A stretch of 64,000 nucleotides of DNA. Origin: Pseudohongiella acticola (GTDB lineage: Bacteria; Pseudomonadota; Gammaproteobacteria; Pseudomonadales; Pseudohongiellaceae). Every line of letters starts with the position of its first letter. Position 1 is the first letter of the stretch. Shown in pieces: positions 1-64,000 of the stretch. The stretch is taken from assembly GCF_001758195.1 (NCBI RefSeq), contig NZ_MASR01000001.1, positions 930,001 through 994,000 of the forward strand, in the 5' to 3' direction. The notes under the pieces were generated by a model. The model made no database searches and had not been told where the DNA came from. It saw nothing but the letters and a program-made list of their open reading frames with translations. The position numbers were made by a program, and so were the translations under genes.

Positions 1-1444
1 CTGGTCCAATATTTCTCTGGACGCTACCCAACAGGCCCGCGAATGGCAACTAAGCAGTCAGCTGCGTTTTGTACAGAATGACCCAGACAGCACCGCTGCG
101 GCAATGCGTGGCTCGGCAGATGCCAATATCCGCATGACTGAAAGCCGCGGGCTAAACGGTAATGTTCGTCTCGACTTTGATGATCTGGGCTGGGTTGAAG
201 CACTGGCGCCACAGCTGGCCAACGTGACCGGCACTCTGGAAGGGCGCCTCAATGTCGACGGCACGCTCGAACAACCCATTATTGGCAGTGACATCCTGTT
301 GAGTGGTGCCGATTTCCAGTTGCCGGCACTGGGGCTGAACATGCAGTCCGTTGAAATTTCGCTGAGCAGCGACAATTCCGAAAGATTTGTACTCAACGGG
401 TATGCCGAATCCGGTAGTGGCTCAATGGAATTCAACAGCGAAATCCTGCAACCGCTCAGTGAAGAACGCCGCATGACCCTGCAACTGGCGGGCAGCGATT
501 TTGTTGTCGCCGATCTGCCTGAGCTTTCAGCAGCAATCAGTCCCGACCTGCGCGCGACGGCCAGCATGGAAGGCATTGACGTAAATGGTCGTTTGTTGAT
601 CCCCACCGTCGACGCCCGAATCACCACGCTTCCGGAAAGTGCTGTCGATGTTTCCAGTGACACCGTGATCGTAGCAACCGAAGAAGACAGTGACGTTCGC
701 AACGCGGCGCAGGTCAATCGCGGCATACTTTCCGATATTCCGCTTTCAGGCAATATCCAGCTAATTCTGGGCGACTCGGTCAATATTTCAGGATTCGGCC
801 TCAATGCCCGCCTCACCGGGCAGCTTGATATCGATCAACGCCCCAGCGCCACACCACTGACCTATGGTGAGCTGGAGGTAGCAGACGGCAGCTTCGAGAT
901 ATACGGTCGTACGCTCAACATAGAGCGCGGTAAGCTGTTGTTCATGGGAAGCTATGACAACCCTGCCATTGACATCCGTGCCGTGCGAACCGTGGAGAAC
1001 ATGCGGGTGGGTGTACAAATGAACGGCACCATTCGCAATATCCGCAGCAGCCTGTTCTCAACACCAGCGCTGCCCGATGGCGATATTCTTGCCGTCATGA
1101 TCACGGGCCGTCCGATCGCCGAAATCGGGTCTGAACAGGAAGGCAACGCGCTGGTGGGCGCAGTTACATCACTGGGTATCAATCAGGGTCAAGGCATCAC
1201 CAATCAGATACAAAGCCAGCTTGGCCTGGATACGTTTGCCATTAATAGCCGAGGTGATGTTAACGACAGCAGCCTGATGCTGGGCAAGTATATTACGCCG
1301 CGGATTTTCATTCGCTATGCGGTCGGCCTGTTTGAAACCGAAAACAGTCTGGAGATCGACTACACTGTCAATGATCGGGTCAAGCTGCAGGCGACTTCCG
1401 GACAAAGCCAGAGCATAGACCTGACGTATACAGTGGAACAGTAA
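1..1444 (+). CDS. tamB: TamB, C-terminal part (translocation and assembly module, inner-membrane-anchored)
   Basis: The reading frame is open from base 2 and enters from outside the window, so only about the last 480 residues are present. TamB-family proteins are long periplasm-spanning beta-groove proteins that work with the outer-membrane protein TamA or in phospholipid transport to the outer membrane. The visible part ends in the conserved DUF490/TamB domain, with the typical stretch around IERGKLLFMGSYDNPAIDI, the LPDGDILAVMITGRP segment, and a last strand-rich tail (GKYITPRIFIRYAVGLFE ... LTYTVEQ). The stop is TAA at 1442-1444. tamA would be expected upstream, outside the window. The next gene is convergent, 12 bases away. 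Confidence 0.93.
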   Translation, partial: WSNISLDATQQAREWQLSSQLRFVQNDPDSTAAAMRGSADANIRMTESRGLNGNVRLDFDDLGWVEALAPQLANVTGTLEGRLNVDGTLEQPIIGSDILLSGADFQLPALGLNMQSVEISLSSDNSERFVLNGYAESGSGSMEFNSEILQPLSEERRMTLQLAGSDFVVADLPELSAAISPDLRATASMEGIDVNGRLLIPTVDARITTLPESAVDVSSDTVIVATEEDSDVRNAAQVNRGILSDIPLSGNIQLILGDSVNISGFGLNARLTGQLDIDQRPSATPLTYGELEVADGSFEIYGRTLNIERGKLLFMGSYDNPAIDIRAVRTVENMRVGVQMNGTIRNIRSSLFSTPALPDGDILAVMITGRPIAEIGSEQEGNALVGAVTSLGINQGQGITNQIQSQLGLDTFAINSRGDVNDSSLMLGKYITPRIFIRYAVGLFETENSLEIDYTVNDRVKLQATSGQSQSIDLTYTVEQ

Positions 1445-1456
1445 TCGACGTTGGCG

Positions 1457-2368
1457 TTACAGTAGCGCGCGCTCAGCCGGCGCTTCTGCTAACGGAGTAA
1501 CGTCAACCGCCACGGTGAGTTTATGCTCTCCCCCACCGCTCATGACGCCTTTTAACGGCGTCACATCAGAAAAGTCACGCCCCCAGCCGAGGACAATGTA
1601 GCGTTCGTCGGGCACACAGCCATTGGTGGGATCAACTTCCTGCCACCCCCAGCCGGGAATAAAAACCGCAACCCAGGCATGCGTGGCATCAGCACCCAGC
1701 AGTTTCTCCTGCCCGGGTGGTGGCGATGTTTCCATGTAACCGCTGACGTAACGTGCAGCCAGCCCCATGGAGCGCAGACAGCCTATCAGCAGGTGTGCAA
1801 AATCCTGACAGACACCTCGCCTGCTCTCCAGCACTTCGGACAGCGGCGTTGCCAGTGTTGTCGAATCTTCATCGTAACTGAATTCGTCAAAAATGCGCCG
1901 GTTCAGCTCAAGCAGGGCATCAAGCAACAATCTGCCGCGCGCAAAACTAGGTCTGGCATAGTCCAGCAACGCCGGTTGCTGCGAGACAAAAGGCGAGTCC
2001 AGACCATATAACCTGGCTGCAATACTGTCCCTGTTGCCATACCCTGGCGCACAGCTCATTTCTGCCGCTGCGTCTTCCCACGAGGTACCGGAGAAAATAT
2101 CCTGGGCTGGCCTCGGCAGGGTTTCAACCTCGCTGGTAACGACAACCTCAAGGCTGTTGTGGACCACCTCAATAGCAAAATACGCTACCCGATTACCAAA
2201 AAAATCCTGACGTTCAGTCAATCCGACAGGATTCGGACTAATCGTCAGTTGTGTATTATTACAGGTCTGCCAGGGCAGTTGACGCGGCAGAATTCGCGCC
2301 TCATTGTGACTGAGAGTGGCCGGCCCACTGTACTCATAACGCGTCAGATGTCTTAACTTATATCTCAT
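1457..2368 (-). CDS. Transglutaminase-like family protein
   Basis: A 303-residue protein with an N-terminal bacterial transglutaminase N domain (starts MRYKLRHLTRYEYSGPA) and a C-terminal transglutaminase-like core. The catalytic triad is visible: Cys187 in RRGVCQDFAH, His230 in ADATHAWV and Asp246 in VDPTNG. Members act as papain-fold amidases, peptidases or amide-transferring enzymes; the substrate is unknown. It is the last gene of the left arm of the amidoligase cluster. Its ATG lies within the end of the upstream ATP-grasp/alpha-E gene with a 4-base ATGA overlap, so the two are probably translationally coupled. No signal peptide is seen, so it is predicted cytoplasmic. Confidence 0.92.
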   Translation of the reverse strand: MRYKLRHLTRYEYSGPATLSHNEARILPRQLPWQTCNNTQLTISPNPVGLTERQDFFGNRVAYFAIEVVHNSLEVVVTSEVETLPRPAQDIFSGTSWEDAAAEMSCAPGYGNRDSIAARLYGLDSPFVSQQPALLDYARPSFARGRLLLDALLELNRRIFDEFSYDEDSTTLATPLSEVLESRRGVCQDFAHLLIGCLRSMGLAARYVSGYMETSPPPGQEKLLGADATHAWVAVFIPGWGWQEVDPTNGCVPDERYIVLGWGRDFSDVTPLKGVMSGGGEHKLTVAVDVTPLAEAPAERALL

Positions 2369-4983
2369 TTGTTGGTCAGCTCCATGGTGACCAGTTGCCG
2401 GGACGCTTCGACATGGCTGAAATGACTGTGTGAAACCGCATTGGATAATTCGGCCATAGGCTCAATCAACTCATCCAGCAGAGCCATCAGAATGTCACGC
2501 GCTTCGGCCGAATGCTCAATATCAGCAAGGCTGTCAATATCGACCAGATGCAGAGTACTGGTCGCCTGAATGATCAGCCGGTTCTCCAGATTTCGATAGG
2601 AACTGCTCTCCGCCATTGCCGGTAAACGTGCCACCTGCCGTCCCAGTCGCTTGAGCATATACCCGACAGAACGTGGATTGGTCTCATCAAACAGCAACAA
2701 GTCCAGAATGGCTGAGGGGTGCAATTGTGAACGATAACGCCGACGGTAGACGGTGAAGTTGTCGGTAGTCGCCAGAACCACTTCCCACAATGGGATACCC
2801 GGCTGATTGGCGGTCAATAAAGCCAGTTTCAGTAGTTGCAATGTGCCCAGCACGCGCTCGATAAAACGACCAATATCCAGAAAACGCCATCCATAGTGAT
2901 GAGGCATGGTTTCGTTGCACAACCCGAAAAAGGCGGCCAAATCAACCACAACCGCTTCCAGCAGCCGCTGCCCCGTTACCACGCCCTTGGTGCGGGCGAT
3001 GGCGTTGCAACGCTGGCGAATACTGCTGACTGAACGCCAGGCGTCGTCGCCCAGATGATCGCGCACCGCACGGCTATTGCGCACAAATTGACTGAATGCC
3101 ATTGGTAATCCGTCGGGCGCCTGATCCGATAACAAAGTCAACAACCGGTCACGCGCCAGCAGGTACGCTGGTGAGAAACGTGGATGCTCCCCCATGGCGG
3201 CCAGCTCTTCCTCAAGCTCATCTTCGTCCGGCGCCACGCCCAGCGCTGTCAGCAGATCCGGCAGCAGCGTCACCACCGCTTCCTGGGGACTTTCCTGCAA
3301 CAGACGACCAAGCGCCTCACGCAGCAGGCGCGCCCTGATGTCCATACGCTCACCATAGCGCCCCATCCAGAACAGGCTCTCGGCGACCCGACAGGGCAGA
3401 TCCTTGCCATCCCGGGTGACCAGTATCGGTCCCTGCGCCTGCCGTAACATGCTGACATGTGGTTGCGGTGCCGACGCCAGTACCCAGATATCCTTGACCA
3501 CGCGACTTTTCATCATCGCAGTACCGGGTTCACCGACCCAGGCCAGGCCACCGGGCATGATCCGGAAGGCATGCTCTCTGACCGGTTTATGGATGTCTTC
3601 AGCTTCGATAGAGGAGAAGAAACGTAGGGTTGCTGTCTGTCGCTCAACTGTCTTGCTGGACGGATCGAAGCCCGGCGTGACAGCGGCCTGCAGAGGTTTC
3701 TGAGCAGTGAAAAGATGCGGTCGCAATTGCAGGTCGGAACGCAACGCCGCCACAGACTCCAGCCCCATCTGGTCAACATGAAAAACCTTGCCCGGCCGTG
3801 TGATATCGCGCAGCACCCATTCATCCATCGCGGCACGAACCAGATCAAGCGAAGACTGGTCGCCGCACCATAGTGCCTCACGCCCACGCAGCATCAGCGA
3901 TTCTCCCAGCAGCCGCTGACACAGCGCGGGCAGAAACGCCGCCAACGCCGGATGTTCCAGCACGCCCGCACCCAGAGCGTTTACAATATGTACTTGACCG
4001 CTGCGTGCAGCCTGCATCAAACCCGGTACACCCAGCAGTGAGTCGGGGCGCAGTTCCAGCGGGTCGCACCAGGGGTCATTGATCTGGCGCATGATCACAT
4101 CCACCTGATGCAGACCACCCAGCGTACGCACCGCAACCTGGCCGTCTCGCACAACCAGATCATCGCCTTCGACCAGCGGAAAATTCATGTAGTTGGCGAG
4201 CCAGGCGTGCTCAAAATAACCCGGGCTGCCCGGTCCCGGCGTCCACAACACTATGTTGGGCTCCTGACGTTGCGTGCTGGCAAGACTGGCCAGGCAGCGG
4301 TGCTGCGCCTGCAGAAAACCCGCCAATCGCTTGATCGGTGCATCGCGATAGAGACCCGGCAATGCTCTTGCCAGGGTGATCCGGTTTTCCAGTGCATATC
4401 CGACTCCGGCCGGCGACTGGGTCCAGTCCGCCAATACCTGCCATTGCCCGTCATTGTCGCGAATGACATCAGTTCCATGAAAAATCAGCAGCGGTCGACC
4501 GACCTGTGACGGCGAATCGACAGCGGAAAACAGAAATCCGGGATGGGTGTAGACCAGTTCGGGGGGCAACAGACCTTCATTGATAACTTTGCGCTCGCCA
4601 TAAAGATCATCAAGCAACATCGCCAATAACCGGCTGCGCTGACGCAGGCCACACTCCAGATAGGACCAGTCGTCGACACTGATAACATAGGGCAGGCAAT
4701 CCAGGCGCCAGGAGCGCAGCTGGCCAGGATCATCCTCATACGGGTTGAAGGTGACACCGTTTTCATGCAACAGGCTTTGCGCTTCTTCGCTGCGGGCGCT
4801 CAGGGTATCCGGCCCCATAGCCGAAAATTCCGCCAGCAAGGCCTGCCAGTGAGCCCGCGGCTGCTGGTTCGGGCTCAGCAGTTCGTCCTGACCATCGTGG
4901 CCGGGATAATCATTGAGCAGATCGTTCAAGGCAGGATCGTTAATGCCCGAAGGCTGCATATCGTGTACCGCATTCTGGTTCAA
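2365..4983 (-). CDS. Circularly permuted ATP-grasp / alpha-E fusion protein
   Basis: An 872-residue two-domain protein. Residues about 80-500 are a circularly permuted ATP-grasp domain (RDNDGQWQVLADWTQSPAG, YALENR, LRFFSSIEAED). Residues about 510-860 are an alpha-E helical domain beginning LPCRVAESLFWMGRYGERMD, with a second helical repeat at HYGWRFLDIGRFIERV. Stand-alone relatives of the ATP-grasp part are predicted peptide ligases. Compared with the ATP-grasp gene at 8567, the equivalents of the KPANESGGYG and GGGSKD loops are missing, so nucleotide binding may be lost. It lies 31 bases downstream of the large transglutaminase gene and overlaps the small transglutaminase gene by 4 bases. 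Confidence 0.92.
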   Translation of the reverse strand: MNQNAVHDMQPSGINDPALNDLLNDYPGHDGQDELLSPNQQPRAHWQALLAEFSAMGPDTLSARSEEAQSLLHENGVTFNPYEDDPGQLRSWRLDCLPYVISVDDWSYLECGLRQRSRLLAMLLDDLYGERKVINEGLLPPELVYTHPGFLFSAVDSPSQVGRPLLIFHGTDVIRDNDGQWQVLADWTQSPAGVGYALENRITLARALPGLYRDAPIKRLAGFLQAQHRCLASLASTQRQEPNIVLWTPGPGSPGYFEHAWLANYMNFPLVEGDDLVVRDGQVAVRTLGGLHQVDVIMRQINDPWCDPLELRPDSLLGVPGLMQAARSGQVHIVNALGAGVLEHPALAAFLPALCQRLLGESLMLRGREALWCGDQSSLDLVRAAMDEWVLRDITRPGKVFHVDQMGLESVAALRSDLQLRPHLFTAQKPLQAAVTPGFDPSSKTVERQTATLRFFSSIEAEDIHKPVREHAFRIMPGGLAWVGEPGTAMMKSRVVKDIWVLASAPQPHVSMLRQAQGPILVTRDGKDLPCRVAESLFWMGRYGERMDIRARLLREALGRLLQESPQEAVVTLLPDLLTALGVAPDEDELEEELAAMGEHPRFSPAYLLARDRLLTLLSDQAPDGLPMAFSQFVRNSRAVRDHLGDDAWRSVSSIRQRCNAIARTKGVVTGQRLLEAVVVDLAAFFGLCNETMPHHYGWRFLDIGRFIERVLGTLQLLKLALLTANQPGIPLWEVVLATTDNFTVYRRRYRSQLHPSAILDLLLFDETNPRSVGYMLKRLGRQVARLPAMAESSSYRNLENRLIIQATSTLHLVDIDSLADIEHSAEARDILMALLDELIEPMAELSNAVSHSHFSHVEASRQLVTMELTNK

Positions 4984-5014
4984 TTCTGGACTGGGCTAAT
5001 TCTGGACAGGCGAA

Positions 5015-8000
5015 TTATAAACCAGTCGCGGCGATGCCGGCACGTCTTAGATCCAGTGTATGCGGATAATCCTGCCCCGGTGCCTGCGCAATATGCTCTA
5101 CCCTGCCCTGGCTATGGCCGTGCTCCCAGAATCTCGCCATACGGCGTGCCTCAGCCTCATTGGCATTAACGGGAAAGGTTTCATAATTGCGCCCGGCCGG
5201 ATGCACAACATGGTATGTACATCCCCCCATTGAGCGTTGATGCCAGGTATCGATCAGATCGAAGGTCAGCGGCGCATGCACTTTAATGCGCGGATGCAGG
5301 GCCGACGGTGGCTGCCAGGCCCGATAACGCACGGCCGCGACGGCTTCGCCAGGCACACCCGTCGCCTGCAGCGGCACTCTGTAACCGTTGCAGGTCAGGA
5401 CATGGCGTGATGGATTAAAGTCACTCAATTTGACTTCCAGACGCTCAACTGAAGAATCCACGTAACGCGCAGTGCCGCCACCACTGGCCTCTTCCCCAAG
5501 CACATGCCACGGCTCAATGGCCTGACGCAACCGGAGCTGCGCACCCTCATAGCGCACCTCACCGATCATCGGAAAGCGGAATTCCAGGAAGGCAGCAAAC
5601 CAGGCCGGATCAAAATCGAAACCGTGCGCACGCAGGTCTGCCAGTACATCGGTCAGATCCTGCCAGATGAAATGCGGCATCATCCATTTGTCGTGCAGTG
5701 CGGTTCCCCAGCGTACCAATGGCTTGCGATAGGGTTCCTTGAAAAAACGTGCGACCAGAGCACGAATCAGCAGCTGTTGCATCAGGCTCATCTCGGGGTG
5801 CGGCGGCATTTCAAACCCGCGCAACTCAAGCAGACCCAGACGACCGGTGGCTGAATCTGGAGAATACATTTTGTCGACACAGAATTCGGCACGATGGGTA
5901 TTGCCGGTAATATCGGTTAGCAGGTTTCGTACCAGCCGATCAACCAGCCAGGGTTCATTGACCTCCCCCTCTGGCATCTGCGACAGGGCGATTTCCAGTT
6001 CGTACAGGGCTTCATGACGTGCTTCATCGACACGCGGCGCCTGACTGGTGGGGCCGATAAACATACCCGAGAACAGATACGACAGGCTGGGATGATGCTG
6101 CCAGAAAGTCAGCATGCTGGCTAACAGGTCCGGGCGGCGCAGGAAGGGTGATTCCTCGGGCGTGCGGCCGCCAAGCGTGACATGGTTGCCACCGCCGGTG
6201 CCGGTGTGACGACCATCCAGCATGAACTTTTCAGTGCCCAGGCGAGTCAGCCGGGCCTCTTCGTAAAGTATGCGGGTATTACTGACCAGATCCGGCCACG
6301 TTCCAGCGGGCATGACGTTCACTTCGATGACGCCCGGGTCCGGCGTGATCATGAATTTATCGAGGCGTGGGTCAGAGGGCGGCGGGTATCCCTCGATACA
6401 GACCGGCATTCGCAAAGCAGCAGCGGTATGTTCCACCACCGCCAGCAAGCTCAGGTAATCCTCCAGCAACGGCAATGGCGGCAGGAATATAAACAATTTA
6501 CCTTCCCGCGCCTCAATACACAGCGCAGTACCAATAACCCCTTCATCTGCGCTGTCGACCAGCTGTTCCTGCCAGTTCTGGCCAACACTGTGATGATGGT
6601 GCCCCGGCGTACCAGCTGCTTCTGTCGGCACATGATTATACATACGGGCCACTTCCCCGGCCTGGGCATGCAGATCCTCCAGGTCGGGCAACTCGGCAAA
6701 CGGGGAACGAGGCTGAATCTCTTCGCGTTTCCTGATTGGCAACGACGACAGTGGCAGCCGCAGCCCCATTGGCGAATCACCCGGAATAAGGAACAGGTGG
6801 TCACGTTTGACGGGCCAGTGCCCGGTCATCCAACGCTCTTTTTCTCGCGTCAACGGCAGGGTCAGACCCACCGGTTTGTCCAGGCCTCGTTCCAGTACTC
6901 GCGACAGACGTGCGCGGTTAAGATCATTACTCAGGTCTTCGGCATGCAGATCCAGGTCGGCAGGTTGCTGTTGTTCCAGCCACAGGTAGTAATACGCATC
7001 TTCATAACAGGGGATCAGAAAACGACTGGGAACTTTGAGTGAGGTAACCAGGGCGTTGGCAAAGCCCCTGGCCTCTTTTTCACCATAACCATAGTCTTTA
7101 TCGATGTCAGCCAGCCACTGATCATCGCGCCACATCGGTTTGCCATCACGGCGCCAGTAACAGGCGAGTGCCCAGCGTGGCAGTACCTCGCCCGGATACC
7201 ACTTGCCCTGCTGGTACTGCAGCAACGAGTTTGGTGCGTAGTGTGGTCGCAGGCGTCGCATCAACTGCTCAGACAGCTTGCGCTTGGTTGGCCCCTGCGC
7301 CGCGATGGTCCATTCTGGTGCGTCCATATCATCGATTGACACAAAGGTGGGCTCACCGCCCATGGTCAGCCGCACGTCCAGCGCTTTCAGTTGTGCATCG
7401 ACGTCCTGTCCCAGCGCATCAATGGCAGACCATTGTGCCTGCGTATAAGGCCTGGTGACACGCGGATCTTCATGCACTCGCGTCACACTCATCTCGAAAT
7501 CAAACTCGACCTCGGTCGGCTCGGTGGCGCCGGTAATGGGCGCAGCACCGGCAGGGTCAGGTGTCGCCGCCAGCGGCAAATGCCCTTCGCCCGCGAACAG
7601 CCCCGACGTCGGGTCCAGGCCGATCCAGCCGGCCCCGGGGATGAACACTTCGCACCAGGCATGAAGATCGGTAAAGTCCCTGTCGGTGCCTGACGGGCCG
7701 TCCAACGCTTTAACATCGGCTGTCAGCTGCACCAGATAGCCCGACACAAAACGTGACGCCAGGCCCAGGCGACGCAGGATGTGAACCAATAGCCAGGTAG
7801 AGTCGCGGCATGACCCGCGCGCCAGCGCCAGTGTTTCCTGAGGTGACTGCACCCCCGGCTCCATACGAATCAGGTATTCGATGTCCTGCGCCAGGCGCTG
7901 GTTCAGGCCCACCAAGAATCCCGTTATATCGGTTTTCTCGCGTTTTACGCTGCTTAGCCACTTGTCCAGCAGTGGCCACTTCTGGCTGCTTTCAAGATAG

Positions 8001-8347
8001 GGTGCCAGTTCCTTTTGCAGCACTGGCGTATAGTTAAACGGGAAGTGCTCTGCATACTCTTCAACAAAGAAATCAAACGGGTTGACGACGGTCATGGGAG
8101 CGACCAGTTCAACCTCAATGTGCAGACTTGACAGTTTCTCCGGGAACACCAGGCGCGCTATATGGTTGCCAAACGGGTCCTGCTGCCAGTTGAGAAAGTA
8201 CTCACCACCGGAGATCTTCAAACTGTAGGCATCTATCGGCGTGCGACAATGTGGCGCCGGTTTCAGGCGTATCTGGTGCGGCCCGACTTCAATGGGTCGG
8301 TCAAAGTCGTACCGGGTGGAATGTTTCAATGCTACACGGATGGTCAT
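5015..8347 (-). CDS. Large transglutaminase-DUF2126 protein
   Basis: A 1110-residue protein of the long transglutaminase family with a DUF2126 C-terminus. The N-terminal third contains a bacterial transglutaminase N domain and the catalytic core: Cys in ARGSCRDSTW, His in TDLHAWCEVF, Asp in LDPTSG. The remaining two thirds (from about residue 300: MGGEPTFVSIDDMDAPEW) is DUF2126, with the highly conserved DGRHTGTGGGNHVTLGG segment and a WGTALHDKWMMPHF segment. The family is regularly encoded beside circularly permuted ATP-grasp and alpha-E genes. It is the first gene of the minus-strand arm; 219 bases separate its start from the divergent plus-strand arm. Its reaction is unknown; amide cleavage or transfer is inferred from the triad. 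Confidence 0.93.
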   Translation of the reverse strand: MTIRVALKHSTRYDFDRPIEVGPHQIRLKPAPHCRTPIDAYSLKISGGEYFLNWQQDPFGNHIARLVFPEKLSSLHIEVELVAPMTVVNPFDFFVEEYAEHFPFNYTPVLQKELAPYLESSQKWPLLDKWLSSVKREKTDITGFLVGLNQRLAQDIEYLIRMEPGVQSPQETLALARGSCRDSTWLLVHILRRLGLASRFVSGYLVQLTADVKALDGPSGTDRDFTDLHAWCEVFIPGAGWIGLDPTSGLFAGEGHLPLAATPDPAGAAPITGATEPTEVEFDFEMSVTRVHEDPRVTRPYTQAQWSAIDALGQDVDAQLKALDVRLTMGGEPTFVSIDDMDAPEWTIAAQGPTKRKLSEQLMRRLRPHYAPNSLLQYQQGKWYPGEVLPRWALACYWRRDGKPMWRDDQWLADIDKDYGYGEKEARGFANALVTSLKVPSRFLIPCYEDAYYYLWLEQQQPADLDLHAEDLSNDLNRARLSRVLERGLDKPVGLTLPLTREKERWMTGHWPVKRDHLFLIPGDSPMGLRLPLSSLPIRKREEIQPRSPFAELPDLEDLHAQAGEVARMYNHVPTEAAGTPGHHHHSVGQNWQEQLVDSADEGVIGTALCIEAREGKLFIFLPPLPLLEDYLSLLAVVEHTAAALRMPVCIEGYPPPSDPRLDKFMITPDPGVIEVNVMPAGTWPDLVSNTRILYEEARLTRLGTEKFMLDGRHTGTGGGNHVTLGGRTPEESPFLRRPDLLASMLTFWQHHPSLSYLFSGMFIGPTSQAPRVDEARHEALYELEIALSQMPEGEVNEPWLVDRLVRNLLTDITGNTHRAEFCVDKMYSPDSATGRLGLLELRGFEMPPHPEMSLMQQLLIRALVARFFKEPYRKPLVRWGTALHDKWMMPHFIWQDLTDVLADLRAHGFDFDPAWFAAFLEFRFPMIGEVRYEGAQLRLRQAIEPWHVLGEEASGGGTARYVDSSVERLEVKLSDFNPSRHVLTCNGYRVPLQATGVPGEAVAAVRYRAWQPPSALHPRIKVHAPLTFDLIDTWHQRSMGGCTYHVVHPAGRNYETFPVNANEAEARRMARFWEHGHSQGRVEHIAQAPGQDYPHTLDLRRAGIAATGL

Positions 8348-8566
8348 GAGAGGCTCATCTTCGAATGAAGTATACCCAAGAGAATAGCAACGCCTGTGCC
8401 AAAAGCAAGGTATGATAATTTTATGACCAAACTGTTGTCAGCCTGCGCAAGCCGTGAAAAGATAGAACTCATGGCCGACTCTCCACCGCAGTTGCGGTTA
8501 AACCTGGTATACAGATTGCTTCAACGGGTTCACACTGATCAAGACACTGAGCAACAATGAGGGTGA
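8348..8566. promoter_or_regulatory. Divergent intergenic region of the amidoligase cluster
   Basis: 219 non-coding bases between the two arms. A TATACT hexamer on the minus strand (8374-8369) lies 22 bases from the transglutaminase-DUF2126 start, and a TGGTATACA extended -10-like element on the plus strand (8505-8513) precedes the ATP-grasp start. Neither has a good -35 partner, so the promoters are only suggested. A GAGGG Shine-Dalgarno at 8559-8563 serves the gene at 8567. The two arms are probably transcribed from here. Confidence 0.35.
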
Positions 8567-10021
8567 ATGAGCAACATCAATTGGGAAGAATATAAAGCTA
8601 CCGGCTTCTACGATGAACTGATTGCGGCCGACGGCAAACCCCGCCCTGAAGCCGAGCTCTTGTGCCAGTATCTGGCAAACCTCGATTCCCGTGAGTTGCA
8701 GGAACACAAAACTGCCGCCGAAGTCGCCATCCAGCTAATGGGCATTACCTTTACCGTTTACACCGAAGGCACAATGATTGACCGCGCCTGGCCGTTTGAT
8801 ATTGTGCCCCGTATCATTCCTCTTAAAGAGTGGCAGAAAACCGAGGCCGGCCTGAAGCAACGGGTGCAGGCGCTTAACATGTTCATTGATGATCTTTATC
8901 ACGATCAGAAAATCATCAAGGACGGCATTTTCCCCAAAGAGCTACTGCAACACTCGGTAAACTTCCGGCCTCAGTGTGTCGGCATCAAAACCCCGCATAA
9001 TATCTGGGCGCATATTTGTGGCTCTGACCTGGTCCGCGACAACGATGGCACGCTCTACGTGCTGGAAGACAATTTACGGGTACCGTCCGGCGTGTCGTAC
9101 ATGCTGGAAAATCGCAACGTCACCAAACGGGTATTGCCCGAGCTGTTTGCTTCCGGCCAGATTCAGCCGGTAGACGACTACACTTCCCAACTCTACGAGA
9201 TGCTCGCATCGATGTCGCCACGACCCGGCGATGACCCGTCCATCGTGATTCTGACACCCGGCATCTACAATTCCGCCTATTACGAACACGCCTATCTCGC
9301 CCAACAGATGGGCGTGCAACTGGTCGAAGGCTCGGACCTGGTGGTGGGCGACGATGACTGCGTGTACATGCGCATGGTGGACGGTCTGGCCCGGGTGGAT
9401 GTCATTTACCGCCGCGTTGACGACATGTTTCTGGACCCGGAGGTGTTTAATCCGGAATCGACTCTGGGTTGCCGCGGCCTGATGCGCGCATGGCGCAAGG
9501 GCAACGTGGCACTGGCCAATGCACCGGGTGCTGGTGTAGCCGACGACAAAGTGGTGTACGCGTTCGTCCCCAAGATCATCAAATACTATCTGGACCAGGA
9601 GGCGCTGCTGCCCAATGTTCCCAGCTATCTTTGCATGTTTGAGGACGATCGCAACTATGTGCTCGATAACCTTGATAAACTGGTAGTAAAACCGGCCAAT
9701 GAGTCGGGTGGCTACGGCATGATGATCGGCCCACATGTCAGCAAAAAAGAACGTAAAAAATTCGCTGAACTGATCAAGGCTGACCCGCGAAACTACATGG
9801 CGCAACCAACACTGGCGTTGTCCACTTCGCCGACATTGATAGACCATGGCATGGAGTCTCGCCACGTCGATCTTCGACCCTTTATTCTTTCAGGGGAGTC
9901 AACTTTCGTCACCACCGGCGGCCTGACCCGCGTGGCACTGACGAAAGGCTCACTGGTAGTGAATTCGTCCCAGGGCGGTGGCAGCAAAGACACCTGGATT
10001 GTCGACGTGGCGGGAAACTGA
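8567..10021 (+). CDS. Circularly permuted type-2 ATP-grasp protein
   Basis: A 484-residue stand-alone ATP-grasp protein that keeps the family's motifs: RDNDGTLYVLEDNLRVPSG with the Mg-binding E-D-N, SYMLENRNV, LVVKPANESGGYG (lysine plus glycine loop), MAQPTLALSTSP, VDLRPFILSG and the terminal GGGSKDTWIV. ATP-grasp ligases activate a carboxylate as an acyl phosphate and join it to an amine; relatives are predicted amino-acid or peptide ligases. A GAGGG ribosome site lies 4 bases before the ATG. It is the first gene of the plus-strand arm and is followed one base later by the alpha-E gene, so the pair is equivalent to the fusion at 2365-4983. It looks like the catalytically intact ligase of the cluster. 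Confidence 0.94.
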   Translation: MSNINWEEYKATGFYDELIAADGKPRPEAELLCQYLANLDSRELQEHKTAAEVAIQLMGITFTVYTEGTMIDRAWPFDIVPRIIPLKEWQKTEAGLKQRVQALNMFIDDLYHDQKIIKDGIFPKELLQHSVNFRPQCVGIKTPHNIWAHICGSDLVRDNDGTLYVLEDNLRVPSGVSYMLENRNVTKRVLPELFASGQIQPVDDYTSQLYEMLASMSPRPGDDPSIVILTPGIYNSAYYEHAYLAQQMGVQLVEGSDLVVGDDDCVYMRMVDGLARVDVIYRRVDDMFLDPEVFNPESTLGCRGLMRAWRKGNVALANAPGAGVADDKVVYAFVPKIIKYYLDQEALLPNVPSYLCMFEDDRNYVLDNLDKLVVKPANESGGYGMMIGPHVSKKERKKFAELIKADPRNYMAQPTLALSTSPTLIDHGMESRHVDLRPFILSGESTFVTTGGLTRVALTKGSLVVNSSQGGGSKDTWIVDVAGN

Positions 10022-10022
10022 G

Positions 10023-10985
10023 ATGCTTTCACGAGTTGCAGAAAACATATACTGGCTGGCCCGCTATATCGAGCGTGCTGAAGATACCGCACGACTGCTG
10101 AGCGTAAACAGCAACCTGATGCTCGACCTGCCCCGCGCTACACAGCTCGGCTGGGCAGAGATCATCGCCATTACCGGTCACGGTGAACTGTTTGACGAAC
10201 TCTACCCACATCGCGACGAAGCCAGCGTGCTGTCTTTCATCTGCAGTGACCGGCGTTATTCCGGCTCCATTATCAGCTCCCTGTCCGCTGCCCGGGAAAA
10301 CCTGCGCACAACACGCGACGTCATTCCACGCGAAATCTGGGAAGAGATCAATCAGCTTTATCTGGGCGTTCGTGAAATGGTCGACTCCGGCGTCACGCCG
10401 CGCAAGCGCGATGCATTTCTGCGCCGTGTCATTCGTAGCTGCCAAACTGTCAACGGCCTGATCGAAGGCTCCTTGAGTTATACCCAGGTGCGCACGTTTC
10501 TTATGCTCGGACGCCAGCTTGAGCGCGCCGATATGACGACCCGTATTATCGACGTGCGTTCCGCCAACCTGCTACCACGTAGTCCGGGTGAATTGACCCC
10601 TTTTGAAAACCTGCAGTGGATGAGTGTGCTTAAATCGCTCACCGGGTATCAAATGTACCGCCAGCATGTACGCTTACGAATTCGCGGCCCTGATGTACTC
10701 AGTTTTTTGCTGCAGAACCGCAATTTTCCCCGTGCCGTTGCCTGCAGTCTAGAACGACTGGCCAATGCCCTGTCGACTTTGCCGCGCAATGAAACCGCAC
10801 TCAATGAAGTGGAAACCTGCCGCACACACCTGGCCGAAGCTGCTATCTCGGTGCTTGCTGCCGAGCCTGATCGCCTTCATGCATTCGTCGATGAAATTCA
10901 GATCGACTTCACTGATTTGCACGAAGCCATACGAAAAACCTATTTTGATGGTCCGGCGGAGCTCACTCAGGAGCAAAAGCAGTAG
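10023..10985 (+). CDS. Alpha-E domain protein
   Basis: A 320-residue all-helical protein beginning MLSRVAENIYWLARYIERAED, the diagnostic start of the alpha-E family; a second copy of the pattern appears later (FLMLGRQLERADMTTRII). Alpha-E proteins have no known catalytic activity of their own and always accompany circularly permuted ATP-grasp proteins, often fused as at 2365-4983. The ATG at 10023 was chosen because it lies one base after the stop of the ATP-grasp gene and starts exactly at the conserved motif; the frame is open 15 codons further upstream but that part overlaps the ATP-grasp gene and shows no family similarity. Confidence 0.93.
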   Translation: MLSRVAENIYWLARYIERAEDTARLLSVNSNLMLDLPRATQLGWAEIIAITGHGELFDELYPHRDEASVLSFICSDRRYSGSIISSLSAARENLRTTRDVIPREIWEEINQLYLGVREMVDSGVTPRKRDAFLRRVIRSCQTVNGLIEGSLSYTQVRTFLMLGRQLERADMTTRIIDVRSANLLPRSPGELTPFENLQWMSVLKSLTGYQMYRQHVRLRIRGPDVLSFLLQNRNFPRAVACSLERLANALSTLPRNETALNEVETCRTHLAEAAISVLAAEPDRLHAFVDEIQIDFTDLHEAIRKTYFDGPAELTQEQKQ

Positions 10986-10988
10986 TCG

Positions 10989-12125
10989 ATGAAAGTCCTC
11001 GGCAAATCATACAGCCATGTACACCATTGTCAGTGTGGACAGTTATTGTTTTTCGACAATTCTGTCTGCCTGGTCTGTGGTGCCGCTGTTGCCTACCATC
11101 CTGAACTGGGGCAGGTAACAAGCCTGGAACCGGCCAAGCACTCGGATGCAGATTCAGAGCTGTGGCATATTCATGGTGAACCCGCCAGTATCCGACGCCG
11201 CTACAGTCGTTGTGCCAATCTTAACTCACCGGCATTGTGCAACTGGCTGATCACCGATGTGCGCACGGGCAATCTTTGTACCGCCTGCGCACTCAATATT
11301 ACCATCCCGGACCTGAGCCATTCCGATAACGCCGACTACTGGCAAGCCTGCGAAGGTGCCAAACGCCAGCTGGTCGCGCAACTCATCATGCTCGGCCTGT
11401 CAGTGCATAACCGAACAATCGACCCCTATCGCGGCCTGGGCTTTGAGCTGTTGCGCTGGCAGCAGGGAGAACCCCCGGTGATGACCGGGCATAAAGACGG
11501 TATTATCACCCTCGACATTATGGAAGCCGACCCTGCACATCGGGAGCAATTGCGACAGCAGATGCACGAGCCCTACCGTACCCTGCTTGGCCATTTCCGA
11601 CACGAATCAGGTCACTATTACTGGGATTTACTGGTACGCGACACGGCCTGGCTGAAACCCTGTCGCGAGTTCTTTGGCGACGAGCGGCTGAATTACAGTG
11701 TAGCACTGCAACAACACTACCAGAGCGGCCCGTCTCCGGATTGGCAGTCAACTTATATCAGCAGTTACGCCGCCTCTCACCCCTGGGAAGACTGGGCTGA
11801 AACCTGGGCGCACTACCTGCACATGACCGATACGCTGAGCGCGGCTGAGCAGTTCGGGATTGCCGTTGATACGCTGAGTTTCCGTACCGATCCATTTACC
11901 GAAACCGACCTCGAAGATTGCCCGTTTCAATGCCGTGACAAACAGTCAACCTCGCGCTTTCTGGACAACGTCAATCAGTGGGTAAGACTGAGCAGTGTGC
12001 TCAACGTGCTGTCGCGCAGCATGGGCCAGCCTGACAGCTACCCCTTTGTATTGACACTGGCAAGCCTGCGCAAGATGTATATGGTGCATACTGTCATTGC
12101 GCAGACCAGCCCAAACGGCAGATAA
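10989..12125 (+). CDS. Zinc-ribbon putative zinc-binding metallopeptidase
   Basis: A 378-residue protein of the putative zinc-binding peptidase family. The N-terminus carries a zinc ribbon (HHCQCGQLLFF ... SVCLVCG), followed by a second cysteine group (RCANLN, ALCNW, LCTACALN). The peptidase centre is visible as HFRHESGHYYWD (an HExxH-type HESGH) with FFGDERLNY and ASHPWEDWAETWAHYLHM downstream as probable further ligand or active-site segments. It begins 3 bases after the alpha-E stop, so it is very likely co-transcribed with the ATP-grasp and alpha-E genes and may cleave or process the product of the ligases. In related loci of other bacteria this place can be taken by a proteasome-like (Anbu) peptidase. 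Confidence 0.9.
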   Translation: MKVLGKSYSHVHHCQCGQLLFFDNSVCLVCGAAVAYHPELGQVTSLEPAKHSDADSELWHIHGEPASIRRRYSRCANLNSPALCNWLITDVRTGNLCTACALNITIPDLSHSDNADYWQACEGAKRQLVAQLIMLGLSVHNRTIDPYRGLGFELLRWQQGEPPVMTGHKDGIITLDIMEADPAHREQLRQQMHEPYRTLLGHFRHESGHYYWDLLVRDTAWLKPCREFFGDERLNYSVALQQHYQSGPSPDWQSTYISSYAASHPWEDWAETWAHYLHMTDTLSAAEQFGIAVDTLSFRTDPFTETDLEDCPFQCRDKQSTSRFLDNVNQWVRLSSVLNVLSRSMGQPDSYPFVLTLASLRKMYMVHTVIAQTSPNGR

Positions 12126-12222
12126 AGCTTGTGCAATCCATGACCAGATGGGCACAATGAACTTCGATGGCAGTAATCAACGCTGAATAGCGCCAAACAC
12201 CTTGCCCGGAGGCTCAAACACC

Positions 12223-13383
12223 ATGACTCCCTGTCGTTCCCTGGTCTCTTTATTAACCACGGTCACGATTATCGCGATGCTGAATTCGAGCGTGGCCCAG
12301 GCACAGAGGCCTGATGCGCCGCCCTCAGACAACGCAAGACCCATCGATCTGGCTATTGTCGGCCCGATGGTGGGAACCAGTTTCTATGTCGGCATGCAGT
12401 TTATCGCTGGCGTCAATGCAGCCATCAGCACATTGACCGATGGCACGCTACTGGGACGGCCGGTTCGTATTAAAGAATACGATGACCGCTGCCGGCAGGC
12501 GATCGCTGAGAAGCTGTCTCTTGAGATAGTACAACAGCCACCTCACGTAATAATCGGTCACTCCTGCTCAGCCACGACCATTGCCGCTGCGCCGGTTTAT
12601 GCCGCCCATGACATTCTACAAATCACACCATCCTCTACCGCGCCGGCGGTCACTGAAATGGGGATTTCCAGCATTTTCCGCATGATAGGACGCGATGACG
12701 CTCAGGGTCAGATGGCCGCTGACTGGCTTGCGACCCATCATTCTGGCGAAAAACTGGGTTTCTTTCGCTCATTTAATGATTACTCAATGGGCCTGACCAA
12801 CTCCGCCATCGCAGAATTGAGCAACCATGGTATTGAACCCACTCTTGTTGTGCAAAGCGCCGCTTCTGCAACATCCTATCTTAACGAAATCATGCAATTC
12901 ATGGCAGCAGACATTGATGTTGTGTACCTGGTTGGCGGTGCGCTGGACAGCGGCGTTTTTGTCCGCCAGGCCCGGCAGGTGGCCGCGCCGTTTAACATTA
13001 TCAGCAGCGATACGCTGGTGTCGTCAATATTCATGGAAACGGCAGGCGCGGCGGCTGACGGCATCCCGTTCACCTCCCCCGCTGACGTCACACGACTGGC
13101 TGATGAAGATCTGAACGGAAGCGCAGTCGCAGCCATCAAGTCACTGGGATTTGATGCCGAGGGGTACACCTTATTGGCCTATGCTGCCACTGAGGTCTGG
13201 CTAGAAGGCGTTCGCCGGGCACAAAGCCTGCAGGCCGAAGCGGTCGCCAACGCCATTCGTGCAGAACCTCTGAACACCGTTCTGGGCACCATTAGCTTTG
13301 AAGCCAATGGCGACATCAGCACGCCCTACCCGGCGTTTTCCTGGTTCAACTGGCAGGCGGGGCAACGTGTTCCTCTCGACTGA
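12223..13383 (+). CDS. Periplasmic ligand-binding protein (Peripla_BP_6, branched-chain-amino-acid-like)
   Basis: A 386-residue secreted type-I periplasmic binding protein. A signal peptide is clear (MTPCRSLVSLLTTVTIIAM, ending AQA). The mature part has the usual fold signatures: LAIVGPMVGTSFYVGMQFIAGVNAA, VIIGHSCSATTIAAAPVYAAHDI and ISSIFRMIGRDDAQGQ. The ATG at 12223 is preferred because GGAGG (12208-12212) lies 10 bases before it; a TTG seven codons upstream is the alternative. No ABC permease or ATPase follows. Instead the next gene is a membrane diguanylate cyclase that overlaps its end by 17 bases, suggesting the protein presents a ligand to that sensor, in the manner of TorT for TorS. 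Confidence 0.9.
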   Translation: MTPCRSLVSLLTTVTIIAMLNSSVAQAQRPDAPPSDNARPIDLAIVGPMVGTSFYVGMQFIAGVNAAISTLTDGTLLGRPVRIKEYDDRCRQAIAEKLSLEIVQQPPHVIIGHSCSATTIAAAPVYAAHDILQITPSSTAPAVTEMGISSIFRMIGRDDAQGQMAADWLATHHSGEKLGFFRSFNDYSMGLTNSAIAELSNHGIEPTLVVQSAASATSYLNEIMQFMAADIDVVYLVGGALDSGVFVRQARQVAAPFNIISSDTLVSSIFMETAGAAADGIPFTSPADVTRLADEDLNGSAVAAIKSLGFDAEGYTLLAYAATEVWLEGVRRAQSLQAEAVANAIRAEPLNTVLGTISFEANGDISTPYPAFSWFNWQAGQRVPLD

Positions 13384-15181
13384 TTCGCCGCTGCGCAAGC
13401 GGGTGGCTGCGCTGGGCATACGCGCCAGCTTTTTGCTGGGCATCACCGCGATGGCCGTCTTCATGATTCTGGTCACGGCCATTGCATTATTGACGTCGAC
13501 CCTGATGACGCGCGGCGTTGGCGACATTCTGGATAACCGACTGCCGTCAACACTGGCTAGCGTCAATGCCGAAAAGGCCGTTGACACACTGGCCGCAGCC
13601 GGCTCCCTACTCGTTTCCGTTCGCAGCAGCCAGGCACGAGAAACAGCATTTGCGCGAGTTGCGCGGGCACAGTCAGACCTGCAATTGGCCCTGGATGACC
13701 TGGTCGTCACACAGGGAGCCGATTCCGCGGCGGAAGTCATTCGGCTGAGTCACGCCCTTAACCTGAATCTGGAGAACTTGCGTGCACTGGCGGACCAGAG
13801 GCTGAGCCTGATCGACGAGCAGATTGCTGCACGAGGGAGGTTGTTGAGCATTCTGCAGGCATTCCAGCAGAACCTGACCCATCGCATCAGAATACTGGAA
13901 GGAGACAGTGACGTCATTCGTCTGCTCGGTAGCCGATCAGAACCTCCTACGCAACAGATTGCTGCACTGGCCACCGACACGGCTCCTCTCATACCACTCG
14001 CCAGCTTCTACGCCGATATCGAGTCGGTCGGCGGCCGGTTGCTGGCAGCCGGACAAGATCCCAGTGCAACAACCTTGGCATTGTCGGAGCAGGTGGTCGA
14101 AGCCACCCTGAGCAACGCGCGGGAAACACTGCAAAAGTTGTCGTCGGACCTTGCATCGGCCCTGCAGTCGCGATTTCTGGAAATGCAGGAACTGAGTACT
14201 GGCTCCGAAGGTATTATAGAGCTCAGGCGCAGCGAGCTGACGCTTCTGGAAACAGGGGAAAATTGGAACCAGGATAACCAGCGTATCATCAATCAGGTCA
14301 ACGCCGAGGTAGACAGCCTGGTCAACCAGGAACTGGCTGAAATAGACAATGCTGGAGAGGCTGTGGCCTGGACCGGCCAGGTTTTTCTGATACTGCTATT
14401 AGGCATCACGATCACCGGACTATTGGGCCTTGCCGCTTTTTTCTATTTTCATGTGATTCGCCATCTTATCGACCGGATAAGCACGCTAAGCAATGCCATG
14501 CAAATGATTGCAGCCGGACACTACGATGTTGCGCTGCCGCCTGAGGGCAACGACGAACTGGGCAGACTGGGCCGCGCCGTGCACACATTCCGCGATGTCG
14601 GCCAGAGCACTGCAATACGGGAACAACAGTTACAGATACTGAATGCCGAACTGGAAAAACTGTCCATCTCCGACGCGCTGACTGGCCTGGCCAACAGACG
14701 TTGCTTTGATGATGTCCTGAATGACGAATGGGAACGTGCGATGCGTTCACAACAACCTTTGGCAGTATTGATGCTTGATGTTGACAATTTCAAGCGCTAC
14801 AACGATCGTTATGGTCATCTCGCCGGCGATCAGTGCCTGAAACATATAGCAACTGTACTGAAAGATCGCGTCTATCGAAGCACTGATCTGGCAGCGCGTT
14901 ATGGTGGCGAAGAGTTTGTAGTCATACTGGAAAACTGTGTAGCCGATGACGCTGTCAATATCGCGCAGCAGATTCGCATCGCCGTTGCCAACCTGAAGAT
15001 TACTCACGACGCAGCCATAGAACAGGTGGTGACTGTCAGTATCGGTGCGGCAGCCATGGTGCCGTCATATACCGAAGATATGACTCAGGAAAAACCCAGC
15101 GACACATTGTTGCGGATGGCAGACAATGCTCTCTATCGGGCCAAGGTAGCAGGACGAAACCGGGTAGAACTCGGCACCTGA
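13367..15181 (+). CDS. Membrane diguanylate cyclase with long periplasmic helical sensor, HAMP and GGDEF
   Basis: A predicted c-di-GMP synthase. The first membrane segment is about residues 17-45 (SFLLGITAMAVFMILVTAIA). A periplasmic, helix-rich region of about 290 residues follows, then a second membrane segment (VFLILLLGITITGLLGLAAF), a HAMP region (IDRISTLSNAMQMIAAGHYD) and GGDEF. The active site is GGEEF at about residue 513, with an RSTD inhibitory site five residues before it, so product feedback is expected. The GTG at 13367 (GGCGGGG just upstream) is the likely start; an in-frame ATG at 13298 lies inside the binding-protein gene. The bundle-type sensor following a binding-protein gene resembles TorS-type sensors, which read a periplasmic binding protein. 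Confidence 0.88.
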   Translation: MFLSTDSPLRKRVAALGIRASFLLGITAMAVFMILVTAIALLTSTLMTRGVGDILDNRLPSTLASVNAEKAVDTLAAAGSLLVSVRSSQARETAFARVARAQSDLQLALDDLVVTQGADSAAEVIRLSHALNLNLENLRALADQRLSLIDEQIAARGRLLSILQAFQQNLTHRIRILEGDSDVIRLLGSRSEPPTQQIAALATDTAPLIPLASFYADIESVGGRLLAAGQDPSATTLALSEQVVEATLSNARETLQKLSSDLASALQSRFLEMQELSTGSEGIIELRRSELTLLETGENWNQDNQRIINQVNAEVDSLVNQELAEIDNAGEAVAWTGQVFLILLLGITITGLLGLAAFFYFHVIRHLIDRISTLSNAMQMIAAGHYDVALPPEGNDELGRLGRAVHTFRDVGQSTAIREQQLQILNAELEKLSISDALTGLANRRCFDDVLNDEWERAMRSQQPLAVLMLDVDNFKRYNDRYGHLAGDQCLKHIATVLKDRVYRSTDLAARYGGEEFVVILENCVADDAVNIAQQIRIAVANLKITHDAAIEQVVTVSIGAAAMVPSYTEDMTQEKPSDTLLRMADNALYRAKVAGRNRVELGT

Positions 15182-15245
15182 GCCGGGGACACACATATTC
15201 AGCGGTCTTGACTGACATAGCCCCCACGGTCAGGGCACAGCCCGC

Positions 15246-15656
15246 CTACATCCACCGGCCCTGGAAATTAGCCGTTATCGACATCAAGTGGTCTTGCAAC
15301 GCCTCAACCTGACGGCACGGCAACCAGGCAATACGTTCCCGACCGGCAGCACTGTAAACCAGCAGTGCTGACATACCCCAAAGTCGCAACCAGGGCCCTT
15401 GCCGGACGCGCAAGGTCTGCATTTTGCAGGCAGGAATCCAACGCTGCTGTTGACCGAACAGACCATATCTAAGTGCGAGCCAGTCATCATTAACAAAATA
15501 GGCTCTTCGGCGCCAGCGCCCCCACACCAGCAGCGCAATCAGACTGGCCCCGACCGCCACCGTCAGCAGGGTCCAGAAAACATCACCACTGGTCGCCAGT
15601 CCCGCTATGATGGCGGTCATCGAGGTGAAAATAAACCAGGGCAGTGCCATACTCAT
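15246..15656 (-). CDS. Third bacterial PH-like (bPH2) domain, separated from its gene by an in-frame TAG
   Basis: A 136-codon stretch starting MSMALPWFIF with two hydrophobic helices (about residues 4-44) and one bPH2 domain (WRRRAYFVNDDWLALRYG, QQQRWIPACKMQTLRVRQG, LVYSAAG). It lies in exactly the same frame as the gene ending at 15681. Between them are only the stop TAG and eight sense codons (PVWQSFHP), which look like the usual linker leading into a further bPH2 domain. No ribosome site precedes the ATG at 15656. It is therefore best read as the last third of a three-domain YdbT-like protein cut by a nonsense codon, and may not be translated. Confidence 0.55.
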   Translation of the reverse strand: MSMALPWFIFTSMTAIIAGLATSGDVFWTLLTVAVGASLIALLVWGRWRRRAYFVNDDWLALRYGLFGQQQRWIPACKMQTLRVRQGPWLRLWGMSALLVYSAAGRERIAWLPCRQVEALQDHLMSITANFQGRWM

Positions 15657-15680
15657 GGGATGAAAAGACTGCCAGACCGG

Positions 15681-16724
15681 CTAGGACAAACGCAAGGTTT
15701 GCCAGAGCTGGCTCTCTCGGTCATGATCAAGCACCGGAATAAAAAACGTTTTCGCCTGTTTCATTGTGTCGGGTCGTCCTGACTGATCAATGCGCAGCGA
15801 TTTTCGCTTGAGCAGACGCGCGACCAGGCCCTGGCTCCATACCAGACGCTGCAAGCGAATGTATTGAAAACTACGGCTGACGATAGTCAGCAGCCCGGCA
15901 CGGGTCTGATATCGTTGCCCGGCCACCGTCAGCGTAAAACCGTGGTAACGAATAATGGCAATCAACACGGACAGGCCAATAACGATGGCCAGTATCAGCA
16001 TCAGTGCGGCACTCCATAACGACACATTCTGCAGCACACTGCCACCATTAAGCGTAGCGTAACTGAGACCTTCCAGCCGAGGCAACACCCACTCATCAAC
16101 CAGATCGAACTGCGACAATAAATAGCCCGCGACGGGAAATACCAGTAGCACAGGGTTGTGAATCAGACCAAATCGGGCGAGCTCACGTGCCGGCAACACC
16201 ATTTCAAGATTCGTCGTTGATGAGGCAGATGTTTCTCCATTGAACGTCTCCCGGTCAGCATGAGGTACCCGCCTGTGTTGCATCATGGCCTGTTTGAGTG
16301 ATTCGGCATGGGTATGGGTCAGGCCTGCCAACTCCACTTCCCGACCCTGTGATCCCGCGCTTTCCACACCCAACACAGCCTGACTGAAAGGCCGGAAGTA
16401 CCAGGGCTGGCGGATATCAGCCTGCTGAATACGCTCGTACTCCAGAGTCAGTTGCCGGCGCTTGAAGATACCCTCGCGCAGATGCAGTGTGTCCTCGGTG
16501 GCGCAATATCGAAAAAACCACCATGACGCCGCCGCATGAGCCACAATCAGTACCGGCAGAGCCACAGCAATCGCCCACAGCAGAGTCGTACGAAGTTGCT
16601 CGCCACCGGTGACAATAACAACCAGCAACGGCAGCAGATTGAGGGCATGTCGCGCAAACAGCACCAGTGTGCGCCCGATAAAATAAATCAGCGCCCACAG
16701 AGATACGCGCTCAAAGCTGGTCAT
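15681..16724 (-). CDS. YdbT-like membrane protein with two bacterial PH domains
   Basis: A 347-residue inner-membrane protein. Two helices (about residues 8-70) precede a bPH2 domain (CATEDTLHLREGIFKRRQLTL, YERIQQADIRQPWYFRPF), and two more helices (about residues 170-255) precede a second one (HGFTLTVAGQRYQTRAGLL, IRLQRLVWSQGLV). The function of the family is poorly known; some YdbS/YdbT members protect against membrane-active compounds. The ATG at 16724 has a GGAGG site 5-6 bases upstream and overlaps the end of the YdbS-like gene by 14 bases. The stop TAG at 15683-15681 is followed in the same frame by a third bPH2 domain, so the protein is probably truncated from a usual length of about 490 residues. 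Confidence 0.85.
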   Translation of the reverse strand: MTSFERVSLWALIYFIGRTLVLFARHALNLLPLLVVIVTGGEQLRTTLLWAIAVALPVLIVAHAAASWWFFRYCATEDTLHLREGIFKRRQLTLEYERIQQADIRQPWYFRPFSQAVLGVESAGSQGREVELAGLTHTHAESLKQAMMQHRRVPHADRETFNGETSASSTTNLEMVLPARELARFGLIHNPVLLVFPVAGYLLSQFDLVDEWVLPRLEGLSYATLNGGSVLQNVSLWSAALMLILAIVIGLSVLIAIIRYHGFTLTVAGQRYQTRAGLLTIVSRSFQYIRLQRLVWSQGLVARLLKRKSLRIDQSGRPDTMKQAKTFFIPVLDHDRESQLWQTLRLS

Positions 16725-17205
16725 CGACTGCCTCCGTAGCATCGGGCTGCGCGTCGATTTTCTGCAGCAGGCCGTCACGAATGCCTTCTGCGCGAGGTAG
16801 TGGCAACCCTGGCACCGTCAGATCGGAGCTTTTACCACCCGCGGTATAAATGACCAGCCGTGCAATTTTCAGCCAACGTTCCAGCGGCCCCTGAGTGATT
16901 TCAACATGTTGAATGCGGTTAAGAGTGACTACCGTCTGCGTACGCCAAAGTGCACCGGTGCGAAAATACACTGCCCTGGGCTGCACAACGTATCCGGTCA
17001 GCCGGTATCGTTTATTGACCCAAACTGTCATCAGCGTTATCGCCGGCAGCAGAACGACCATGGCAGCGAACGCGCCATGCCACGGTGCAACTGCCGGAAT
17101 TGCGATACTCAGAAGCACGCACAGAATCAGAAGCAGTACGGTATCAATCAGGATGACCACTCGCAGCAGGGTTTTATAGGCAGGGTCCACGGGGAGATAT
17201 TCCAT
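16711..17205 (-). CDS. YdbS-like membrane protein with one bacterial PH domain
   Basis: A 164-residue inner-membrane protein with two hydrophobic helices (about residues 14-57: VILIDTVLLLILCVLLSIAI, then AAMVVLLPAITLMTVW) and a C-terminal bPH2 domain (KRYRLTGYVVQPRAVYFRTG, VVTLNRIQHVEITQGPLER, LVIYTAGGKSSDLTVPGLP). Small single-domain members of this type are regularly encoded just before the multi-domain YdbT partner, as here, with a 14-base overlap. The two proteins probably form a complex in the membrane. Confidence 0.88.
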   Translation of the reverse strand: MEYLPVDPAYKTLLRVVILIDTVLLLILCVLLSIAIPAVAPWHGAFAAMVVLLPAITLMTVWVNKRYRLTGYVVQPRAVYFRTGALWRTQTVVTLNRIQHVEITQGPLERWLKIARLVIYTAGGKSSDLTVPGLPLPRAEGIRDGLLQKIDAQPDATEAVDDQL

Positions 17206-17249
17206 TAACTGTCACTCGTCCTTTGCTATTTTTTTAAACATATTACGTG

Positions 17250-17381
17250 ATGACCGCAGCGGCCCGCCGCAAAACCTTTGAAAAGGTTGGTATGACACGA
17301 CAGCAATCCGTGTTTGCCGCTTTCGACTTCTGGGTCAAGGCCGCGCTAGATCCGGACAAACTCGCCAGTGCCAGATGGTAA
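17250..17381 (+). CDS. Possible small protein (43 residues), unrecognised
   Basis: An ATG-to-TAA frame of 43 codons filling the otherwise empty 176-base gap between two minus-strand genes. It has an even, protein-like composition, with a basic N-terminal half (MTAAARRKTFEKVG) and an aromatic-rich middle (SVFAAFDFWVKAAL). It ends one base before the YiiX-like gene on the other strand. There is no clear ribosome site (the upstream sequence is T-rich). I do not recognise it; it may be chance. Confidence 0.25.
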   Translation: MTAAARRKTFEKVGMTRQQSVFAAFDFWVKAALDPDKLASARW

Positions 17382-18101
17382 TCAGGGCTGATTCCGTATG
17401 GTAAAGCCGTGTTCAATAGTCGGTTTGACGATATTGAAGTAAGGTGACAAATCAAAATCACCCGGCACATAGTGAGTAAAGTGACGTGCCACTTTCACCT
17501 GTTCGCCCTGCTTGTCTTCAACCCGTATCCAGTCCGGCAAAATAGGGTAGCCCACCTCCAGGTAGGCCTCGGCAATCAACGTTGAACAAATCGCCCGTGT
17601 CGGCTCGCCGCTACCGAAGGTGATCATGTCGCGGCGGTACCTGACCGGCACCGCAGGGCTTTGTACCAGATAGCGCGCCAGATCAAAAATGTTCTTCAGG
17701 TCGTAAACATGCCCCAGCCTGGCCCGGGCAAACTCAATAATGTTATGCCTGTCGGCATCACTCAGACCAATCGGCCGGCATATACGAAGGTTGTACTGTT
17801 CATATTTACGCAGAGCGACCTGCGTCACCCCATTATTGATATCAGCCTCAATCAGGTTGGGTACATCAGGGTCAGGCTGACTCCCACCCACATACAGGCA
17901 GGCATGCGACCAGGTAGACTGTGTCAGGTATTTGATGGCGGTACTGATATGACTGTTACCATCCACCAGCACAATATCTGCCGGCTGCAAGGTCTGCATG
18001 ATTTCCTGTAATGGCAAGCGGCTCAAGCGTTCATAGCCAGGACGTGGCTTGCTGAGATAGGCAGCAAGACGGCGGCCTATCGCGCGGGAAATCGAATTCA
18101 T
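17382..18101 (-). CDS. YiiX/YebB-like permuted papain-fold (NlpC/P60-related) protein
   Basis: A 239-residue protein of the YiiX-type permuted papain fold. The histidine is in STWSHACLYVG, an acidic position follows in NLIEADINNG, and the probable nucleophile cysteine is in TRAICSTLIAEAYLEVGY, giving the permuted His-before-Cys order. LQPADIVLVDGNSHISTAIKYL is the typical opening of the domain. Related proteins are amidases, acyltransferases or peptidases, and this family is often linked to lipid-like or amide substrates. There is no obvious signal peptide. It is not clearly in an operon: 42 bases separate it from the end of the sensor gene upstream, in the same direction. Confidence 0.85.
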   Translation of the reverse strand: MNSISRAIGRRLAAYLSKPRPGYERLSRLPLQEIMQTLQPADIVLVDGNSHISTAIKYLTQSTWSHACLYVGGSQPDPDVPNLIEADINNGVTQVALRKYEQYNLRICRPIGLSDADRHNIIEFARARLGHVYDLKNIFDLARYLVQSPAVPVRYRRDMITFGSGEPTRAICSTLIAEAYLEVGYPILPDWIRVEDKQGEQVKVARHFTHYVPGDFDLSPYFNIVKPTIEHGFTIRNQP

Positions 18102-18143
18102 ATTAACGGTATCTCTGGCAAAAGGTGGCTCAGACGTTTTGTC

Positions 18144-21100
18144 TCACCCGGGCAGGGTAGCATTATCGGAATGGAAACAGAAAAAGGTCTGCCTATCCTT
18201 TTTTGCCTTGTACATCGCCTGGTCTGCGAGAATAAGCAGCTTTTCAAGATCATCTTCATTTTCCGGGTAAAGACTGATACCAATACTGACACCCACGCTG
18301 ACCTGATGCGACTGACCTGAGACCAGCGTGCTGATATCAATAGGGGCGGTAATGACCTCTTTGAGTTTCTCCGCCACTTTGACGGCGAACTGAGCATCCT
18401 TGATATCGGTGAGTAACAGCACGAACTCGTCGCCACCCAGGCGGCAGACAAGATCACTGGCGCGCAGAACCGATCGAATGCGCTCTGCCAGCGTCACCAA
18501 CACGCTGTCACCAGCATCGTGTCCCCAACTATCATTTATTTCCTTGAACAGATCAATGTCAACGAACATGATCGCGGCATTGGTTTGCTCACGCGCAGCG
18601 CTGTGCAAAGCCTGCTCACCCAGCGACATAAAAAGGCGCCGGTTCGGCAGTCCGGTCAGATAATCATTGTAGGCAATCTGTCGAATTTCTTCTTCTGCCT
18701 GTTGCCGCCGTATTACTTCTTCCTGCAGATTGGTATTGGCGCGCGTCAACTCCAGTGTGCGATCACTGACCATCGTCTCCAGCACCTGATTACGACGACT
18801 GACAGTAATGGTCTTATAGCGGTAAAGCATTAGCAACACCGCAATCAGCGCTATTGTCAGCGCCACCTGAAAAGCGGCCGTCTGCCAAAATGCCGGAGCG
18901 ATATAGATTGCCAGCGATGCTCGCTGCGTGCTCCAGTTGCCATCGCTGTTGCTGCCTCTGACTTCAAACTCGTAGCGACCAGGCTGCAGATTTGTATAAC
19001 TGGCATAACGACGGCCCTCCGATGGAATCCAGTCACTGTCAACACCAGACAAACGGTATTCATACTGATTGCGTTCTGGCGCAGAAAAATCAAGCGCAGC
19101 AAATTCGAATGACAGGTAATTTTCAAAATGGCTCAGTTCAACCAGATCACTGTCGCTGCTTATTGCACGATCCTGATTTAGCACGCTGAACTGGGTCACA
19201 ACCACGGGTGGGTTATAGGCACTCTCTTCAATCGCGCCCGGCTCAAACACGTTGAAACCATTGACCCCACCAAAGTACATTTCTCCGGAATCCGCGCGGT
19301 AATATGCACCATTGTTAAATTCCTCACCCTGCAGACCATCATTAATGCCAAAATTGGCAAAGGTGCCGGTTTCAGGGTCGAACCGAGAGATACCCTTGTT
19401 TGTGCTCATCCACAGCCGATCATTGTTATCTGACAGAATGCCGTAAATAACATCATTGGGTAGACCGTCAGCGACAGAGTAGCGATGAAACGTACCGGTC
19501 TCAAAGTCAAGCCGGCTGAGGCCACTGCGTGACCCAAACCAGACGGCGCCCTGCCTGTCTTCAAATATGGAAAAAACCGAATCGTTGCTGAGTGAATTTT
19601 CGTTTGCTGTGTCGTGCCTGAAATGAATGAACTCCCCGGTCTCGACATCCAGCCGACTGACGCCGGTTGTCATGGTACTGAACCAGATTCTGCCAGCACG
19701 ATCCTCATAAAGCGCCGTTATTCGGTCGCCGGGTATGGAGCCGGAATCATCCGGGTCATGACGATAGCGGGTAAAGCGCCCCGTTTCCGGGTCAAGCCTG
19801 TTGAGTGCATCGCGTGCGCCAACCCAGACACTGCCTCGCCGGTCGATCATTACCCGCCAGACCACATCATTGCTTAGACTCGACGGATTACCGGGCTGGT
19901 GATGATAGTTGGTAAAGGTCTTAGTCACCGGGTCGAAACGTGACAAACCACCGTGCGTCGCCAGCCATAGGTGCCCCTGCGCATCCATATCCAGCGCACG
20001 CACAATATTGTGCGGAATTCCCTGCTCATCATCAGGGTCATAAGCGTAATGGACAAAATTTCTTGTATCCAGATCCAGTACATTGAGGCCACCCTGAGTG
20101 CCAATATAAAGGGTACGACCTGCTTTCAAGAATGCACGTACTGTGTCTTCACTGAGGCTGTTATCACTCCACCACTCATGATGGTAATGACGAAAGCGGG
20201 CCTGCTTGGCATCATACTTGTTCACGCCGCCGACATGCGTGCCGAACCACATGATGCCGCTGCTATCTTCCAGCGCTGTTAACATGTGATCATCATTGAG
20301 TGTGTTATCAACGCCCGGCTGGTACGGCAAGGGACTGAAAACTCCGGTTTCACGATCAAAGAGGTCCAGCCCGCCGCCCAGATAGTGCCCAACCCACAAT
20401 CGTCCCTGACTGTCTTCATACACCGAGCGTAGCGAATTGGAGCTGATACTGCCGGCGACATCGGGGTGGTGCATGTAACGCGTGAATGTTCCGGTTTGTG
20501 GATCCAGCGAATTCAATCCGCCTGAATTTGTGCCTATCCAGACGGTACCCCCGGCGTCCACCAGCAACGAGGTCAGATCGTCGCTCGACAGGCTGTTGGC
20601 ATTATCCGGCTCATGGGAATACCGACGCACGTTGCCGGTACTGACATCAAGCCGGTTCAGCCCTGCATCCTCGGTCGCCACCCATAAATAACCGTTGTTA
20701 TCTCCGACCAACGCGTTCACACGATCACTGCTCAGCGTGTCGGGATTGTCAGGATCATGGTGGAAATGTGTAAAGCGACCTGTCTCACGGTCCAGTTGAT
20801 TAAGACCGCCGCGAGACGTACCAACCCAGAAATTGCCGGCATCGTCTTCAAACAGTGCTGTCACAGTGGGATGGCTGAGGCTGTCAGGGTCATCGGCATC
20901 ATGGTTGTATTGCACAAAACGACCACTTGCTCGCTGTAGACGATTGAGCCCGTTGTCTGTGCCCGCCCACAAAGTGCCTGCACGGTCTTCATATAAAGAC
21001 CACACAGTGCTGCTGGACAGTGACGCTTGCGCAGTGGGGATGCCGGTGTCGTCAGTCTGATGGCGATACACCAGAAAATTGTAGCCATCGTAACGGTTCA

Positions 21101-21299
21101 GGCCATCCTGCGTCGCGAACCACAGGTAACCCTCTGTATCCTGAACAATGGCATGCACCGAGTTCTGAGACAGACCATCGGCAACCGTCAGGTGCTCAAA
21201 ATAAATATCATCCGTCTGCGCTCGCGCCAATAACGCAAAACCCAGGAATAAACACAGGATAAAAAGCCTGACTGATTGAATGGCAGTATGGCCCTTCAT
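18144..21299 (-). CDS. Two-propeller (Reg_prop) Y_Y_Y sensor diguanylate cyclase
   Basis: A large membrane sensor of about 1051 residues. After a signal peptide (SVRLFILCLFLGFALLARAQ) come 14 repeats of the Reg_prop type (variations on LSNDVVWRV...DRRGSVWVG...LNRLDPETGRF), enough for two seven-bladed periplasmic propellers. A Y_Y_Y domain follows (YEYRLSGVDSDWIP ... GRYEFEVRGSNSDG), then one membrane segment (VALTIALIAVLLMLYRY), a short coiled coil and a C-terminal GGDEF. The active site is GGDEF in CRLGGDEFVLLL, and RASD five residues upstream is an inhibitory site. The likely start is the ATG at 21299, just before the signal peptide; the frame is open 16 codons further. The propeller architecture is best known in carbohydrate-responsive hybrid sensors; here the output is c-di-GMP. 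Confidence 0.92.
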   Translation of the reverse strand: MKGHTAIQSVRLFILCLFLGFALLARAQTDDIYFEHLTVADGLSQNSVHAIVQDTEGYLWFATQDGLNRYDGYNFLVYRHQTDDTGIPTAQASLSSSTVWSLYEDRAGTLWAGTDNGLNRLQRASGRFVQYNHDADDPDSLSHPTVTALFEDDAGNFWVGTSRGGLNQLDRETGRFTHFHHDPDNPDTLSSDRVNALVGDNNGYLWVATEDAGLNRLDVSTGNVRRYSHEPDNANSLSSDDLTSLLVDAGGTVWIGTNSGGLNSLDPQTGTFTRYMHHPDVAGSISSNSLRSVYEDSQGRLWVGHYLGGGLDLFDRETGVFSPLPYQPGVDNTLNDDHMLTALEDSSGIMWFGTHVGGVNKYDAKQARFRHYHHEWWSDNSLSEDTVRAFLKAGRTLYIGTQGGLNVLDLDTRNFVHYAYDPDDEQGIPHNIVRALDMDAQGHLWLATHGGLSRFDPVTKTFTNYHHQPGNPSSLSNDVVWRVMIDRRGSVWVGARDALNRLDPETGRFTRYRHDPDDSGSIPGDRITALYEDRAGRIWFSTMTTGVSRLDVETGEFIHFRHDTANENSLSNDSVFSIFEDRQGAVWFGSRSGLSRLDFETGTFHRYSVADGLPNDVIYGILSDNNDRLWMSTNKGISRFDPETGTFANFGINDGLQGEEFNNGAYYRADSGEMYFGGVNGFNVFEPGAIEESAYNPPVVVTQFSVLNQDRAISSDSDLVELSHFENYLSFEFAALDFSAPERNQYEYRLSGVDSDWIPSEGRRYASYTNLQPGRYEFEVRGSNSDGNWSTQRASLAIYIAPAFWQTAAFQVALTIALIAVLLMLYRYKTITVSRRNQVLETMVSDRTLELTRANTNLQEEVIRRQQAEEEIRQIAYNDYLTGLPNRRLFMSLGEQALHSAAREQTNAAIMFVDIDLFKEINDSWGHDAGDSVLVTLAERIRSVLRASDLVCRLGGDEFVLLLTDIKDAQFAVKVAEKLKEVITAPIDISTLVSGQSHQVSVGVSIGISLYPENEDDLEKLLILADQAMYKAKKDRQTFFCFHSDNATLPG

Positions 21300-21359
21300 G
21301 AAATACTTGCTCTCATTAAACCTTATTGTTACGTTGCAGACAGTCACAGGGTTTCTATT

Positions 21360-21548
21360 ATGCTAACTGATCTGGCACATTTACAATGCCCTTATTGCTG
21401 GGAATCGATCGAGGTTGTTGTTGACTGCTCTGTCGATGAACAGGAATATACCGAGGACTGCAGTGTTTGCTGTCGCCCCATCATCATATCCGTGTTCGCC
21501 CAGGACGGCGAGCTGCAGACAGTCGAAGCGCGCTCGGAGGACGATTAA
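21360..21548 (+). CDS. CPXCG-motif cysteine-rich small protein
   Basis: A 62-residue acidic protein of the CPXCG family. Two cysteine pairs are visible: LQCPYCWESIEVVVD and EDCSVCCRPIIISV, which together would bind one zinc ion. It begins at the ATG at 21360, just before the conserved part; the frame is open further upstream but without family similarity. Homologues are widespread in gammaproteobacteria and have no assigned function. The gene is divergent from the propeller sensor and converges on the amidohydrolase. Confidence 0.88.
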   Translation: MLTDLAHLQCPYCWESIEVVVDCSVDEQEYTEDCSVCCRPIIISVFAQDGELQTVEARSEDD

Positions 21549-21569
21549 CGCGCTACAGCTGCCTTCCTG

Positions 21570-23297
21570 CTACTGCCGGTTCTGGTAGGTTATCTGCCCG
21601 CCAACGACTGTCATCACTGGCTGCGCCGTCAGAATTGCCTGTGGCTCCACCGTCATCAAATCACGGTCAAAAACCGTGAAATCCGCATATTTACCAATTT
21701 CAATCGAACCGCGAATATCTTCCTGAAACGCCCCGTGAGCCGGCCAGAGGGTGAACATTTTTAACGCGGTTGCGCGCGACACTGCCAGCTCCGGATGCCA
21801 GCCGGGGCCATCAGTACCGTCCAGACGCTTACGCGTGATGGCGGCATAAAACTCGATACGCGGATCACCTGCTTCCACGGGGGCATCGGACCCGCCCAGA
21901 ATCATCAGACCCTGGTCGACCAGTTGCTGCCACGGATAGGCGTAGCCGAGCCGGTCAGCACCGAGCCGATCCGGTGCAAAGTTGAGGTCACCAATACCGT
22001 GACTGGGCTGCATCGATGGCAACACACCCAGCTCCACAAAGCGCTGCTGATCACTGGGCGGTATGATCTGGGCATGCTCCATGCGCCAGCGCAGGTCTTC
22101 ACTGGCCCATTCATTGCGTGGCACTGCATTGTAGGCCTCGTCGTACCAGTCCAGCAGCGTGCGCACAGCGCGATCTCCGATCACATGCGTTTCAATCTGT
22201 ATGCCCTGTCGCAGGGCCGCATGCAGCACCGGCACCAACTCTTCTTTGGTGGTGCGGTTCATGAACCCGTTGTGGTCCGCGTCTGAATAGTTGTTGATGA
22301 GAGCAGCGCCGCGCGACCCCAGCGTGCCATCAATAAACACCTTGATGCCGCGCACATCAAACAGGTCGTCCGCCGTGGTCTGCCGGCCGCGTGACAGCAT
22401 TTCACTGGCCTCAGCTATCGGGATGGCGGCATACACTCTGTGCGCCATGTCACCCTCGGCGTGAATCTCCTGTAGCAGGTCAACCAGACGGTAGGACATG
22501 CCAGCATCCTGCGTCTGGGTCCAGCCCAAGGCCGCATTCGCCTGCAACCCACGCAGCAGATTGTCCTTAAGATACGCATCTGTTTCCGGCGGCAGAATAT
22601 CCCGGAATACATTCATGGCATTGGCCAGTACGTAACCGGTCGGATTGCCATCGAGATCACGCTCAAAACGCCCACCTTCAGGATCCGGCGTATCTCGCGT
22701 CACGCCTGCCAGCTCAAGCGCCCGCGAATTGACCAGTGCAGACACCCCGTCGGCGCGCGGCATGTACAACGGTTTGTTGGCGGTAAAAGCATCGACGTCC
22801 GATTTATCCAGAAAACGCTGCTGGTCGGTCCACTCGCGTTCAATCCAGCCCCGGCCCAACACCCACTCGCCCTCGGGGATGGTGTCGGCCCAGTTTTCGA
22901 TGGTCTGTACAGTCTCCTGCAGAGTCGCAATGCCGAACAGGCTCAGGGTTTTGGTACGACGCCCAATGCCTTCCAGATGCTGGTGGCTATCCGTAAAACC
23001 AGCGTAAACGGTATTGCCTGCCATATCGATGACATTGGCCGACCCGCACATGTAACGCCTGGCATCGGTGTTGCTACCAACAAACACGATACGACCGTCT
23101 TTGCTGGCCACCGCATCAGCCGTCCACTGGGCGTCATTGGCGGTATAAACCGTGGTATTGTGTAATACCAGGTCTGCCGCATCACATTGTTCATCACTGC
23201 TGGCGACAATTGCACTGGTCGGTGGGGAGTTGTCACTGCAGGCGACCAGCAGGCTGGCACAGCTAAGCAGGCTGGCAGCAAAAGCAAGTTTGTTCAT
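21570..23297 (-). CDS. Amidohydrolase family lipoprotein (YtcJ-like, Amidohydro_3)
   Basis: A 575-residue exported metal-dependent hydrolase. The N-terminus is a lipoprotein signal (AASLLSCASLLVACSDNSPP, lipobox cysteine about residue 20). Metal-ligand motifs of the superfamily are present: the HQH of GFTDSHQHLEG, IKVFIDGTLGSRGAALI, IETHVIGDRAV, MEHAQIIP and the late aspartate in ILGGSDAPVEAGDP. YtcJ-like enzymes cleave C-N bonds of imidazolone-like or amide substrates; the actual substrate is unknown. A second, partial member of the same family lies at 63065-64000. Confidence 0.92.
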   Translation of the reverse strand: MNKLAFAASLLSCASLLVACSDNSPPTSAIVASSDEQCDAADLVLHNTTVYTANDAQWTADAVASKDGRIVFVGSNTDARRYMCGSANVIDMAGNTVYAGFTDSHQHLEGIGRRTKTLSLFGIATLQETVQTIENWADTIPEGEWVLGRGWIEREWTDQQRFLDKSDVDAFTANKPLYMPRADGVSALVNSRALELAGVTRDTPDPEGGRFERDLDGNPTGYVLANAMNVFRDILPPETDAYLKDNLLRGLQANAALGWTQTQDAGMSYRLVDLLQEIHAEGDMAHRVYAAIPIAEASEMLSRGRQTTADDLFDVRGIKVFIDGTLGSRGAALINNYSDADHNGFMNRTTKEELVPVLHAALRQGIQIETHVIGDRAVRTLLDWYDEAYNAVPRNEWASEDLRWRMEHAQIIPPSDQQRFVELGVLPSMQPSHGIGDLNFAPDRLGADRLGYAYPWQQLVDQGLMILGGSDAPVEAGDPRIEFYAAITRKRLDGTDGPGWHPELAVSRATALKMFTLWPAHGAFQEDIRGSIEIGKYADFTVFDRDLMTVEPQAILTAQPVMTVVGGQITYQNRQ

Positions 23298-23505
23298 TGA
23301 AGTGGTTCCGTTTTATTGAGTTGCATCGGAGTATACCCGCCTTTGGCTTTGTCGCAACGCCGAGTGACCTCTCAGCACCTGTGAGCCCCACGCAATTGCG
23401 GGTACAATACGCGCTTTCAGTCGCCTGCCTGAACCGTCGACCGGGTTTTCCAGCCCGGTTTACCAATCTGGCTGGCTGTCCTAAAGGATTGCGGAGCGCT
23501 TCGCC

Positions 23506-24717
23506 TTGAAACAGATTGTCCTGATCAATATTACCGGTCCCGACCGTCCCGGATTGACCGCCGCTATCACCGGTATACTGGCCCGGTCTGATGTCAGCAT
23601 TCTGGACATTGGCCAGGCTGTCATTCATGACACCCTGTCGTTTGGCATACTGGTCGCCATTGATGCCGAGCACGAGAAGGCACAGGTGCTGGATGATGTC
23701 CGCGCACGGGCCTCGCAGCTCGATCAACAGGTGCGCTTCACTCCTGTCAGCGCTGATGACTATGATCAGTGGGTAACCGGACAGGGCAAGTCCCGGCATA
23801 TTGTCACCCTGTTGGCGCGCCGAATAACCGCCGACCATATCGCTCGCGTCAGCTCGATTACGGCCCGGCACGGGCTCAATATTGACCACATTGACCGGTT
23901 GTCCGGGCGCATGGCGCTGGGCCTGGACGGCGATCAGGGTAAAGGTTGTATCGAATTTTCCGTCCGCGGCGAACCGGAAGACCCCGAAGCACTTCGCGCC
24001 GAGTTTCTGACCATTGCCCAGGAGCTCAATGTTGATATCGCCTTCCAGCAGGACAATATCTTCCGTCGCAACCGCCGCCTGGTGGTTTTTGACATGGATT
24101 CGACGTTGATTGACGCTGAAGTCATTGATGAGCTGGCCAAGGCCGCTGGCGTTGGTGAGCAGGTGTCGGCCATTACCGAGCGCGCCATGCGCGGCGAACT
24201 GGACTTTCAGGCCAGTTTCAGGGAACGCATGGCGTTGCTCAAAGACTTGCCTGAAACCACGCTGGAAGCCATTGATGCGCAACTGCGACTGACCGAAGGT
24301 GCCGAGACCCTGATCAGTCAGCTACGACGACTGGGCTACAAAACTGCCATACTGTCAGGCGGTTTCACGTTTTTCGCTGAACGTCTGCAGAAAAAGCTCG
24401 GCATTGACTATGTTTATGCCAACCAGTTGCTGATCGAGGATGGCCGGGTCACGGGCGCTGTACAGGAGCCCATCGTGGACGGTCAACGCAAAGCCGACCT
24501 GCTGCGCGAGCTGGCGCACCGGGAAGGCATCAGCCTGGAACAGACCATTGCTGTCGGCGATGGCGCCAACGACCTGCCCATGCTGTCCATTGCCGGACTG
24601 GGTGTGGCGTTCCGCGCCAAGCCTCTGGTGAAAAAATCAGCCAAACAGGCAATCTCAACACTGGGGCTCGATGGTATCCTGTACCTGCTTGGCTTCCGCG
24701 ATCGGGATGGCTTCTGA
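23506..24717 (+). CDS. serB: Phosphoserine phosphatase SerB with N-terminal ACT domains
   Basis: A 403-residue enzyme that releases serine from phosphoserine in the last step of serine synthesis. Residues 1-180 hold two ACT-type domains (INITGPDRPGLTAAITGIL; ITARHGLNIDHIDRLSG). The HAD phosphatase domain has the nucleophile motif FDMDSTLID, ILSGGFTFFAE for motif II, and VGDGANDLPML for the Mg-binding motif. The length agrees with the roughly 400-residue Pseudomonas-type SerB rather than the shorter E. coli protein. The start is a TTG at 23506; GGAG lies about 10 bases upstream and the similarity begins directly (KQIVLINITG). A TACAAT hexamer at 23403-23408 could be its -10 element, without a clear -35. 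Confidence 0.95.
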   Translation: MKQIVLINITGPDRPGLTAAITGILARSDVSILDIGQAVIHDTLSFGILVAIDAEHEKAQVLDDVRARASQLDQQVRFTPVSADDYDQWVTGQGKSRHIVTLLARRITADHIARVSSITARHGLNIDHIDRLSGRMALGLDGDQGKGCIEFSVRGEPEDPEALRAEFLTIAQELNVDIAFQQDNIFRRNRRLVVFDMDSTLIDAEVIDELAKAAGVGEQVSAITERAMRGELDFQASFRERMALLKDLPETTLEAIDAQLRLTEGAETLISQLRRLGYKTAILSGGFTFFAERLQKKLGIDYVYANQLLIEDGRVTGAVQEPIVDGQRKADLLRELAHREGISLEQTIAVGDGANDLPMLSIAGLGVAFRAKPLVKKSAKQAISTLGLDGILYLLGFRDRDGF

Positions 24718-24832
24718 ATTTAATCAGTTTCCGCCTGAACTGACCTGAACTGACTTTACAAGCGCCGTCGACAGCGATAACGTTAGGTTTAAATGTTTCT
24801 ATTCGATTCAGACCATTATCAGGAGCCTGAAT

Positions 24833-25867
24833 ATGTTAAAGGCACGTCAACACGTTGCAAAATCCACGCTGCTAGGGCTTTCCCTGGCCATGGCATCAAC
24901 TCTGGTGATTGCTCAGGACGCTGAGCGCCCCGACCTTGGCGGCCTGTGGACTAATGCGTCACTGACCAGCCTGAACCGGCCGCAAGGCGTCGACAAACTG
25001 GTGGTCACACCGGAAGAGGCACAGACGATTGTCAACAATACCTCGGTAGCCGGCCTGCCCATCAATGAGGTTGAAGCGCCGGACTCAAGCACCGGCGAGG
25101 CGCCTCCCGCTGGCAGTTTCGACTTTGGTCTGCGCGGCTACAATGATTTCTGGATTGATCCCGGTTCCAATCTGGCCCTGGTTAAGGGCGAGTTCCGCAC
25201 CTCGTACGTCATTGACCCTGAAAACGGCCGCGTTCCGCGTCTGGAGACACCGAAAGTGCAAATAGCCCGAAGCTTCGGAGCACGATATGTCACCGGCCAG
25301 GGCAATGCTGACGGACCCGAAGCACTGCCATTGGCCGAGCGTTGTTTTCTGGGCTTTGGCAATACCGCGGGCCCCGGCATGATGGGCACACTGTATAACA
25401 GCACCTATCAGTTTGTGCAGACTGAAGATTACCTCACCATATTGGTGGAAATGAATCATGATGCCCGCATCATACCGCTGTACGACAGTGCCGAAGAGGC
25501 GCGCGCCAATACGCGCCCGATGGAATTGAAGCAATGGTTCGGCGACTCCCGGGGCTGGTACGAAGACGGCTGGCTGGTCGTGGAAACAGTCAACATCAAT
25601 CCTCAGCAGATAGCCGAGAGCTCTGTCCCGATTACCACAGACGGCGTCATCACCGAGCGTTTCATGCGCTACTCCGATACTGAGATCGTGTATCAGTTCA
25701 CTGTCGATGATGACAATCTGTACAGCCAGCCCTGGACGGCAGAGCTGAGCTACCACGCTACCGAAGGCCCGATGTACGAATATGCCTGCCATGAAGGCAA
25801 CTACGCCATGCCTGGTATCCTTGCCGGTGCCCGACGTGCCGAAGCGGAGGCCGCTGGCGAGCTTTAA
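24833..25867 (+). CDS. Secreted protein of unknown function
   Basis: A 344-residue exported protein. The signal peptide is clear (STLLGLSLAMASTLVIAQDA), and AGGAG at 24821-24825 lies 7 bases before the ATG. The mature protein begins ERPDLGGLWTNASL and has recurring segments known from many uncharacterised proteobacterial proteins: ERCFLGFGNTAGPGMM, YQFVQTEDYLTILVEMNHDARIIPL, WFGDSRGWYEDGWLVVETVN and ITERFMRYSDTEIVYQFTVDD. No catalytic motif is recognised. It is convergent with the TonB-dependent receptor gene, 58 bases away. Confidence 0.85.
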   Translation: MLKARQHVAKSTLLGLSLAMASTLVIAQDAERPDLGGLWTNASLTSLNRPQGVDKLVVTPEEAQTIVNNTSVAGLPINEVEAPDSSTGEAPPAGSFDFGLRGYNDFWIDPGSNLALVKGEFRTSYVIDPENGRVPRLETPKVQIARSFGARYVTGQGNADGPEALPLAERCFLGFGNTAGPGMMGTLYNSTYQFVQTEDYLTILVEMNHDARIIPLYDSAEEARANTRPMELKQWFGDSRGWYEDGWLVVETVNINPQQIAESSVPITTDGVITERFMRYSDTEIVYQFTVDDDNLYSQPWTAELSYHATEGPMYEYACHEGNYAMPGILAGARRAEAEAAGEL

Positions 25868-25925
25868 TACACTGATCAATCGGCAGGCAACGAACTGGGC
25901 CCGTCCATTTCAGGTGGGGCAGGGT

Positions 25926-28139
25926 TCAGAACGTTGTCTGCACGCGCAGCGTAAGTCGCCGGTAACGGCTGCTGCACGAATCCTCGATTTCACTGATACG
26001 ACCACTGATGGTGGTACCATCGTAACGCCGACGCTCCCGGCAGCGAGACTGATTCAGAGTATTGTTTGACTCCAACCGGACCGTGATGTCATCTAACACC
26101 ACTTTTGACACGAACAGGTCCAGAGACGGTTGCTGATCGTTCCGACTGACAGTGGTGATATCGATATCGTACTCGCCGCCATCGAACGGATAGTCATACT
26201 CCAGGCCATAGTTGAGATTCAGGCTGGTGACATCATGGCGAAACTCCAATGATGCTTCACCACGACGGCTGATCCGTTGCTGATTGCCCAGAAACGGGTC
26301 AGTAATACGTGAGTCAAACAGATTGAGCTCTCCCGTCACAATGGCGTCGGGCAAATTGAAATAGGTCAACCGGGTACTGAAGTCATTGATGACGCCCCAG
26401 CGTTCGGCGTCACCTACGTTTCCAACGGCAGAAATAGGTTGCGACGCATCCGTTGTTGCATTGATCGTGCCGATATAATCCTCGATATCCTGATAAAAGA
26501 ATCGTGTATTCAACACACCGTTGTCATTGGGCAAACGGTACTCAAAACCGAGCTCGTATCTTGTTTCACGCTCCGGTTCCAACTCGGGGTTGCCGGCATC
26601 GGCATCCTGATCGCGATCAGAATTGTTGGCAGTGGCAGCAAAATTGGCAAAACTGAGCTGCGACACATCCTTCTCGACAGTGGCGCGAATCTGAAATGAC
26701 TCAGTGAGGTCGAAGCGGTAGTCCAGCGATGGTCGAACAAAATCAAATTGCCGGCTGTTGTCGACCACCCCGGTCTGGGAGATTTCCGACGTTTCGTAGA
26801 CCACACTGCTCTCCAGCGTCATGCGGTCATTGATAGTCCAGTTATGAAACACAAAGCCTTCGTACCGTATCTCCTGTACAGAGGTACCAGGATTGGATAT
26901 GTCCAGCAGCGGCGACAACCCGCCGTAGCGTTCCGACGCCGGCGCACTGCCGCCTGAGCTGCCAATAAACAGGCTTGAATCCAACTGGGTATCCGCACGC
27001 TCCACGCCAAGTCGCAGATCCTGACCAGCGCCTATGGGAAAACTGTAATTACCCTGAACAATGCGCTCGCGGGTGCGTTGATTGGATTCCAGATAGAGTA
27101 CTTTGGCACGTTGGCTACTTGCCGCGGCATCTGCAGAGACATCAAAACGTTCACGCACTGAGTCACGGGTCTGATCGTTGGCAATGAATAACAATTGCAG
27201 CCGATGGTCATTGGCAAAACTGTATTCGTAGTCGCCGCCGACTTCCCAGTTAAAATGGTCGTTGGCAATTTCTTCCTCTTCTGCAACGTTCGTACTTTCA
27301 TCGCCATCGAATACAACAAAATCACGACGAATGCGTCGAGGGTAACCGGAGTCCCCGTACAGCGCATTCAGCTGCATCCGATGCGCACCAGTGCGGTAGC
27401 CAAGATTGGTACTTAGTTCCAGCTCGTCCTGATCGCGGACGTTGCTTTCAAACAACGAACCAATCGTTTGACCGGCAACATTACGCTGAATTTCCGAACT
27501 TTCGCGATTCTCGTAATTGGGGCGAGCCTCAATACCAATCAGCGCCTGAAAATTGCCAATCTGGCGACTGTGAGACATTTCTGCGCCTACTTCGAATTCA
27601 TCATCATGATTCAGGCGGGCGATCAGTTCCGCCGACGTACTGGCCCTGTTGGCGACATCAGTCAGCACAATATTGACTACCTGCCCGGCGCCGCGTACCG
27701 CAAGATCGCCCGATGTACCACGGATGATTTCAATTCGCAGCACTTCCTGCGCGGGAATGCGGCTGAGTTGATCGCGGGGGGAATTGTCTTTACCGGCCAG
27801 GCGCTGGCCATTGATCAGCAGATCGCCACCGGTGCCCAAACCACGCCCGCCGCCACCGCCACCGCCGACAGAGACGCCGGGGATTCGGTCGAGCATGTCA
27901 TTGGCAGAGACCGGGCTGTAAGGCTCAAAGAAAGCGGCCGGATAAACCACGGTAGAGTCATCGACGTCGTCAACGTCTTCGCTGGCCTGAGTCCGGACCG
28001 CCGCCTGCCCGGCGCTGCCATTGTCGTTGTTGGCGTTGGCTGACTGTTGTGTGTCTGCCGCCAGCGCATTCGAGGATACCAGCGCCAGCAGAATCGCTGC
28101 ATGGACCCCGAGACCTGGACCTTCAATGAGCGATCTCAT
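25926..28139 (-). CDS. TonB-dependent outer-membrane receptor
   Basis: A 737-residue outer-membrane transporter. After a signal peptide (HAAILLALVSSNALAAD) and an acidic linker comes a plug domain (ANDMLDRIPGVSVGGG, GGDLLINGQRLAGKDN, VLRIEIIRGTSGDLAVRG) and then a long barrel region rich in alternating aromatic strands. The last residue is phenylalanine (LTLRVQTTF), as expected for BAM-dependent assembly. The substrate cannot be read from the sequence; no siderophore, cobalamin or sugar genes lie nearby. A run of seven glycines in the plug (codons at 27846-27866) is unusual. GGAG precedes the ATG. Confidence 0.93.
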   Translation of the reverse strand: MRSLIEGPGLGVHAAILLALVSSNALAADTQQSANANNDNGSAGQAAVRTQASEDVDDVDDSTVVYPAAFFEPYSPVSANDMLDRIPGVSVGGGGGGGRGLGTGGDLLINGQRLAGKDNSPRDQLSRIPAQEVLRIEIIRGTSGDLAVRGAGQVVNIVLTDVANRASTSAELIARLNHDDEFEVGAEMSHSRQIGNFQALIGIEARPNYENRESSEIQRNVAGQTIGSLFESNVRDQDELELSTNLGYRTGAHRMQLNALYGDSGYPRRIRRDFVVFDGDESTNVAEEEEIANDHFNWEVGGDYEYSFANDHRLQLLFIANDQTRDSVRERFDVSADAAASSQRAKVLYLESNQRTRERIVQGNYSFPIGAGQDLRLGVERADTQLDSSLFIGSSGGSAPASERYGGLSPLLDISNPGTSVQEIRYEGFVFHNWTINDRMTLESSVVYETSEISQTGVVDNSRQFDFVRPSLDYRFDLTESFQIRATVEKDVSQLSFANFAATANNSDRDQDADAGNPELEPERETRYELGFEYRLPNDNGVLNTRFFYQDIEDYIGTINATTDASQPISAVGNVGDAERWGVINDFSTRLTYFNLPDAIVTGELNLFDSRITDPFLGNQQRISRRGEASLEFRHDVTSLNLNYGLEYDYPFDGGEYDIDITTVSRNDQQPSLDLFVSKVVLDDITVRLESNNTLNQSRCRERRRYDGTTISGRISEIEDSCSSRYRRLTLRVQTTF

Positions 28140-28426
28140 TATAATCTCCGCACAAACATGTATTCACTGCAGCCCTGAATGACAGCGGCCCGCTTCTAAT
28201 TTTTTTACTTAACCACATGAGGAACATAACAAATTCCGAATAATCAGTCATCCGCCGGGAATGTGTTAACGTAACTGCCATGAACGATTCGAATCGCTTT
28301 GTGGGTCTCCCTTGTTACGACCCACAGGCGCGGACGGATTTTTTTTGCCAAACCCATAGTTAAATTTGAATTTTCTGCTACTTTAGCGCAGTCAAATACG
28401 GATATACGGTTCAAACGGAGTGAATC
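28140..28426. other. Intergenic region between the TonB receptor and opgG
   Basis: 287 bases with no gene, upstream of two divergent genes. It holds A/T-rich stretches (T-run at 28339-28346) and a CGGAG ribosome site for opgG at 28416-28420. No -10/-35 pair with good spacing was found, though promoters for both genes must lie here. Confidence 0.4.
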
Positions 28427-29959
28427 ATGCAGTTAACACTATCCGCGCCCCTCTTGAATACAAAACCCGCTGTCGTCATTCCAGTCATGCTGACCATGTT
28501 GATGTTATCGTTTTGTAGCGCGTGGGCATCAGCGCAGGACGAACGTTTTTCCCGCAGCGTAGTTGTTGAAGCGGCCCGCACGCTTGCCGAAACCCGATTC
28601 CAGCCGTTGCAGGAAGTGCCTGAAGAGCTCCTGTCACTGAATTACGACCAGTATCGCAGTATCCGCTACCGCAAGGGCGCCGCCGTCTGGGGAGACACGC
28701 CCACCCGTTTCTCGATCGAATTCTTTGCGCCTGGCAGTCTTTATGACACGGGTGTTGATATCTCGATCGTCGAAAATGGTCAGGCGTTGCCCATTCCGCT
28801 TGATGAAGATGCGTTCGAAGGCGTATCCGATGAAATTGGTGAAATCCTGACGTCCATCTCCAAGGTCGCAGGATTCCGGCTGCACTATGCCTTCAATGAA
28901 AACTACCAGGATGAGTTTGTGGTGTTTCAGGGCGCCAGCTACTTCCGGGCCGTGTCGCAAGGACAGTCCTATGGCCTGTCGGCGCGCGGACTGGCGATTG
29001 ATGTGGCAGAACCCACTGGAGAAGAATTCCCCATATTCAGGGAATTCTGGATTGAACGCCCCTCATCGCGGGCTGACAGTATTGTGGTTCATGCGCTGCT
29101 TGACAGCCCAAGGGTGGCAGGTGCCTACCGCTTCGGCATTTACCCCGGCGCGCCTACTCGCATGGACGTGGAAGCGACGCTGTTTGCCCGCCAGGAGCTT
29201 CGACACATTGGTATCGGCGCACTCACCTCAATGTATACCTTTGGCAGCATGGATGCCTCTGACCGCCCGGACTATCGCAGCGCCGTGCATGACTCCAATG
29301 GTCTGGCCATCGTCAATGGCATGGGCGAATACATCTGGCGTCCCTTGAATAACCCGCGCGGCCTGCAGATCAGTGCGTTCATGGATATTAATCCGCAGGG
29401 GTTCGGGCTGATGCAACGACACCGGACACTTGAAGAATACCAGGATCTGGAAGCGGACTACCACCGACGCCCGTCAGCCTGGATCCGACCCACGGGCAAT
29501 TGGGGTGAAGGTCATGTGGTGCTGGCGGAAATACCCACGCCCAATGAATTTAATGACAATATTGTTGCTTATTGGCGGCCGGCAACCCCGTTAAAACCAG
29601 GCGAACCCTTTCAGTTTGCCTATCACATGAGCTGGCCGGATCAACGACCTCTGCCGCAAGGTTTTGGCCGCGTCGTACGCAGCGCCTATGGCCTGAAACT
29701 GGCAGAACCCTATCCCCAGATGGTCATTGACTACAGCGACCTGGCATCAGACATTAATCTGGAGGAGGTGACCTTCGACGTGACATTGTCTGCGGGAAGT
29801 CTGGTGGAAACCGTTGTTCAGCCGAATCATCGCGATGGCGTTCGCCTCATCATCACCTTTGACCCAGAAGGTGCCAGACTCAGCGAAATTCGCGCCAAGC
29901 CCACCTATCAGGATAAGGCGATTGGAGAAACCTGGCTCTATCGCTGGACAGGAAACTGA
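28427..29959 (+). CDS. opgG: Glucan biosynthesis protein OpgG (MdoG family, GH186-type)
   Basis: A 510-residue periplasmic protein of osmoregulated periplasmic glucan synthesis. The signal peptide ends in ASAQDE (MLTMLMLSFCSAWASAQ). Family segments are present throughout: LNYDQYRSIRYRKGAAVW, FQGASYFRAVSQGQSYGLSARGLAID, the HDSNGL motif in a conserved loop, and EYIWRPLNNPR. Members of this family (E. coli OpgG and OpgD) have been shown to be beta-1,2-glucan hydrolases of GH186, acting on the chain made by OpgH. It starts the opgG-opgH-opgD operon, with only four bases between its stop and the likely opgH start. Assignment as OpgG rather than OpgD rests on its place before opgH. Confidence 0.93.
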   Translation: MQLTLSAPLLNTKPAVVIPVMLTMLMLSFCSAWASAQDERFSRSVVVEAARTLAETRFQPLQEVPEELLSLNYDQYRSIRYRKGAAVWGDTPTRFSIEFFAPGSLYDTGVDISIVENGQALPIPLDEDAFEGVSDEIGEILTSISKVAGFRLHYAFNENYQDEFVVFQGASYFRAVSQGQSYGLSARGLAIDVAEPTGEEFPIFREFWIERPSSRADSIVVHALLDSPRVAGAYRFGIYPGAPTRMDVEATLFARQELRHIGIGALTSMYTFGSMDASDRPDYRSAVHDSNGLAIVNGMGEYIWRPLNNPRGLQISAFMDINPQGFGLMQRHRTLEEYQDLEADYHRRPSAWIRPTGNWGEGHVVLAEIPTPNEFNDNIVAYWRPATPLKPGEPFQFAYHMSWPDQRPLPQGFGRVVRSAYGLKLAEPYPQMVIDYSDLASDINLEEVTFDVTLSAGSLVETVVQPNHRDGVRLIITFDPEGARLSEIRAKPTYQDKAIGETWLYRWTGN

Positions 29960-29963
29960 TCTC

Positions 29964-32087
29964 GTGACCAACCAGGCTAAATTTGCACTTCCCCCGGAGC
30001 AGCCACTTGTCATGCCGCGTCAACGCCAGCATGCGCCAGGCCGCGCTCTTCGTAGCGGCGTGTCCGCGTTTCGTGTATGGACCTGGTGCATGCGCCTGCT
30101 GCTGACGCTGACAACTGTGACGCTAGCCAGCTATGGTATCTACGAAATGTATGCCGTCCTGAACCGGAGTATTACGGTACTGCAGTGGGTGTTTCTGGCC
30201 CTTTTCTCCATTAACTTCGCCTGGATCAGTTTTGCCGGCGCTCAGGCCCTTTTCGGTTTTTTGCTGTTGATGGCCCGTGATCTGCGCGGCCGCCGCCAGC
30301 TCCACGACCAACTCCCGGTTATTCAGACCGCGGTTCTGGTGCCGGTTTATAATGAAGAACCGGTCAGGGTGGCTGCCGCCATTGCCGCCATGGCAAACAG
30401 CCTTGCTGAATCGGCGCCAGGAAAATTCTCTTTTTTTATTCTGAGCGACAGCAACAACGCATCCGCATGGCTAACGGAAGAACAGGCGTTTAGCAGACTG
30501 GCCGCCAACAGCGACGAACAGTGTCCTGTCTACTACCGACATCGACGTGACAACAGTGAACGCAAGGCGGGTAATATTTCCGACTGGGTCATGCGCTGGG
30601 GTGGAGGCTACGAAGCCATGCTGGTGCTGGATGCCGACAGTGTAATGGGACCTGACACTATGATCGAACTGGCGCGGCGCCTCGAGGCTGAACCAGGGCT
30701 GGGCCTGCTGCAGACGGTGCCGTCCATAGTCTGGGGGAAAACTCTGTACGCTCGCCTGCAACAATTCGCCAATCGCCTTTATGGACCCATTTTCAGTCAT
30801 GGCCTGTCGATCTGGCACGGCGAAGGCAGTAATTTCTGGGGTCACAATGCGATAATACGAACCACTGCATTTGCCGATTCTGCGCACCTGCCTATTCTCA
30901 AAGGCGAAGCACCATTCGGTGGTCACGTGATCAGCCACGATTTTATCGAAGCGGCACTGCTCAGACGCAATGGCTGGGGTGTCAAACTGGCAACAGACCT
31001 GAATGAGAGTTACGAAGAACCACCACCCTCCATCACCGATGTCATGGTCCGCGACCGGCGCTGGTGTCAGGGCAATCTGCAACACGCTCGTTTTTTGTTT
31101 GCACGCGGCCTGGCAATGACCAGCCGACTTCATATTTTCTCAGGCATCATGGCCTATTTAAGTGCAGTGTTCTGGCTGTTGTTGGTTGTCACCGGCCTGT
31201 TGCTGGCGGTGCAGGCCGACATCACCCGCCCGGAGTATTTTACCCAGCCATCCCTGTTCCCAACCTGGCCTGTGTTCGATTCCGAACGCGCCATCAATCT
31301 GTTTATTGTTTCCATGGTTATTGTCCTGCTACCGAAATTCCTGGGCTGGTGCAGCGCCATAATCAATCTTCGCCGCTGCTTCCGCTATGGAGGCCCACTT
31401 CTGGTCACGCTAAGCGTTCTGGTCGAGACCCTGCTGTCAGCCCTGATTGCGCCGATCATGATGCTGGCACAGAGTCGCATGGTATGGGAGATATTCACGG
31501 GCGGCGACAGTGGCTGGAAGCCGCAGCGCAGAGATGATGGTTCGATCTCCTTCACCGACGCATGGCTGCGACATCGCTGGCATATCGTTGTTGGCGTCCT
31601 GATCTCCGGCCTTACCTATTACCTGCATTATGATCTGTTTCTATGGACGCTGCCGGTGACCGCAGGTCTTATGTCATCTGCACTGTTATCCTGGATAAGT
31701 GGCAAACGCGGGCCCGGGCAGATTCTGCAACGTATCGGGATTTTGCGTACACCGGAAGAAAAGCGACCCTGCAAAACCCTGACAGACGTCCACCAACGCC
31801 TGACAGGCGCCAGGTCAGCCGAAACAGCGCTGACACCGACGCTGGCCGCATTGATGAGCGACCCCGCATTGCGCGCCTGGCACTGTGCCCAGTTACCAGA
31901 CACCGTTGCTGACCATGCCGATTTCAACGCCGCTCAGGTACTGGCCAAAGCCAAGGCAGAGCGAACCACCGCCATAGACACGCTGGAAGCATGGCTGACA
32001 CCGGCAGAAACCATGGCCTTGCTGCAGGACCCGAACCTGATACAAAGCGTTGCCAGTCGTTCCAGCAATAATCTGCCAACGCGCTGA
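29964..32087 (+). CDS. opgH: Glucan glucosyltransferase OpgH (MdoH family)
   Basis: A 707-residue inner-membrane processive family-2 glycosyltransferase that makes the linear beta-1,2-glucan backbone from UDP-glucose. The active-site order is intact: VLVPVYNEEP, ILSDSNNAS, VLDADSVMG (DxD-like), GSNFWGHNAIIR, SHDFIEAALLRRNGW and RDRRWCQGNLQH (the QxxRW-type motif). Two N-terminal and several C-terminal membrane segments flank it. The start is probably GTG 29964, four bases after the opgG stop, or ATG 30012 with GGAG upstream. With either start, only about 25-45 residues precede the first membrane helix, much shorter than the cytoplasmic N-terminus of E. coli OpgH. Confidence 0.93.
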   Translation: MTNQAKFALPPEQPLVMPRQRQHAPGRALRSGVSAFRVWTWCMRLLLTLTTVTLASYGIYEMYAVLNRSITVLQWVFLALFSINFAWISFAGAQALFGFLLLMARDLRGRRQLHDQLPVIQTAVLVPVYNEEPVRVAAAIAAMANSLAESAPGKFSFFILSDSNNASAWLTEEQAFSRLAANSDEQCPVYYRHRRDNSERKAGNISDWVMRWGGGYEAMLVLDADSVMGPDTMIELARRLEAEPGLGLLQTVPSIVWGKTLYARLQQFANRLYGPIFSHGLSIWHGEGSNFWGHNAIIRTTAFADSAHLPILKGEAPFGGHVISHDFIEAALLRRNGWGVKLATDLNESYEEPPPSITDVMVRDRRWCQGNLQHARFLFARGLAMTSRLHIFSGIMAYLSAVFWLLLVVTGLLLAVQADITRPEYFTQPSLFPTWPVFDSERAINLFIVSMVIVLLPKFLGWCSAIINLRRCFRYGGPLLVTLSVLVETLLSALIAPIMMLAQSRMVWEIFTGGDSGWKPQRRDDGSISFTDAWLRHRWHIVVGVLISGLTYYLHYDLFLWTLPVTAGLMSSALLSWISGKRGPGQILQRIGILRTPEEKRPCKTLTDVHQRLTGARSAETALTPTLAALMSDPALRAWHCAQLPDTVADHADFNAAQVLAKAKAERTTAIDTLEAWLTPAETMALLQDPNLIQSVASRSSNNLPTR

Positions 32088-32124
32088 CAGCAATTCAACA
32101 CATCCTTTTTCTGAGGTTGCAGTC

Positions 32125-33648
32125 ATGACACCCCGCAACGTTCTGTTTGGCCCTGTGATTTTCTGCACCACGCTAGTGGGAGCCTCAGCCTGGGCAGCAG
32201 AGACTATCGCTGGATCAGGGCAGGAAATGAATCTTGAGCGTCTGACCGAACATGCATTGATGCTGGCACAGTCGCCTTACAACGCTGACGCCAGAGAGGT
32301 GCCAGACTTTCTCAATGAACTGGGATACGACCAGTACCGTGATCTGCAATACCGACTTGAGCAGACGCTCTGGCATGATCAGGGCCTCCCCTTTGAGTTG
32401 AGTTTTTTTCATCCCGGCTACCTGTATCGCAAGAGTGTCGCCATGAATGTCATCGATACGGATGACCGCTCGAGCCCTTTACCGTTCTCGACCGATCTGT
32501 TTGACTATGGACCGCAATCACCCCTGATTGATCAGATCCCGGATGACATTGGCTTTTCCGGTTTCAAGATCTGGCAGCGCACTGATAATCAGCAGCTGCA
32601 ACGCATTGGCCTGTTTCAGGGCGCCAGTTATCTGCGGGCAGTTTCGTCATTCAATGAATACGGTCTGTCAGCTCGCGGACTGGCGATCAACACAACCAGC
32701 CCGGCGCCGGAAGAGTTTCCTGATTTCACAGAATTCTGGTTGCAGCAACCCAGGCTCGGAGACCAGGAGTTCGTGTTTCTGGGATTGGCGGAAGGCCCCA
32801 GTGTAGTGGCTGCCTATCGTTTTGTACTGCACCCTGGCACACCGGTGCGTTTACAGGTGGAAGGTCGACTGGTACTGCGACAGCCGGTCGAGGAGCTGGG
32901 TCTGGCGCCATTCTCCAGTATGTTCTGGTATGGCGAAAACTCAGCACACCGGCCAGCCGATTTTCGGCCCGAGGTACACGATTCCGACGGCCTGTTTATT
33001 GAAACACAACAGGAATCGTTCTGGCGTCCATTGAGCAACCCGACGCGCACACGCACTGACAGTCTGCCGGGTGACGATCTGAAGGCTTACGGGCTGGTCC
33101 AGCGCGATCGAAACTTTGAGCATTACCAGGACATAGAGGCGCGCTATCATCTACGCCCGGATGCCTGGATTGTCCCCGGAAAAGGTATGCAAGAAGGTAC
33201 ACTGCGGTTACTCGAAATCGAAACACCGCATGAGTACGCGGACAATATCGCACTGGTATGGGTTCCGGCTCAGACACCGGTTCCGGGTGAAGTCTTCAAT
33301 TACAGCTATGATCTGTATTTTGGCGAACGAAGTGAATCAGCAATCGCCATGGTTGCCGCGACCCGCTATGGGGAAAGCCTGAGAGGTGACGGTTCAATAG
33401 AGTTTGTTGTCGATTTCGAGGGTGGCCCGCTGACCGGATTGAGTGAAGATTCCGAGCTGGAGATAAAAAGCGACATCGATGGCGGCGACTTCATCTGGCA
33501 GAATATCCGCAAAAACCCTTTCAATGACACCTGGCGCTTAAACCTCAGGGTAATGCCACACGACAACATTGAAAGTATACGGCTGAGTGCTCACCTGAAA
33601 CAGGCTGATCAGCGCCTGAGCACGACGTGGCGTTACTGGTGGCAATAA
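32125..33648 (+). CDS. opgD: Second MdoG/OpgD-family glucan protein
   Basis: A 507-residue periplasmic protein similar to the OpgG product upstream. The signal peptide is MTPRNVLFGPVIFCTTLVGA, ending WAAET. Shared segments include LGYDQYRDLQYRLEQTLWHD, FQGASYLRAVSSFNEYGLSARGLAI, VHDSDGLFIE and ESFWRPLSNPTR. The ATG at 32125 has TGAGG upstream (32112-32116) and begins the signal peptide. Position after opgH and divergence from the first copy suggest the OpgD role (processing or cyclisation of the glucan), but which paralogue does what is inference. It closes the operon, 37 bases after opgH. Confidence 0.88.
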   Translation: MTPRNVLFGPVIFCTTLVGASAWAAETIAGSGQEMNLERLTEHALMLAQSPYNADAREVPDFLNELGYDQYRDLQYRLEQTLWHDQGLPFELSFFHPGYLYRKSVAMNVIDTDDRSSPLPFSTDLFDYGPQSPLIDQIPDDIGFSGFKIWQRTDNQQLQRIGLFQGASYLRAVSSFNEYGLSARGLAINTTSPAPEEFPDFTEFWLQQPRLGDQEFVFLGLAEGPSVVAAYRFVLHPGTPVRLQVEGRLVLRQPVEELGLAPFSSMFWYGENSAHRPADFRPEVHDSDGLFIETQQESFWRPLSNPTRTRTDSLPGDDLKAYGLVQRDRNFEHYQDIEARYHLRPDAWIVPGKGMQEGTLRLLEIETPHEYADNIALVWVPAQTPVPGEVFNYSYDLYFGERSESAIAMVAATRYGESLRGDGSIEFVVDFEGGPLTGLSEDSELEIKSDIDGGDFIWQNIRKNPFNDTWRLNLRVMPHDNIESIRLSAHLKQADQRLSTTWRYWWQ

Positions 33649-33711
33649 CCTGTCACAGACAACGTGAGCTTACTATGCTGCCGCGTGGGCACCCGTGATC
33701 GAAAATAATGG

Positions 33712-33740
33712 TTAACAACTGTTCGGTGTGTCTATACAAT
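33712..33740 (+). promoter_or_regulatory. Probable sigma-70 promoter of the symporter gene
   Basis: TTAACA (33712-33717, 5 of 6 to consensus) and TACAAT (33735-33740, 5 of 6) are separated by exactly 17 bases. They lie 144 bases before the symporter start, in the only non-coding stretch between it and opgD. This would make the symporter a separate transcription unit from the glucan operon. Confidence 0.5.
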
Positions 33741-33883
33741 CCCTGCGCGTTACCTACTGAAAGCGGGACAGTCCGTCACTGCCTGCGTCCACAGAACAAT
33801 GGACCGAAACTCAGTACCAATGCTAACTAGACGTTTTTACGTCAAAAAATTAATAGAACAAGGAAATTCCGGGGGGAATGCCA

Positions 33884-35350
33884 ATGAATCTGGCTGGCGT
33901 CACAATTATCGTCTATCTGACACTGATCGCACTGGTAAGTGTGTATCTGACCAGGCGCAACAAGAGCTCTGCTGACTGGGCCATTGGTGGTGGTGGCATG
34001 GGCCTGTGGCTGATTGCTGCCGGTATTGCAGGCACCCGGATTGGCGGTGCCGGTACCTACGGCGTGGCCGGTGATACCATGAACACTGGTGTCTGGAATA
34101 TGTGGTACGGCGTCAATTCCTTCCTGGCGCTGGCACTGGTGGGGCTGTTGTTCGCGGTACCGTATCGTCGCCTGCGTCTGACCACGATCAGTGAACTGTT
34201 CGTCAAACGCCATAACAGCTCTCGCAATGGCTGGCTGACCAGCCTGTGTGTGCAAACCGAATACCTGATCATCAATATTCTGGAGCCTCTGCTGGTAGGC
34301 ATCATCATCAGTGCGGTGTTTGGCATAAACCGCGAACTGGCGATCATGCTGGGCGCAGTCATTATCATCATGTCGACAACCTTTTCCGGTCTGCGCGGCG
34401 CCTCTGCCACCAACGTGATTCACGTTCTGGTGGTCATGTTCGGACTGGGTGCGGTCGCCATCATCGCGGGTAACGAACTCGGTGGGATTAGCGGTATCAG
34501 GGAGAAAGTGGATGTCGCACTGTTGAGTTCGGATATTGAACCCGCCAGCTGGTGGAGCTTTATTGGCCTGGGCTGGTTCCCGATCATTGCCATGTTCTTC
34601 TCTGCGGTCATCCACACGCCCGCCGCGTCAGTCTATGTCAACTATTCCAGTTCAGCACGCAGCGAAAACCTGCTGGTCCCGGCATTTCTGATTGCCGGCG
34701 TGCTCGCGGCCATCATGCCGTTCCTGGCATCAATCATTGGTATGGAAGCAGTCGCGCGCTACGGCACTGAAAGCGGCATCAGCAGCTATGCCACCATCAC
34801 CCAGATTGCTACCGATACCGGCCCCATTATTGGTGGTATCGCCATCGCCGCGGTTTTGGCAGCACTGATTTCGTCCGGTGGGCCTATCCTGCTGTCCAGC
34901 GCCACATTGTTTGTTAATGACTGGATTCCCGGCTCAGCCGACTTTGAGCCCAAACGAAAGCTGAAGACCTACCGCATTACCAGTGTAATCTACGGCTTGT
35001 TTGCAGGCGTGCTCGCGTGCCTGTTGCCCATTACCTCTGTTCTGCAGTTGCTGTTGCTGGGCTTCGCCATGGTTGTGCCACCGGCGCTGGCCATCGGTTT
35101 TATATTCTATTGGCGTAAAACCACAGAACAGGGCGTATTCTGGGGCATTGCACTGGGTTATGGGTTGGGTCTGCTGGCCTGGGCAGTGAATACTTTTTTC
35201 CTGCATCTGGAGAACGATGTCGCGGCTTACTTCACCACGCTGGTGCCGCTGGTTGTGATTCCCGTGGTGTCACTGCTGACACAAACGCCGGAGAATCAGG
35301 GCGCCAAGTGCGACAGTTTTTATCAGCAGCTGAAAACACCCTTGGCCTGA
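33884..35350 (+). CDS. Sodium:solute symporter family transporter
   Basis: A 488-residue polytopic membrane protein of the SSS family, with about 13 hydrophobic helices. Typical features are the opening MNLAGVTIIVYLTLIALVSVY, then KSSADWAIGGGGMGLWLIAAGIAGTRIGG in the first sodium-binding helix region, and a PYRRLRLTTISELFVKR loop. The substrate (sugar, amino acid, pantothenate or similar) cannot be told from the sequence. The ATG at 33884 is preferred because GGGGGG (33871-33876) lies 7 bases before it; another ATG at 33878 is too close to that site. Confidence 0.92.
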   Translation: MNLAGVTIIVYLTLIALVSVYLTRRNKSSADWAIGGGGMGLWLIAAGIAGTRIGGAGTYGVAGDTMNTGVWNMWYGVNSFLALALVGLLFAVPYRRLRLTTISELFVKRHNSSRNGWLTSLCVQTEYLIINILEPLLVGIIISAVFGINRELAIMLGAVIIIMSTTFSGLRGASATNVIHVLVVMFGLGAVAIIAGNELGGISGIREKVDVALLSSDIEPASWWSFIGLGWFPIIAMFFSAVIHTPAASVYVNYSSSARSENLLVPAFLIAGVLAAIMPFLASIIGMEAVARYGTESGISSYATITQIATDTGPIIGGIAIAAVLAALISSGGPILLSSATLFVNDWIPGSADFEPKRKLKTYRITSVIYGLFAGVLACLLPITSVLQLLLLGFAMVVPPALAIGFIFYWRKTTEQGVFWGIALGYGLGLLAWAVNTFFLHLENDVAAYFTTLVPLVVIPVVSLLTQTPENQGAKCDSFYQQLKTPLA

Positions 35351-35359
35351 TCGCTAAGA

Positions 35360-35386
35360 GCCGGGGGAGCCCAGCGCTGCTCCGGC
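35360..35386. terminator. Possible bidirectional terminator hairpin
   Basis: GCCGG..GGAGC pairs imperfectly with GCTCCGGC over a short loop, between two convergent genes (the symporter and a diguanylate cyclase). No run of T follows on either side, so it is only a weak candidate. Confidence 0.25.
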
Positions 35387-35395
35387 CTGTTTGGC

Positions 35396-36958
35396 TCAGG
35401 ATGTGAACCTTAACACCGTATCTCCCTGAGCCATGCTGACGCCATTGCGCCCTGTTTTCTTGGTCTCATACATGGCGCGATCAGCGCGTGCAATCAGACT
35501 GTCCTGGCTCTTGTCACGCGCCTCTTTACTGGCAACCCCGACACTGATCGTGACCGCAAAAATATTTCCGCCGGGGTCGGTATATTCAAGCACAGACAAC
35601 GCCCTGTGTACCTTAATGGCCACTTCCACGGCCTTTTCAAGATCAGTTTCCGGCAGTAACAGGGCAAACTCCTCGCCTCCATGTCGTGCAGGCACATCTT
35701 CAGGACGGGTTATTTCGCTCAACCTGGACGAAGCCTTCTTTAGCACTTCATCACCCACCTGATGTCCATAGGTATCATTAACGCGCTTGAAGTGATCGAA
35801 ATCAAACAGGATGATGGACAGCGGACGCTGGTAACGATTCGCCCGTGACCACTCAGTTGTCAGTACTTCGTAAAGACGACGTCTGTTCGCCAGTTGCGTC
35901 AGTTCATCGGTATTGGCAATTGTCTGTAGCTGCTCATTGAGCGCGCGCATCTCTACTTCCGCTGCAATCAGTTTTTGCTGGGCAACTCGCTCCTGCGTTA
36001 CGTCACGCAGCAGAATGACGCGGCCAGTCCTGGCATCATCCTTAGTTGTCAGGTCGGACACCCTGACGTCCAGACAACGCCCATCTGCCAGGATAATATC
36101 GGCATGACCCTGACTGTCCGATCTCAATTTGTCTGCCAGCTCACCCGGCAGTGGTTTGCCGATACCAGCCTGCCAGACATCCAGGATTTTGCTCGCCACC
36201 GGATTAAAATCCACAATATTTCCAGCATTGTCGATGACGACCAGACCGTCACTGATATTGTCCACAGTCAGACGGCGTGCAACTGGTACCGTCGAAAACA
36301 ACCGTCTGCGGGAAGCAATCAGCATGACGGCGGCAGCAATCACAAAACCAATGGGGGTTGGGTCAATGGGCAGGTATCTGCTGCCGAGGACAAACGGCAG
36401 GTTTATTGCCAACACCAGGGTCGGCGCCACCAACACAGTCAATAATCGCCATCGATACAGTGGCGCCAACCCTATCCGAACAGCGACAAGGACTGTGCCA
36501 GCCAACACCATGGTGTAGGAAAAGGCAGTATTGGCTCTGAACCAGGGCCCATAATCAATCAGCAAACCTGGCCCGCTGGCAGACAGGTCAAAATCACTCC
36601 ATAACAAGCCGTGCAATTCATTGCTGAACGCAACCGCAATCGTCAGCACCGGCACCAACCACAATAATGGATACCAGCGTGACAAAAAGGCAGAATAACC
36701 GCAGTATGACAGGGCGGTAGATAGCCATAACACTGGCACTGATGCGATGCCAAGGTATTGCATCTGAGAAGTCAGATATCGGTACTCAATGTTGTGCCAC
36801 AACAACCCTGCCCATTGCATGGCGCACCACCAGGCCATGGCAGCGCCCAGTGCCACCACGTAAGGACCTGTCGGCGCCGGAATCCGCTTGACGGCGTAAA
36901 ACGACATATATACTGACAAAACCGTTCCCAACAAGGACGGTATGGTCCAAAAAAGCAT
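35396..36958 (-). CDS. 7TM-PAS-GGDEF diguanylate cyclase
   Basis: A 520-residue membrane protein. Residues 1-220 form a seven-helix N-terminal region of the type found on some histidine kinases (MLFWTIPSLLGTVLSVYMSF; NELHGLLWSDFDL is a typical loop). A PAS domain follows (ISDGLVVIDNAGNIVDFNPVASKIL), then a coiled coil (QKLIAAEVEMRALNEQL) and GGDEF (ANTDELTQLANRRRLYEVL). The active site is GGEEF in ARHGGEEFALLL, with RPED as inhibitory site. It is predicted to make c-di-GMP in response to a membrane or intracellular signal. The gene is divergent from the repeat array and the rod-like protein gene. Confidence 0.93.
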   Translation of the reverse strand: MLFWTIPSLLGTVLSVYMSFYAVKRIPAPTGPYVVALGAAMAWWCAMQWAGLLWHNIEYRYLTSQMQYLGIASVPVLWLSTALSYCGYSAFLSRWYPLLWLVPVLTIAVAFSNELHGLLWSDFDLSASGPGLLIDYGPWFRANTAFSYTMVLAGTVLVAVRIGLAPLYRWRLLTVLVAPTLVLAINLPFVLGSRYLPIDPTPIGFVIAAAVMLIASRRRLFSTVPVARRLTVDNISDGLVVIDNAGNIVDFNPVASKILDVWQAGIGKPLPGELADKLRSDSQGHADIILADGRCLDVRVSDLTTKDDARTGRVILLRDVTQERVAQQKLIAAEVEMRALNEQLQTIANTDELTQLANRRRLYEVLTTEWSRANRYQRPLSIILFDFDHFKRVNDTYGHQVGDEVLKKASSRLSEITRPEDVPARHGGEEFALLLPETDLEKAVEVAIKVHRALSVLEYTDPGGNIFAVTISVGVASKEARDKSQDSLIARADRAMYETKKTGRNGVSMAQGDTVLRFTS

Positions 36959-37064
36959 ATGAAAAACCCTGACCCAATGCGTACTGGCTGCAAATTATTC
37001 GCAAAACCGGGGCAAGCATACCGCGCGACTCTGATCACGGCAAACTTAACGCCTGCTGCGACCT

Positions 37065-37245
37065 TATCCCGCTTGAACGGCTACAGGGTAAACAGACTTG
37101 ACCGGATTCAGTGTAAACAGGCTTGACCGGATTCAGTGTAAACAAGCTTGACCGGCTTCAGTGTAAACAGGCTTGACCGGCTTCAGTGTAAACAGGCTTG
37201 ACCGGCTTCAGTGTAAACAGGCTTGACCGGCTTCAGTGTAAACAG
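37065..37245 (+). repeat. 25-bp direct tandem repeat array, six good units, one diverged unit and a partial one
   Basis: Units begin at 37090, 37115, 37140, 37165, 37190 and 37215, exactly 25 bases apart. The consensus is AAACAGGCTTGACCGG followed by CTTCAGTGT. The last three units are identical and the earlier ones differ by one to three bases. A degenerate unit precedes them (37065-37089), and a six-base start of another unit (AAACAG) ends the array. There are no spacers between units, so it is not CRISPR. Every unit contains TTGACC, a near-consensus -35 hexamer. It fills the intergenic region between the diverging diguanylate cyclase and the rod-like protein genes. Confidence 0.95.
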
Positions 37246-37251
37246 TACGCT
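37223..37251 (+). promoter_or_regulatory. Possible promoter formed by the last repeat unit
   Basis: TTGACC (37223-37228, 5 of 6 to consensus) in the last 25-bp unit is followed, after 17 bases, by TACGCT (37246-37251, 3 of 6) immediately beyond the array. Transcription would start about 20 bases before the ATG at 37280. The spacing is right but the -10 is weak. The earlier units offer the same -35 hexamer without a -10. Confidence 0.35.
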
Positions 37252-37279
37252 AAATCAGTAATCTGACGTGGAAACCGCG

Positions 37280-37534
37280 ATGACCGATTCAACCATGCAA
37301 ATTGGCCTGGGTGGCATGCAGAGTGCGTACCAGGCTATGACTCAGGCCGCTACCAGCGTGATTCGCGCCAGCAGCCAGACTCATGACGCAGGCGCCGACA
37401 TCAATACGGCTGTCTCCGGGCTCGCACAACCGCTGCTTGACCTGCGCATGAACCAGACCCTGTTTGACGCTTCTGCCAATGTGGTAACCACCTCCGATGC
37501 AATGATCGGCTCACTGCTGGACGTCACTGCTTGA
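37280..37534 (+). CDS. Mini flagellar rod/hook-like protein (84 residues)
   Basis: A small protein whose two ends resemble the two ends of flagellar rod and hook proteins. The N-terminus (MQIGLGGMQSAYQAMTQAAT) is like the conserved first helix, and the C-terminus (LLDLRMNQTLFDASANVV, then TTSDAMIGSLLDV) is like the C-terminal helix of FlgC/FlgG-type proteins. The large middle domain is absent. No other flagellar gene is in the window. The ATG at 37280 has GGAAA six bases upstream; GTG 37268 is the alternative. Its stop overlaps the TTG start of the DUF1853 gene, so the two are translationally coupled. Its function is unknown. Confidence 0.75.
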   Translation: MTDSTMQIGLGGMQSAYQAMTQAATSVIRASSQTHDAGADINTAVSGLAQPLLDLRMNQTLFDASANVVTTSDAMIGSLLDVTA

Positions 37535-38469
37535 AGCAAGCCGACATCGAGCTCAACACCCGGTTTATTGCCAGTCTGCAGACACCCTCAGTGCGCCACC
37601 TGGCCTGGTTGTGTCACTCGCCGCAACTCATCAACGACACGCTCAGCTTCAGGCCGTCTGAATACCTGCCGCACAATCTGACCGGAACTCTCAGGGACTG
37701 GGACAGCGACGCTGCAAATGCGCCGGAGGTCTTGTCGGCGCCCCCACACTACCGACTGGGGCTCTACGTCGAGCAACTATATGAGTGTCTGTTACGCGAT
37801 ATCCTGGGCTGGGACGTCATTGCCAGAAACCTTCCGATCAGATCAGCGGGCATCACTCTGGGCGAACTCGATTTTGTTGTTCAAAACCCTGTCACCGGCA
37901 ACAATGAACATCACGAAATTGCCATCAAATTTTATTTGGGATATGTGGCACCTAAAAAAGCAGACAGAGCGCCGGATAATCTGAATGTCCGCTGGTATGG
38001 CCCCAATGCGCGCGACCGGCTCGATATAAAGTCGCAGCGAATGTTGCAGGCACAGAGCCAGCGCTGCCAGCTTCCGGAAACCATCGAAACGCTATCTGCG
38101 CTGGATATTAGAACACCGCCGATCAGCCGTATTTTCATGCCCGGCTACCTGTTTTATCCCGTCGACCGGCGCCTGACAGCTCCGTCGTCGGCGGATCCTG
38201 AACATGCCCGGGGCCAATGGTTAACCCTGGCGCAGGCGCGGCAACAAACAGACCTGGCCAATTGGGTGGTGCTGCGCAAACCTCACTGGATTGCTCCCTG
38301 GGTTCAGCGCGGAGCGCCTGACAAGAACGAATTGAAGTCGGCTTTAGAGGAAATTGAAACAACAACTACGCCGAGATTGTTCGCGCTACTGTCTCAGGAC
38401 CGGGAGAGCAATTTGTGGCAGGAAGCGGAACGTTTTTTTGTTGTACCAGAAAGCTGGCCTGAACGCTGA
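37531..38469 (+). CDS. DUF1853 family protein
   Basis: A 312-residue soluble protein of the DUF1853 family. Recognisable parts are VRHLAWLCHSPQLI near the N-terminus, YRLGLYVEQLYECLLRDILGW, LGELDFVVQNPVTG followed by HHEIAIKFYLGY, and WVVLRKPHWIAPW near the end. The conserved acidic and lysine residues in ELDFVV and EIAIKFY recall PD-(D/E)xK nuclease folds, but that is only a resemblance. It starts at a TTG overlapping the stop of the mini rod-like protein (TTGA). Homologues are uncharacterised. Confidence 0.85.
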   Translation: MKQADIELNTRFIASLQTPSVRHLAWLCHSPQLINDTLSFRPSEYLPHNLTGTLRDWDSDAANAPEVLSAPPHYRLGLYVEQLYECLLRDILGWDVIARNLPIRSAGITLGELDFVVQNPVTGNNEHHEIAIKFYLGYVAPKKADRAPDNLNVRWYGPNARDRLDIKSQRMLQAQSQRCQLPETIETLSALDIRTPPISRIFMPGYLFYPVDRRLTAPSSADPEHARGQWLTLAQARQQTDLANWVVLRKPHWIAPWVQRGAPDKNELKSALEEIETTTTPRLFALLSQDRESNLWQEAERFFVVPESWPER

Positions 38470-38472
38470 CCT

Positions 38473-39390
38473 TTACGACCCGTCCAGCACCACACGCAGA
38501 GTCTGGCCAATTCTCAACAGATCCCCGGCCAGATCATTCTGGCTGCGCAATACATCGACACTGGTTTCATATCGACTGGCGATTCGCCACAGGGTTTCGC
38601 CGCGCTGCACCTTATGTGTCACTTCGCGAACAACGGGTGCCGACGATGCACTGGCAATACCTGAGGACGACGAGCCGGTGTCGCCAGGAACAGTCAGTCG
38701 CTGACCAATATGAATCAGATCGCTACGCAACCCGTTGGCTGCCCGCAGCTGCGCTACACTGGTGTTCATCCGCGCTGCGACGGCGGTCAGCGTGTCGCCT
38801 CGTCGAACGGTATATTCACGACTCTGGCCCGTCATTGTCGCCAGGTAATTTGTATAAGTTTCGGGAAATACCGCGACATGATAATGCGGCGGTCTTCGCT
38901 CGCGGGTCACATCAAGGACGTAGCTTGCTTCCAATGACATCAGCGTGCTTTCAAGCCAGGCGCGGCAACGTCCGTTTGACGGAATACGCAGATCCACGGC
39001 CATGCCGGCAGGATGCACAGAATCGTCGGACGCATTGGCCGGCTGACGGGCGATCGGCCGTGTCAGGCTGGTTACCGTAAGCTTCTCGCCACAGGCATTA
39101 AAATACTGTGCGCTCAGGCGCTGAATAAGGGTTCTGACCGGGGGCCGGGCATAAGGGTAAGATACGTTGTGCAATACCATGGTGCGGCTCGGATCAACCC
39201 GAACGAGCTCGCCATTATTGACCAGCTCAGCGACCTGACTGGAGGTCTGCACAAACGTATAGCCATGCGTTACAGCATGCTGATTCTGTTGATTCATAGA
39301 CTCACGCGAGCCACGCATGGTCTGTGCCTGTGCTGTGCTGGTCGCGACTATCAGGAGAACTGCTACTAGTGCTGGTGTCAGGTTCCGCAT
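38473..39390 (-). CDS. Exported M15-like (DUF5715-type) protein with two LysM domains
   Basis: A 305-residue exported protein. The signal peptide is MRNLTPALVAVLLIVATSTA, cut after AQA. Residues about 30-180 form a DUF5715-type domain with a peptidase-M15-like metal site: HPAGMAVDLRIP (histidine and aspartate) and PPHYHVAVFP (second histidine pair). Two LysM peptidoglycan-binding domains follow (YTVRRGDTLTAVAARMNTS and HKVQRGETLWRIASRYETS). A murein DD-peptidase or binding role is suggested by this combination, not shown. ATG 39390 was chosen because it begins the signal peptide; the frame is open to an ATG at 39417. It is convergent with DUF1853, three bases apart. Confidence 0.88.
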   Translation of the reverse strand: MRNLTPALVAVLLIVATSTAQAQTMRGSRESMNQQNQHAVTHGYTFVQTSSQVAELVNNGELVRVDPSRTMVLHNVSYPYARPPVRTLIQRLSAQYFNACGEKLTVTSLTRPIARQPANASDDSVHPAGMAVDLRIPSNGRCRAWLESTLMSLEASYVLDVTRERRPPHYHVAVFPETYTNYLATMTGQSREYTVRRGDTLTAVAARMNTSVAQLRAANGLRSDLIHIGQRLTVPGDTGSSSSGIASASSAPVVREVTHKVQRGETLWRIASRYETSVDVLRSQNDLAGDLLRIGQTLRVVLDGS

Positions 39391-39547
39391 ACCGTCTGCC
39401 CCACTGGATTTCGTCATTATTGTTCAATCTCTGCGGCATTCTCACGTTAATTATCCGCTTTGTCCAGCACCAACATGATTTTATTAACAAATAATTTGAC
39501 AGCCAGTATCCAACTGTTGTTATTGCCGACATTGACTTAGAGCGCGT

Positions 39548-39607
39548 CCAAAATGCCACATTTTGGTTTGTACCGCCATCAGCCCACCCAAACAAAATAA
39601 TATTTTG
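39548..39607. promoter_or_regulatory. Pair of CAAAAT/ATTTTG palindromes
   Basis: CCAAAATG-CCA-CATTTTGG (39548-39566) is a perfect inverted repeat with 8-base arms. CAAAAT-AAT-ATTTTG (39593-39607) repeats its core with 6-base arms. Their centres are 43 bases apart, close to four helix turns, which is the pattern of a protein binding cooperatively on one face of DNA. The protein is not identified. Confidence 0.5.
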
Positions 39608-39630
39608 CTTAATTATCACCATCTTAACTG

Positions 39631-39647
39631 TTGGCACAAACCCTGCT
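39631..39647 (+). promoter_or_regulatory. Possible sigma-54 (-24/-12) promoter
   Basis: TTGGCACAAACCCTGCT matches the sigma-54 consensus TGGCAC-N5-TTGCT with one mismatch, and the GG and GC doublets are at the required spacing (ten bases between them). It lies about 100 bases before the start of the DUF454-like gene and downstream of the palindrome pair, which could be the activator site. Position and spacing agree; no experiment supports it. Confidence 0.4.
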
Positions 39648-39676
39648 TCAGTTATTGACAGCAAGCCGACGCGAAT

Positions 39677-39695
39677 GTCGCAAACCGCTTGCGAC
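39677..39695. repeat. Inverted repeat in the leader of the DUF454-like gene
   Basis: GTCGCAA-ACCGC-TTGCGAC is a perfect 7-base inverted repeat with a 5-base loop, 54 bases before the GTG start. As RNA it would form a short hairpin in the leader; as DNA it could be an operator. No T-run follows, so it is not a simple terminator. Confidence 0.45.
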
Positions 39696-39749
39696 CAGAA
39701 CAGTGTTATTACGGCCTGACGGTCACATTGAACCCTGAGGAGCGTGCTT

Positions 39750-40103
39750 GTGCATTTACCAACACCCAAATTTAGCCCACTGCCCCTGTATGCCAAGGTC
39801 ATCGCCCTGATAGTGATTATCGGCTTCGTGACCATAGGCATCATAGGGCTGATTCTGCCCATCATACCGGGGCTGTTGTTTCTGTTTCTGGCAGTGCTCC
39901 TGTTGACGCGGATTTCGCGTCGGGCATTTGCCTACGCGCACAGTAAACCCTGGTTTCGCAAACAGCTATACACCTGGCGGGCAAGCGCCGGCCTGTCATG
40001 GGGACAGCGTGCCCGTTTGTCATTCTGGGTGGCCGTCAAGGCCGTGGTGCAGGGAGTAGGCACCGGTGCCAGTGCTGTGTACCGGGGATTTCGTCGGCGA
40101 TAG
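39750..40103 (+). CDS. DUF454-like small membrane protein (YbaN-type)
   Basis: A 117-residue inner-membrane protein. One long hydrophobic region (VIALIVIIGFVTIGIIGLI, then LPIIPGLLFLFLAVLLLTRI) with a conserved proline pair forms one or two helices, followed by a basic cytoplasmic tail (SRRAFAYAHSKPWFRKQLYTW). The GIIGLILPIIPG pattern is typical of YbaN/DUF454-like proteins, whose function is unknown. GTG 39750 is preferred because TGAGGAG (39736-39742) lies 7 bases upstream; another GTG two codons earlier is possible. Confidence 0.72.
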   Translation: MHLPTPKFSPLPLYAKVIALIVIIGFVTIGIIGLILPIIPGLLFLFLAVLLLTRISRRAFAYAHSKPWFRKQLYTWRASAGLSWGQRARLSFWVAVKAVVQGVGTGASAVYRGFRRR

Positions 40104-40115
40104 CCGGGATTACGT

Positions 40116-40499
40116 TCACAGCAAAGCCGGACGTATCCGAACCAGCACGGCACCACGATTTTCTTCCGTGAAATCAAGAACGGTGCCTTTGCTACGCAGA
40201 AAAAAAAGTTCCGCCAGCACCGCATCCCTGATCAGGCCGCCACCGACGACCAATCGCAGGTACTCAGCATGGCTGAATTGCCAGCTGCTGTTTAACGCGT
40301 TACTAAATTTGTCCAGGGCCTGGGACACGGTCTCACGCTGATGGGCGATATCGACCGTCACTGTAGAGCCATCACTTTGGCTCCATAATGGACTGTCGCA
40401 TTTGCTGCAGACAGGTTCCGGGTGCCGGTCCACAATGTCCCCGGGGATTTGCGTGCTGATCATGCCGCACCAAAGGCATTCGCGGGTCTTTGCAGTCAC
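40116..40499 (-). CDS. Small zinc-ribbon protein with an Smr-like C-terminal domain, unrecognised
   Basis: A protein of about 127 residues directly downstream of the AI-2E-type permease gene. The first 45 residues hold two cysteine pairs (ECLWCG and VCSKCDSPLW) that could bind zinc. The remainder (TVTVDIAHQRETVSQALDKF ... LRLVVGGGLIRDAVLAELFF ... AVLVRIRPALL) has the strand-helix-strand layout of Smr-type domains, but lacks their usual HG and HGKG motifs. The start is uncertain: GTG 40499 lies 7 bases after the permease stop with no clear ribosome site, and an ATG at 40550 would overlap the permease. I do not recognise a named family. Confidence 0.55.
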   Translation of the reverse strand: MTAKTRECLWCGMISTQIPGDIVDRHPEPVCSKCDSPLWSQSDGSTVTVDIAHQRETVSQALDKFSNALNSSWQFSHAEYLRLVVGGGLIRDAVLAELFFLRSKGTVLDFTEENRGAVLVRIRPALL

Positions 40500-40506
40500 A
40501 AAAAAA

Positions 40507-41646
40507 TCACGCCCGTGTTTCGATGATTTTGATCCAGTGGCCAGGAACATTAAGTTGGCTGGCGGCCAGTTTGATACAAACCAGTAGTGGCACCGCCAGC
40601 AAAACGCCAACAACACCCCATAACCAGGCCCAGATAATAAGCCAGATCATCAGGACCAGCGGGTTAAGGCGCATGTGCTTACCCAGTATAGTGGGGGTCA
40701 CAAACTGTGCTTCGATACCATTTATGACAAAATAGACCAGCGCCGGCACCATGGCAAACAGGACAAAACCGTATTGCGCCAGCCCTGCCAAGGCCAGCAG
40801 ACTGAGACCAATAAACATGCCAACGTACGGAGCAAAATTCAGCAACCCCACCAGGACGCCCCACAACAACGCATCCTCTACACCAATCAACCAGAACGCG
40901 ATGGCAGTGCTCAGCCCCAGCAGCGAGTTAATGACGCTCACCGTCAGTATGTAGCGGGACAGCTCTATCTCAATGGTGTCTATAAGCCCGTGCGCGCCAG
41001 ATTTATTTGTTACCTGAGGCAGGTACACAATGGCAGAATCAAACAGGCGTGCGCCAAAGACCAACAGGAAAATGGTCAAGGTCAGACACGTGACCAATTG
41101 CGCCAGAAAAATTGGTGTCGCTGCCAGCATATACACCATAATTTCAACGCCGCCTTGAGTGATTCGCTCAGTCACCGCGTTATTTTCATCCACCATCTCT
41201 TCGTCATCGTCGTCACCACCACCAAAGAGTCGGGAGAAAAACGCGCGCGATGGATCCTCCTGCTCTTCCTCAGGTGAGACATTCCAGGTCGAGGTCATGG
41301 AATCAATCTGTTGTGTAAACGTAGCCGACAATTCGGGTAATCGCTGCGCCCATTTTTGTATGGGTTCAGCCAACTCCATGCCCAGCACCGTGAACGGTAC
41401 CGCCATACTGCACAACAGTACAACCGCAGAGAGGGCACGAGGTATATGGTAGCGGTGAAAAAAATTAACCGCTGGAATCAGCAGCAGCGTCAACAACAAC
41501 GCAACAACAATCGGCACCAACAGGGTTTTGGCGAAATACAGCGTGTACAGCAAGGCCAGCGTCAACAGTCCCTGTAACATCCGTGTCATCAGAGTGACCG
41601 GCAGTGTGCGTTTTGTGTTCTCTTCCAGACCAGTTTCCTGTTTCAT
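40507..41646 (-). CDS. AI-2E family transporter (PerM/TqsA-like permease)
   Basis: A 379-residue inner-membrane protein of the AI-2E exporter (UPF0118) family with about eight helices. Typical parts are VPIVVALLLTLLLIPAVNFF near the N-terminus, the region LLWGVLVGLLNFAPYVGMFIG, and the C-terminal IEAQFVTPTILGKHMRLNPL with LLAVPLLVCIKL. An acidic loop (GGGDDDDEEMVDENN, about residues 145-160) sits between the early and late helices and is not general in the family. Substrates vary and cannot be inferred. ATG 41646 is preferred; the frame is open to a TTG at 41661 with no ribosome site. Confidence 0.9.
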   Translation of the reverse strand: MKQETGLEENTKRTLPVTLMTRMLQGLLTLALLYTLYFAKTLLVPIVVALLLTLLLIPAVNFFHRYHIPRALSAVVLLCSMAVPFTVLGMELAEPIQKWAQRLPELSATFTQQIDSMTSTWNVSPEEEQEDPSRAFFSRLFGGGDDDDEEMVDENNAVTERITQGGVEIMVYMLAATPIFLAQLVTCLTLTIFLLVFGARLFDSAIVYLPQVTNKSGAHGLIDTIEIELSRYILTVSVINSLLGLSTAIAFWLIGVEDALLWGVLVGLLNFAPYVGMFIGLSLLALAGLAQYGFVLFAMVPALVYFVINGIEAQFVTPTILGKHMRLNPLVLMIWLIIWAWLWGVVGVLLAVPLLVCIKLAASQLNVPGHWIKIIETRA

Positions 41647-41754
41647 CCCTGCGGCACTCAAGTCATGCGATTGTGAATTGAGCTGCCAACGTAGCTGGCT
41701 GCCCGTTTACCAGACTGCTTGCCTGGCGCCTCACCGTAAGTGACAACAAGTCTT

Positions 41755-42018
41755 TCACGGCGATTTAATAAAATGTGCCACCAGTGGTTGTAAGCGCATG
41801 GCCGCAAACCCGGTTGATATCAAGCCAGACAGTGAAGTGCGTGCTGATATGCTGCCGGCGATACAACCGGCAACAAAACCGCCCAAAGGCACAAGCCATC
41901 CACGGTTTCGCCGGTATGTGCTGCTCGGACGCAACCCCAGACGCTGACAGCGAAGCTGTTCCAGCTCGACTTTCAGAGCGGCCTTTCTGACCCTGAGCAA
42001 AGCTTTATGACGGCCCAT
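41755..42018 (-). CDS. Small YqjK-like membrane protein
   Basis: An 87-residue protein with a strongly basic N-terminal helix (HKALLRVRKAALKVELEQLR), an arginine-rich linker (STYRRNRGW) and a hydrophobic segment (LVPLGGFVAGCIAGSISA). Its place and layout match YqjK at the end of the E. coli yqjD-yqjE-yqjK cluster, though direct similarity is low. The ATG overlaps the end of the YqjE-like gene by 14 bases and has AAGGA nine bases upstream, so it is translated with it. Function unknown. Confidence 0.68.
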   Translation of the reverse strand: MGRHKALLRVRKAALKVELEQLRCQRLGLRPSSTYRRNRGWLVPLGGFVAGCIAGSISARTSLSGLISTGFAAMRLQPLVAHFIKSP

Positions 42019-42436
42019 GTTTGACGTCCTTGATGATCTCGTCCAGATATCGCCTGGTCATGGGTAGCGTGAGGCTGCGGCGATACTTTCTGAATAAAAA
42101 CACCATGTACAGCGCCGCCCCGACCTGCATGACCAGAAATGCGAAAAACCCCAGGCCAGGCATGCCACTTAAGCTGTATGCCAACCAGGATAAAAAAACT
42201 GACAGACCAAGCCAGACAAATATAATAATAGGTAAGAACAACAATGCCAGCAGTAAAAGTCTGCGCAGATCGCCACCGGCAAGCCGGATTTCAGCGGTCG
42301 CCAAAACCGTCAAGGCGCCACCCAACGCACCCAGCTGCCGCAACCAGGCCAGCCAGGCGTTTAGCTCATCCTCGACTTCACTGCCGCCCGCCGCAGCGTC
42401 ATTCAACTCCAGCGGTTCGCGATGTTCGTCGCTCAT
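42005..42436 (-). CDS. YqjE-like (phage holin family, DUF1469) membrane protein
   Basis: A 143-residue membrane protein of the holin-superfamily-III type found in the chromosome outside prophages. An acidic N-terminus (MSDEHREPLELNDAAAGGSE) is followed by an amphipathic region (LRQLGALGGALTVLATAEIR) and two hydrophobic helices (LLLLALLFLPIIIFVWLGLS; GLGFFAFLVMQVGAALYMVF). The ATG at 42436 lies 10 bases after the YqjD-like stop. The middle place between a DUF883 gene and a YqjK-like gene reproduces the E. coli yqj order. No phage genes are near, so it is not a lysis holin. Confidence 0.82.
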   Translation of the reverse strand: MSDEHREPLELNDAAAGGSEVEDELNAWLAWLRQLGALGGALTVLATAEIRLAGGDLRRLLLLALLFLPIIIFVWLGLSVFLSWLAYSLSGMPGLGFFAFLVMQVGAALYMVFLFRKYRRSLTLPMTRRYLDEIIKDVKHGPS

Positions 42437-42446
42437 TGTGCCCGCT

Positions 42447-42737
42447 TCAGTTTCTGGAGAACAGTTTCGACAGCACGTACCCACCCAGGAACGCAATCGC
42501 CAGCGCCTGTGCGGGTTTGTCTTTGGCATATTCGATTGCCGTGCTCGTCAGGTCATCCGCTTTTTCTTTGCCTTTGACCAGCTGGTCGAGGGCTTCGGCC
42601 TTGACGTCGAGGCCAGCTATTTCTGCGGCGTGACGAAAATGTTCTTTCGCTTCAAGCAGCTTGTCCAGCGCCTCGCGGGCTGACTCTTTGCTCGCCTCAA
42701 GCTCTGCTTCCGATCCCTGTTTCTTTGCAGTCGCCAT
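42447..42737 (-). CDS. YqjD/ElaB-like (DUF883) ribosome-associated membrane protein
   Basis: A 96-residue protein with a long charged helix (about residues 8-65: SAREALDKLLEAKEHF, KGKEKADDLTSTAIEY) and a C-terminal hydrophobic anchor (PAQALAIAFLGGYVLSKLFS) typical of DUF883. In E. coli YqjD is a stationary-phase protein that ties ribosomes to the inner membrane. AGGAG lies 8 bases before the ATG. First gene of the yqj-like cluster. Upstream is a perfect 8-base tandem duplication (AGTATTGC twice, 42760-42775) of unknown meaning. Confidence 0.82.
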   Translation of the reverse strand: MATAKKQGSEAELEASKESAREALDKLLEAKEHFRHAAEIAGLDVKAEALDQLVKGKEKADDLTSTAIEYAKDKPAQALAIAFLGGYVLSKLFSRN

Positions 42738-42874
42738 AACCTGTCTCCTTTTTACGGTGAGTATTGCAGTATTGCACTCGTTCCGATTCCTATACTAAAG
42801 AAACTCATCTGGACTGGCAAATCTCTGACGCGACAGTGTTACAGCCTCTTCGCCTGATTCCGGGCGTTGATGTC

Positions 42875-43510
42875 TCAGAAAAGGTTGGTCACGATGATGG
42901 CGATCAGACCTCCGGTCAGGCAATACCCCAGCAGGGCAAGAAACCCATCACGGGTAATCAATGCCAGCCCGAAGAATGTCCAGATCAACGCCGCACCATT
43001 GGCACTGAACGGAATAAACTCCATCGCCGGAGTCATTAACGCGGTAATCGCACATGCCAGCGCCACAGCAAATCTTGACACCCCCATAACCAGCACGGTC
43101 AAGCGCGGTTTCAATAATCTGTCAATGAAGCGTGCAGGCTTTGTCAGCGCAGACACTGCTTTTGACATTTTTTCCGACGACACTGAGCGTGCCAGCAACC
43201 ACTGCGGCAACCAGAAATGTTCCGCTTTAAAGGCCAACTGCCCGACAGTCAGCAATACAATTAATCCCATCATGGTAGGGACGCCCGGCACATCACCCAC
43301 GATCGGTGCCAGCGTCACCAGACCCGCCAATAGCACCACGGGCCCGAACGAGCGCCTGCCAATCGTCGAAAACACATCGTCCAGCGACACCCTTTTTACA
43401 TCCGCAGCGGTGTCATTCAGCAGATCGAGCATCGCCTCCAGATTGTTTGGCTGGTCATCACCATCGCCTGAATCAGGTTTGGCGTCATGCTGTTCGTGAT
43501 TCGCGCTCAT
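42875..43510 (-). CDS. ExoD-family membrane protein
   Basis: A 211-residue inner-membrane protein of the ExoD (exopolysaccharide synthesis) family. The domain starts VSLDDVFSTIGRRSFGPVVLL and contains GDVPGVPTMMGLIVLLTVGQ and WLPQWLLARSVSSEKM, followed by the C-terminal helices. ExoD was named for a Rhizobium mutant affected in exopolysaccharide and alkaline tolerance; the biochemical role is unknown. The ATG at 43510 has GGAGG five bases upstream. Confidence 0.88.
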   Translation of the reverse strand: MSANHEQHDAKPDSGDGDDQPNNLEAMLDLLNDTAADVKRVSLDDVFSTIGRRSFGPVVLLAGLVTLAPIVGDVPGVPTMMGLIVLLTVGQLAFKAEHFWLPQWLLARSVSSEKMSKAVSALTKPARFIDRLLKPRLTVLVMGVSRFAVALACAITALMTPAMEFIPFSANGAALIWTFFGLALITRDGFLALLGYCLTGGLIAIIVTNLF

Positions 43511-43571
43511 AACAACCTCCATTGTTTTGTCATCCCGGATGGGAAGAGCGGCTGGCGACTATGCAGCAACC

Positions 43572-44036
43572 TTACTGATTATCCAGTCGCGTGAGCAAAT
43601 CATTAACCTGTTGCTGGAGTGTTGCGTCCCCGGCCGCGTAGCTTAGCGCCCTTCTTGCCAGCCCGCGGGCATCCGCGTAGCGTTGTTGCTGGTAACGAAT
43701 ATTGGCCAGACGGTACCAGATTACGGCGTCTCTTGGACTGATTCTCAGTGCCCGCTCACTGACCGCAGCAGCCCGTTCGAAATCGCCTGCCGCCATGGCG
43801 GCATCAACCGATGCCAGCAGCGTCGACGATGCCGTTGCCGGCACTGATTGCCGGGAAGCTGGCACGGGTGACTGTTCGGGCACAGATTCCGGCCGGGGCG
43901 GCCCCACCAGCACCGGCGTTCCCGGTCTGGCGGGCTCACTGCGCTCGACAGGAGCAGGCGACTCATTCACGGGAATATAACTGGCACAGGCCGATAACAG
44001 ACTTAACAGAACCGGCATCAGGATTCGCAACATCAT
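43572..44036 (-). CDS. TPR-containing lipoprotein downstream of PBP1b
   Basis: A 154-residue lipoprotein: signal MLRILMPVLLSLLSACASYI with the lipobox cysteine at about residue 17, then a proline-rich linker and two or so tetratricopeptide repeats (AMAAGDFERAAAVSERALRI; NIRYQQQRYADARGLARRAL). It overlaps the end of the PBP1b gene by four bases (ATGA), so it is translated with it. Small TPR lipoproteins next to mrcB in other gammaproteobacteria suggest a part in controlling peptidoglycan synthesis; this is inference from position. Confidence 0.82.
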   Translation of the reverse strand: MMLRILMPVLLSLLSACASYIPVNESPAPVERSEPARPGTPVLVGPPRPESVPEQSPVPASRQSVPATASSTLLASVDAAMAAGDFERAAAVSERALRISPRDAVIWYRLANIRYQQQRYADARGLARRALSYAAGDATLQQQVNDLLTRLDNQ

Positions 44037-46363
44037 GGACTTAAACTCCGAAATCTATCAATGACCCGATCCAGCAGCGTCCCGTTTTGCAGGCATTCGG
44101 TGACCGCAGCGGGCAACTGCCCTTCACGGAAAGGCAACAACCTGGTGGCCTGACAATCCTCTGTGGTTGGACTGAGGGATGCCCGAATCGGTACTTCCTC
44201 CCATACGATAGCATCGGGAGCTCGCGTTTGTCTGGGCTGTATTGCCAATTGCTGCATGACGGCTGCCCACACTCTAAGCGCACCTGTGGCTCCGGTCAGC
44301 CCCGTGTTTCTGTTGTCATCATAACCAAGCCAGACAACGCCGGTCAGATCGTCACCGTAGCCGGCAAACCAGCTATCACGATAGTCATTGGTGGTGCCGG
44401 TTTTACCCGCCAATGGCAGATTGTCCGCGAGCGTCTCAGCTGCACTGCGTGCGGTGCCTCGCACAAATACATCCTGCAACGCCTGTTCAAGCAAAAAAAC
44501 CGAGGCCGGATCAGCGACCTGCTTGGTTTCAAAACCATATCGTTGCAGCCTCTCACCTTCGCCCGTTGTCACCGCTTCAACGGATCTCAGTGGAGAATAG
44601 AATCCGCTACTGGCCAGCGTCTGGTAAAACCGGGCTACTTCAAGAGGAGCCATGTCTACCGCACCAAGCAATACCGACAGGTATTCAGGCACCGGCCGCG
44701 AATGCCCCAGGTCATCCAGCATGTTGATTACAGTATCAATACCAATTCTGGTACCCAGGTCGACCGTCGCCAGATTCAATGAGCGAGCCAGTGCGTCATG
44801 AAAATAGACATCCCCCGCCGTCTGGTCATCAAAATTACCTGGCGACCAGCGCTGCCCGTCTTCTGTCACTAACTCAACAGGGCGATCTGACAGTACCGTC
44901 GCCAACGTGTCGTCACCTGACTCCAGCGCTGCAAGGTAGATGGCCGGTTTAATCAGAGAACCGATCGGTCGCACGGCGTTCAGTGCCCGATTGAAACCGA
45001 CGGCACCGGGGCGGCGGGATCCGGCCAAGGCCCTGATTTCGCCGGTATTGCTGTCGCTGATAACCATCGCAGCCTGTAAGGGAGTACCATCATCGGCGAC
45101 CATTTCAACCGCCGCCACGGCTGGCTCCAGTGCCGTATCCATGGTCTGTTGTACACGTAGATCGAGGGTTGTGAAAATACGCAGGCCTTCGGAGCGCAGT
45201 GCATCGGCATCATAATCTCTGGCCAGATCTGAGCGCACCAGCTCCATAAACGCGGGGTAGGCCCGATTGCGACGCGCCGGCCTGAGGCTGGTACTCAGCT
45301 GGGCCGAACTTGCGCTGTCATACTCGGCCTCGGAAATATAACCCTGCGCGGCCATATTCCTCAGCACAGTGTTGCGCCGGTTGAGTGCCCGCTCCGGATT
45401 GCGCCTTGGATTGTAGAACGAGGCCCCTCTTGGAAGTCCCGCCAGCAATGCCAGTTCAGCCAACGACAGCTCGGTCAGAGAGCGGGAAAAGTAGTATTGT
45501 GCTGCCAGGGTAAAACCATGAATGGCACGGCTGCCGTCCTGTCCCAGAAAAACCTCATTCAGATACGCTGCCAGAATTTCGTCCTTGCTGAAGTGCAGTT
45601 CCAGCGCCAGCGCCATGAACGCTTCTTCGACTTTACGCCGTAAGGTTCGGTCCTGAGTCAGATAGAGATTCTTGACCAGTTGCTGGGTCAACGTACTGCC
45701 GCCCTGAACCACTTCACCACGACGCAGGTTGACCCAAAAGGCCCGCAGAATACCTTTGGGATCCACGCCCCAGTGTTGATAAAAACGCTGATCCTCGACC
45801 GCGATGATGGCATTTATCAACGCTTCGGGGACCTGATCGAGAGAAACCGGCAGGCGGTCCTCGCCGGTGGCTGGGTTAATCTGGGTAATTTCAACGGGTT
45901 CCAGCCTCACCAGAGGCAGGCTTCTGGTCGTGACATCGCCGTTCCCGGCTATTGCATCGGCGCTCACACTGACAACCTGGTCATCGCCAAACTCAATCGT
46001 CGCAAATACACTGGGCTCAGTGCCATCCCAGAATTGAAAGCCCCGGGTCTGTACTTGCAATTGCCCGCCTTGCAGCCTGAATTCTCCAGAACCGGCGACC
46101 GCATCGACCTGCCGGTAACCCAGTTGTTGCAGATAGTCATTGACCACGGCAGCGTTGAGGGGCGCTCCTGTATATAACTCGGCAGGCCGGGCGTAAATGC
46201 GCGCCGGCAATGCCCATTGCAGTGCGGCGAAATCGCGGCGCACCTGATAATCGATCCACACCAGCCAGGCAACCAGGATGGCAAGACCCAGCCCCAGACT
46301 CCATATCAGCCGGCGACGCCAGACGGGTGGTTGTCTTTCCTGCTTTACTTCATCCTCAGTCAT
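44033..46363 (-). CDS. mrcB: Penicillin-binding protein 1B, bifunctional transglycosylase/transpeptidase
   Basis: A 776-residue class A PBP. A short cytoplasmic part and one membrane helix (LIWSLGLGLAILVAWLVWID) are followed by a UB2H-type domain (residues about 55-140), the LpoB-binding domain specific to PBP1b. The GT51 glycosyltransferase contains EDQRFYQHWGVD and GGSTLTQQLVKNL. The transpeptidase motifs are SLIK (SxxK), SLN (SxN, in DALARSLNLATVDL) and KTG in LAGKTGTTNDYRDSWFAGY. All catalytic motifs are intact. No lpoB is in the window; the coupled TPR lipoprotein might serve as partner. Confidence 0.95.
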   Translation of the reverse strand: MTEDEVKQERQPPVWRRRLIWSLGLGLAILVAWLVWIDYQVRRDFAALQWALPARIYARPAELYTGAPLNAAVVNDYLQQLGYRQVDAVAGSGEFRLQGGQLQVQTRGFQFWDGTEPSVFATIEFGDDQVVSVSADAIAGNGDVTTRSLPLVRLEPVEITQINPATGEDRLPVSLDQVPEALINAIIAVEDQRFYQHWGVDPKGILRAFWVNLRRGEVVQGGSTLTQQLVKNLYLTQDRTLRRKVEEAFMALALELHFSKDEILAAYLNEVFLGQDGSRAIHGFTLAAQYYFSRSLTELSLAELALLAGLPRGASFYNPRRNPERALNRRNTVLRNMAAQGYISEAEYDSASSAQLSTSLRPARRNRAYPAFMELVRSDLARDYDADALRSEGLRIFTTLDLRVQQTMDTALEPAVAAVEMVADDGTPLQAAMVISDSNTGEIRALAGSRRPGAVGFNRALNAVRPIGSLIKPAIYLAALESGDDTLATVLSDRPVELVTEDGQRWSPGNFDDQTAGDVYFHDALARSLNLATVDLGTRIGIDTVINMLDDLGHSRPVPEYLSVLLGAVDMAPLEVARFYQTLASSGFYSPLRSVEAVTTGEGERLQRYGFETKQVADPASVFLLEQALQDVFVRGTARSAAETLADNLPLAGKTGTTNDYRDSWFAGYGDDLTGVVWLGYDDNRNTGLTGATGALRVWAAVMQQLAIQPRQTRAPDAIVWEEVPIRASLSPTTEDCQATRLLPFREGQLPAAVTECLQNGTLLDRVIDRFRSLSP

Positions 46364-46418
46364 AGCGATGCATTATGACACTTTCCGACAAGCCCCCGCC
46401 ATGACTGCGATGTGGCAT

Positions 46419-48893
46419 TCAGCTATCGAGGATTTCCCGAATTTTCTGGGCCAGATCAGCCGTACGGAAAGGTTTGCTTAACAGGTTGACGCCCGGGTCC
46501 AGTCTGCCATGGTGCACAATCGCGTTCTCGGCGTATCCGGACATAAACAACACTTTCAGTTGCGGGTCGATCTCAACAGCGCCGGCAGCCACCTCTCTCC
46601 CCGACAACCCACCCGCAAGCACGACATCTGTCAGCAGCAGTGCATATGGCTGCGACCTGTCTTCGGCCAGGCGCAAAGCTTCAAGGGCCTGGGCGCCGTC
46701 AGCAAAGTCACTGACCTCATAACCCAGCTTTTGCAGACCAGACACCGCAAAGCGCCGCACCAGGTCATCATCTTCGACCAGCAGAATGCGTCCAGTGCCG
46801 CCACTGGCATCAACCCTGTCAGGCCCTGCCTGGTACTGGCTATCATTGTCACCGTCGACTCGGGGCAGGTAGAGTCTCACCGTTGTTCCTTCACCGGATT
46901 CACTGTAAATGTTGACATGCCCGCCAGTCTGATGAGCAAACCCGTAAACCATCGCCAACCCGAGCCCGGAACCCTTACCCTCGTCTTTGGTGGTGAAAAA
47001 GGGATCAAACGCCTGCGCCGCAATCTCTGCCGTCATGCCGCAGCCGGTGTCCGATACGGCAATAGTAATGAAGTCTCCGGCCGTTACGCCCTGCTCATCG
47101 GCATATTCCTGTGACACAGATGCGTTATTGGTCTCGATGGTGAGTTTGCCGCCCTCGGGCATGGCATCACGGGCATTAATAGCCAGGTTTAGAATGGCGT
47201 TCTGCAGCTCATACGGATCAACAATGGCGGGCCACAGATCGTGCCCACATGCCAATTCTATACTGATGTCTTCGCCGACTGTGCGGGCCAATAAATGTTT
47301 TGCTTCCTGCACCAGCGCGTTAATATCAGTCTGTTGCGGATTAAGCGGCTGGCGACGGGCAAAAGCCAGCAGCCGGTGTGTCAGCTCTGCTGCTCGCTCG
47401 CCAGCGATGCGGATGACGTCTGCCTGCCCACGGACATTCTCGGGGGCCGATTCAAGATGGGTACTCAATAAATCGATATTGCCCAGAATGACCGTCAGGA
47501 GGTTATTAAAATCATGCGCTATTCCGCCAGTAAGCTGACCAATCGCGTCCATTTTTTGAGCATGATGCAAACGTTCTTCCATTTCTTTCTGGCGCGTCAC
47601 ATCCTGCAGGTAGACTGTCATGCCTTCCTCATGCGGGTATGCGTTAATAACAAACCATTTTTGCAGAGGCCGGTAGTAACGCTCCATAGAGACAGACTCG
47701 CCTTTGCCCCTGGCCTCGCGATAGCTTTCGTAAAAACCGGTTTCAGTCAGCTCCGGGAATTCCTCTGTTATTTTCTTGCCCATCAATTCGGCTGCCGGTC
47801 GCTCCAGAACGCGTTCCGCCTCGGGATTCAGGAAGGCAAACCGCCATTCCCTATCCAGTGAAAAGACAGCATCGGAAATTGCTGAAAAGACCGTCTCAAC
47901 CTCAGCCTTGGCAGCACTGACAAAGGCCTGTGCACGCTGTTGTGTGCGCAGGGTCTGTTCGGCAAAGTGCTGCTGACGCTGCGCCAGCACAATCGTGGCA
48001 GCCGAGGTGCCGGTAAACGTCAGCATTATCAACAGGCCAATACTGATTTTGGACAACAGCCGCCCTTGCCACTCCAACAGCGCCTCGGCCTCAGTAGTAT
48101 TCGCATAAGCAATCAGCGAACGATTCCAGGCATACCGAAATGCAGACAGACGCGGCATGCCATCACTCGTGGCAAGGTCGGTCACTCGCCCACCATCGTC
48201 AGAACCCTGAACGTCCGGAAATTGCGAATTTTGGGAATAATCCTGCCCCATCAAGGTCTCATCGAACGGGCTGCGTGCTATCACCCTGCCTTCCGATGAC
48301 AGCAGTCCCAGGGCACTGCGCTCGTCGCCCCGCAGGGCATCATAAAAGTCGCCGAAATAATCCAGTGACATGGAGGCGGCAGCCACACCGGCAAAGCTGC
48401 CATCTGCAGCTGTAATACGACGACTGACATTGATTACCCATTGGTTTTCGGCAAACCCGACTGTTCCCAGTCTGGGCGTGGCTATATACATGCCTTCGTG
48501 ACGTCCGTCGCGCTGGGCTGTGAATTCCGAATACTGCGAAAGGTCGACCGGCATTGGGTCAGGCGTGCGCGAGGTCGCGAGTAACGTTCCGTTGCGATCC
48601 AGTACGTAAAAAGCATAGGTATTGGCTGCAGCAGCCTGGCGACTGACCACAGCCGTGTTCAGCGCCTGCAGATCAGACATATTGTCACTGCCAGTCTGCT
48701 CAACTACTGTCAGCCCCAGGTCCAGCGCCATCAGAGTTTGCTGGGCATGCTCGGCCAGGGCTGCCGTCGCGTTCTCCAGTTGGCGATAATTGGCCTCAAT
48801 CACCTGGGCCCGATCTATCAGGATACTGCGAGTGATTATGATGACAAGAACCAATGCAACCAGAACATTAGCGAGGAGAAATACCTTTTTCAT
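46419..48893 (-). CDS. Hybrid histidine kinase with extracytoplasmic Cache-type sensor, PAS and receiver
   Basis: An 824-residue membrane kinase. Two membrane helices (about residues 5-25 and 285-310) enclose a dCache/PDC-like sensor domain (FYVLDRNGTLLATSRT; WVINVSRRITAADGSFAGVA). A PAS domain follows (VFSAISDAVFSLDREWRFAFLNPEAERVL). The kinase core has the phosphoacceptor histidine in GGIAHDFNNLL, the N box LNLAINARDAMPEGG and the G box GSGLGLAMVYGFAHQTGG. The C-terminal receiver has the acceptor aspartate in LLTDVVLAGG and the lysine in LLSKPF. GGAG precedes the ATG. No partner regulator lies directly beside it; the output is unknown. Confidence 0.93.
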   Translation of the reverse strand: MKKVFLLANVLVALVLVIIITRSILIDRAQVIEANYRQLENATAALAEHAQQTLMALDLGLTVVEQTGSDNMSDLQALNTAVVSRQAAAANTYAFYVLDRNGTLLATSRTPDPMPVDLSQYSEFTAQRDGRHEGMYIATPRLGTVGFAENQWVINVSRRITAADGSFAGVAAASMSLDYFGDFYDALRGDERSALGLLSSEGRVIARSPFDETLMGQDYSQNSQFPDVQGSDDGGRVTDLATSDGMPRLSAFRYAWNRSLIAYANTTEAEALLEWQGRLLSKISIGLLIMLTFTGTSAATIVLAQRQQHFAEQTLRTQQRAQAFVSAAKAEVETVFSAISDAVFSLDREWRFAFLNPEAERVLERPAAELMGKKITEEFPELTETGFYESYREARGKGESVSMERYYRPLQKWFVINAYPHEEGMTVYLQDVTRQKEMEERLHHAQKMDAIGQLTGGIAHDFNNLLTVILGNIDLLSTHLESAPENVRGQADVIRIAGERAAELTHRLLAFARRQPLNPQQTDINALVQEAKHLLARTVGEDISIELACGHDLWPAIVDPYELQNAILNLAINARDAMPEGGKLTIETNNASVSQEYADEQGVTAGDFITIAVSDTGCGMTAEIAAQAFDPFFTTKDEGKGSGLGLAMVYGFAHQTGGHVNIYSESGEGTTVRLYLPRVDGDNDSQYQAGPDRVDASGGTGRILLVEDDDLVRRFAVSGLQKLGYEVSDFADGAQALEALRLAEDRSQPYALLLTDVVLAGGLSGREVAAGAVEIDPQLKVLFMSGYAENAIVHHGRLDPGVNLLSKPFRTADLAQKIREILDS

Positions 48894-49020
48894 CCAGACT
48901 CCAATCGAATTTTTCTGCTTTTTGGCATGTCTTCAAGACAATCTAGCATGAATACCGGGATTTCCGAAGCGGCCGGAATTTGCTAGGCTGTAGGCTCGCA
49001 AACCTGACCCGGAAGCCAAC

Positions 49021-49266
49021 GTGGATGCCCCGCCGCAACTGCCTGATGAAACACTCGACCAAGCTATCAACCAGATTATGCCTTTTGGCAAATATAGGGG
49101 GCAGAAACTGATCAATCTGCCTGAACCCTATCTTGTGTGGTTTCACCGGCAGGGGTTTCCGGACAGTAAGCTGGGGCGCCAGCTCGCGCTAATGTACGAG
49201 ATCAAACTCAACGGACTGGAAGGAATGTTACAAGGTGCCGGCAGTCAGGACCCGGGCCACTACTGA
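49021..49266 (+). CDS. DUF3820 family small protein
   Basis: An 81-residue protein of the DUF3820 family, recognised by IMPFGKYRGQKLINLPEPYLVWFHR, followed by GFPDSKLGRQLALMYEIKLNGL. The start is GTG 49021, with GGAAG upstream. Members are small and uncharacterised, sometimes annotated as a quorum-sensing-related factor. It stands alone between two minus-strand signalling genes. Confidence 0.85.
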   Translation: MDAPPQLPDETLDQAINQIMPFGKYRGQKLINLPEPYLVWFHRQGFPDSKLGRQLALMYEIKLNGLEGMLQGAGSQDPGHY

Positions 49267-49337
49267 TCATTACCGAGTATTTCTCTGCACTCAACTCACT
49301 CTGGCCAGACGATTCTCATCAATAAATTCTGACCGGT

Positions 49338-51539
49338 TCAGTCAGCACTGGTTACGCTCCCGGTCAGACGCTGGCTGTATGGGTAACGCACCATCACATC
49401 ACTGAGCGTTGTCGCTTCCCCAAACAAATAACCTTGAACAATATTGCAGCCCAGTGAGCGCAGATAGTTGAACTGAAACATATGTTCAACACCTTCCGCG
49501 ACAATGTTCATTTTCAAGCCTTGAGCCATCGACACGATGGCGCTGACGATGCAGGCTTCTTCTGATTCACTGTGCAGCTTCTGCACAAAACTGCGATCAA
49601 TTTTTAATGTATTGATGGGAAATTTGTGCAAATAACTCAGTGATGAAAAACCGGTGCCAAAATCATCAATGGCCAGATTGATGCCGGAATTCGTCAACTG
49701 CAATAATTTATCGACAATATCCCGTCTGTCATTCAATAACAGTCCTTCCGTAATCTCGAGCTGCAGCTTACTCGGCGGGAACGCTGTTGCCTGTAATGTG
49801 TCAAAAATATGCTGTACAAAATCATCACGCTCAACCATCACCGGCGACAGGTTAATCGACAAACTGAGTTCCGGGTGTCCTTTCTGATGCAGAGCCCCCA
49901 CATGCAGGCATGCTTCGCGCATGGTCTGGCGGTCAATCTCTACGATGAGGCGACTGTCTTCGGCAATGGGGATAAATTCGGCTGGTGACAGACGACCGTA
50001 ACGTGGGTGGTTCCAGCGAATCAACGCTTCAACACCATACAAATTTGTATTTAAGGTATCTACCAGCGGCTGATAACAGATCTCCAGCTCATTATTCTGC
50101 AACGCTTTGCGCAGATCCTGCTCCAGAGAGTGACGTCGGGTAACACTGCCGTTCATTTCCGCGTTAAACAGAATGGAGCCATTCTTGCCGCTGCTCTTGA
50201 TGCGATACATGGCGATATCAGCGTTCTTGATAAGCGCCTCAATGTCCTCACCGGCATCGGGGTAAACGGCGATGCCGATACTCGCGCCTATATAGATCTC
50301 ATGACCGGCAATCTCGAAGGGAGTCTTGATTGATTCCAGCATTTTCTCAGCGACCTGCAAGGCCGTGCTTTCATTTTTTATATTGGGCAGCAACAGAGTA
50401 AATTCATCACCACCAAATCGGGACAGGGTATCACCCTTGCGCACGCAGGACAGTAGACGCTGACTGACAGACTGCAATAGCCGGTCACCCATGGTGTGCC
50501 CCAGTGAATCATTGATCACCTTGAACCGATCCAGATCGATAAACATGACCGCCAGCTTTTCCTGACTGCGCTGGGCATGAGTAATCGCCACGCTCAGGCG
50601 ATCCTTGAATAATGAGCGGTTTGGCAATCGGGTCAGAATGTCATGATATGCCTGGAAATTAATAAATTCCTCAGCTTCTATCTGATCACTGATATCTCGG
50701 GCGGTACCATAAATCTCATAGCGATTACCGGCTTCTGCTTCCAGCACATCGCCCACGTCAATTTTTGACATGGTCAGTTCAAAATGTCGCTTTCTTGTTT
50801 CGCTGGCATTTCCGGACTGGCTATTCAGCGCCATATTAATGGTACGCTCACTGCTGCTCGCCGAATGCGTTCGCTCAAAAAAATATCTGGCTTTTTCCTG
50901 ATCTTCGGTATCAACAATATGAGTAATATGCTCGCCCAGCAAGTCACTGCGTCGATACCCAAGAACACTCTCAACTTTACTGTTGATAAAACTGAACCGG
51001 CCATCCTGATCAAGAATAAAGATGATGTCAGGTGAGTTATTAACCAGGAATCGATGCAGTCGCTCGGATTTTTTCATCCGACGCTGCATTTCATCATGGC
51101 TGTCTTCAAGACGTTTTTTACGTATTGCATTGCTGACGGTTGTCATTAATTCGTCAGCGACATAGGGTTTCTTGATATAGTCATGCGCGCCACGACGCAA
51201 CGCTCGACTTACGTGATCAACGGCACTTTCACCACTGACCACGATGACCAACGCATTGACTTTGGACTCCTGAATAAACTGCAGCACCTGGTGCCCGTCA
51301 ACATCCGGCATGGCGAGGTCGAGCAACACGATGTCGTACGTCGACGACCTAAGTCGGCTAATCGCCGCCTGCCCACCAAATACCAGATCGACAGCATAAT
51401 GACGCAGGATCAGGAGTTCGCGCAGGCTTTCCGCCAGTCTCTGATCATCATCAACAACAAGAATGCGCCCCGCCTGCGACTTCTCAACGCCAACGACTTG
51501 ATCACTGTGACCCTGTTCTGATTTCAATACCGCGCTCAA
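49338..51539 (-). CDS. Response regulator REC-PAS-GGDEF-EAL, bifunctional c-di-GMP protein
   Basis: A soluble protein of about 733 residues. The receiver domain (RILVVDDDQRLAESLRELL; acceptor aspartate in VLLDLAMPDVDG; YIKKPY) is followed by PAS (NNSPDIIFILDQDGRFSFIN), GGDEF (SRFGGDEFTLLL, with RKGD as inhibitory site) and EAL (GVEALIRWNHP, DDFGTGFSSLSYL, EGVEHM, IVQGYLFG). Both catalytic centres look complete, so it may make or break c-di-GMP depending on phosphorylation. The start is probably TTG 51539 with GGGAG seven bases upstream, one base after the stop of the HDOD kinase gene; a TTG at 51581 would overlap it. It is very likely the partner of that kinase. Confidence 0.92.
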   Translation of the reverse strand: MSAVLKSEQGHSDQVVGVEKSQAGRILVVDDDQRLAESLRELLILRHYAVDLVFGGQAAISRLRSSTYDIVLLDLAMPDVDGHQVLQFIQESKVNALVIVVSGESAVDHVSRALRRGAHDYIKKPYVADELMTTVSNAIRKKRLEDSHDEMQRRMKKSERLHRFLVNNSPDIIFILDQDGRFSFINSKVESVLGYRRSDLLGEHITHIVDTEDQEKARYFFERTHSASSSERTINMALNSQSGNASETRKRHFELTMSKIDVGDVLEAEAGNRYEIYGTARDISDQIEAEEFINFQAYHDILTRLPNRSLFKDRLSVAITHAQRSQEKLAVMFIDLDRFKVINDSLGHTMGDRLLQSVSQRLLSCVRKGDTLSRFGGDEFTLLLPNIKNESTALQVAEKMLESIKTPFEIAGHEIYIGASIGIAVYPDAGEDIEALIKNADIAMYRIKSSGKNGSILFNAEMNGSVTRRHSLEQDLRKALQNNELEICYQPLVDTLNTNLYGVEALIRWNHPRYGRLSPAEFIPIAEDSRLIVEIDRQTMREACLHVGALHQKGHPELSLSINLSPVMVERDDFVQHIFDTLQATAFPPSKLQLEITEGLLLNDRRDIVDKLLQLTNSGINLAIDDFGTGFSSLSYLHKFPINTLKIDRSFVQKLHSESEEACIVSAIVSMAQGLKMNIVAEGVEHMFQFNYLRSLGCNIVQGYLFGEATTLSDVMVRYPYSQRLTGSVTSAD

Positions 51540-51540
51540 C

Positions 51541-53655
51541 TCAATTCTCCCGCCTGCTGTCGCCACTGGGAACACGGACAACGGGGAACAACAACCGGAA
51601 CCGGGCGCCCTTGTCGCTGCTGCTGCAGTCTATTTGAGCATTCATGGCATCCATCAATTTTTTGACCACACTCAGGCCGAGACCGGCATGCTCTTCGCCC
51701 TTGCTGGTGATGCCGGGCGTAAACAGTTTTGACATGACCTGTTCGGGCAGGCCTGCACCGGTATCTTCGATGTTGATCGCAAAATACGCACGTCCATTGA
51801 GCATCACACGCCCCTGAGACTGCACCGTCAGCTGGCCGCCGGAAGGCATTGCTTCGACAGCGTTTTTTATCAGGTTGGTTAACACCTGCTTTAACTCTGC
51901 CTTATTTAACAACACCGGCTCCAGAGACGGGTCAAGCTGCAGGATGACCTTGATATCCCGCGCAGCGCACATGGATTCACGAAAAATCCTGACCAGATCT
52001 TCCACGGTAGTATTAACGTCAACTGTCTCAGTTTCTGGCAACGCATCGGGTTTATTCAATCTGAGCAGGATTTTGCCGACTCGATCGATTTCTTCGTGCA
52101 GGATCGAAAATTCCTTGTTGGTATCTTTACTGTCTCCCAGCTTAAGCCGCAGAATTTCCAGGTAATTATTGATGACGCTGAGTGGGTTGCTGACTTCATG
52201 CACCGCTTCACTGATACGCACTGAATCGCTGCTTTCTGACGATTTACCCGAGTCTGTGTGGCCTGGCTCGGCATCAAAAAGCGTGGCAACCTGCTGCAAC
52301 AGTGTTATCCACAAAGTTGTGTTCTTCTGATAATGCGCCAGTGTATCCGGATTCGCCCCGGCCACAACAACCCCACGCAGGGTTTTGCTTGCAAACGGCA
52401 GGCAGATCAACGCACGCTGCCGGCAATAACGCCGCAACTGATCATCCAGCACACTCGAACTGCTACTGCCGCGTGGCTCACTGGCAAGCACCTGCTGCGC
52501 CATAAAGCTGCGTTGCACCAGGCTCTCGTCAGCGTCCGCATTGAGTACAAAATCAGCGGTACCGTTCGTGCCGGTGACACCGCCCAGACTCGCTTCAAGC
52601 GTGCCTTGCGGCTCACGCAGAAAGAACACCACGTACTTCTCGAACCCGAAGCTCAGGTACAAAGCGCGCCCGATGGCGTCCTGCGCACCGTGGCCAGACT
52701 GGTCACTGCCACTGGCGCCAGGCATGGCCTGCCTAAGAGCCTGCATCTGAGTAATCTGGCCCAGCTTTTCGCCAAGTTCACGGTTGGCCCGCTGCCCCTG
52801 TTCCGGCTCCTCGTCGGACGTCATGCCCAAACCGCCCGCTACGCGCTGGACATCGGCGAAGATACGCGCATGCAATTCACGCATCAGGTCTTCATTGAAA
52901 CCAAACAGGGCATTGGCGACTGCCAGCGTTTGCTCACTTAATTCCGTCTGCATACTCATCAGGCTACTGAGATTGACGATTTTGACCAGGTGATGGGCAT
53001 GTTTTATCTGGCCACTTACTGCGTGGTGGTATCGCAGCGCATCCGCCATGAAGTTGTCCATCTGCCAGCTGTCCAGCAGCAGCGCGCCAAGATCGCAGTG
53101 TGTCGTACCCATCACCTGTTGCTCTGACTCCAGCAATTGCTGATCGTCCTCGCCCGCCGACACCAGCAGCGGCAGGTATTCACTGTCGTTTTCTGCCAGC
53201 AGGCAAAGCTGCCCGACATCCATTAACAGACCGCACAGGTACGCCTGCGATGTCGCGTTGTACCCGGTCAGCGTGGCAAAAGTCTGCGCACAATGCGCCG
53301 ACACCAGAGAACGACGCCAAAACCGCGCCATGAACTGTTGGTGGTCTTTATCGAAATAACTGAAGTATTGTTTAACCGCAGCGGTAATAACGAGGGTCCG
53401 AACAGTATCAATCCCCAGACACATGAGCGCGCGATCGACAGAATCACAACCGTGCTGGCGGCGATAATAGCTGGAATTGGCAACGGCTATCAGTCTCGCT
53501 GACATGCCACTATCCTGGCGGATAATATTGGAAAGTTGCTGGAAATCGGCGGATTCCTGACTGACGGCGTCAAGTATTCGAACCAGTACCTGTGGCAGGC
53601 TGGGAAGCTTGTTTAGAGTCAGTTGGGTGGGTACTTGTTGTTTTTCCACCGTCAT
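51541..53655 (-). CDS. Soluble HDOD-domain histidine kinase
   Basis: A cytoplasmic protein of about 704 residues. The N-terminal part (to about residue 280) is an HDOD domain (LNKLPSLPQVLVRILDAVSQ; RQDSGMSARLIAVANSSYYR; YLCGLLMDVGQLCL; ALRYHHAVSGQIKHAHHLVK). The middle (about 330-450) may be a GAF-like domain. The end is a kinase core: histidine in EAVHEVSNPLSVINNYLEIL, N box LTNLIKNAVEAMPSGG and G box EEHAGLGLSVVKKL. There is no membrane helix. ATG 53655 was chosen for its position before the first conserved segment; the frame is open to a TTG at 53715. It is coupled to the REC-PAS-GGDEF-EAL gene downstream. Confidence 0.9.
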   Translation of the reverse strand: MTVEKQQVPTQLTLNKLPSLPQVLVRILDAVSQESADFQQLSNIIRQDSGMSARLIAVANSSYYRRQHGCDSVDRALMCLGIDTVRTLVITAAVKQYFSYFDKDHQQFMARFWRRSLVSAHCAQTFATLTGYNATSQAYLCGLLMDVGQLCLLAENDSEYLPLLVSAGEDDQQLLESEQQVMGTTHCDLGALLLDSWQMDNFMADALRYHHAVSGQIKHAHHLVKIVNLSSLMSMQTELSEQTLAVANALFGFNEDLMRELHARIFADVQRVAGGLGMTSDEEPEQGQRANRELGEKLGQITQMQALRQAMPGASGSDQSGHGAQDAIGRALYLSFGFEKYVVFFLREPQGTLEASLGGVTGTNGTADFVLNADADESLVQRSFMAQQVLASEPRGSSSSSVLDDQLRRYCRQRALICLPFASKTLRGVVVAGANPDTLAHYQKNTTLWITLLQQVATLFDAEPGHTDSGKSSESSDSVRISEAVHEVSNPLSVINNYLEILRLKLGDSKDTNKEFSILHEEIDRVGKILLRLNKPDALPETETVDVNTTVEDLVRIFRESMCAARDIKVILQLDPSLEPVLLNKAELKQVLTNLIKNAVEAMPSGGQLTVQSQGRVMLNGRAYFAINIEDTGAGLPEQVMSKLFTPGITSKGEEHAGLGLSVVKKLMDAMNAQIDCSSSDKGARFRLLFPVVRVPSGDSRREN

Positions 53656-53918
53656 GGATTTAACCGTATCAACAGGCCCGGCGTTATTGCCAGAACCTTG
53701 CCCTGAACCTTCCAAAGTCGGATATCACTGCCCGGCTGACAAAGCCTGCGCCCGAGTATACTCAATCAAATGCTCGCTGACCACTGCAAGCCGGTCATTA
53801 ATATAGAAATTCTTGTTGCACAGGGGTTCTTGCCGGATTATGCTTGGCCACTTGTGAAAACGCACTGCACAGAAAAGCCCAATAAATCAAAAAACACACC
53901 AGTCACCACGGGAAGCTG

Positions 53919-55349
53919 ATGGCTACCGTCGATCTGCCTCTGGACAAGTCCGCTCCAAAAAGCCTGTCCCAGGCCCGCACCACTGCCCCCCATGTCATCG
54001 CAATTACCAGCGGCAAAGGCGGGGTCGGAAAATCCAGCATCTCAGTCAACCTGGGCATTGCCCTGTCACGCATGGGTCGCAAAGTTTGCCTGCTGGACGC
54101 CGACACGGGTCTGGCGAATATCAATATTCTGCTCGGGCTGACGCCAAAACTCAGTCTGGAACATGTGCTTTTTGGCCACAAACCCATCACTGAAGTCATG
54201 CTCGATGGCCCTCACGGTCTGAAAGTGATTCCGGGCGCCAATGGCATCGTCGAATGCGTCAAGTTGCAACCCAGACAACATATGCACCTGACCCGTCAAC
54301 TGGCTGATATTGAGGGCGAATACGACTACCTGCTAGTCGATACCGCTGCCGGCATCGGCGATGATACGATGGATTTTGTGCGCGCGGCGCAACAAACCAT
54401 CATTGTGGTAACGACGGAGCCAACATCGTTGACCGATGCCTTCTCCATGATCAAGTTGTTGCGACGGCGCGGCAAAAAAAGCCACTACCACGTCGTCGTG
54501 AACATGTGCAGCAGCACCAAACAGGCACGTGAGGTTTTTCATCGCTTTTCGGGCGCGGTGGAAAAATACATCGGCGTAAAACTGAACTACCTGGGATACA
54601 TCTTGCAGGACGAGAGTCTACGCGCAGCGGTTACCATGCAGTCACCGGTGGCGCTTTTCCCGGAATCTGATCCATCGTGCAAGAACTTCTTTCGTCTGGG
54701 TCAAACGCTTGAAGATACGCTCAGCGACCTTGCGCCCAGGGCATCCTTCAGCGCGTACTGGCAAAGTCAGTATCGCCAGCAAAAACAGGCGCACATATCC
54801 AGTGCGGCAACTGTCCGCCGCGAGCAACCGAAGCGGCAAAAACGCGATGCCCTTGCCAGCAAGCCCAGATCGACTGATGTACGACAGGAGTCCCTGAGTA
54901 AATTGCGCACTCGTCTGTTGACACTGATAGCGCAGGGCGATCTGCCTGAATCGGCTTTCACCTCACTTATCAGTGAACTGAGCAGGGCCGTCGAACGGGT
55001 GTACCCCAACGCCACCAGGACTGTCACGTCGCCCGGCCCGACAAGCAGCGCGGAGCAAATAGACGGCCATGAGCCAGAAAACAGCCCTGAGCGCATGAAG
55101 AGCCCTGAGCACATAAACAGCCATGAGCGAATTGACAGCCCTGAGCAAATAAAGAGCGATGAGCTGACCACCACCGCGGGCAACGCGTCACTACCTCCAG
55201 ATCAGGCCAATGCAAGCATCGTCGCTTTAAAACACCAGTTCAATGAGCACCGCTTTGGCTCACAACAGCAACTTCTGGCCAGACTACGTCAACACAGGGA
55301 TACACCACTAACGCAGTTACTCGGTGTACTGGCGGAGAATTCGGCATGA
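53919..55349 (+). CDS. MinD/FlhG-like ParA-family ATPase with repeat-bearing C-terminal extension
   Basis: A 476-residue protein. Residues about 23-270 are a MinD-type ATPase with deviant Walker A (ITSGKGGVGKSSISVNLG), LLDADTGLANINILLGL and Walker B-like YDYLLVDTAAGIGD. The closest relatives are FlhG (FleN), which control flagellar number, but no flagellar gene is present. The C-terminal half is an extension with basic and helical parts and a six-residue repeat at residues 378-413 (PERMKS, PEHINS, PEQIKS), encoded by 18-bp repeats. It overlaps the next gene by four bases (ATGA). It may position a cargo at the pole or membrane; this is inference. Confidence 0.87.
   Translation: MATVDLPLDKSAPKSLSQARTTAPHVIAITSGKGGVGKSSISVNLGIALSRMGRKVCLLDADTGLANINILLGLTPKLSLEHVLFGHKPITEVMLDGPHGLKVIPGANGIVECVKLQPRQHMHLTRQLADIEGEYDYLLVDTAAGIGDDTMDFVRAAQQTIIVVTTEPTSLTDAFSMIKLLRRRGKKSHYHVVVNMCSSTKQAREVFHRFSGAVEKYIGVKLNYLGYILQDESLRAAVTMQSPVALFPESDPSCKNFFRLGQTLEDTLSDLAPRASFSAYWQSQYRQQKQAHISSAATVRREQPKRQKRDALASKPRSTDVRQESLSKLRTRLLTLIAQGDLPESAFTSLISELSRAVERVYPNATRTVTSPGPTSSAEQIDGHEPENSPERMKSPEHINSHERIDSPEQIKSDELTTTAGNASLPPDQANASIVALKHQFNEHRFGSQQQLLARLRQHRDTPLTQLLGVLAENSA
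55050..55157 (+). repeat. Six 18-bp in-frame repeats inside the MinD-like gene
   Basis: Units start at 55050, 55068, 55086, 55104, 55122 and 55140. The approximate consensus is CCTGAGCAAATAAACAGC, and each unit encodes six residues of the type P/H-E-x-I/M-x-S. Units differ by several bases but keep the frame, so the length of this linker can change without breaking the protein. Confidence 0.9.
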
Positions 55350-55606
55350 GTAAAAATCCCTTTGTTGGCCTGCTCGCTATCGCGCTGGCGGGGATTGTCC
55401 TGTTTATCGCCTTGGCGCTGACATTTATTTACCTGACAGACCCTACCCGGGAAACCGTCTCAACCTCGCCACCGGAGAATGAGGTACGCCAGACCCGGGC
55501 GCCCGAACCGGCAACCAGCACAGCACCTGGCGCCCCCAGAGATAGCACTCCACCTCCGGTATTCTCTACAGACACCGAGGAACCTGACACAGGAAACACA
55601 CCTTGA
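55346..55606 (+). CDS. Small single-pass membrane protein, unrecognised
   Basis: An 86-residue protein: a hydrophobic helix at residues 7-30 (GLLAIALAGIVLFIALALTF) followed by an acidic, proline- and threonine-rich tail likely outside the cytoplasm. It is not recognised as a family. It overlaps the MinD-like gene by four bases (ATGA) and its stop overlaps the TTG start of the acetyltransferase gene, so the three are translated as a unit. It could anchor or recruit the ATPase to the membrane; this is inference from gene order. Confidence 0.7.
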   Translation: MSKNPFVGLLAIALAGIVLFIALALTFIYLTDPTRETVSTSPPENEVRQTRAPEPATSTAPGAPRDSTPPPVFSTDTEEPDTGNTP

Positions 55607-56271
55607 GCACTATACGAATACGCCAGACCCGACGTGAAGACATTCCTGCACTGATTGCACTGCAAACACGTATTTATCCTACTATCCCGCCATGGAACAA
55701 GCTCGACCTGATCACACAACTGGAAATGTTTCCGCAAGGGCAGATAGTGGCTGAGGATGATAGCGGACTGCTGGGATGCGCTAGCTCCATCATGGTGATG
55801 TGGGACGATTGGGCGGAGGAACATAACTGGTATGAGATTACTAGTGCCGGCACCTTCGACAATCACAACCCCGATGGCCGTACGCTTTACGGCGTTGAGG
55901 TGTTTGTTGACCCGGAATCGCAGGGTCAGGGGGTTGGACATCTGCTTTATGAGGGGCGCCGCCAGTTATGCCGGGCAATGAACCTGAAACGAATCATCGT
56001 CTGTGGTCGGCTGCCAGGTTACCAGCCTCACAAGAATGCAATGACCGCAGAATATTATGCTCGCAAAGTGATCTGGGGTGATGTTAATGATCCCGTGCTC
56101 AGTTTTCAGTTACATGAAGGGTTTAGCTACTGTGGCGTCATGCCGGAATATATCCCGGAAGACGTCGAGTCCTGTGGGTATGCTTCGCTGCTGGTGTGGC
56201 TCAATCCGGACTATGACGCCAACACGCCGACCGTGATTCGCGACGACATAGACTTTCAGCTCGGCGCTTGA
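55603..56271 (+). CDS. GNAT-family acetyltransferase
   Basis: A 222-residue acetyltransferase. The acetyl-CoA-binding motif is visible in LYGVEVFVDPESQGQGVGHLLYEGRRQL (Q/R-x-x-G-x-G/A). The surrounding sequence (IRQTRREDIPALIALQTRIY, MWDDWAEEHNWYEITSAG, VLSFQLHEGFSYCGVMPEYI) strongly recalls the N-terminal GNAT part of GNAT-nitrilase fusion proteins, but here there is no nitrilase domain. The TTG start at 55603 overlaps the stop of the small membrane protein gene. Its 3' end overlaps the convergent diguanylate cyclase gene by 16 bases. The substrate is unknown. Confidence 0.88.
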   Translation: MSTIRIRQTRREDIPALIALQTRIYPTIPPWNKLDLITQLEMFPQGQIVAEDDSGLLGCASSIMVMWDDWAEEHNWYEITSAGTFDNHNPDGRTLYGVEVFVDPESQGQGVGHLLYEGRRQLCRAMNLKRIIVCGRLPGYQPHKNAMTAEYYARKVIWGDVNDPVLSFQLHEGFSYCGVMPEYIPEDVESCGYASLLVWLNPDYDANTPTVIRDDIDFQLGA

Positions 56272-57467
56272 AAGGCATGGCTAAATGACGGTTCTGCTGC
56301 AGTGGTTCTGGCTTTATCACGGTACATCAAGGTGTCAGCCCGGCTCAGCATGGCATCAGAGCTATCCCCGTCTTCGGGCCAGAATGCCACACCAATACTG
56401 ACCACAATATCCATAGCGTGGCCGCGCACCTGCATCGGACCGTTAAGCTCATCTCTTAGCCGTTGCAGGAACTCATTGAATCTGACCCCAGGCTCACTAT
56501 CTGGTGTCATTTCATCAGATTCGATACCGCGGGCAATCACCACAAACTCATCGCCGCCCAGGCGCCCTGCAAAGTCGGACCCACGAATTGCCCGTTCCAG
56601 ACGTCGGGCAATGCCGGCCAACAACGCATCACCCGCACTGTGGCCATGCTTGTCATTGACCTGTTTAAACGCATTAATATCAATCAGCATGACTGCAAAC
56701 GGCGCCTTGCTGCGACGACTTTCCATCAACGTTTTACCCAGATTCTCATCGATACATCGCCGATTCGGCAGTCCCGTCAACACATCTTCCCGGGCCAGTT
56801 GCATGACCTGCCGATTGGACCGGAAGTAACAGGCAACGCCCAGGCCGTAGGTCCAGCCCATGGTGAACACAATCAGGCCAAAGAAAAGCACCTGATTGGC
56901 GGGCACATACATGGGCCGGGTATCCACTTCAGGTGCCAGAAACGCATATTGCCACCGAATCACAAAAGCCATTCCCCCCAGTATTGCAGAGCAGGCGGCG
57001 AGGCTGTTCGCCTGCAGCTCATAACGATCAGACGTTTTCCAGCACAAGATGAGGCCAGCCATGCACATGCCGATTGCAGAGGCAGCATCATGAAACAACA
57101 GCCGCGCCTGAGGGTCGTCCTTATTCAACCAGGCGATCAGGACCAAAACCGGCATGGCCAGCAGCATCTGACGCCAGCGCCTGGACGAGTGATAACCACG
57201 AAACCGCAAACACCCTTCAATAGTAAACAACACCGCCGGCAAACTCATTGAGTTGCTCAGAAACGGACCCAGATTCCAGGGGGCATCCAACAGGGTAGCG
57301 AGAAAAACCACCCAGAATGCCATGGCAAAAAGGAAACCACCCAATGTCCAGTGCAGGACACCTGGCTGGGTCTGGTTGATTCGCCAAAAAATGAATAGCA
57401 CCAGAACTGAAATAACAAACACCAGTGCCAGCGTAACGCTCAGGGTAATCGGGTCAAGAGTTATCAT
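56256..57467 (-). CDS. Seven-helix membrane diguanylate cyclase (GGDEF)
   Basis: A 403-residue protein. About seven hydrophobic helices fill residues 1-225 (LSVTLALVFVISVLVLFIFW at the N-terminus, LFFGLIVFTMGWTYGLGVAC near the end), with no clear known sensor family. A GGDEF domain follows (LAREDVLTGLPNRRCIDENL). The active site is GGDEF in GRLGGDEFVVIA with RGSD as inhibitory site. It is predicted to make c-di-GMP. Confidence 0.92.
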   Translation of the reverse strand: MITLDPITLSVTLALVFVISVLVLFIFWRINQTQPGVLHWTLGGFLFAMAFWVVFLATLLDAPWNLGPFLSNSMSLPAVLFTIEGCLRFRGYHSSRRWRQMLLAMPVLVLIAWLNKDDPQARLLFHDAASAIGMCMAGLILCWKTSDRYELQANSLAACSAILGGMAFVIRWQYAFLAPEVDTRPMYVPANQVLFFGLIVFTMGWTYGLGVACYFRSNRQVMQLAREDVLTGLPNRRCIDENLGKTLMESRRSKAPFAVMLIDINAFKQVNDKHGHSAGDALLAGIARRLERAIRGSDFAGRLGGDEFVVIARGIESDEMTPDSEPGVRFNEFLQRLRDELNGPMQVRGHAMDIVVSIGVAFWPEDGDSSDAMLSRADTLMYRDKARTTAAEPSFSHAFQAPS

Positions 57468-57527
57468 GTCAATATCGCGGCACGTTGCAAAAAGTTATGT
57501 CGGCCACACCAGGCTGACCCGAAAAAT

Positions 57528-58484
57528 TCAGCCAGACCATTTATCGGTGTATTCAAGCATTCTGGTTGTAATGCCAGGTTCAGACAGCGAATGACCCGCA
57601 TCAGCCACAATGTGCAATTCAGACCCGGGTAGAGCCCGATGCAGCTGCCAGGCATTTTCAACCGGACATATTACGTCATAACGTCCATGAACGATCACCG
57701 TTGGAATATCTTTTATCGCGGGAACATTGTTCAGCAAGTAATTATCCTCAGGGAAAAAGCCTTTATTGGTGAAATAGTGACACTCGATACGTGCAAATGC
57801 ATCGGCGAACGTATCATTGCCGAATTTACTGGCGGCACCGGGATCAAAAATCAGCTTTGAGGTCGAGCCCTCCCAGATTGACCAGGCTTTTGCTGCACGC
57901 TGTCGCACTTCAGGGTCCTGCGATGTCAAGCGCCGGTAGTAAGCGGACACCATATCCGCACGCTCAACTTCGGGAATAACCTCCAGGTATGTCTGCCAGA
58001 GATCCGGAAACAGCTTTGAACACCCTTCCTGATAAAACCAGTCAATTTCCTTTTTCCGGAGTAGAAAAATACCACGTAAGAACAGTTCAGTGCACATGTC
58101 CGGGTGAGTAATGGCATAAGACAATGCCAGCGTGGAACCCCACGAACCACCGAACACAGCCCACCGCGGCAATCCCAGGTGTTGCCGAATTCTCTCGATA
58201 TCAGCAACCAGGTCCCAGGTCGTATTTTCATCGATGTCTGCAAAGGGTGTACTTCGCCCACAACCACGCTGATCAAACAACACTATGTGCCACTTGTCCG
58301 GATCGAAATAACGACGATAGTCTGGCATGACACCGCCGCCCGGGCCGCCATGTAAGAATACAACGGGTTTTCCTGCCGGGTTGCCAACCTGTTCAAAGTA
58401 TAAAGTATGTCGGCTGGAAACCGGCAGGAATCCGGTAGCGAAAGGTTCAATAGCAGGGTAAAGCTGACGTGGTGCGCTACTCAT
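57528..58484 (-). CDS. pip: Prolyl aminopeptidase (proline iminopeptidase)
   Basis: A 318-residue alpha/beta hydrolase that removes N-terminal proline from peptides. Typical features are LYPAIEPFATGFLPVS, the oxyanion-hole HGGPGGG, FDQRGCGRSTP, the nucleophile serine in GGSWGSTLAL, the late aspartate in VHGRYDVICP and the histidine in ADAGHSLSEPG. The ATG at 58484 agrees with the family start and has AGGA upstream; the frame runs on into the EAL gene. It follows that gene by 43 bases in the same direction. Confidence 0.95.
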   Translation of the reverse strand: MSSAPRQLYPAIEPFATGFLPVSSRHTLYFEQVGNPAGKPVVFLHGGPGGGVMPDYRRYFDPDKWHIVLFDQRGCGRSTPFADIDENTTWDLVADIERIRQHLGLPRWAVFGGSWGSTLALSYAITHPDMCTELFLRGIFLLRKKEIDWFYQEGCSKLFPDLWQTYLEVIPEVERADMVSAYYRRLTSQDPEVRQRAAKAWSIWEGSTSKLIFDPGAASKFGNDTFADAFARIECHYFTNKGFFPEDNYLLNNVPAIKDIPTVIVHGRYDVICPVENAWQLHRALPGSELHIVADAGHSLSEPGITTRMLEYTDKWSG

Positions 58485-58527
58485 CACGGGCGTTTCCTGA
58501 CAGCCAATCGATAATCGAGTGCCTGCA

Positions 58528-60084
58528 TCATGCCAGCCCTTTAAGAAATTCATCCGGCGCTATTGCACGGCTGAACAACCACCCCTGGGCAAACTCCACG
58601 CCCTGACTTTTCAGGTAGTTGGCCTGGGCCTCGGTTTCCACACCCTCGGCTATCAACTTCATATCCAGCGTGCGTGCCATGTTGATGATATGCAATACGA
58701 CCCGGTTGGTCGCTGCCTCTGTGTCAATGGCTTCTACAAACAACCGATCTATCTTAAGGCAATCAAACTGCATGGTTTCCAGATATGACAGACTGCAGTA
58801 ACCGGTGCCAAAATCATCTATTGCCACCCGCAATCCCTGCTCACGCATGGCCTTGATGACGCTCTTGGCAGCGCTGGCATCCACCAGCATACGTTCGGTC
58901 AATTCAGCCACTATCTGCCCCGGTCTGGCGCCGCTGTCACGTGCCATCACCATCAGCTTTTCCAGTGTGCCGCCAGATTGCAGGTCCCTGGCGGAGAGAT
59001 TGATGGTCAGGAAGAAGTCCGGCGCGTCGCGTAATGTCGTGCCCATGTCTTTACTGGCCACCTCTATCACCCGCTCCGTCAACAAGCCAATCAGGCCACT
59101 GTGCTCAGCAACGGGGATAAATTCGTCCGGCTGCATGATCCGCCCGTCACGGCGCCGCCAACGCACCAGCGCTTCTGCGCCGACCCAATTGCCACTGTTA
59201 AGATCCACCACTGGCTGGTATTCCAGATAGAACTCATTTCGGCGCAGGCCCTGCCGGATCTGGGTGGGCAAAGATACCTGCAGGCGGGCAAAGTAGATGA
59301 CTGACGAAGTCAGCACAATGGCAGTCACCACGCCGATGGGAAGCAGCACCCAGATGAACGTCAGTATCCGCTCATCCAGATACCTGGCGGGAACGGCGGC
59401 AATGGCGCCAGTGACATTAACCTGACCGGAGCGTACCACTCCGACTATATAACCCTCATCAACAAACGCGGCCACAGTGGCATTGTCCACGGCATTCGCC
59501 CAGCGAGGCCTGACCTCGCTGCTTCCCGTTCTGATATTACCTGTCGTCGGGTCAAAGGTAGCAAACAGAACGCCTTCCTGGTTGACCATAAGATCCACCG
59601 CCTGGTTGCGGTGTGCCATGGCAATAAAACCATCACGTTCCAGCGAAATATAAGGCGTCTCCGAGGAAAACGGTACCGGTGCATTCAGGCGCAACTGCGT
59701 GCCGTTGGGAGTGACGCTGTCGGGCGGACCCAGGGCGAGCCCTTCTTCGTGAGAACCCAGTGTTGAGCACAGCATGCGCTCGCCACTGACGGCACCCGCC
59801 ACTTTCATGAATTCCATGCTGATTCCAAGCTGTCGCATCTGTGTCAGCATGGTGTCGGAACATGGATCGCCGTTGTTAGCAGCCACAAGAGCATCAATGG
59901 CTGCTACCATTTGATCAACAGCACGATCGGAGCGGTTGGCAACTGACTGGGCATAGCTGGTAACGCGCTCAAATTCAGTCGCCAGTCCTTGTTCACGGGC
60001 GAGATAAACTGCCGCCAACACCGGACCAATCGCGGTCATAAAAGCAACCACAATAATAAACTTTAATGCTCTGGATCGGCGCAT
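58528..60084 (-). CDS. CSS-motif EAL-domain c-di-GMP phosphodiesterase
   Basis: A 518-residue inner-membrane protein. Two membrane helices (IIVVAFMTAIGPVLAAVYLA; LPIGVVTAIVLTSSVIYF) enclose a periplasmic CSS-motif domain with its two cysteines (DPCSDTML and RMLCSTLG). The EAL domain has VGAEALVRWRRRDG, TINLSARDL, ELTERML, DDFGTGYCSLSYL and AEGVETEAQ, so it looks active. In E. coli PDEs of this type, reduction of the periplasmic cysteines changes activity and stability. ATG 60084 was chosen (AGGA five bases upstream). Confidence 0.93.
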   Translation of the reverse strand: MRRSRALKFIIVVAFMTAIGPVLAAVYLAREQGLATEFERVTSYAQSVANRSDRAVDQMVAAIDALVAANNGDPCSDTMLTQMRQLGISMEFMKVAGAVSGERMLCSTLGSHEEGLALGPPDSVTPNGTQLRLNAPVPFSSETPYISLERDGFIAMAHRNQAVDLMVNQEGVLFATFDPTTGNIRTGSSEVRPRWANAVDNATVAAFVDEGYIVGVVRSGQVNVTGAIAAVPARYLDERILTFIWVLLPIGVVTAIVLTSSVIYFARLQVSLPTQIRQGLRRNEFYLEYQPVVDLNSGNWVGAEALVRWRRRDGRIMQPDEFIPVAEHSGLIGLLTERVIEVASKDMGTTLRDAPDFFLTINLSARDLQSGGTLEKLMVMARDSGARPGQIVAELTERMLVDASAAKSVIKAMREQGLRVAIDDFGTGYCSLSYLETMQFDCLKIDRLFVEAIDTEAATNRVVLHIINMARTLDMKLIAEGVETEAQANYLKSQGVEFAQGWLFSRAIAPDEFLKGLA

Positions 60085-60239
60085 TGTATCCTGTCCCTGA
60101 TCATTGATACGGCACATCTTTGTCGTTGTGATTTTGCGGGTGCCATATCTAACCGGTTTGAACCGGCGGTTTCAGACTACACTTTTCGCTAAAAAGGTCA
60201 ATTGCCAGCCTCATCAGTGCACCGAAAATGTGTGCAGCG

Positions 60240-61568
60240 TCACGATGGCGCACCCGAATGATTCAGATACGCGACCGCCCCGGCGCCAGCCACCTGCCCG
60301 CTGGCCAGGCAGGCGTTGAGTAAATACCCGCCCGTGGGCGCATCCCAGTCCAGCATTTCCCCCGCACAAAACACACCCGGCAATCGGCGCAACATCAATT
60401 CATTGCTCAGTTCGTTTGCGGGGATGCCACCCCCGGTGCTGATGGCTTCATCCAATGGCCGCGCCGAGTGCAGCCGCTGCGGCAAACACTTGATGGCACT
60501 GGCCAGTGAGTCGGGATCTCGCGCCGTCTGCGGCGCCAACTCATTCAGTAGCGCCGCTCTGGCACCACTGAACGCCAGACGCTTACGCAAAAAGTTGGCG
60601 AAGGTCTGCTTGCCTCTGGGCTGCGCGAGTATCCGACTTATATCTGCATGCGACCGGTCTGGCATCAGGTCCCAGTAAATCTGTACGAATCCGTTCAACT
60701 CAATGCGCTGTTGCAACGCGCGCGATGCCTGATAGATCAACCCTCCCTGCACCCCATGCCGAGTGATGATAGCCTCACCGGTTCGCCATACAGATGCGTC
60801 AGTGTCAGCCGGCTTGCCTGCAGGCACCTCGCTACCAAGAGACAGCGCAACCGGTTTAAGCGGCTGACCCGCAAAACGTTCACGCATCCATTCACTCCAC
60901 GGGTAATCAAAGCCGCAATTGGATGGCGTGAACGGCGTGGTTTTGATGCCGGTCCGGGACAGAATCCGTGACCACTGTCCATTCGACCCCAGGCGGGCCC
61001 AGCTGCCCCCGCCCAATGCCAGCACAACCAGCCGCGTGTTAACGCGCCTGGTTGTGTTGATACGCTCCGATCCGGCAGTGCCGGGCTCAGTCACATCAAA
61101 ACTCAATTGATACCCCTCGGCCACCAATGCCAGATCTGTCCAGCGATGTCGGGTGTGGATCCTGACTCCCTGCTCGCGCAGACGTTGCAACCAGGCTCGC
61201 AACAAGGGCGACGCTTTCATCTGAACCGGGAAAACACGCCGGGACGACCCGACAAAGGTCTCAATTCCCAATGCGTTTACCCATTGTCTGAGATGATCCG
61301 GGCCGAATACACCCAGCCAGGGGCGGACCAACTCCGGGTGAGTGTAGCGTTCGGTAAATGCCTGCAGATCTTCGTTGTGAGTCAGGTTGAGGCCACCAAC
61401 ACCGGCGCGCAGAAATTTGCGCGCTACCGAGGGCATAGCGTCAAACACATCCACCTGATACCCGGCTTCAGCCAATTGCTCAGCCGCCATCAAACCAGCC
61501 GGCCCGGCACCGATGACGGCGACAGCTTCTTCCTTTGCACCTGCGGATAACGCCCGGGGCTGAGTCAC
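60240..61568 (-). CDS. FAD-dependent oxidoreductase of the TIGR03862 (HI0933-like) family
   Basis: A 442-residue flavoprotein. The dinucleotide-binding motif is VAVIGAGPAGLMAAEQLAEA, followed by FDAMPSVARKFLRAGVGGLNLTHNED, diagnostic of this family (related to YhiN). A middle stretch reads VVLALGGGSWARLGSNGQWS, and FCAGEMLDWDAPTGGYLLNACLASG is the late FAD-binding motif. The substrate is not known. The start is GTG 61568 with GGAGG 6 bases upstream; an upstream in-frame ATG at 61622 has no such site. Confidence 0.9.
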   Translation of the reverse strand: MTQPRALSAGAKEEAVAVIGAGPAGLMAAEQLAEAGYQVDVFDAMPSVARKFLRAGVGGLNLTHNEDLQAFTERYTHPELVRPWLGVFGPDHLRQWVNALGIETFVGSSRRVFPVQMKASPLLRAWLQRLREQGVRIHTRHRWTDLALVAEGYQLSFDVTEPGTAGSERINTTRRVNTRLVVLALGGGSWARLGSNGQWSRILSRTGIKTTPFTPSNCGFDYPWSEWMRERFAGQPLKPVALSLGSEVPAGKPADTDASVWRTGEAIITRHGVQGGLIYQASRALQQRIELNGFVQIYWDLMPDRSHADISRILAQPRGKQTFANFLRKRLAFSGARAALLNELAPQTARDPDSLASAIKCLPQRLHSARPLDEAISTGGGIPANELSNELMLRRLPGVFCAGEMLDWDAPTGGYLLNACLASGQVAGAGAVAYLNHSGAPS

Positions 61569-61713
61569 CAACGCCTCCTTTCCAGGCTCATATGGATTAC
61601 CGATTAAGTTCAGAAGCGTCATGATAACCTGACTCAGACCTCACATGCAGTAGCGGGCGACTGCAGCCAGACTGTGCTTTTCCGCAGGACCCCGCTAAAT
61701 AACCCCCAGACCA

Positions 61714-61742
61714 TTGTCAGATTCCACCTTACTTGCTAAAGT
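61714..61742 (+). promoter_or_regulatory. Probable sigma-70 promoter of the bactofilin gene
   Basis: TTGTCA (61714-61719, 5 of 6) and TAAAGT (61737-61742, 4 of 6) are separated by 17 bases, and lie 35 bases before the bactofilin ATG in the divergent gap with the flavoprotein gene. Confidence 0.45.
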
Positions 61743-61777
61743 CCAGTGCAATAACCACAACGGCATTGGTGATACTT

Positions 61778-62278
61778 ATGTTCGACAGGAACAAAGACAA
61801 ACAACAGGACAAACCCGAATCTTCAGGCGCTGCGGCACCTGCTGTAGAATCCAGTTATAGCAGTGCCCCCAGACCAGCGGCAGCCAGCAGTTCCGGCAGA
61901 TCAGCCACACTGGGCGCTACCATCAAGGTGAAAGGCGATATCAGCGGTGATGAGAATCTGCTGATTGAGGGTCAGGTAGAAGGCACCGTCAACCTGGCGT
62001 CGCACGAACTCACCGTTGGCAAATCCGGTAAGGTTCATGCTGATGTTACTGCCAAGGTGATTCGTATCGACGGCGAAGTCCATGGTGACATCTCTGGCAA
62101 AGAGAAAGTGTTTGTATCCAGCACCAGCAACATCAAGGGTAATATTGTAACCCCAAAAATGACGCTGGAAGAAGGTGCCCGCTTCAAGGGTACAATCGAC
62201 ATTGATCCCAGCCATTCCAATGGCAATTCATCAGTGGCTTCTCTCAAATCAGGCAACCCGACCGATAAAACCAGCTAA
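61778..62278 (+). CDS. Bactofilin (polymer-forming cytoskeletal protein)
   Basis: A 166-residue protein of the bactofilin family. A flexible, charged and serine/alanine-rich N-terminus (MFDRNKDKQQDKPESSG) precedes the beta-helix core (residues about 45-145: IKVKGDISGDENLLIEGQVE, then GTVNLASHELTVGKSGKVHA). Bactofilins form nucleotide-independent filaments that scaffold cell shape or polar structures. The ATG at 61778 begins the usual protein; the frame is open 15 codons upstream. The next gene follows after three bases. Confidence 0.92.
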   Translation: MFDRNKDKQQDKPESSGAAAPAVESSYSSAPRPAAASSSGRSATLGATIKVKGDISGDENLLIEGQVEGTVNLASHELTVGKSGKVHADVTAKVIRIDGEVHGDISGKEKVFVSSTSNIKGNIVTPKMTLEEGARFKGTIDIDPSHSNGNSSVASLKSGNPTDKTS

Positions 62279-62281
62279 ACC

Positions 62282-62944
62282 GTGAACCTGGCCGAGCAAT
62301 TGACAATGACAGGAGGCGAGACGCTACCCAGCCGATTAATGCCTGATATTCTGCAAAGACTTGCAGACGTGTCACCGTTAATGGTGCTGGACGTAGGTTT
62401 TGCCGTCCATGAAACGGTGGAGCACTTTGGCAACCGCCGATGCAAACTGCACTTCTGTGGTTTGCCGGACGCGCTAAAATCGCCCCCCACGCTCCCGGTG
62501 CCTGCCGCCAGAACCGGGAAATTTGTTGATGAGGCCGCTCGTCAGGAAAGTCTGCTTGATGCATGGCGCGAACGCTTTCGAGCGGTATTGAATTTCCCGG
62601 CGGATACACAATTTGATCTGTGCCTGTTCTGGGATGCATTCAATTACATGGACGACCTGGCACTCAAGGCCTTCTTTGAAGTACTCCATCCCCACATCCG
62701 AAAGGAAACCCTGGGGCATGGCCTGATTCAGCTAAAGGAAGACCAGCAGGTGACGAATCGCGAATACGGGATTCAGGCACAGGACCAATTGGTCATGCGC
62801 CTTGGCTACCACAGCGAACTCGCCGTTCATCCCCGCCCGCAGGCCAGAGTCGCGTCCATGCTCAAGGGTTTTGCAGTCAGTCACGGCGTTCTGCGTCGTG
62901 ACGGTCTGCTGGAAGTCTCGCTAAAAACCGAGTCGATTTTCTAG
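62282..62944 (+). CDS. Degenerate methyltransferase-like protein, unrecognised
   Basis: A 220-residue soluble protein. The layout is that of class I methyltransferases: a first strand (SPLMVLDVGFAVHETV) where the glycine motif would be, and a later FDLCLFWDAFNYMDDLALKA like the post-motif acidic loop. However, the G-x-G-x-G binding loop is absent, so SAM binding is doubtful. GTG 62282 is three bases after the bactofilin stop with a weak ribosome site; an ATG at 62306 is possible. Probably co-transcribed with bactofilin; function unknown. Confidence 0.68.
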   Translation: MNLAEQLTMTGGETLPSRLMPDILQRLADVSPLMVLDVGFAVHETVEHFGNRRCKLHFCGLPDALKSPPTLPVPAARTGKFVDEAARQESLLDAWRERFRAVLNFPADTQFDLCLFWDAFNYMDDLALKAFFEVLHPHIRKETLGHGLIQLKEDQQVTNREYGIQAQDQLVMRLGYHSELAVHPRPQARVASMLKGFAVSHGVLRRDGLLEVSLKTESIF

Positions 62945-62969
62945 ACTGAATCAACCCCGCCATCCTGCA

Positions 62970-63068
62970 CTAGACTTCCAGCAATGCCCTGATACCGTCA
63001 ATGGTCTGATCCACATGCGCCTCGGTACTATAGACTGAGGGATACTGCACATGACCGTATGCCTTCAT
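62970..63068 (-). CDS. Very short frame (32 residues) overlapping the amidohydrolase stop
   Basis: An ATG-to-TAG frame whose ATG overlaps the stop of the amidohydrolase (ATGA). The residues (HVQYPSVYSTEAHVDQTIDG, then IRALLEV) look like the last helix of a pyridoxal-phosphate aminotransferase rather than random sequence. It may be a remnant of a lost gene or a chance frame; I do not claim it is expressed. Confidence 0.2.
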   Translation of the reverse strand: MKAYGHVQYPSVYSTEAHVDQTIDGIRALLEV

Positions 63069-64000
63069 TCGCCGATCTGACGCCCACCGACCCAGGTCTG
63101 GGCAACATCAACCTGCCACAGTTGCGATGGCTCAATGGCGAATACATCCTGTTCCAGCAAAATGAAGTCGGCCAGCTTGCCGGGCTCCAGTGAACCCAGG
63201 TGCTCTTCCTGATGCGCTGCATAGGCGGCATCCAGCGTAAAACTGGTTAATGCCTCACCCAGGGTCATGCGCTCTCCCGGAAACCAGCCACCGGGCGGTT
63301 GATCCTGACGATCCTGACGTGTCACCGCCGCGTGCAGACCAAAAAAGGGATTGGGTGATTCCACCGGAAAGTCCGAACCATTGGCAATAACGGCGCCCGC
63401 GTCCATCAATTTACGCCAGGCGTAGGCGCCCTGAATTCGAATTTCACCGAGCCGGTCCTGCGCCATGTTCTTGTCGCTGGTGGCATGGGTCGCCTGCATG
63501 GAAGGAATCACATTGAGCTCGTTGAAACGTAGTATGTCCTCATACCGCAGCACCTGTGCATGTTCGATGCGGTGGCGCTGCGCATGCGTATCGGTGCGCT
63601 GAATCAGCGCTTCGTAGTTGTCCAGCACCAGCATATTGGCGCCATCGCCAATGGCATGCACGTTAACCTGAAATCCGGCCTGCATGGACATTTCCATCAA
63701 TTGCGTCAAGCGTTCGGGCGAGAGCAGCAACAGTCCCTGGTGGCCGACCTGGTCAGAATAATCTTCGTTTAGATAGGCGCCGCGACTACCCAGCGCGCCA
63801 TCAGCGGAAATTTTCACGCTGCGCACCACCAAGGTGTTATCGGCACTGGTAAAATGGCCCTCGGCCAGGCGGTCAGACAGCTGATCATCGCCACCGGCCA
63901 GCATGACATAAACACGAATCGGCAGCGGCCCATCCATCAGCAATTCCTGATAGGCCTGTAATGTCGTGCTGGAAACACCGGCATCATGCACGCTGGTCAA
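63065..64000 (-). CDS. Amidohydrolase family protein (YtcJ-like), C-terminal part
   Basis: The gene runs off the right edge of the window, so about 311 C-terminal residues are seen and the start is missing. Metal-dependent hydrolase motifs are clear: VKISADGALGSRGAYL, VNVHAIGDGAN, HRIEHAQVLR and ANGSDFPVESPNP, and LEPGKLADFILLEQDVF ends the domain. It belongs to the same family as the lipoprotein at 21570-23297 but is clearly diverged. The substrate is unknown. Confidence 0.92.
   Translation of the reverse strand: MTSVHDAGVSSTTLQAYQELLMDGPLPIRVYVMLAGGDDQLSDRLAEGHFTSADNTLVVRSVKISADGALGSRGAYLNEDYSDQVGHQGLLLLSPERLTQLMEMSMQAGFQVNVHAIGDGANMLVLDNYEALIQRTDTHAQRHRIEHAQVLRYEDILRFNELNVIPSMQATHATSDKNMAQDRLGEIRIQGAYAWRKLMDAGAVIANGSDFPVESPNPFFGLHAAVTRQDRQDQPPGGWFPGERMTLGEALTSFTLDAAYAAHQEEHLGSLEPGKLADFILLEQDVFAIEPSQLWQVDVAQTWVGGRQIGE

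Follow-up and report, generated by a model that had tools for sequence, protein, structure and literature searches.

Among the closest described relatives of the gene cluster considered here are the Anbu operons of Pseudomonas putida (PP_2685-2688) and Yersinia bercovieri, which, in the available parts of their descriptions, hold ATP-grasp, alpha-E and transglutaminase families that are also found in our cluster, the P. putida operon being nitrogen-responsive. According to the available portion of one study, a related ATP-grasp protein releases phosphate from ATP, and Anbu shows neither peptidase activity nor complex formation with its operon partners (PMC6376114). Another relative is the I35_5080-5083 cluster of Burkholderia cenocepacia, which likewise encodes an ATP-grasp (DUF404/407), an alpha-E (DUF403), a transglutaminase and a large transglutaminase-domain protein, but comprises four genes, and the accessible text of that report mentions neither a fusion nor a zinc peptidase (PMC5491218). 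We infer that its large transglutaminase-domain protein carries DUF2126. A further likeness is offered by the Rlo and RimK/RimB proteins of Pseudomonas, where, as the available part of the report describes, a peptidase opposes an ATP-grasp protein; there, however, the peptidase is aspartic, the transglutaminase is inactive and membrane-bound, and alpha-E goes unmentioned in that part of the text (PMC12239564). The inactive transglutaminase, RloB, is presented in the same excerpt as a genetic partner in the Rlo system and serves us as an analogy only (PMC12239564).

The present cluster is a variant of these alpha-E/circularly permuted ATP-grasp/transglutaminase loci (the "Anbu operon" family). 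Compared with the Anbu operon, it adds a fusion of ATP-grasp and alpha-E, DUF2126, a Peptidase_Mx metallopeptidase and a division into two divergent arms, and the genome's Anbu-like gene is found some 14 kb from it.

Gene content of the cluster

The first-pass annotation of the window (the whole 64-kb stretch of DNA that was analysed) had placed six open reading frames in two divergent arms, and both their places and their families are borne out by the list of open reading frames and by family profile matches (Table 1). It had also assigned the locus to the amidoligase type described by comparative genomics, and adjacent circularly permuted ATP-grasp, alpha-E and transglutaminase genes are present as this assignment implies. 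The spacing of genes within the arms stands apart from small corrections to the starts. The in-frame ATG at 10023, one base past the ATP-grasp stop, is the more likely start of the alpha-E gene. The fusion was called from a TTG at 4983, but its match to several relatives begins near an in-frame ATG at 4959, which is at least as likely a start and would place the fusion 55 bases from the DUF2126 gene instead of 31. The fusion and the last transglutaminase gene overlap by 4 bases, the alpha-E and peptidase genes are 3 bases apart, and the divergent gap between the two arms measures 219 bases. The genome encodes two alpha-E domains, both within this cluster.

Table 1. Genes of the divergent cluster and candidate sigma-54 promoter sites in its central gap (window coordinates)
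Feature	Position	Strand	Remarks
Transglutaminase (Bact_transglu_N + Transglut_core)	1457-2368	-	Last minus-arm gene; family match
ATP-grasp/alpha-E fusion (CP_ATPgrasp_2 + Alpha-E)	2365-4983	-	Family match; ATP-grasp domain without catalytic motifs
Transglutaminase-DUF2126 (Bact_transglu_N + Transglut_core + DUF2126; putative amidoligase)	5015-8347	-	First minus-arm gene; family match
Sigma-54 -24/-12 match, TGGCACAGGCGTTGCT	8386-8401	-	Reads into minus arm; sole perfect match in the 64-kb window
Sigma-54 match, TGGTATACAGATTGCT	8505-8520	+	9/11 positions; reads into plus arm
Standalone ATP-grasp (CP_ATPgrasp_2), circularly permuted	8567-10021	+	Motifs intact; family match
Standalone alpha-E (Alpha-E)	ORF 9978-10985; from ATG 10023-10985	+	Family match
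Zinc ribbon + Peptidase_Mx metallopeptidase	10989-12125	+	HESGH at residues 205-209; family match

The Cys-His-Asp triad is complete in both transglutaminase domains of the cluster: Cys187, His230 and Asp246 of the last transglutaminase are conserved in 29/29 aligned copies, and Cys180, His229 and Asp245 of the transglutaminase-DUF2126 protein are invariant in 29/29 rows. The HExxH residues of Peptidase_Mx (H205, E206 and H209) are likewise conserved in all 24 aligned copies; the family, under the name DUF2248, is listed as zincin-like in the available part of an earlier survey (PMC3650047). As to a possible kinship of DUF2126 with glutamine synthetase, the predicted model reached 9qur at Foldseek rank 39 with an E-value of 0.053, and hhalign against glutamine synthetase gave a probability of 4.5% with an E-value of 0.009, against 0.33 and 0.47 for controls; searching PDB sequences with the DUF2126 profile gave no match to glutamine synthetase.

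None of the six genes encodes Anbu, so that a strict definition of the Anbu operon, with Anbu in the same operon, leaves the cluster out. An Anbu-like gene is found outside the window, on the left side of the cluster at a distance of about 14 kb (L112:5841-6611; G000:C1:916841-917611), near htpX (L112:6842-7723) and a MATCAP/QEGLA-family gene (L112:7734-9071). We use the name Anbu for this gene because its product is 34-44% identical to proteins in alpha-E loci and has Thr, Asp and Lys at the catalytic places given for Anbu in the available part of PMC6376114. The protein matches the Pfam Proteasome family weakly (E = 1.4e-5) and has no NCBIfam match; our own Anbu profile (A3) includes it, and its match to that profile is thus by construction.

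A seemingly dead ligase twin

Relatives were gathered as 52 loci with the DUF2126 protein as query, and as a class sample of 184 genomes from 165 genera. The comparison covered 30 fusions from the DUF2126 loci and another 14 from sampled genomes, which share no more than 50% identity with the locus set; the standalone ATP-grasps comprise 32 from the loci and 3 that lie beside sampled-genome fusions. The first-pass annotation had seen in the cluster a duplicated ATP-grasp/alpha-E/transglutaminase set. The standalone ATP-grasp of the window has all the ATP-grasp motifs (LEDN, the GGYG loop and NSSQGGG), but the fused copy does not look like a working duplicate: the E and N of LEDN and the GGY loop are retained in 35/35 standalone proteins and missing in 44/44 fusions.

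Residue by residue, the standalone copies in the loci have E167, N169, K328, the GGY loop and N466 in 32/32 and K375 and D435 in 31/32, with one unknown letter each (L037 holds a few unknown letters), and the copies beside sampled-genome fusions are intact in 3/3. We take the residues lost from the fusions to be metal- and nucleotide-binding ones. Of the 126 alignment columns that are near-invariant in standalone copies, 34 persist in the fusions and 33 are lost. The standalone ATP-grasp is of the same family as 3n6x, the solved structure of a putative glutathionylspermidine synthase from Methylobacillus flagellatus (E = 1.9e-156), and the predicted structure of the fusion (mean pLDDT 81.1) folds like 3n6x (E = 7.5e-28) and like glutathione synthetases, though it lacks the motifs. 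No solved structure other than ATP-grasp enzymes matched the fusion model at E ≤ 0.001, and alpha-E has thus no confident solved relative in that comparison.

It could be argued that both ATP-grasps are active on different substrates, the active site of the fusion having diverged, and that two linkages are made. Such a reading would sit well with the constraint on the fusion protein, whose dN is 0.062-0.064 at a pS of 0.60-0.66 to L003, L004 and L016 (a rough guide to dN/dS, because synonymous sites are near saturation), with the ATP-grasp fold kept in its model, and with the presence of D475 in 30/30 and K375 in 5/30 locus fusions. Yet E167, N169, K328, D435, N466 and GGY occur in 0/30 of these fusions, and the 14 further fusions agree in lacking E167, N169, D435 and GGY, though several retain part of the last motif; we therefore consider two active ATP-grasps very unlikely. 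If two linkages were nonetheless real, DUF2126, as a putative amidoligase, would have to be the second ligase. The first-pass annotation had left a choice between two linkages and a catalytic plus a regulatory unit, and the second option fits a fused ATP-grasp without motifs, whereas two working ATP-grasps find no support.

The fusion thus seems, from its sequence, to be a conserved ligase twin that is catalytically dead, and it keeps company with intact relatives. A fusion-sized second ATP-grasp frame was found in 11/16 locus-derived genomes, and in each of these 11 a standalone ATP-grasp scores 536.9 bits or more; all 15 genomes of the class sample with a fusion-sized alpha-E frame carry a further alpha-E. 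The tree does not establish a single origin of the fusions, separating the 32 standalone copies from the 30 fusions at a support of just 0.22. No pseudo-ATP-grasp fusion is described in the literature searched, the founding comparative-genomics study being outside its scope.

Co-occurrence of alpha-E, DUF2126, Peptidase_Mx and Anbu

Alpha-E is present in 53/184 genomes of the class sample, and three of the associated families are restricted to these genomes: DUF2126 (32/32), full-length Peptidase_Mx (25/25; excluding seven genomes with weak partial matches of at most 38 bits, one of which has alpha-E) and Anbu (42/42; excluding weak profile matches in G020, 125 bits, and G152, 120 bits, neither with alpha-E). 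Synechococcus elongatus, taken as a control, has both DUF2126 and alpha-E. No more than 4 kb separates Peptidase_Mx from alpha-E in 15/25 genomes; the two are on different contigs in nine and 37 kb apart in one.

The first-pass annotation had suggested testing whether the zinc peptidase goes with the two-armed layout. We find the opposite tendency among alpha-E genomes, where DUF2126 occurs in 10/25 with Peptidase_Mx and in 22/28 without it (p = 0.0055, Fisher's test, which ignores shared ancestry), and the peptidase was accordingly rejected as a marker of that layout. Since it runs against DUF2126 among alpha-E genomes, Peptidase_Mx belongs to the wider alpha-E system. It is not a stand-in for Anbu either, as Anbu is found in 19/25 peptidase genomes (p = 0.74 within alpha-E genomes by the same test, which again ignores shared ancestry); where the two occur together, Anbu lies within 330 bases of Peptidase_Mx in convergent orientation in 11/19 genomes. 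A link between Peptidase_Mx and alpha-E is not described in the literature searched, which did not extend to the founding comparative-genomics study.

Candidate sigma-54 promoters and nitrogen control

Bacteria often use sigma-54 promoters under nitrogen shortage; the divergent gap holds a candidate site of this type for each arm (Table 1). Perfect matches to the pattern number 15 genome-wide, against one for the reversed pattern. Among 300 shuffles of the window's gap, none had both sites at their observed match, and eight had the plus-arm site alone; random 400-base stretches of the loci held a site of at least nine positions in 567/9800 cases and of at least ten in 81/9800. Conservation was followed in 16 gaps, namely that of the window and those of 15 gammaproteobacterial-type loci in which the ATP-grasp and DUF2126 genes face apart. 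A plus-arm site of at least 9/11 is present in 16/16 (window included) and the minus-arm site, hence both sites, in 13/16 (window included), the minus-arm site being lost in L009, L012 and L013, which have no -12 GC. TGGCAT-N5-TTGCT is found near the first-gene start in 3/3 Bordetella loci. In a separate scan of nine alphaproteobacterial divergent gaps outside this set (L031-L039), none had a site of at least nine positions on the DUF2126 side and one had such a site on the other side.

Nitrogen control of related clusters has been reported repeatedly. In the available parts of three P. putida transcriptome studies, nitrogen/NtrC control is given for PP_2685 and PP_2688 (PMC8050072), PP_2686-2688 (PMC7801951) and PP2685-2687 (PMC3325844), and in B. 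cenocepacia the I35_5080-5083 cluster depends on NtrC and sigma-54, as far as the accessible text goes (PMC5491218). Induction of PP_2686-2688 persists in a P. putida rpoN mutant according to an excerpt of PMC7801951, which therefore disfavours a strict sigma-54 dependence in that species. In its available portion, a marine metagenome survey places these domains together with urea metabolism (PMC3597751).

We rejected the idea that the window's gap holds an NtrC box, as the best match (8/14 positions) is at chance level and was equalled in 200/200 shuffles. No NtrC box above chance was found in 13 other gaps of the 16, and the whole window has 17 matches at up to three mismatches, where 16 are expected. 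Another enhancer-binding protein and another signal, in place of NtrC and nitrogen limitation, may thus switch the cluster on; the genome has seven strong enhancer-binding-protein matches, and several of its remaining perfect sigma-54 sites stand before frames that, judged by eye, seem to be flagellar. Against this alternative, which we regard as somewhat unlikely, stand the published control of the relatives and the same gap in Nitrincola, where NtrC-like boxes matching 13/14 positions in L014 (0/200 shuffles) and 12/14 in L015 (1/200) sit between the two sigma-54 matches. One P-II gene of the window's genome (L072) has an NtrC box together with a sigma-54 match.

Two near-identical 11-base repeats (ACACTGATCAA and ACACTGAGCAA), 12 bases apart, occupy 8532-8554, just before the start of the plus arm. 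Elsewhere in the genome, a perfect sigma-54 match (G000:C1:1028798-1028813; L061) precedes a frame that resembles, by eye, a TonB-dependent receptor.

Arrangement of the arms in relatives

The complete six-gene divergent layout is present in 10/52 DUF2126 loci (L003-L007, L010-L012, L016 and L017), and four further loci (L008, L009, L013 and L044) are cut by contig ends. Because the full layout recurs to this extent, the arrangement is not due to chance; the locus scan favours close relatives, being based on exact peptide words. The closest loci are those of Pseudohongiella and other gammaproteobacteria, the DUF2126 protein being 92% identical in L003, L004 and L016, and the layout extends to Halopseudomonas laoshanensis (L005) and H. 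pelagia (L007). Nitrincola (L014, L015) has five of the six genes, with no peptidase match within the stretch examined.

Besides the six-gene layout, the genes occur in several other arrangements. The minus-arm set (transglutaminase-DUF2126, fusion and transglutaminase) occurs without a standalone ATP-grasp in the stretch in ten loci (L021, L024, L025, L027-L030, L041, L045 and L050), and in the nine alphaproteobacterial loci, ATP-grasp and alpha-E diverge from transglutaminase-DUF2126 without a fusion, with Anbu following alpha-E in eight and the ninth (L036) cut by a contig end. The Bordetella loci (L049, L051 and L054) are co-directional gene runs. Since other lineages rearrange the parts in the stretches examined, the arms are separable modules. 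In L008, L012 and L044, about 630 bases separate the DUF2126 gene from the fusion, compared with 31-55 in the window, and three consecutive DUF2126-bearing open reading frames lie on one contig at G146:C104:396-9566.

Independent occurrence of the arms, without phylogenetic correlation, had been named by the first-pass annotation as a finding that would count against it. This is partly the case: the arms are apart in other lineages, whereas the genome-level tie to alpha-E is without exception in our sample. That the two arms are independent modules, brought back to back by chance in this lineage and sharing no joint product, is in our view improbable: each arm is found without the other in the stretches examined and no tie binds the peptidase to DUF2126, but the common gap keeps both sigma-54 sites in most of the loci scanned, the fusion was not found without a standalone ATP-grasp (11/11 genomes) or a further alpha-E (15/15), and every DUF2126 genome of the sample has alpha-E.

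A proposed mechanism

We tentatively propose, as a reading that is quite possibly correct, that the cluster is a sigma-54-promoter-controlled alpha-E/ATP-grasp/transglutaminase peptide-ligase system, with the fusion serving as a partner that does not itself catalyse. An enhancer-binding protein, perhaps NtrC under nitrogen limitation by analogy with the relatives, would switch on both arms together, and the intact ATP-grasp with alpha-E would, at the expense of ATP, form an amide bond on a peptide or protein. Performing no catalysis, the fusion might act as a scaffold or as a substrate-binding or regulatory partner that brings together the intact ligase and the transglutaminase-DUF2126 protein of the fusion's own operon. 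Peptidase_Mx and Anbu could then remove or recycle the linkage, and the product may be a protein tag or else a peptide for storage or scavenging. The system is best read as inducible, cytoplasmic, and both amide-ligating and amide-hydrolysing, and the cluster probably makes and trims a peptide-like bond. A more specific version, which we think unlikely, makes the fusion a dedicated pseudo-ligase subunit derived from an old catalytic loss, a conserved regulator or substrate carrier that couples the ATP-grasp/alpha-E and DUF2126 ligases and that forms, with Anbu and Peptidase_Mx, a starvation-induced amide-conjugation and -deconjugation machine.

Alpha-E systems are common in the sampled genomes, yet the literature searched, as far as its sources were available, names no product for them. 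This old question becomes testable with a conserved, seemingly dead twin, a metallopeptidase that the sample shows only in alpha-E genomes, and a promoter class that probably mediates induction.

Elsewhere in the window, six genes encode GGDEF and/or EAL domains (13298-15181, 18144-21347, 35396-36958, 49338-51581, 56256-57467 and 58528-60117), and a glycosyltransferase gene lies between two MdoG-family genes at 28427-33648, where the called open reading frames overlap.
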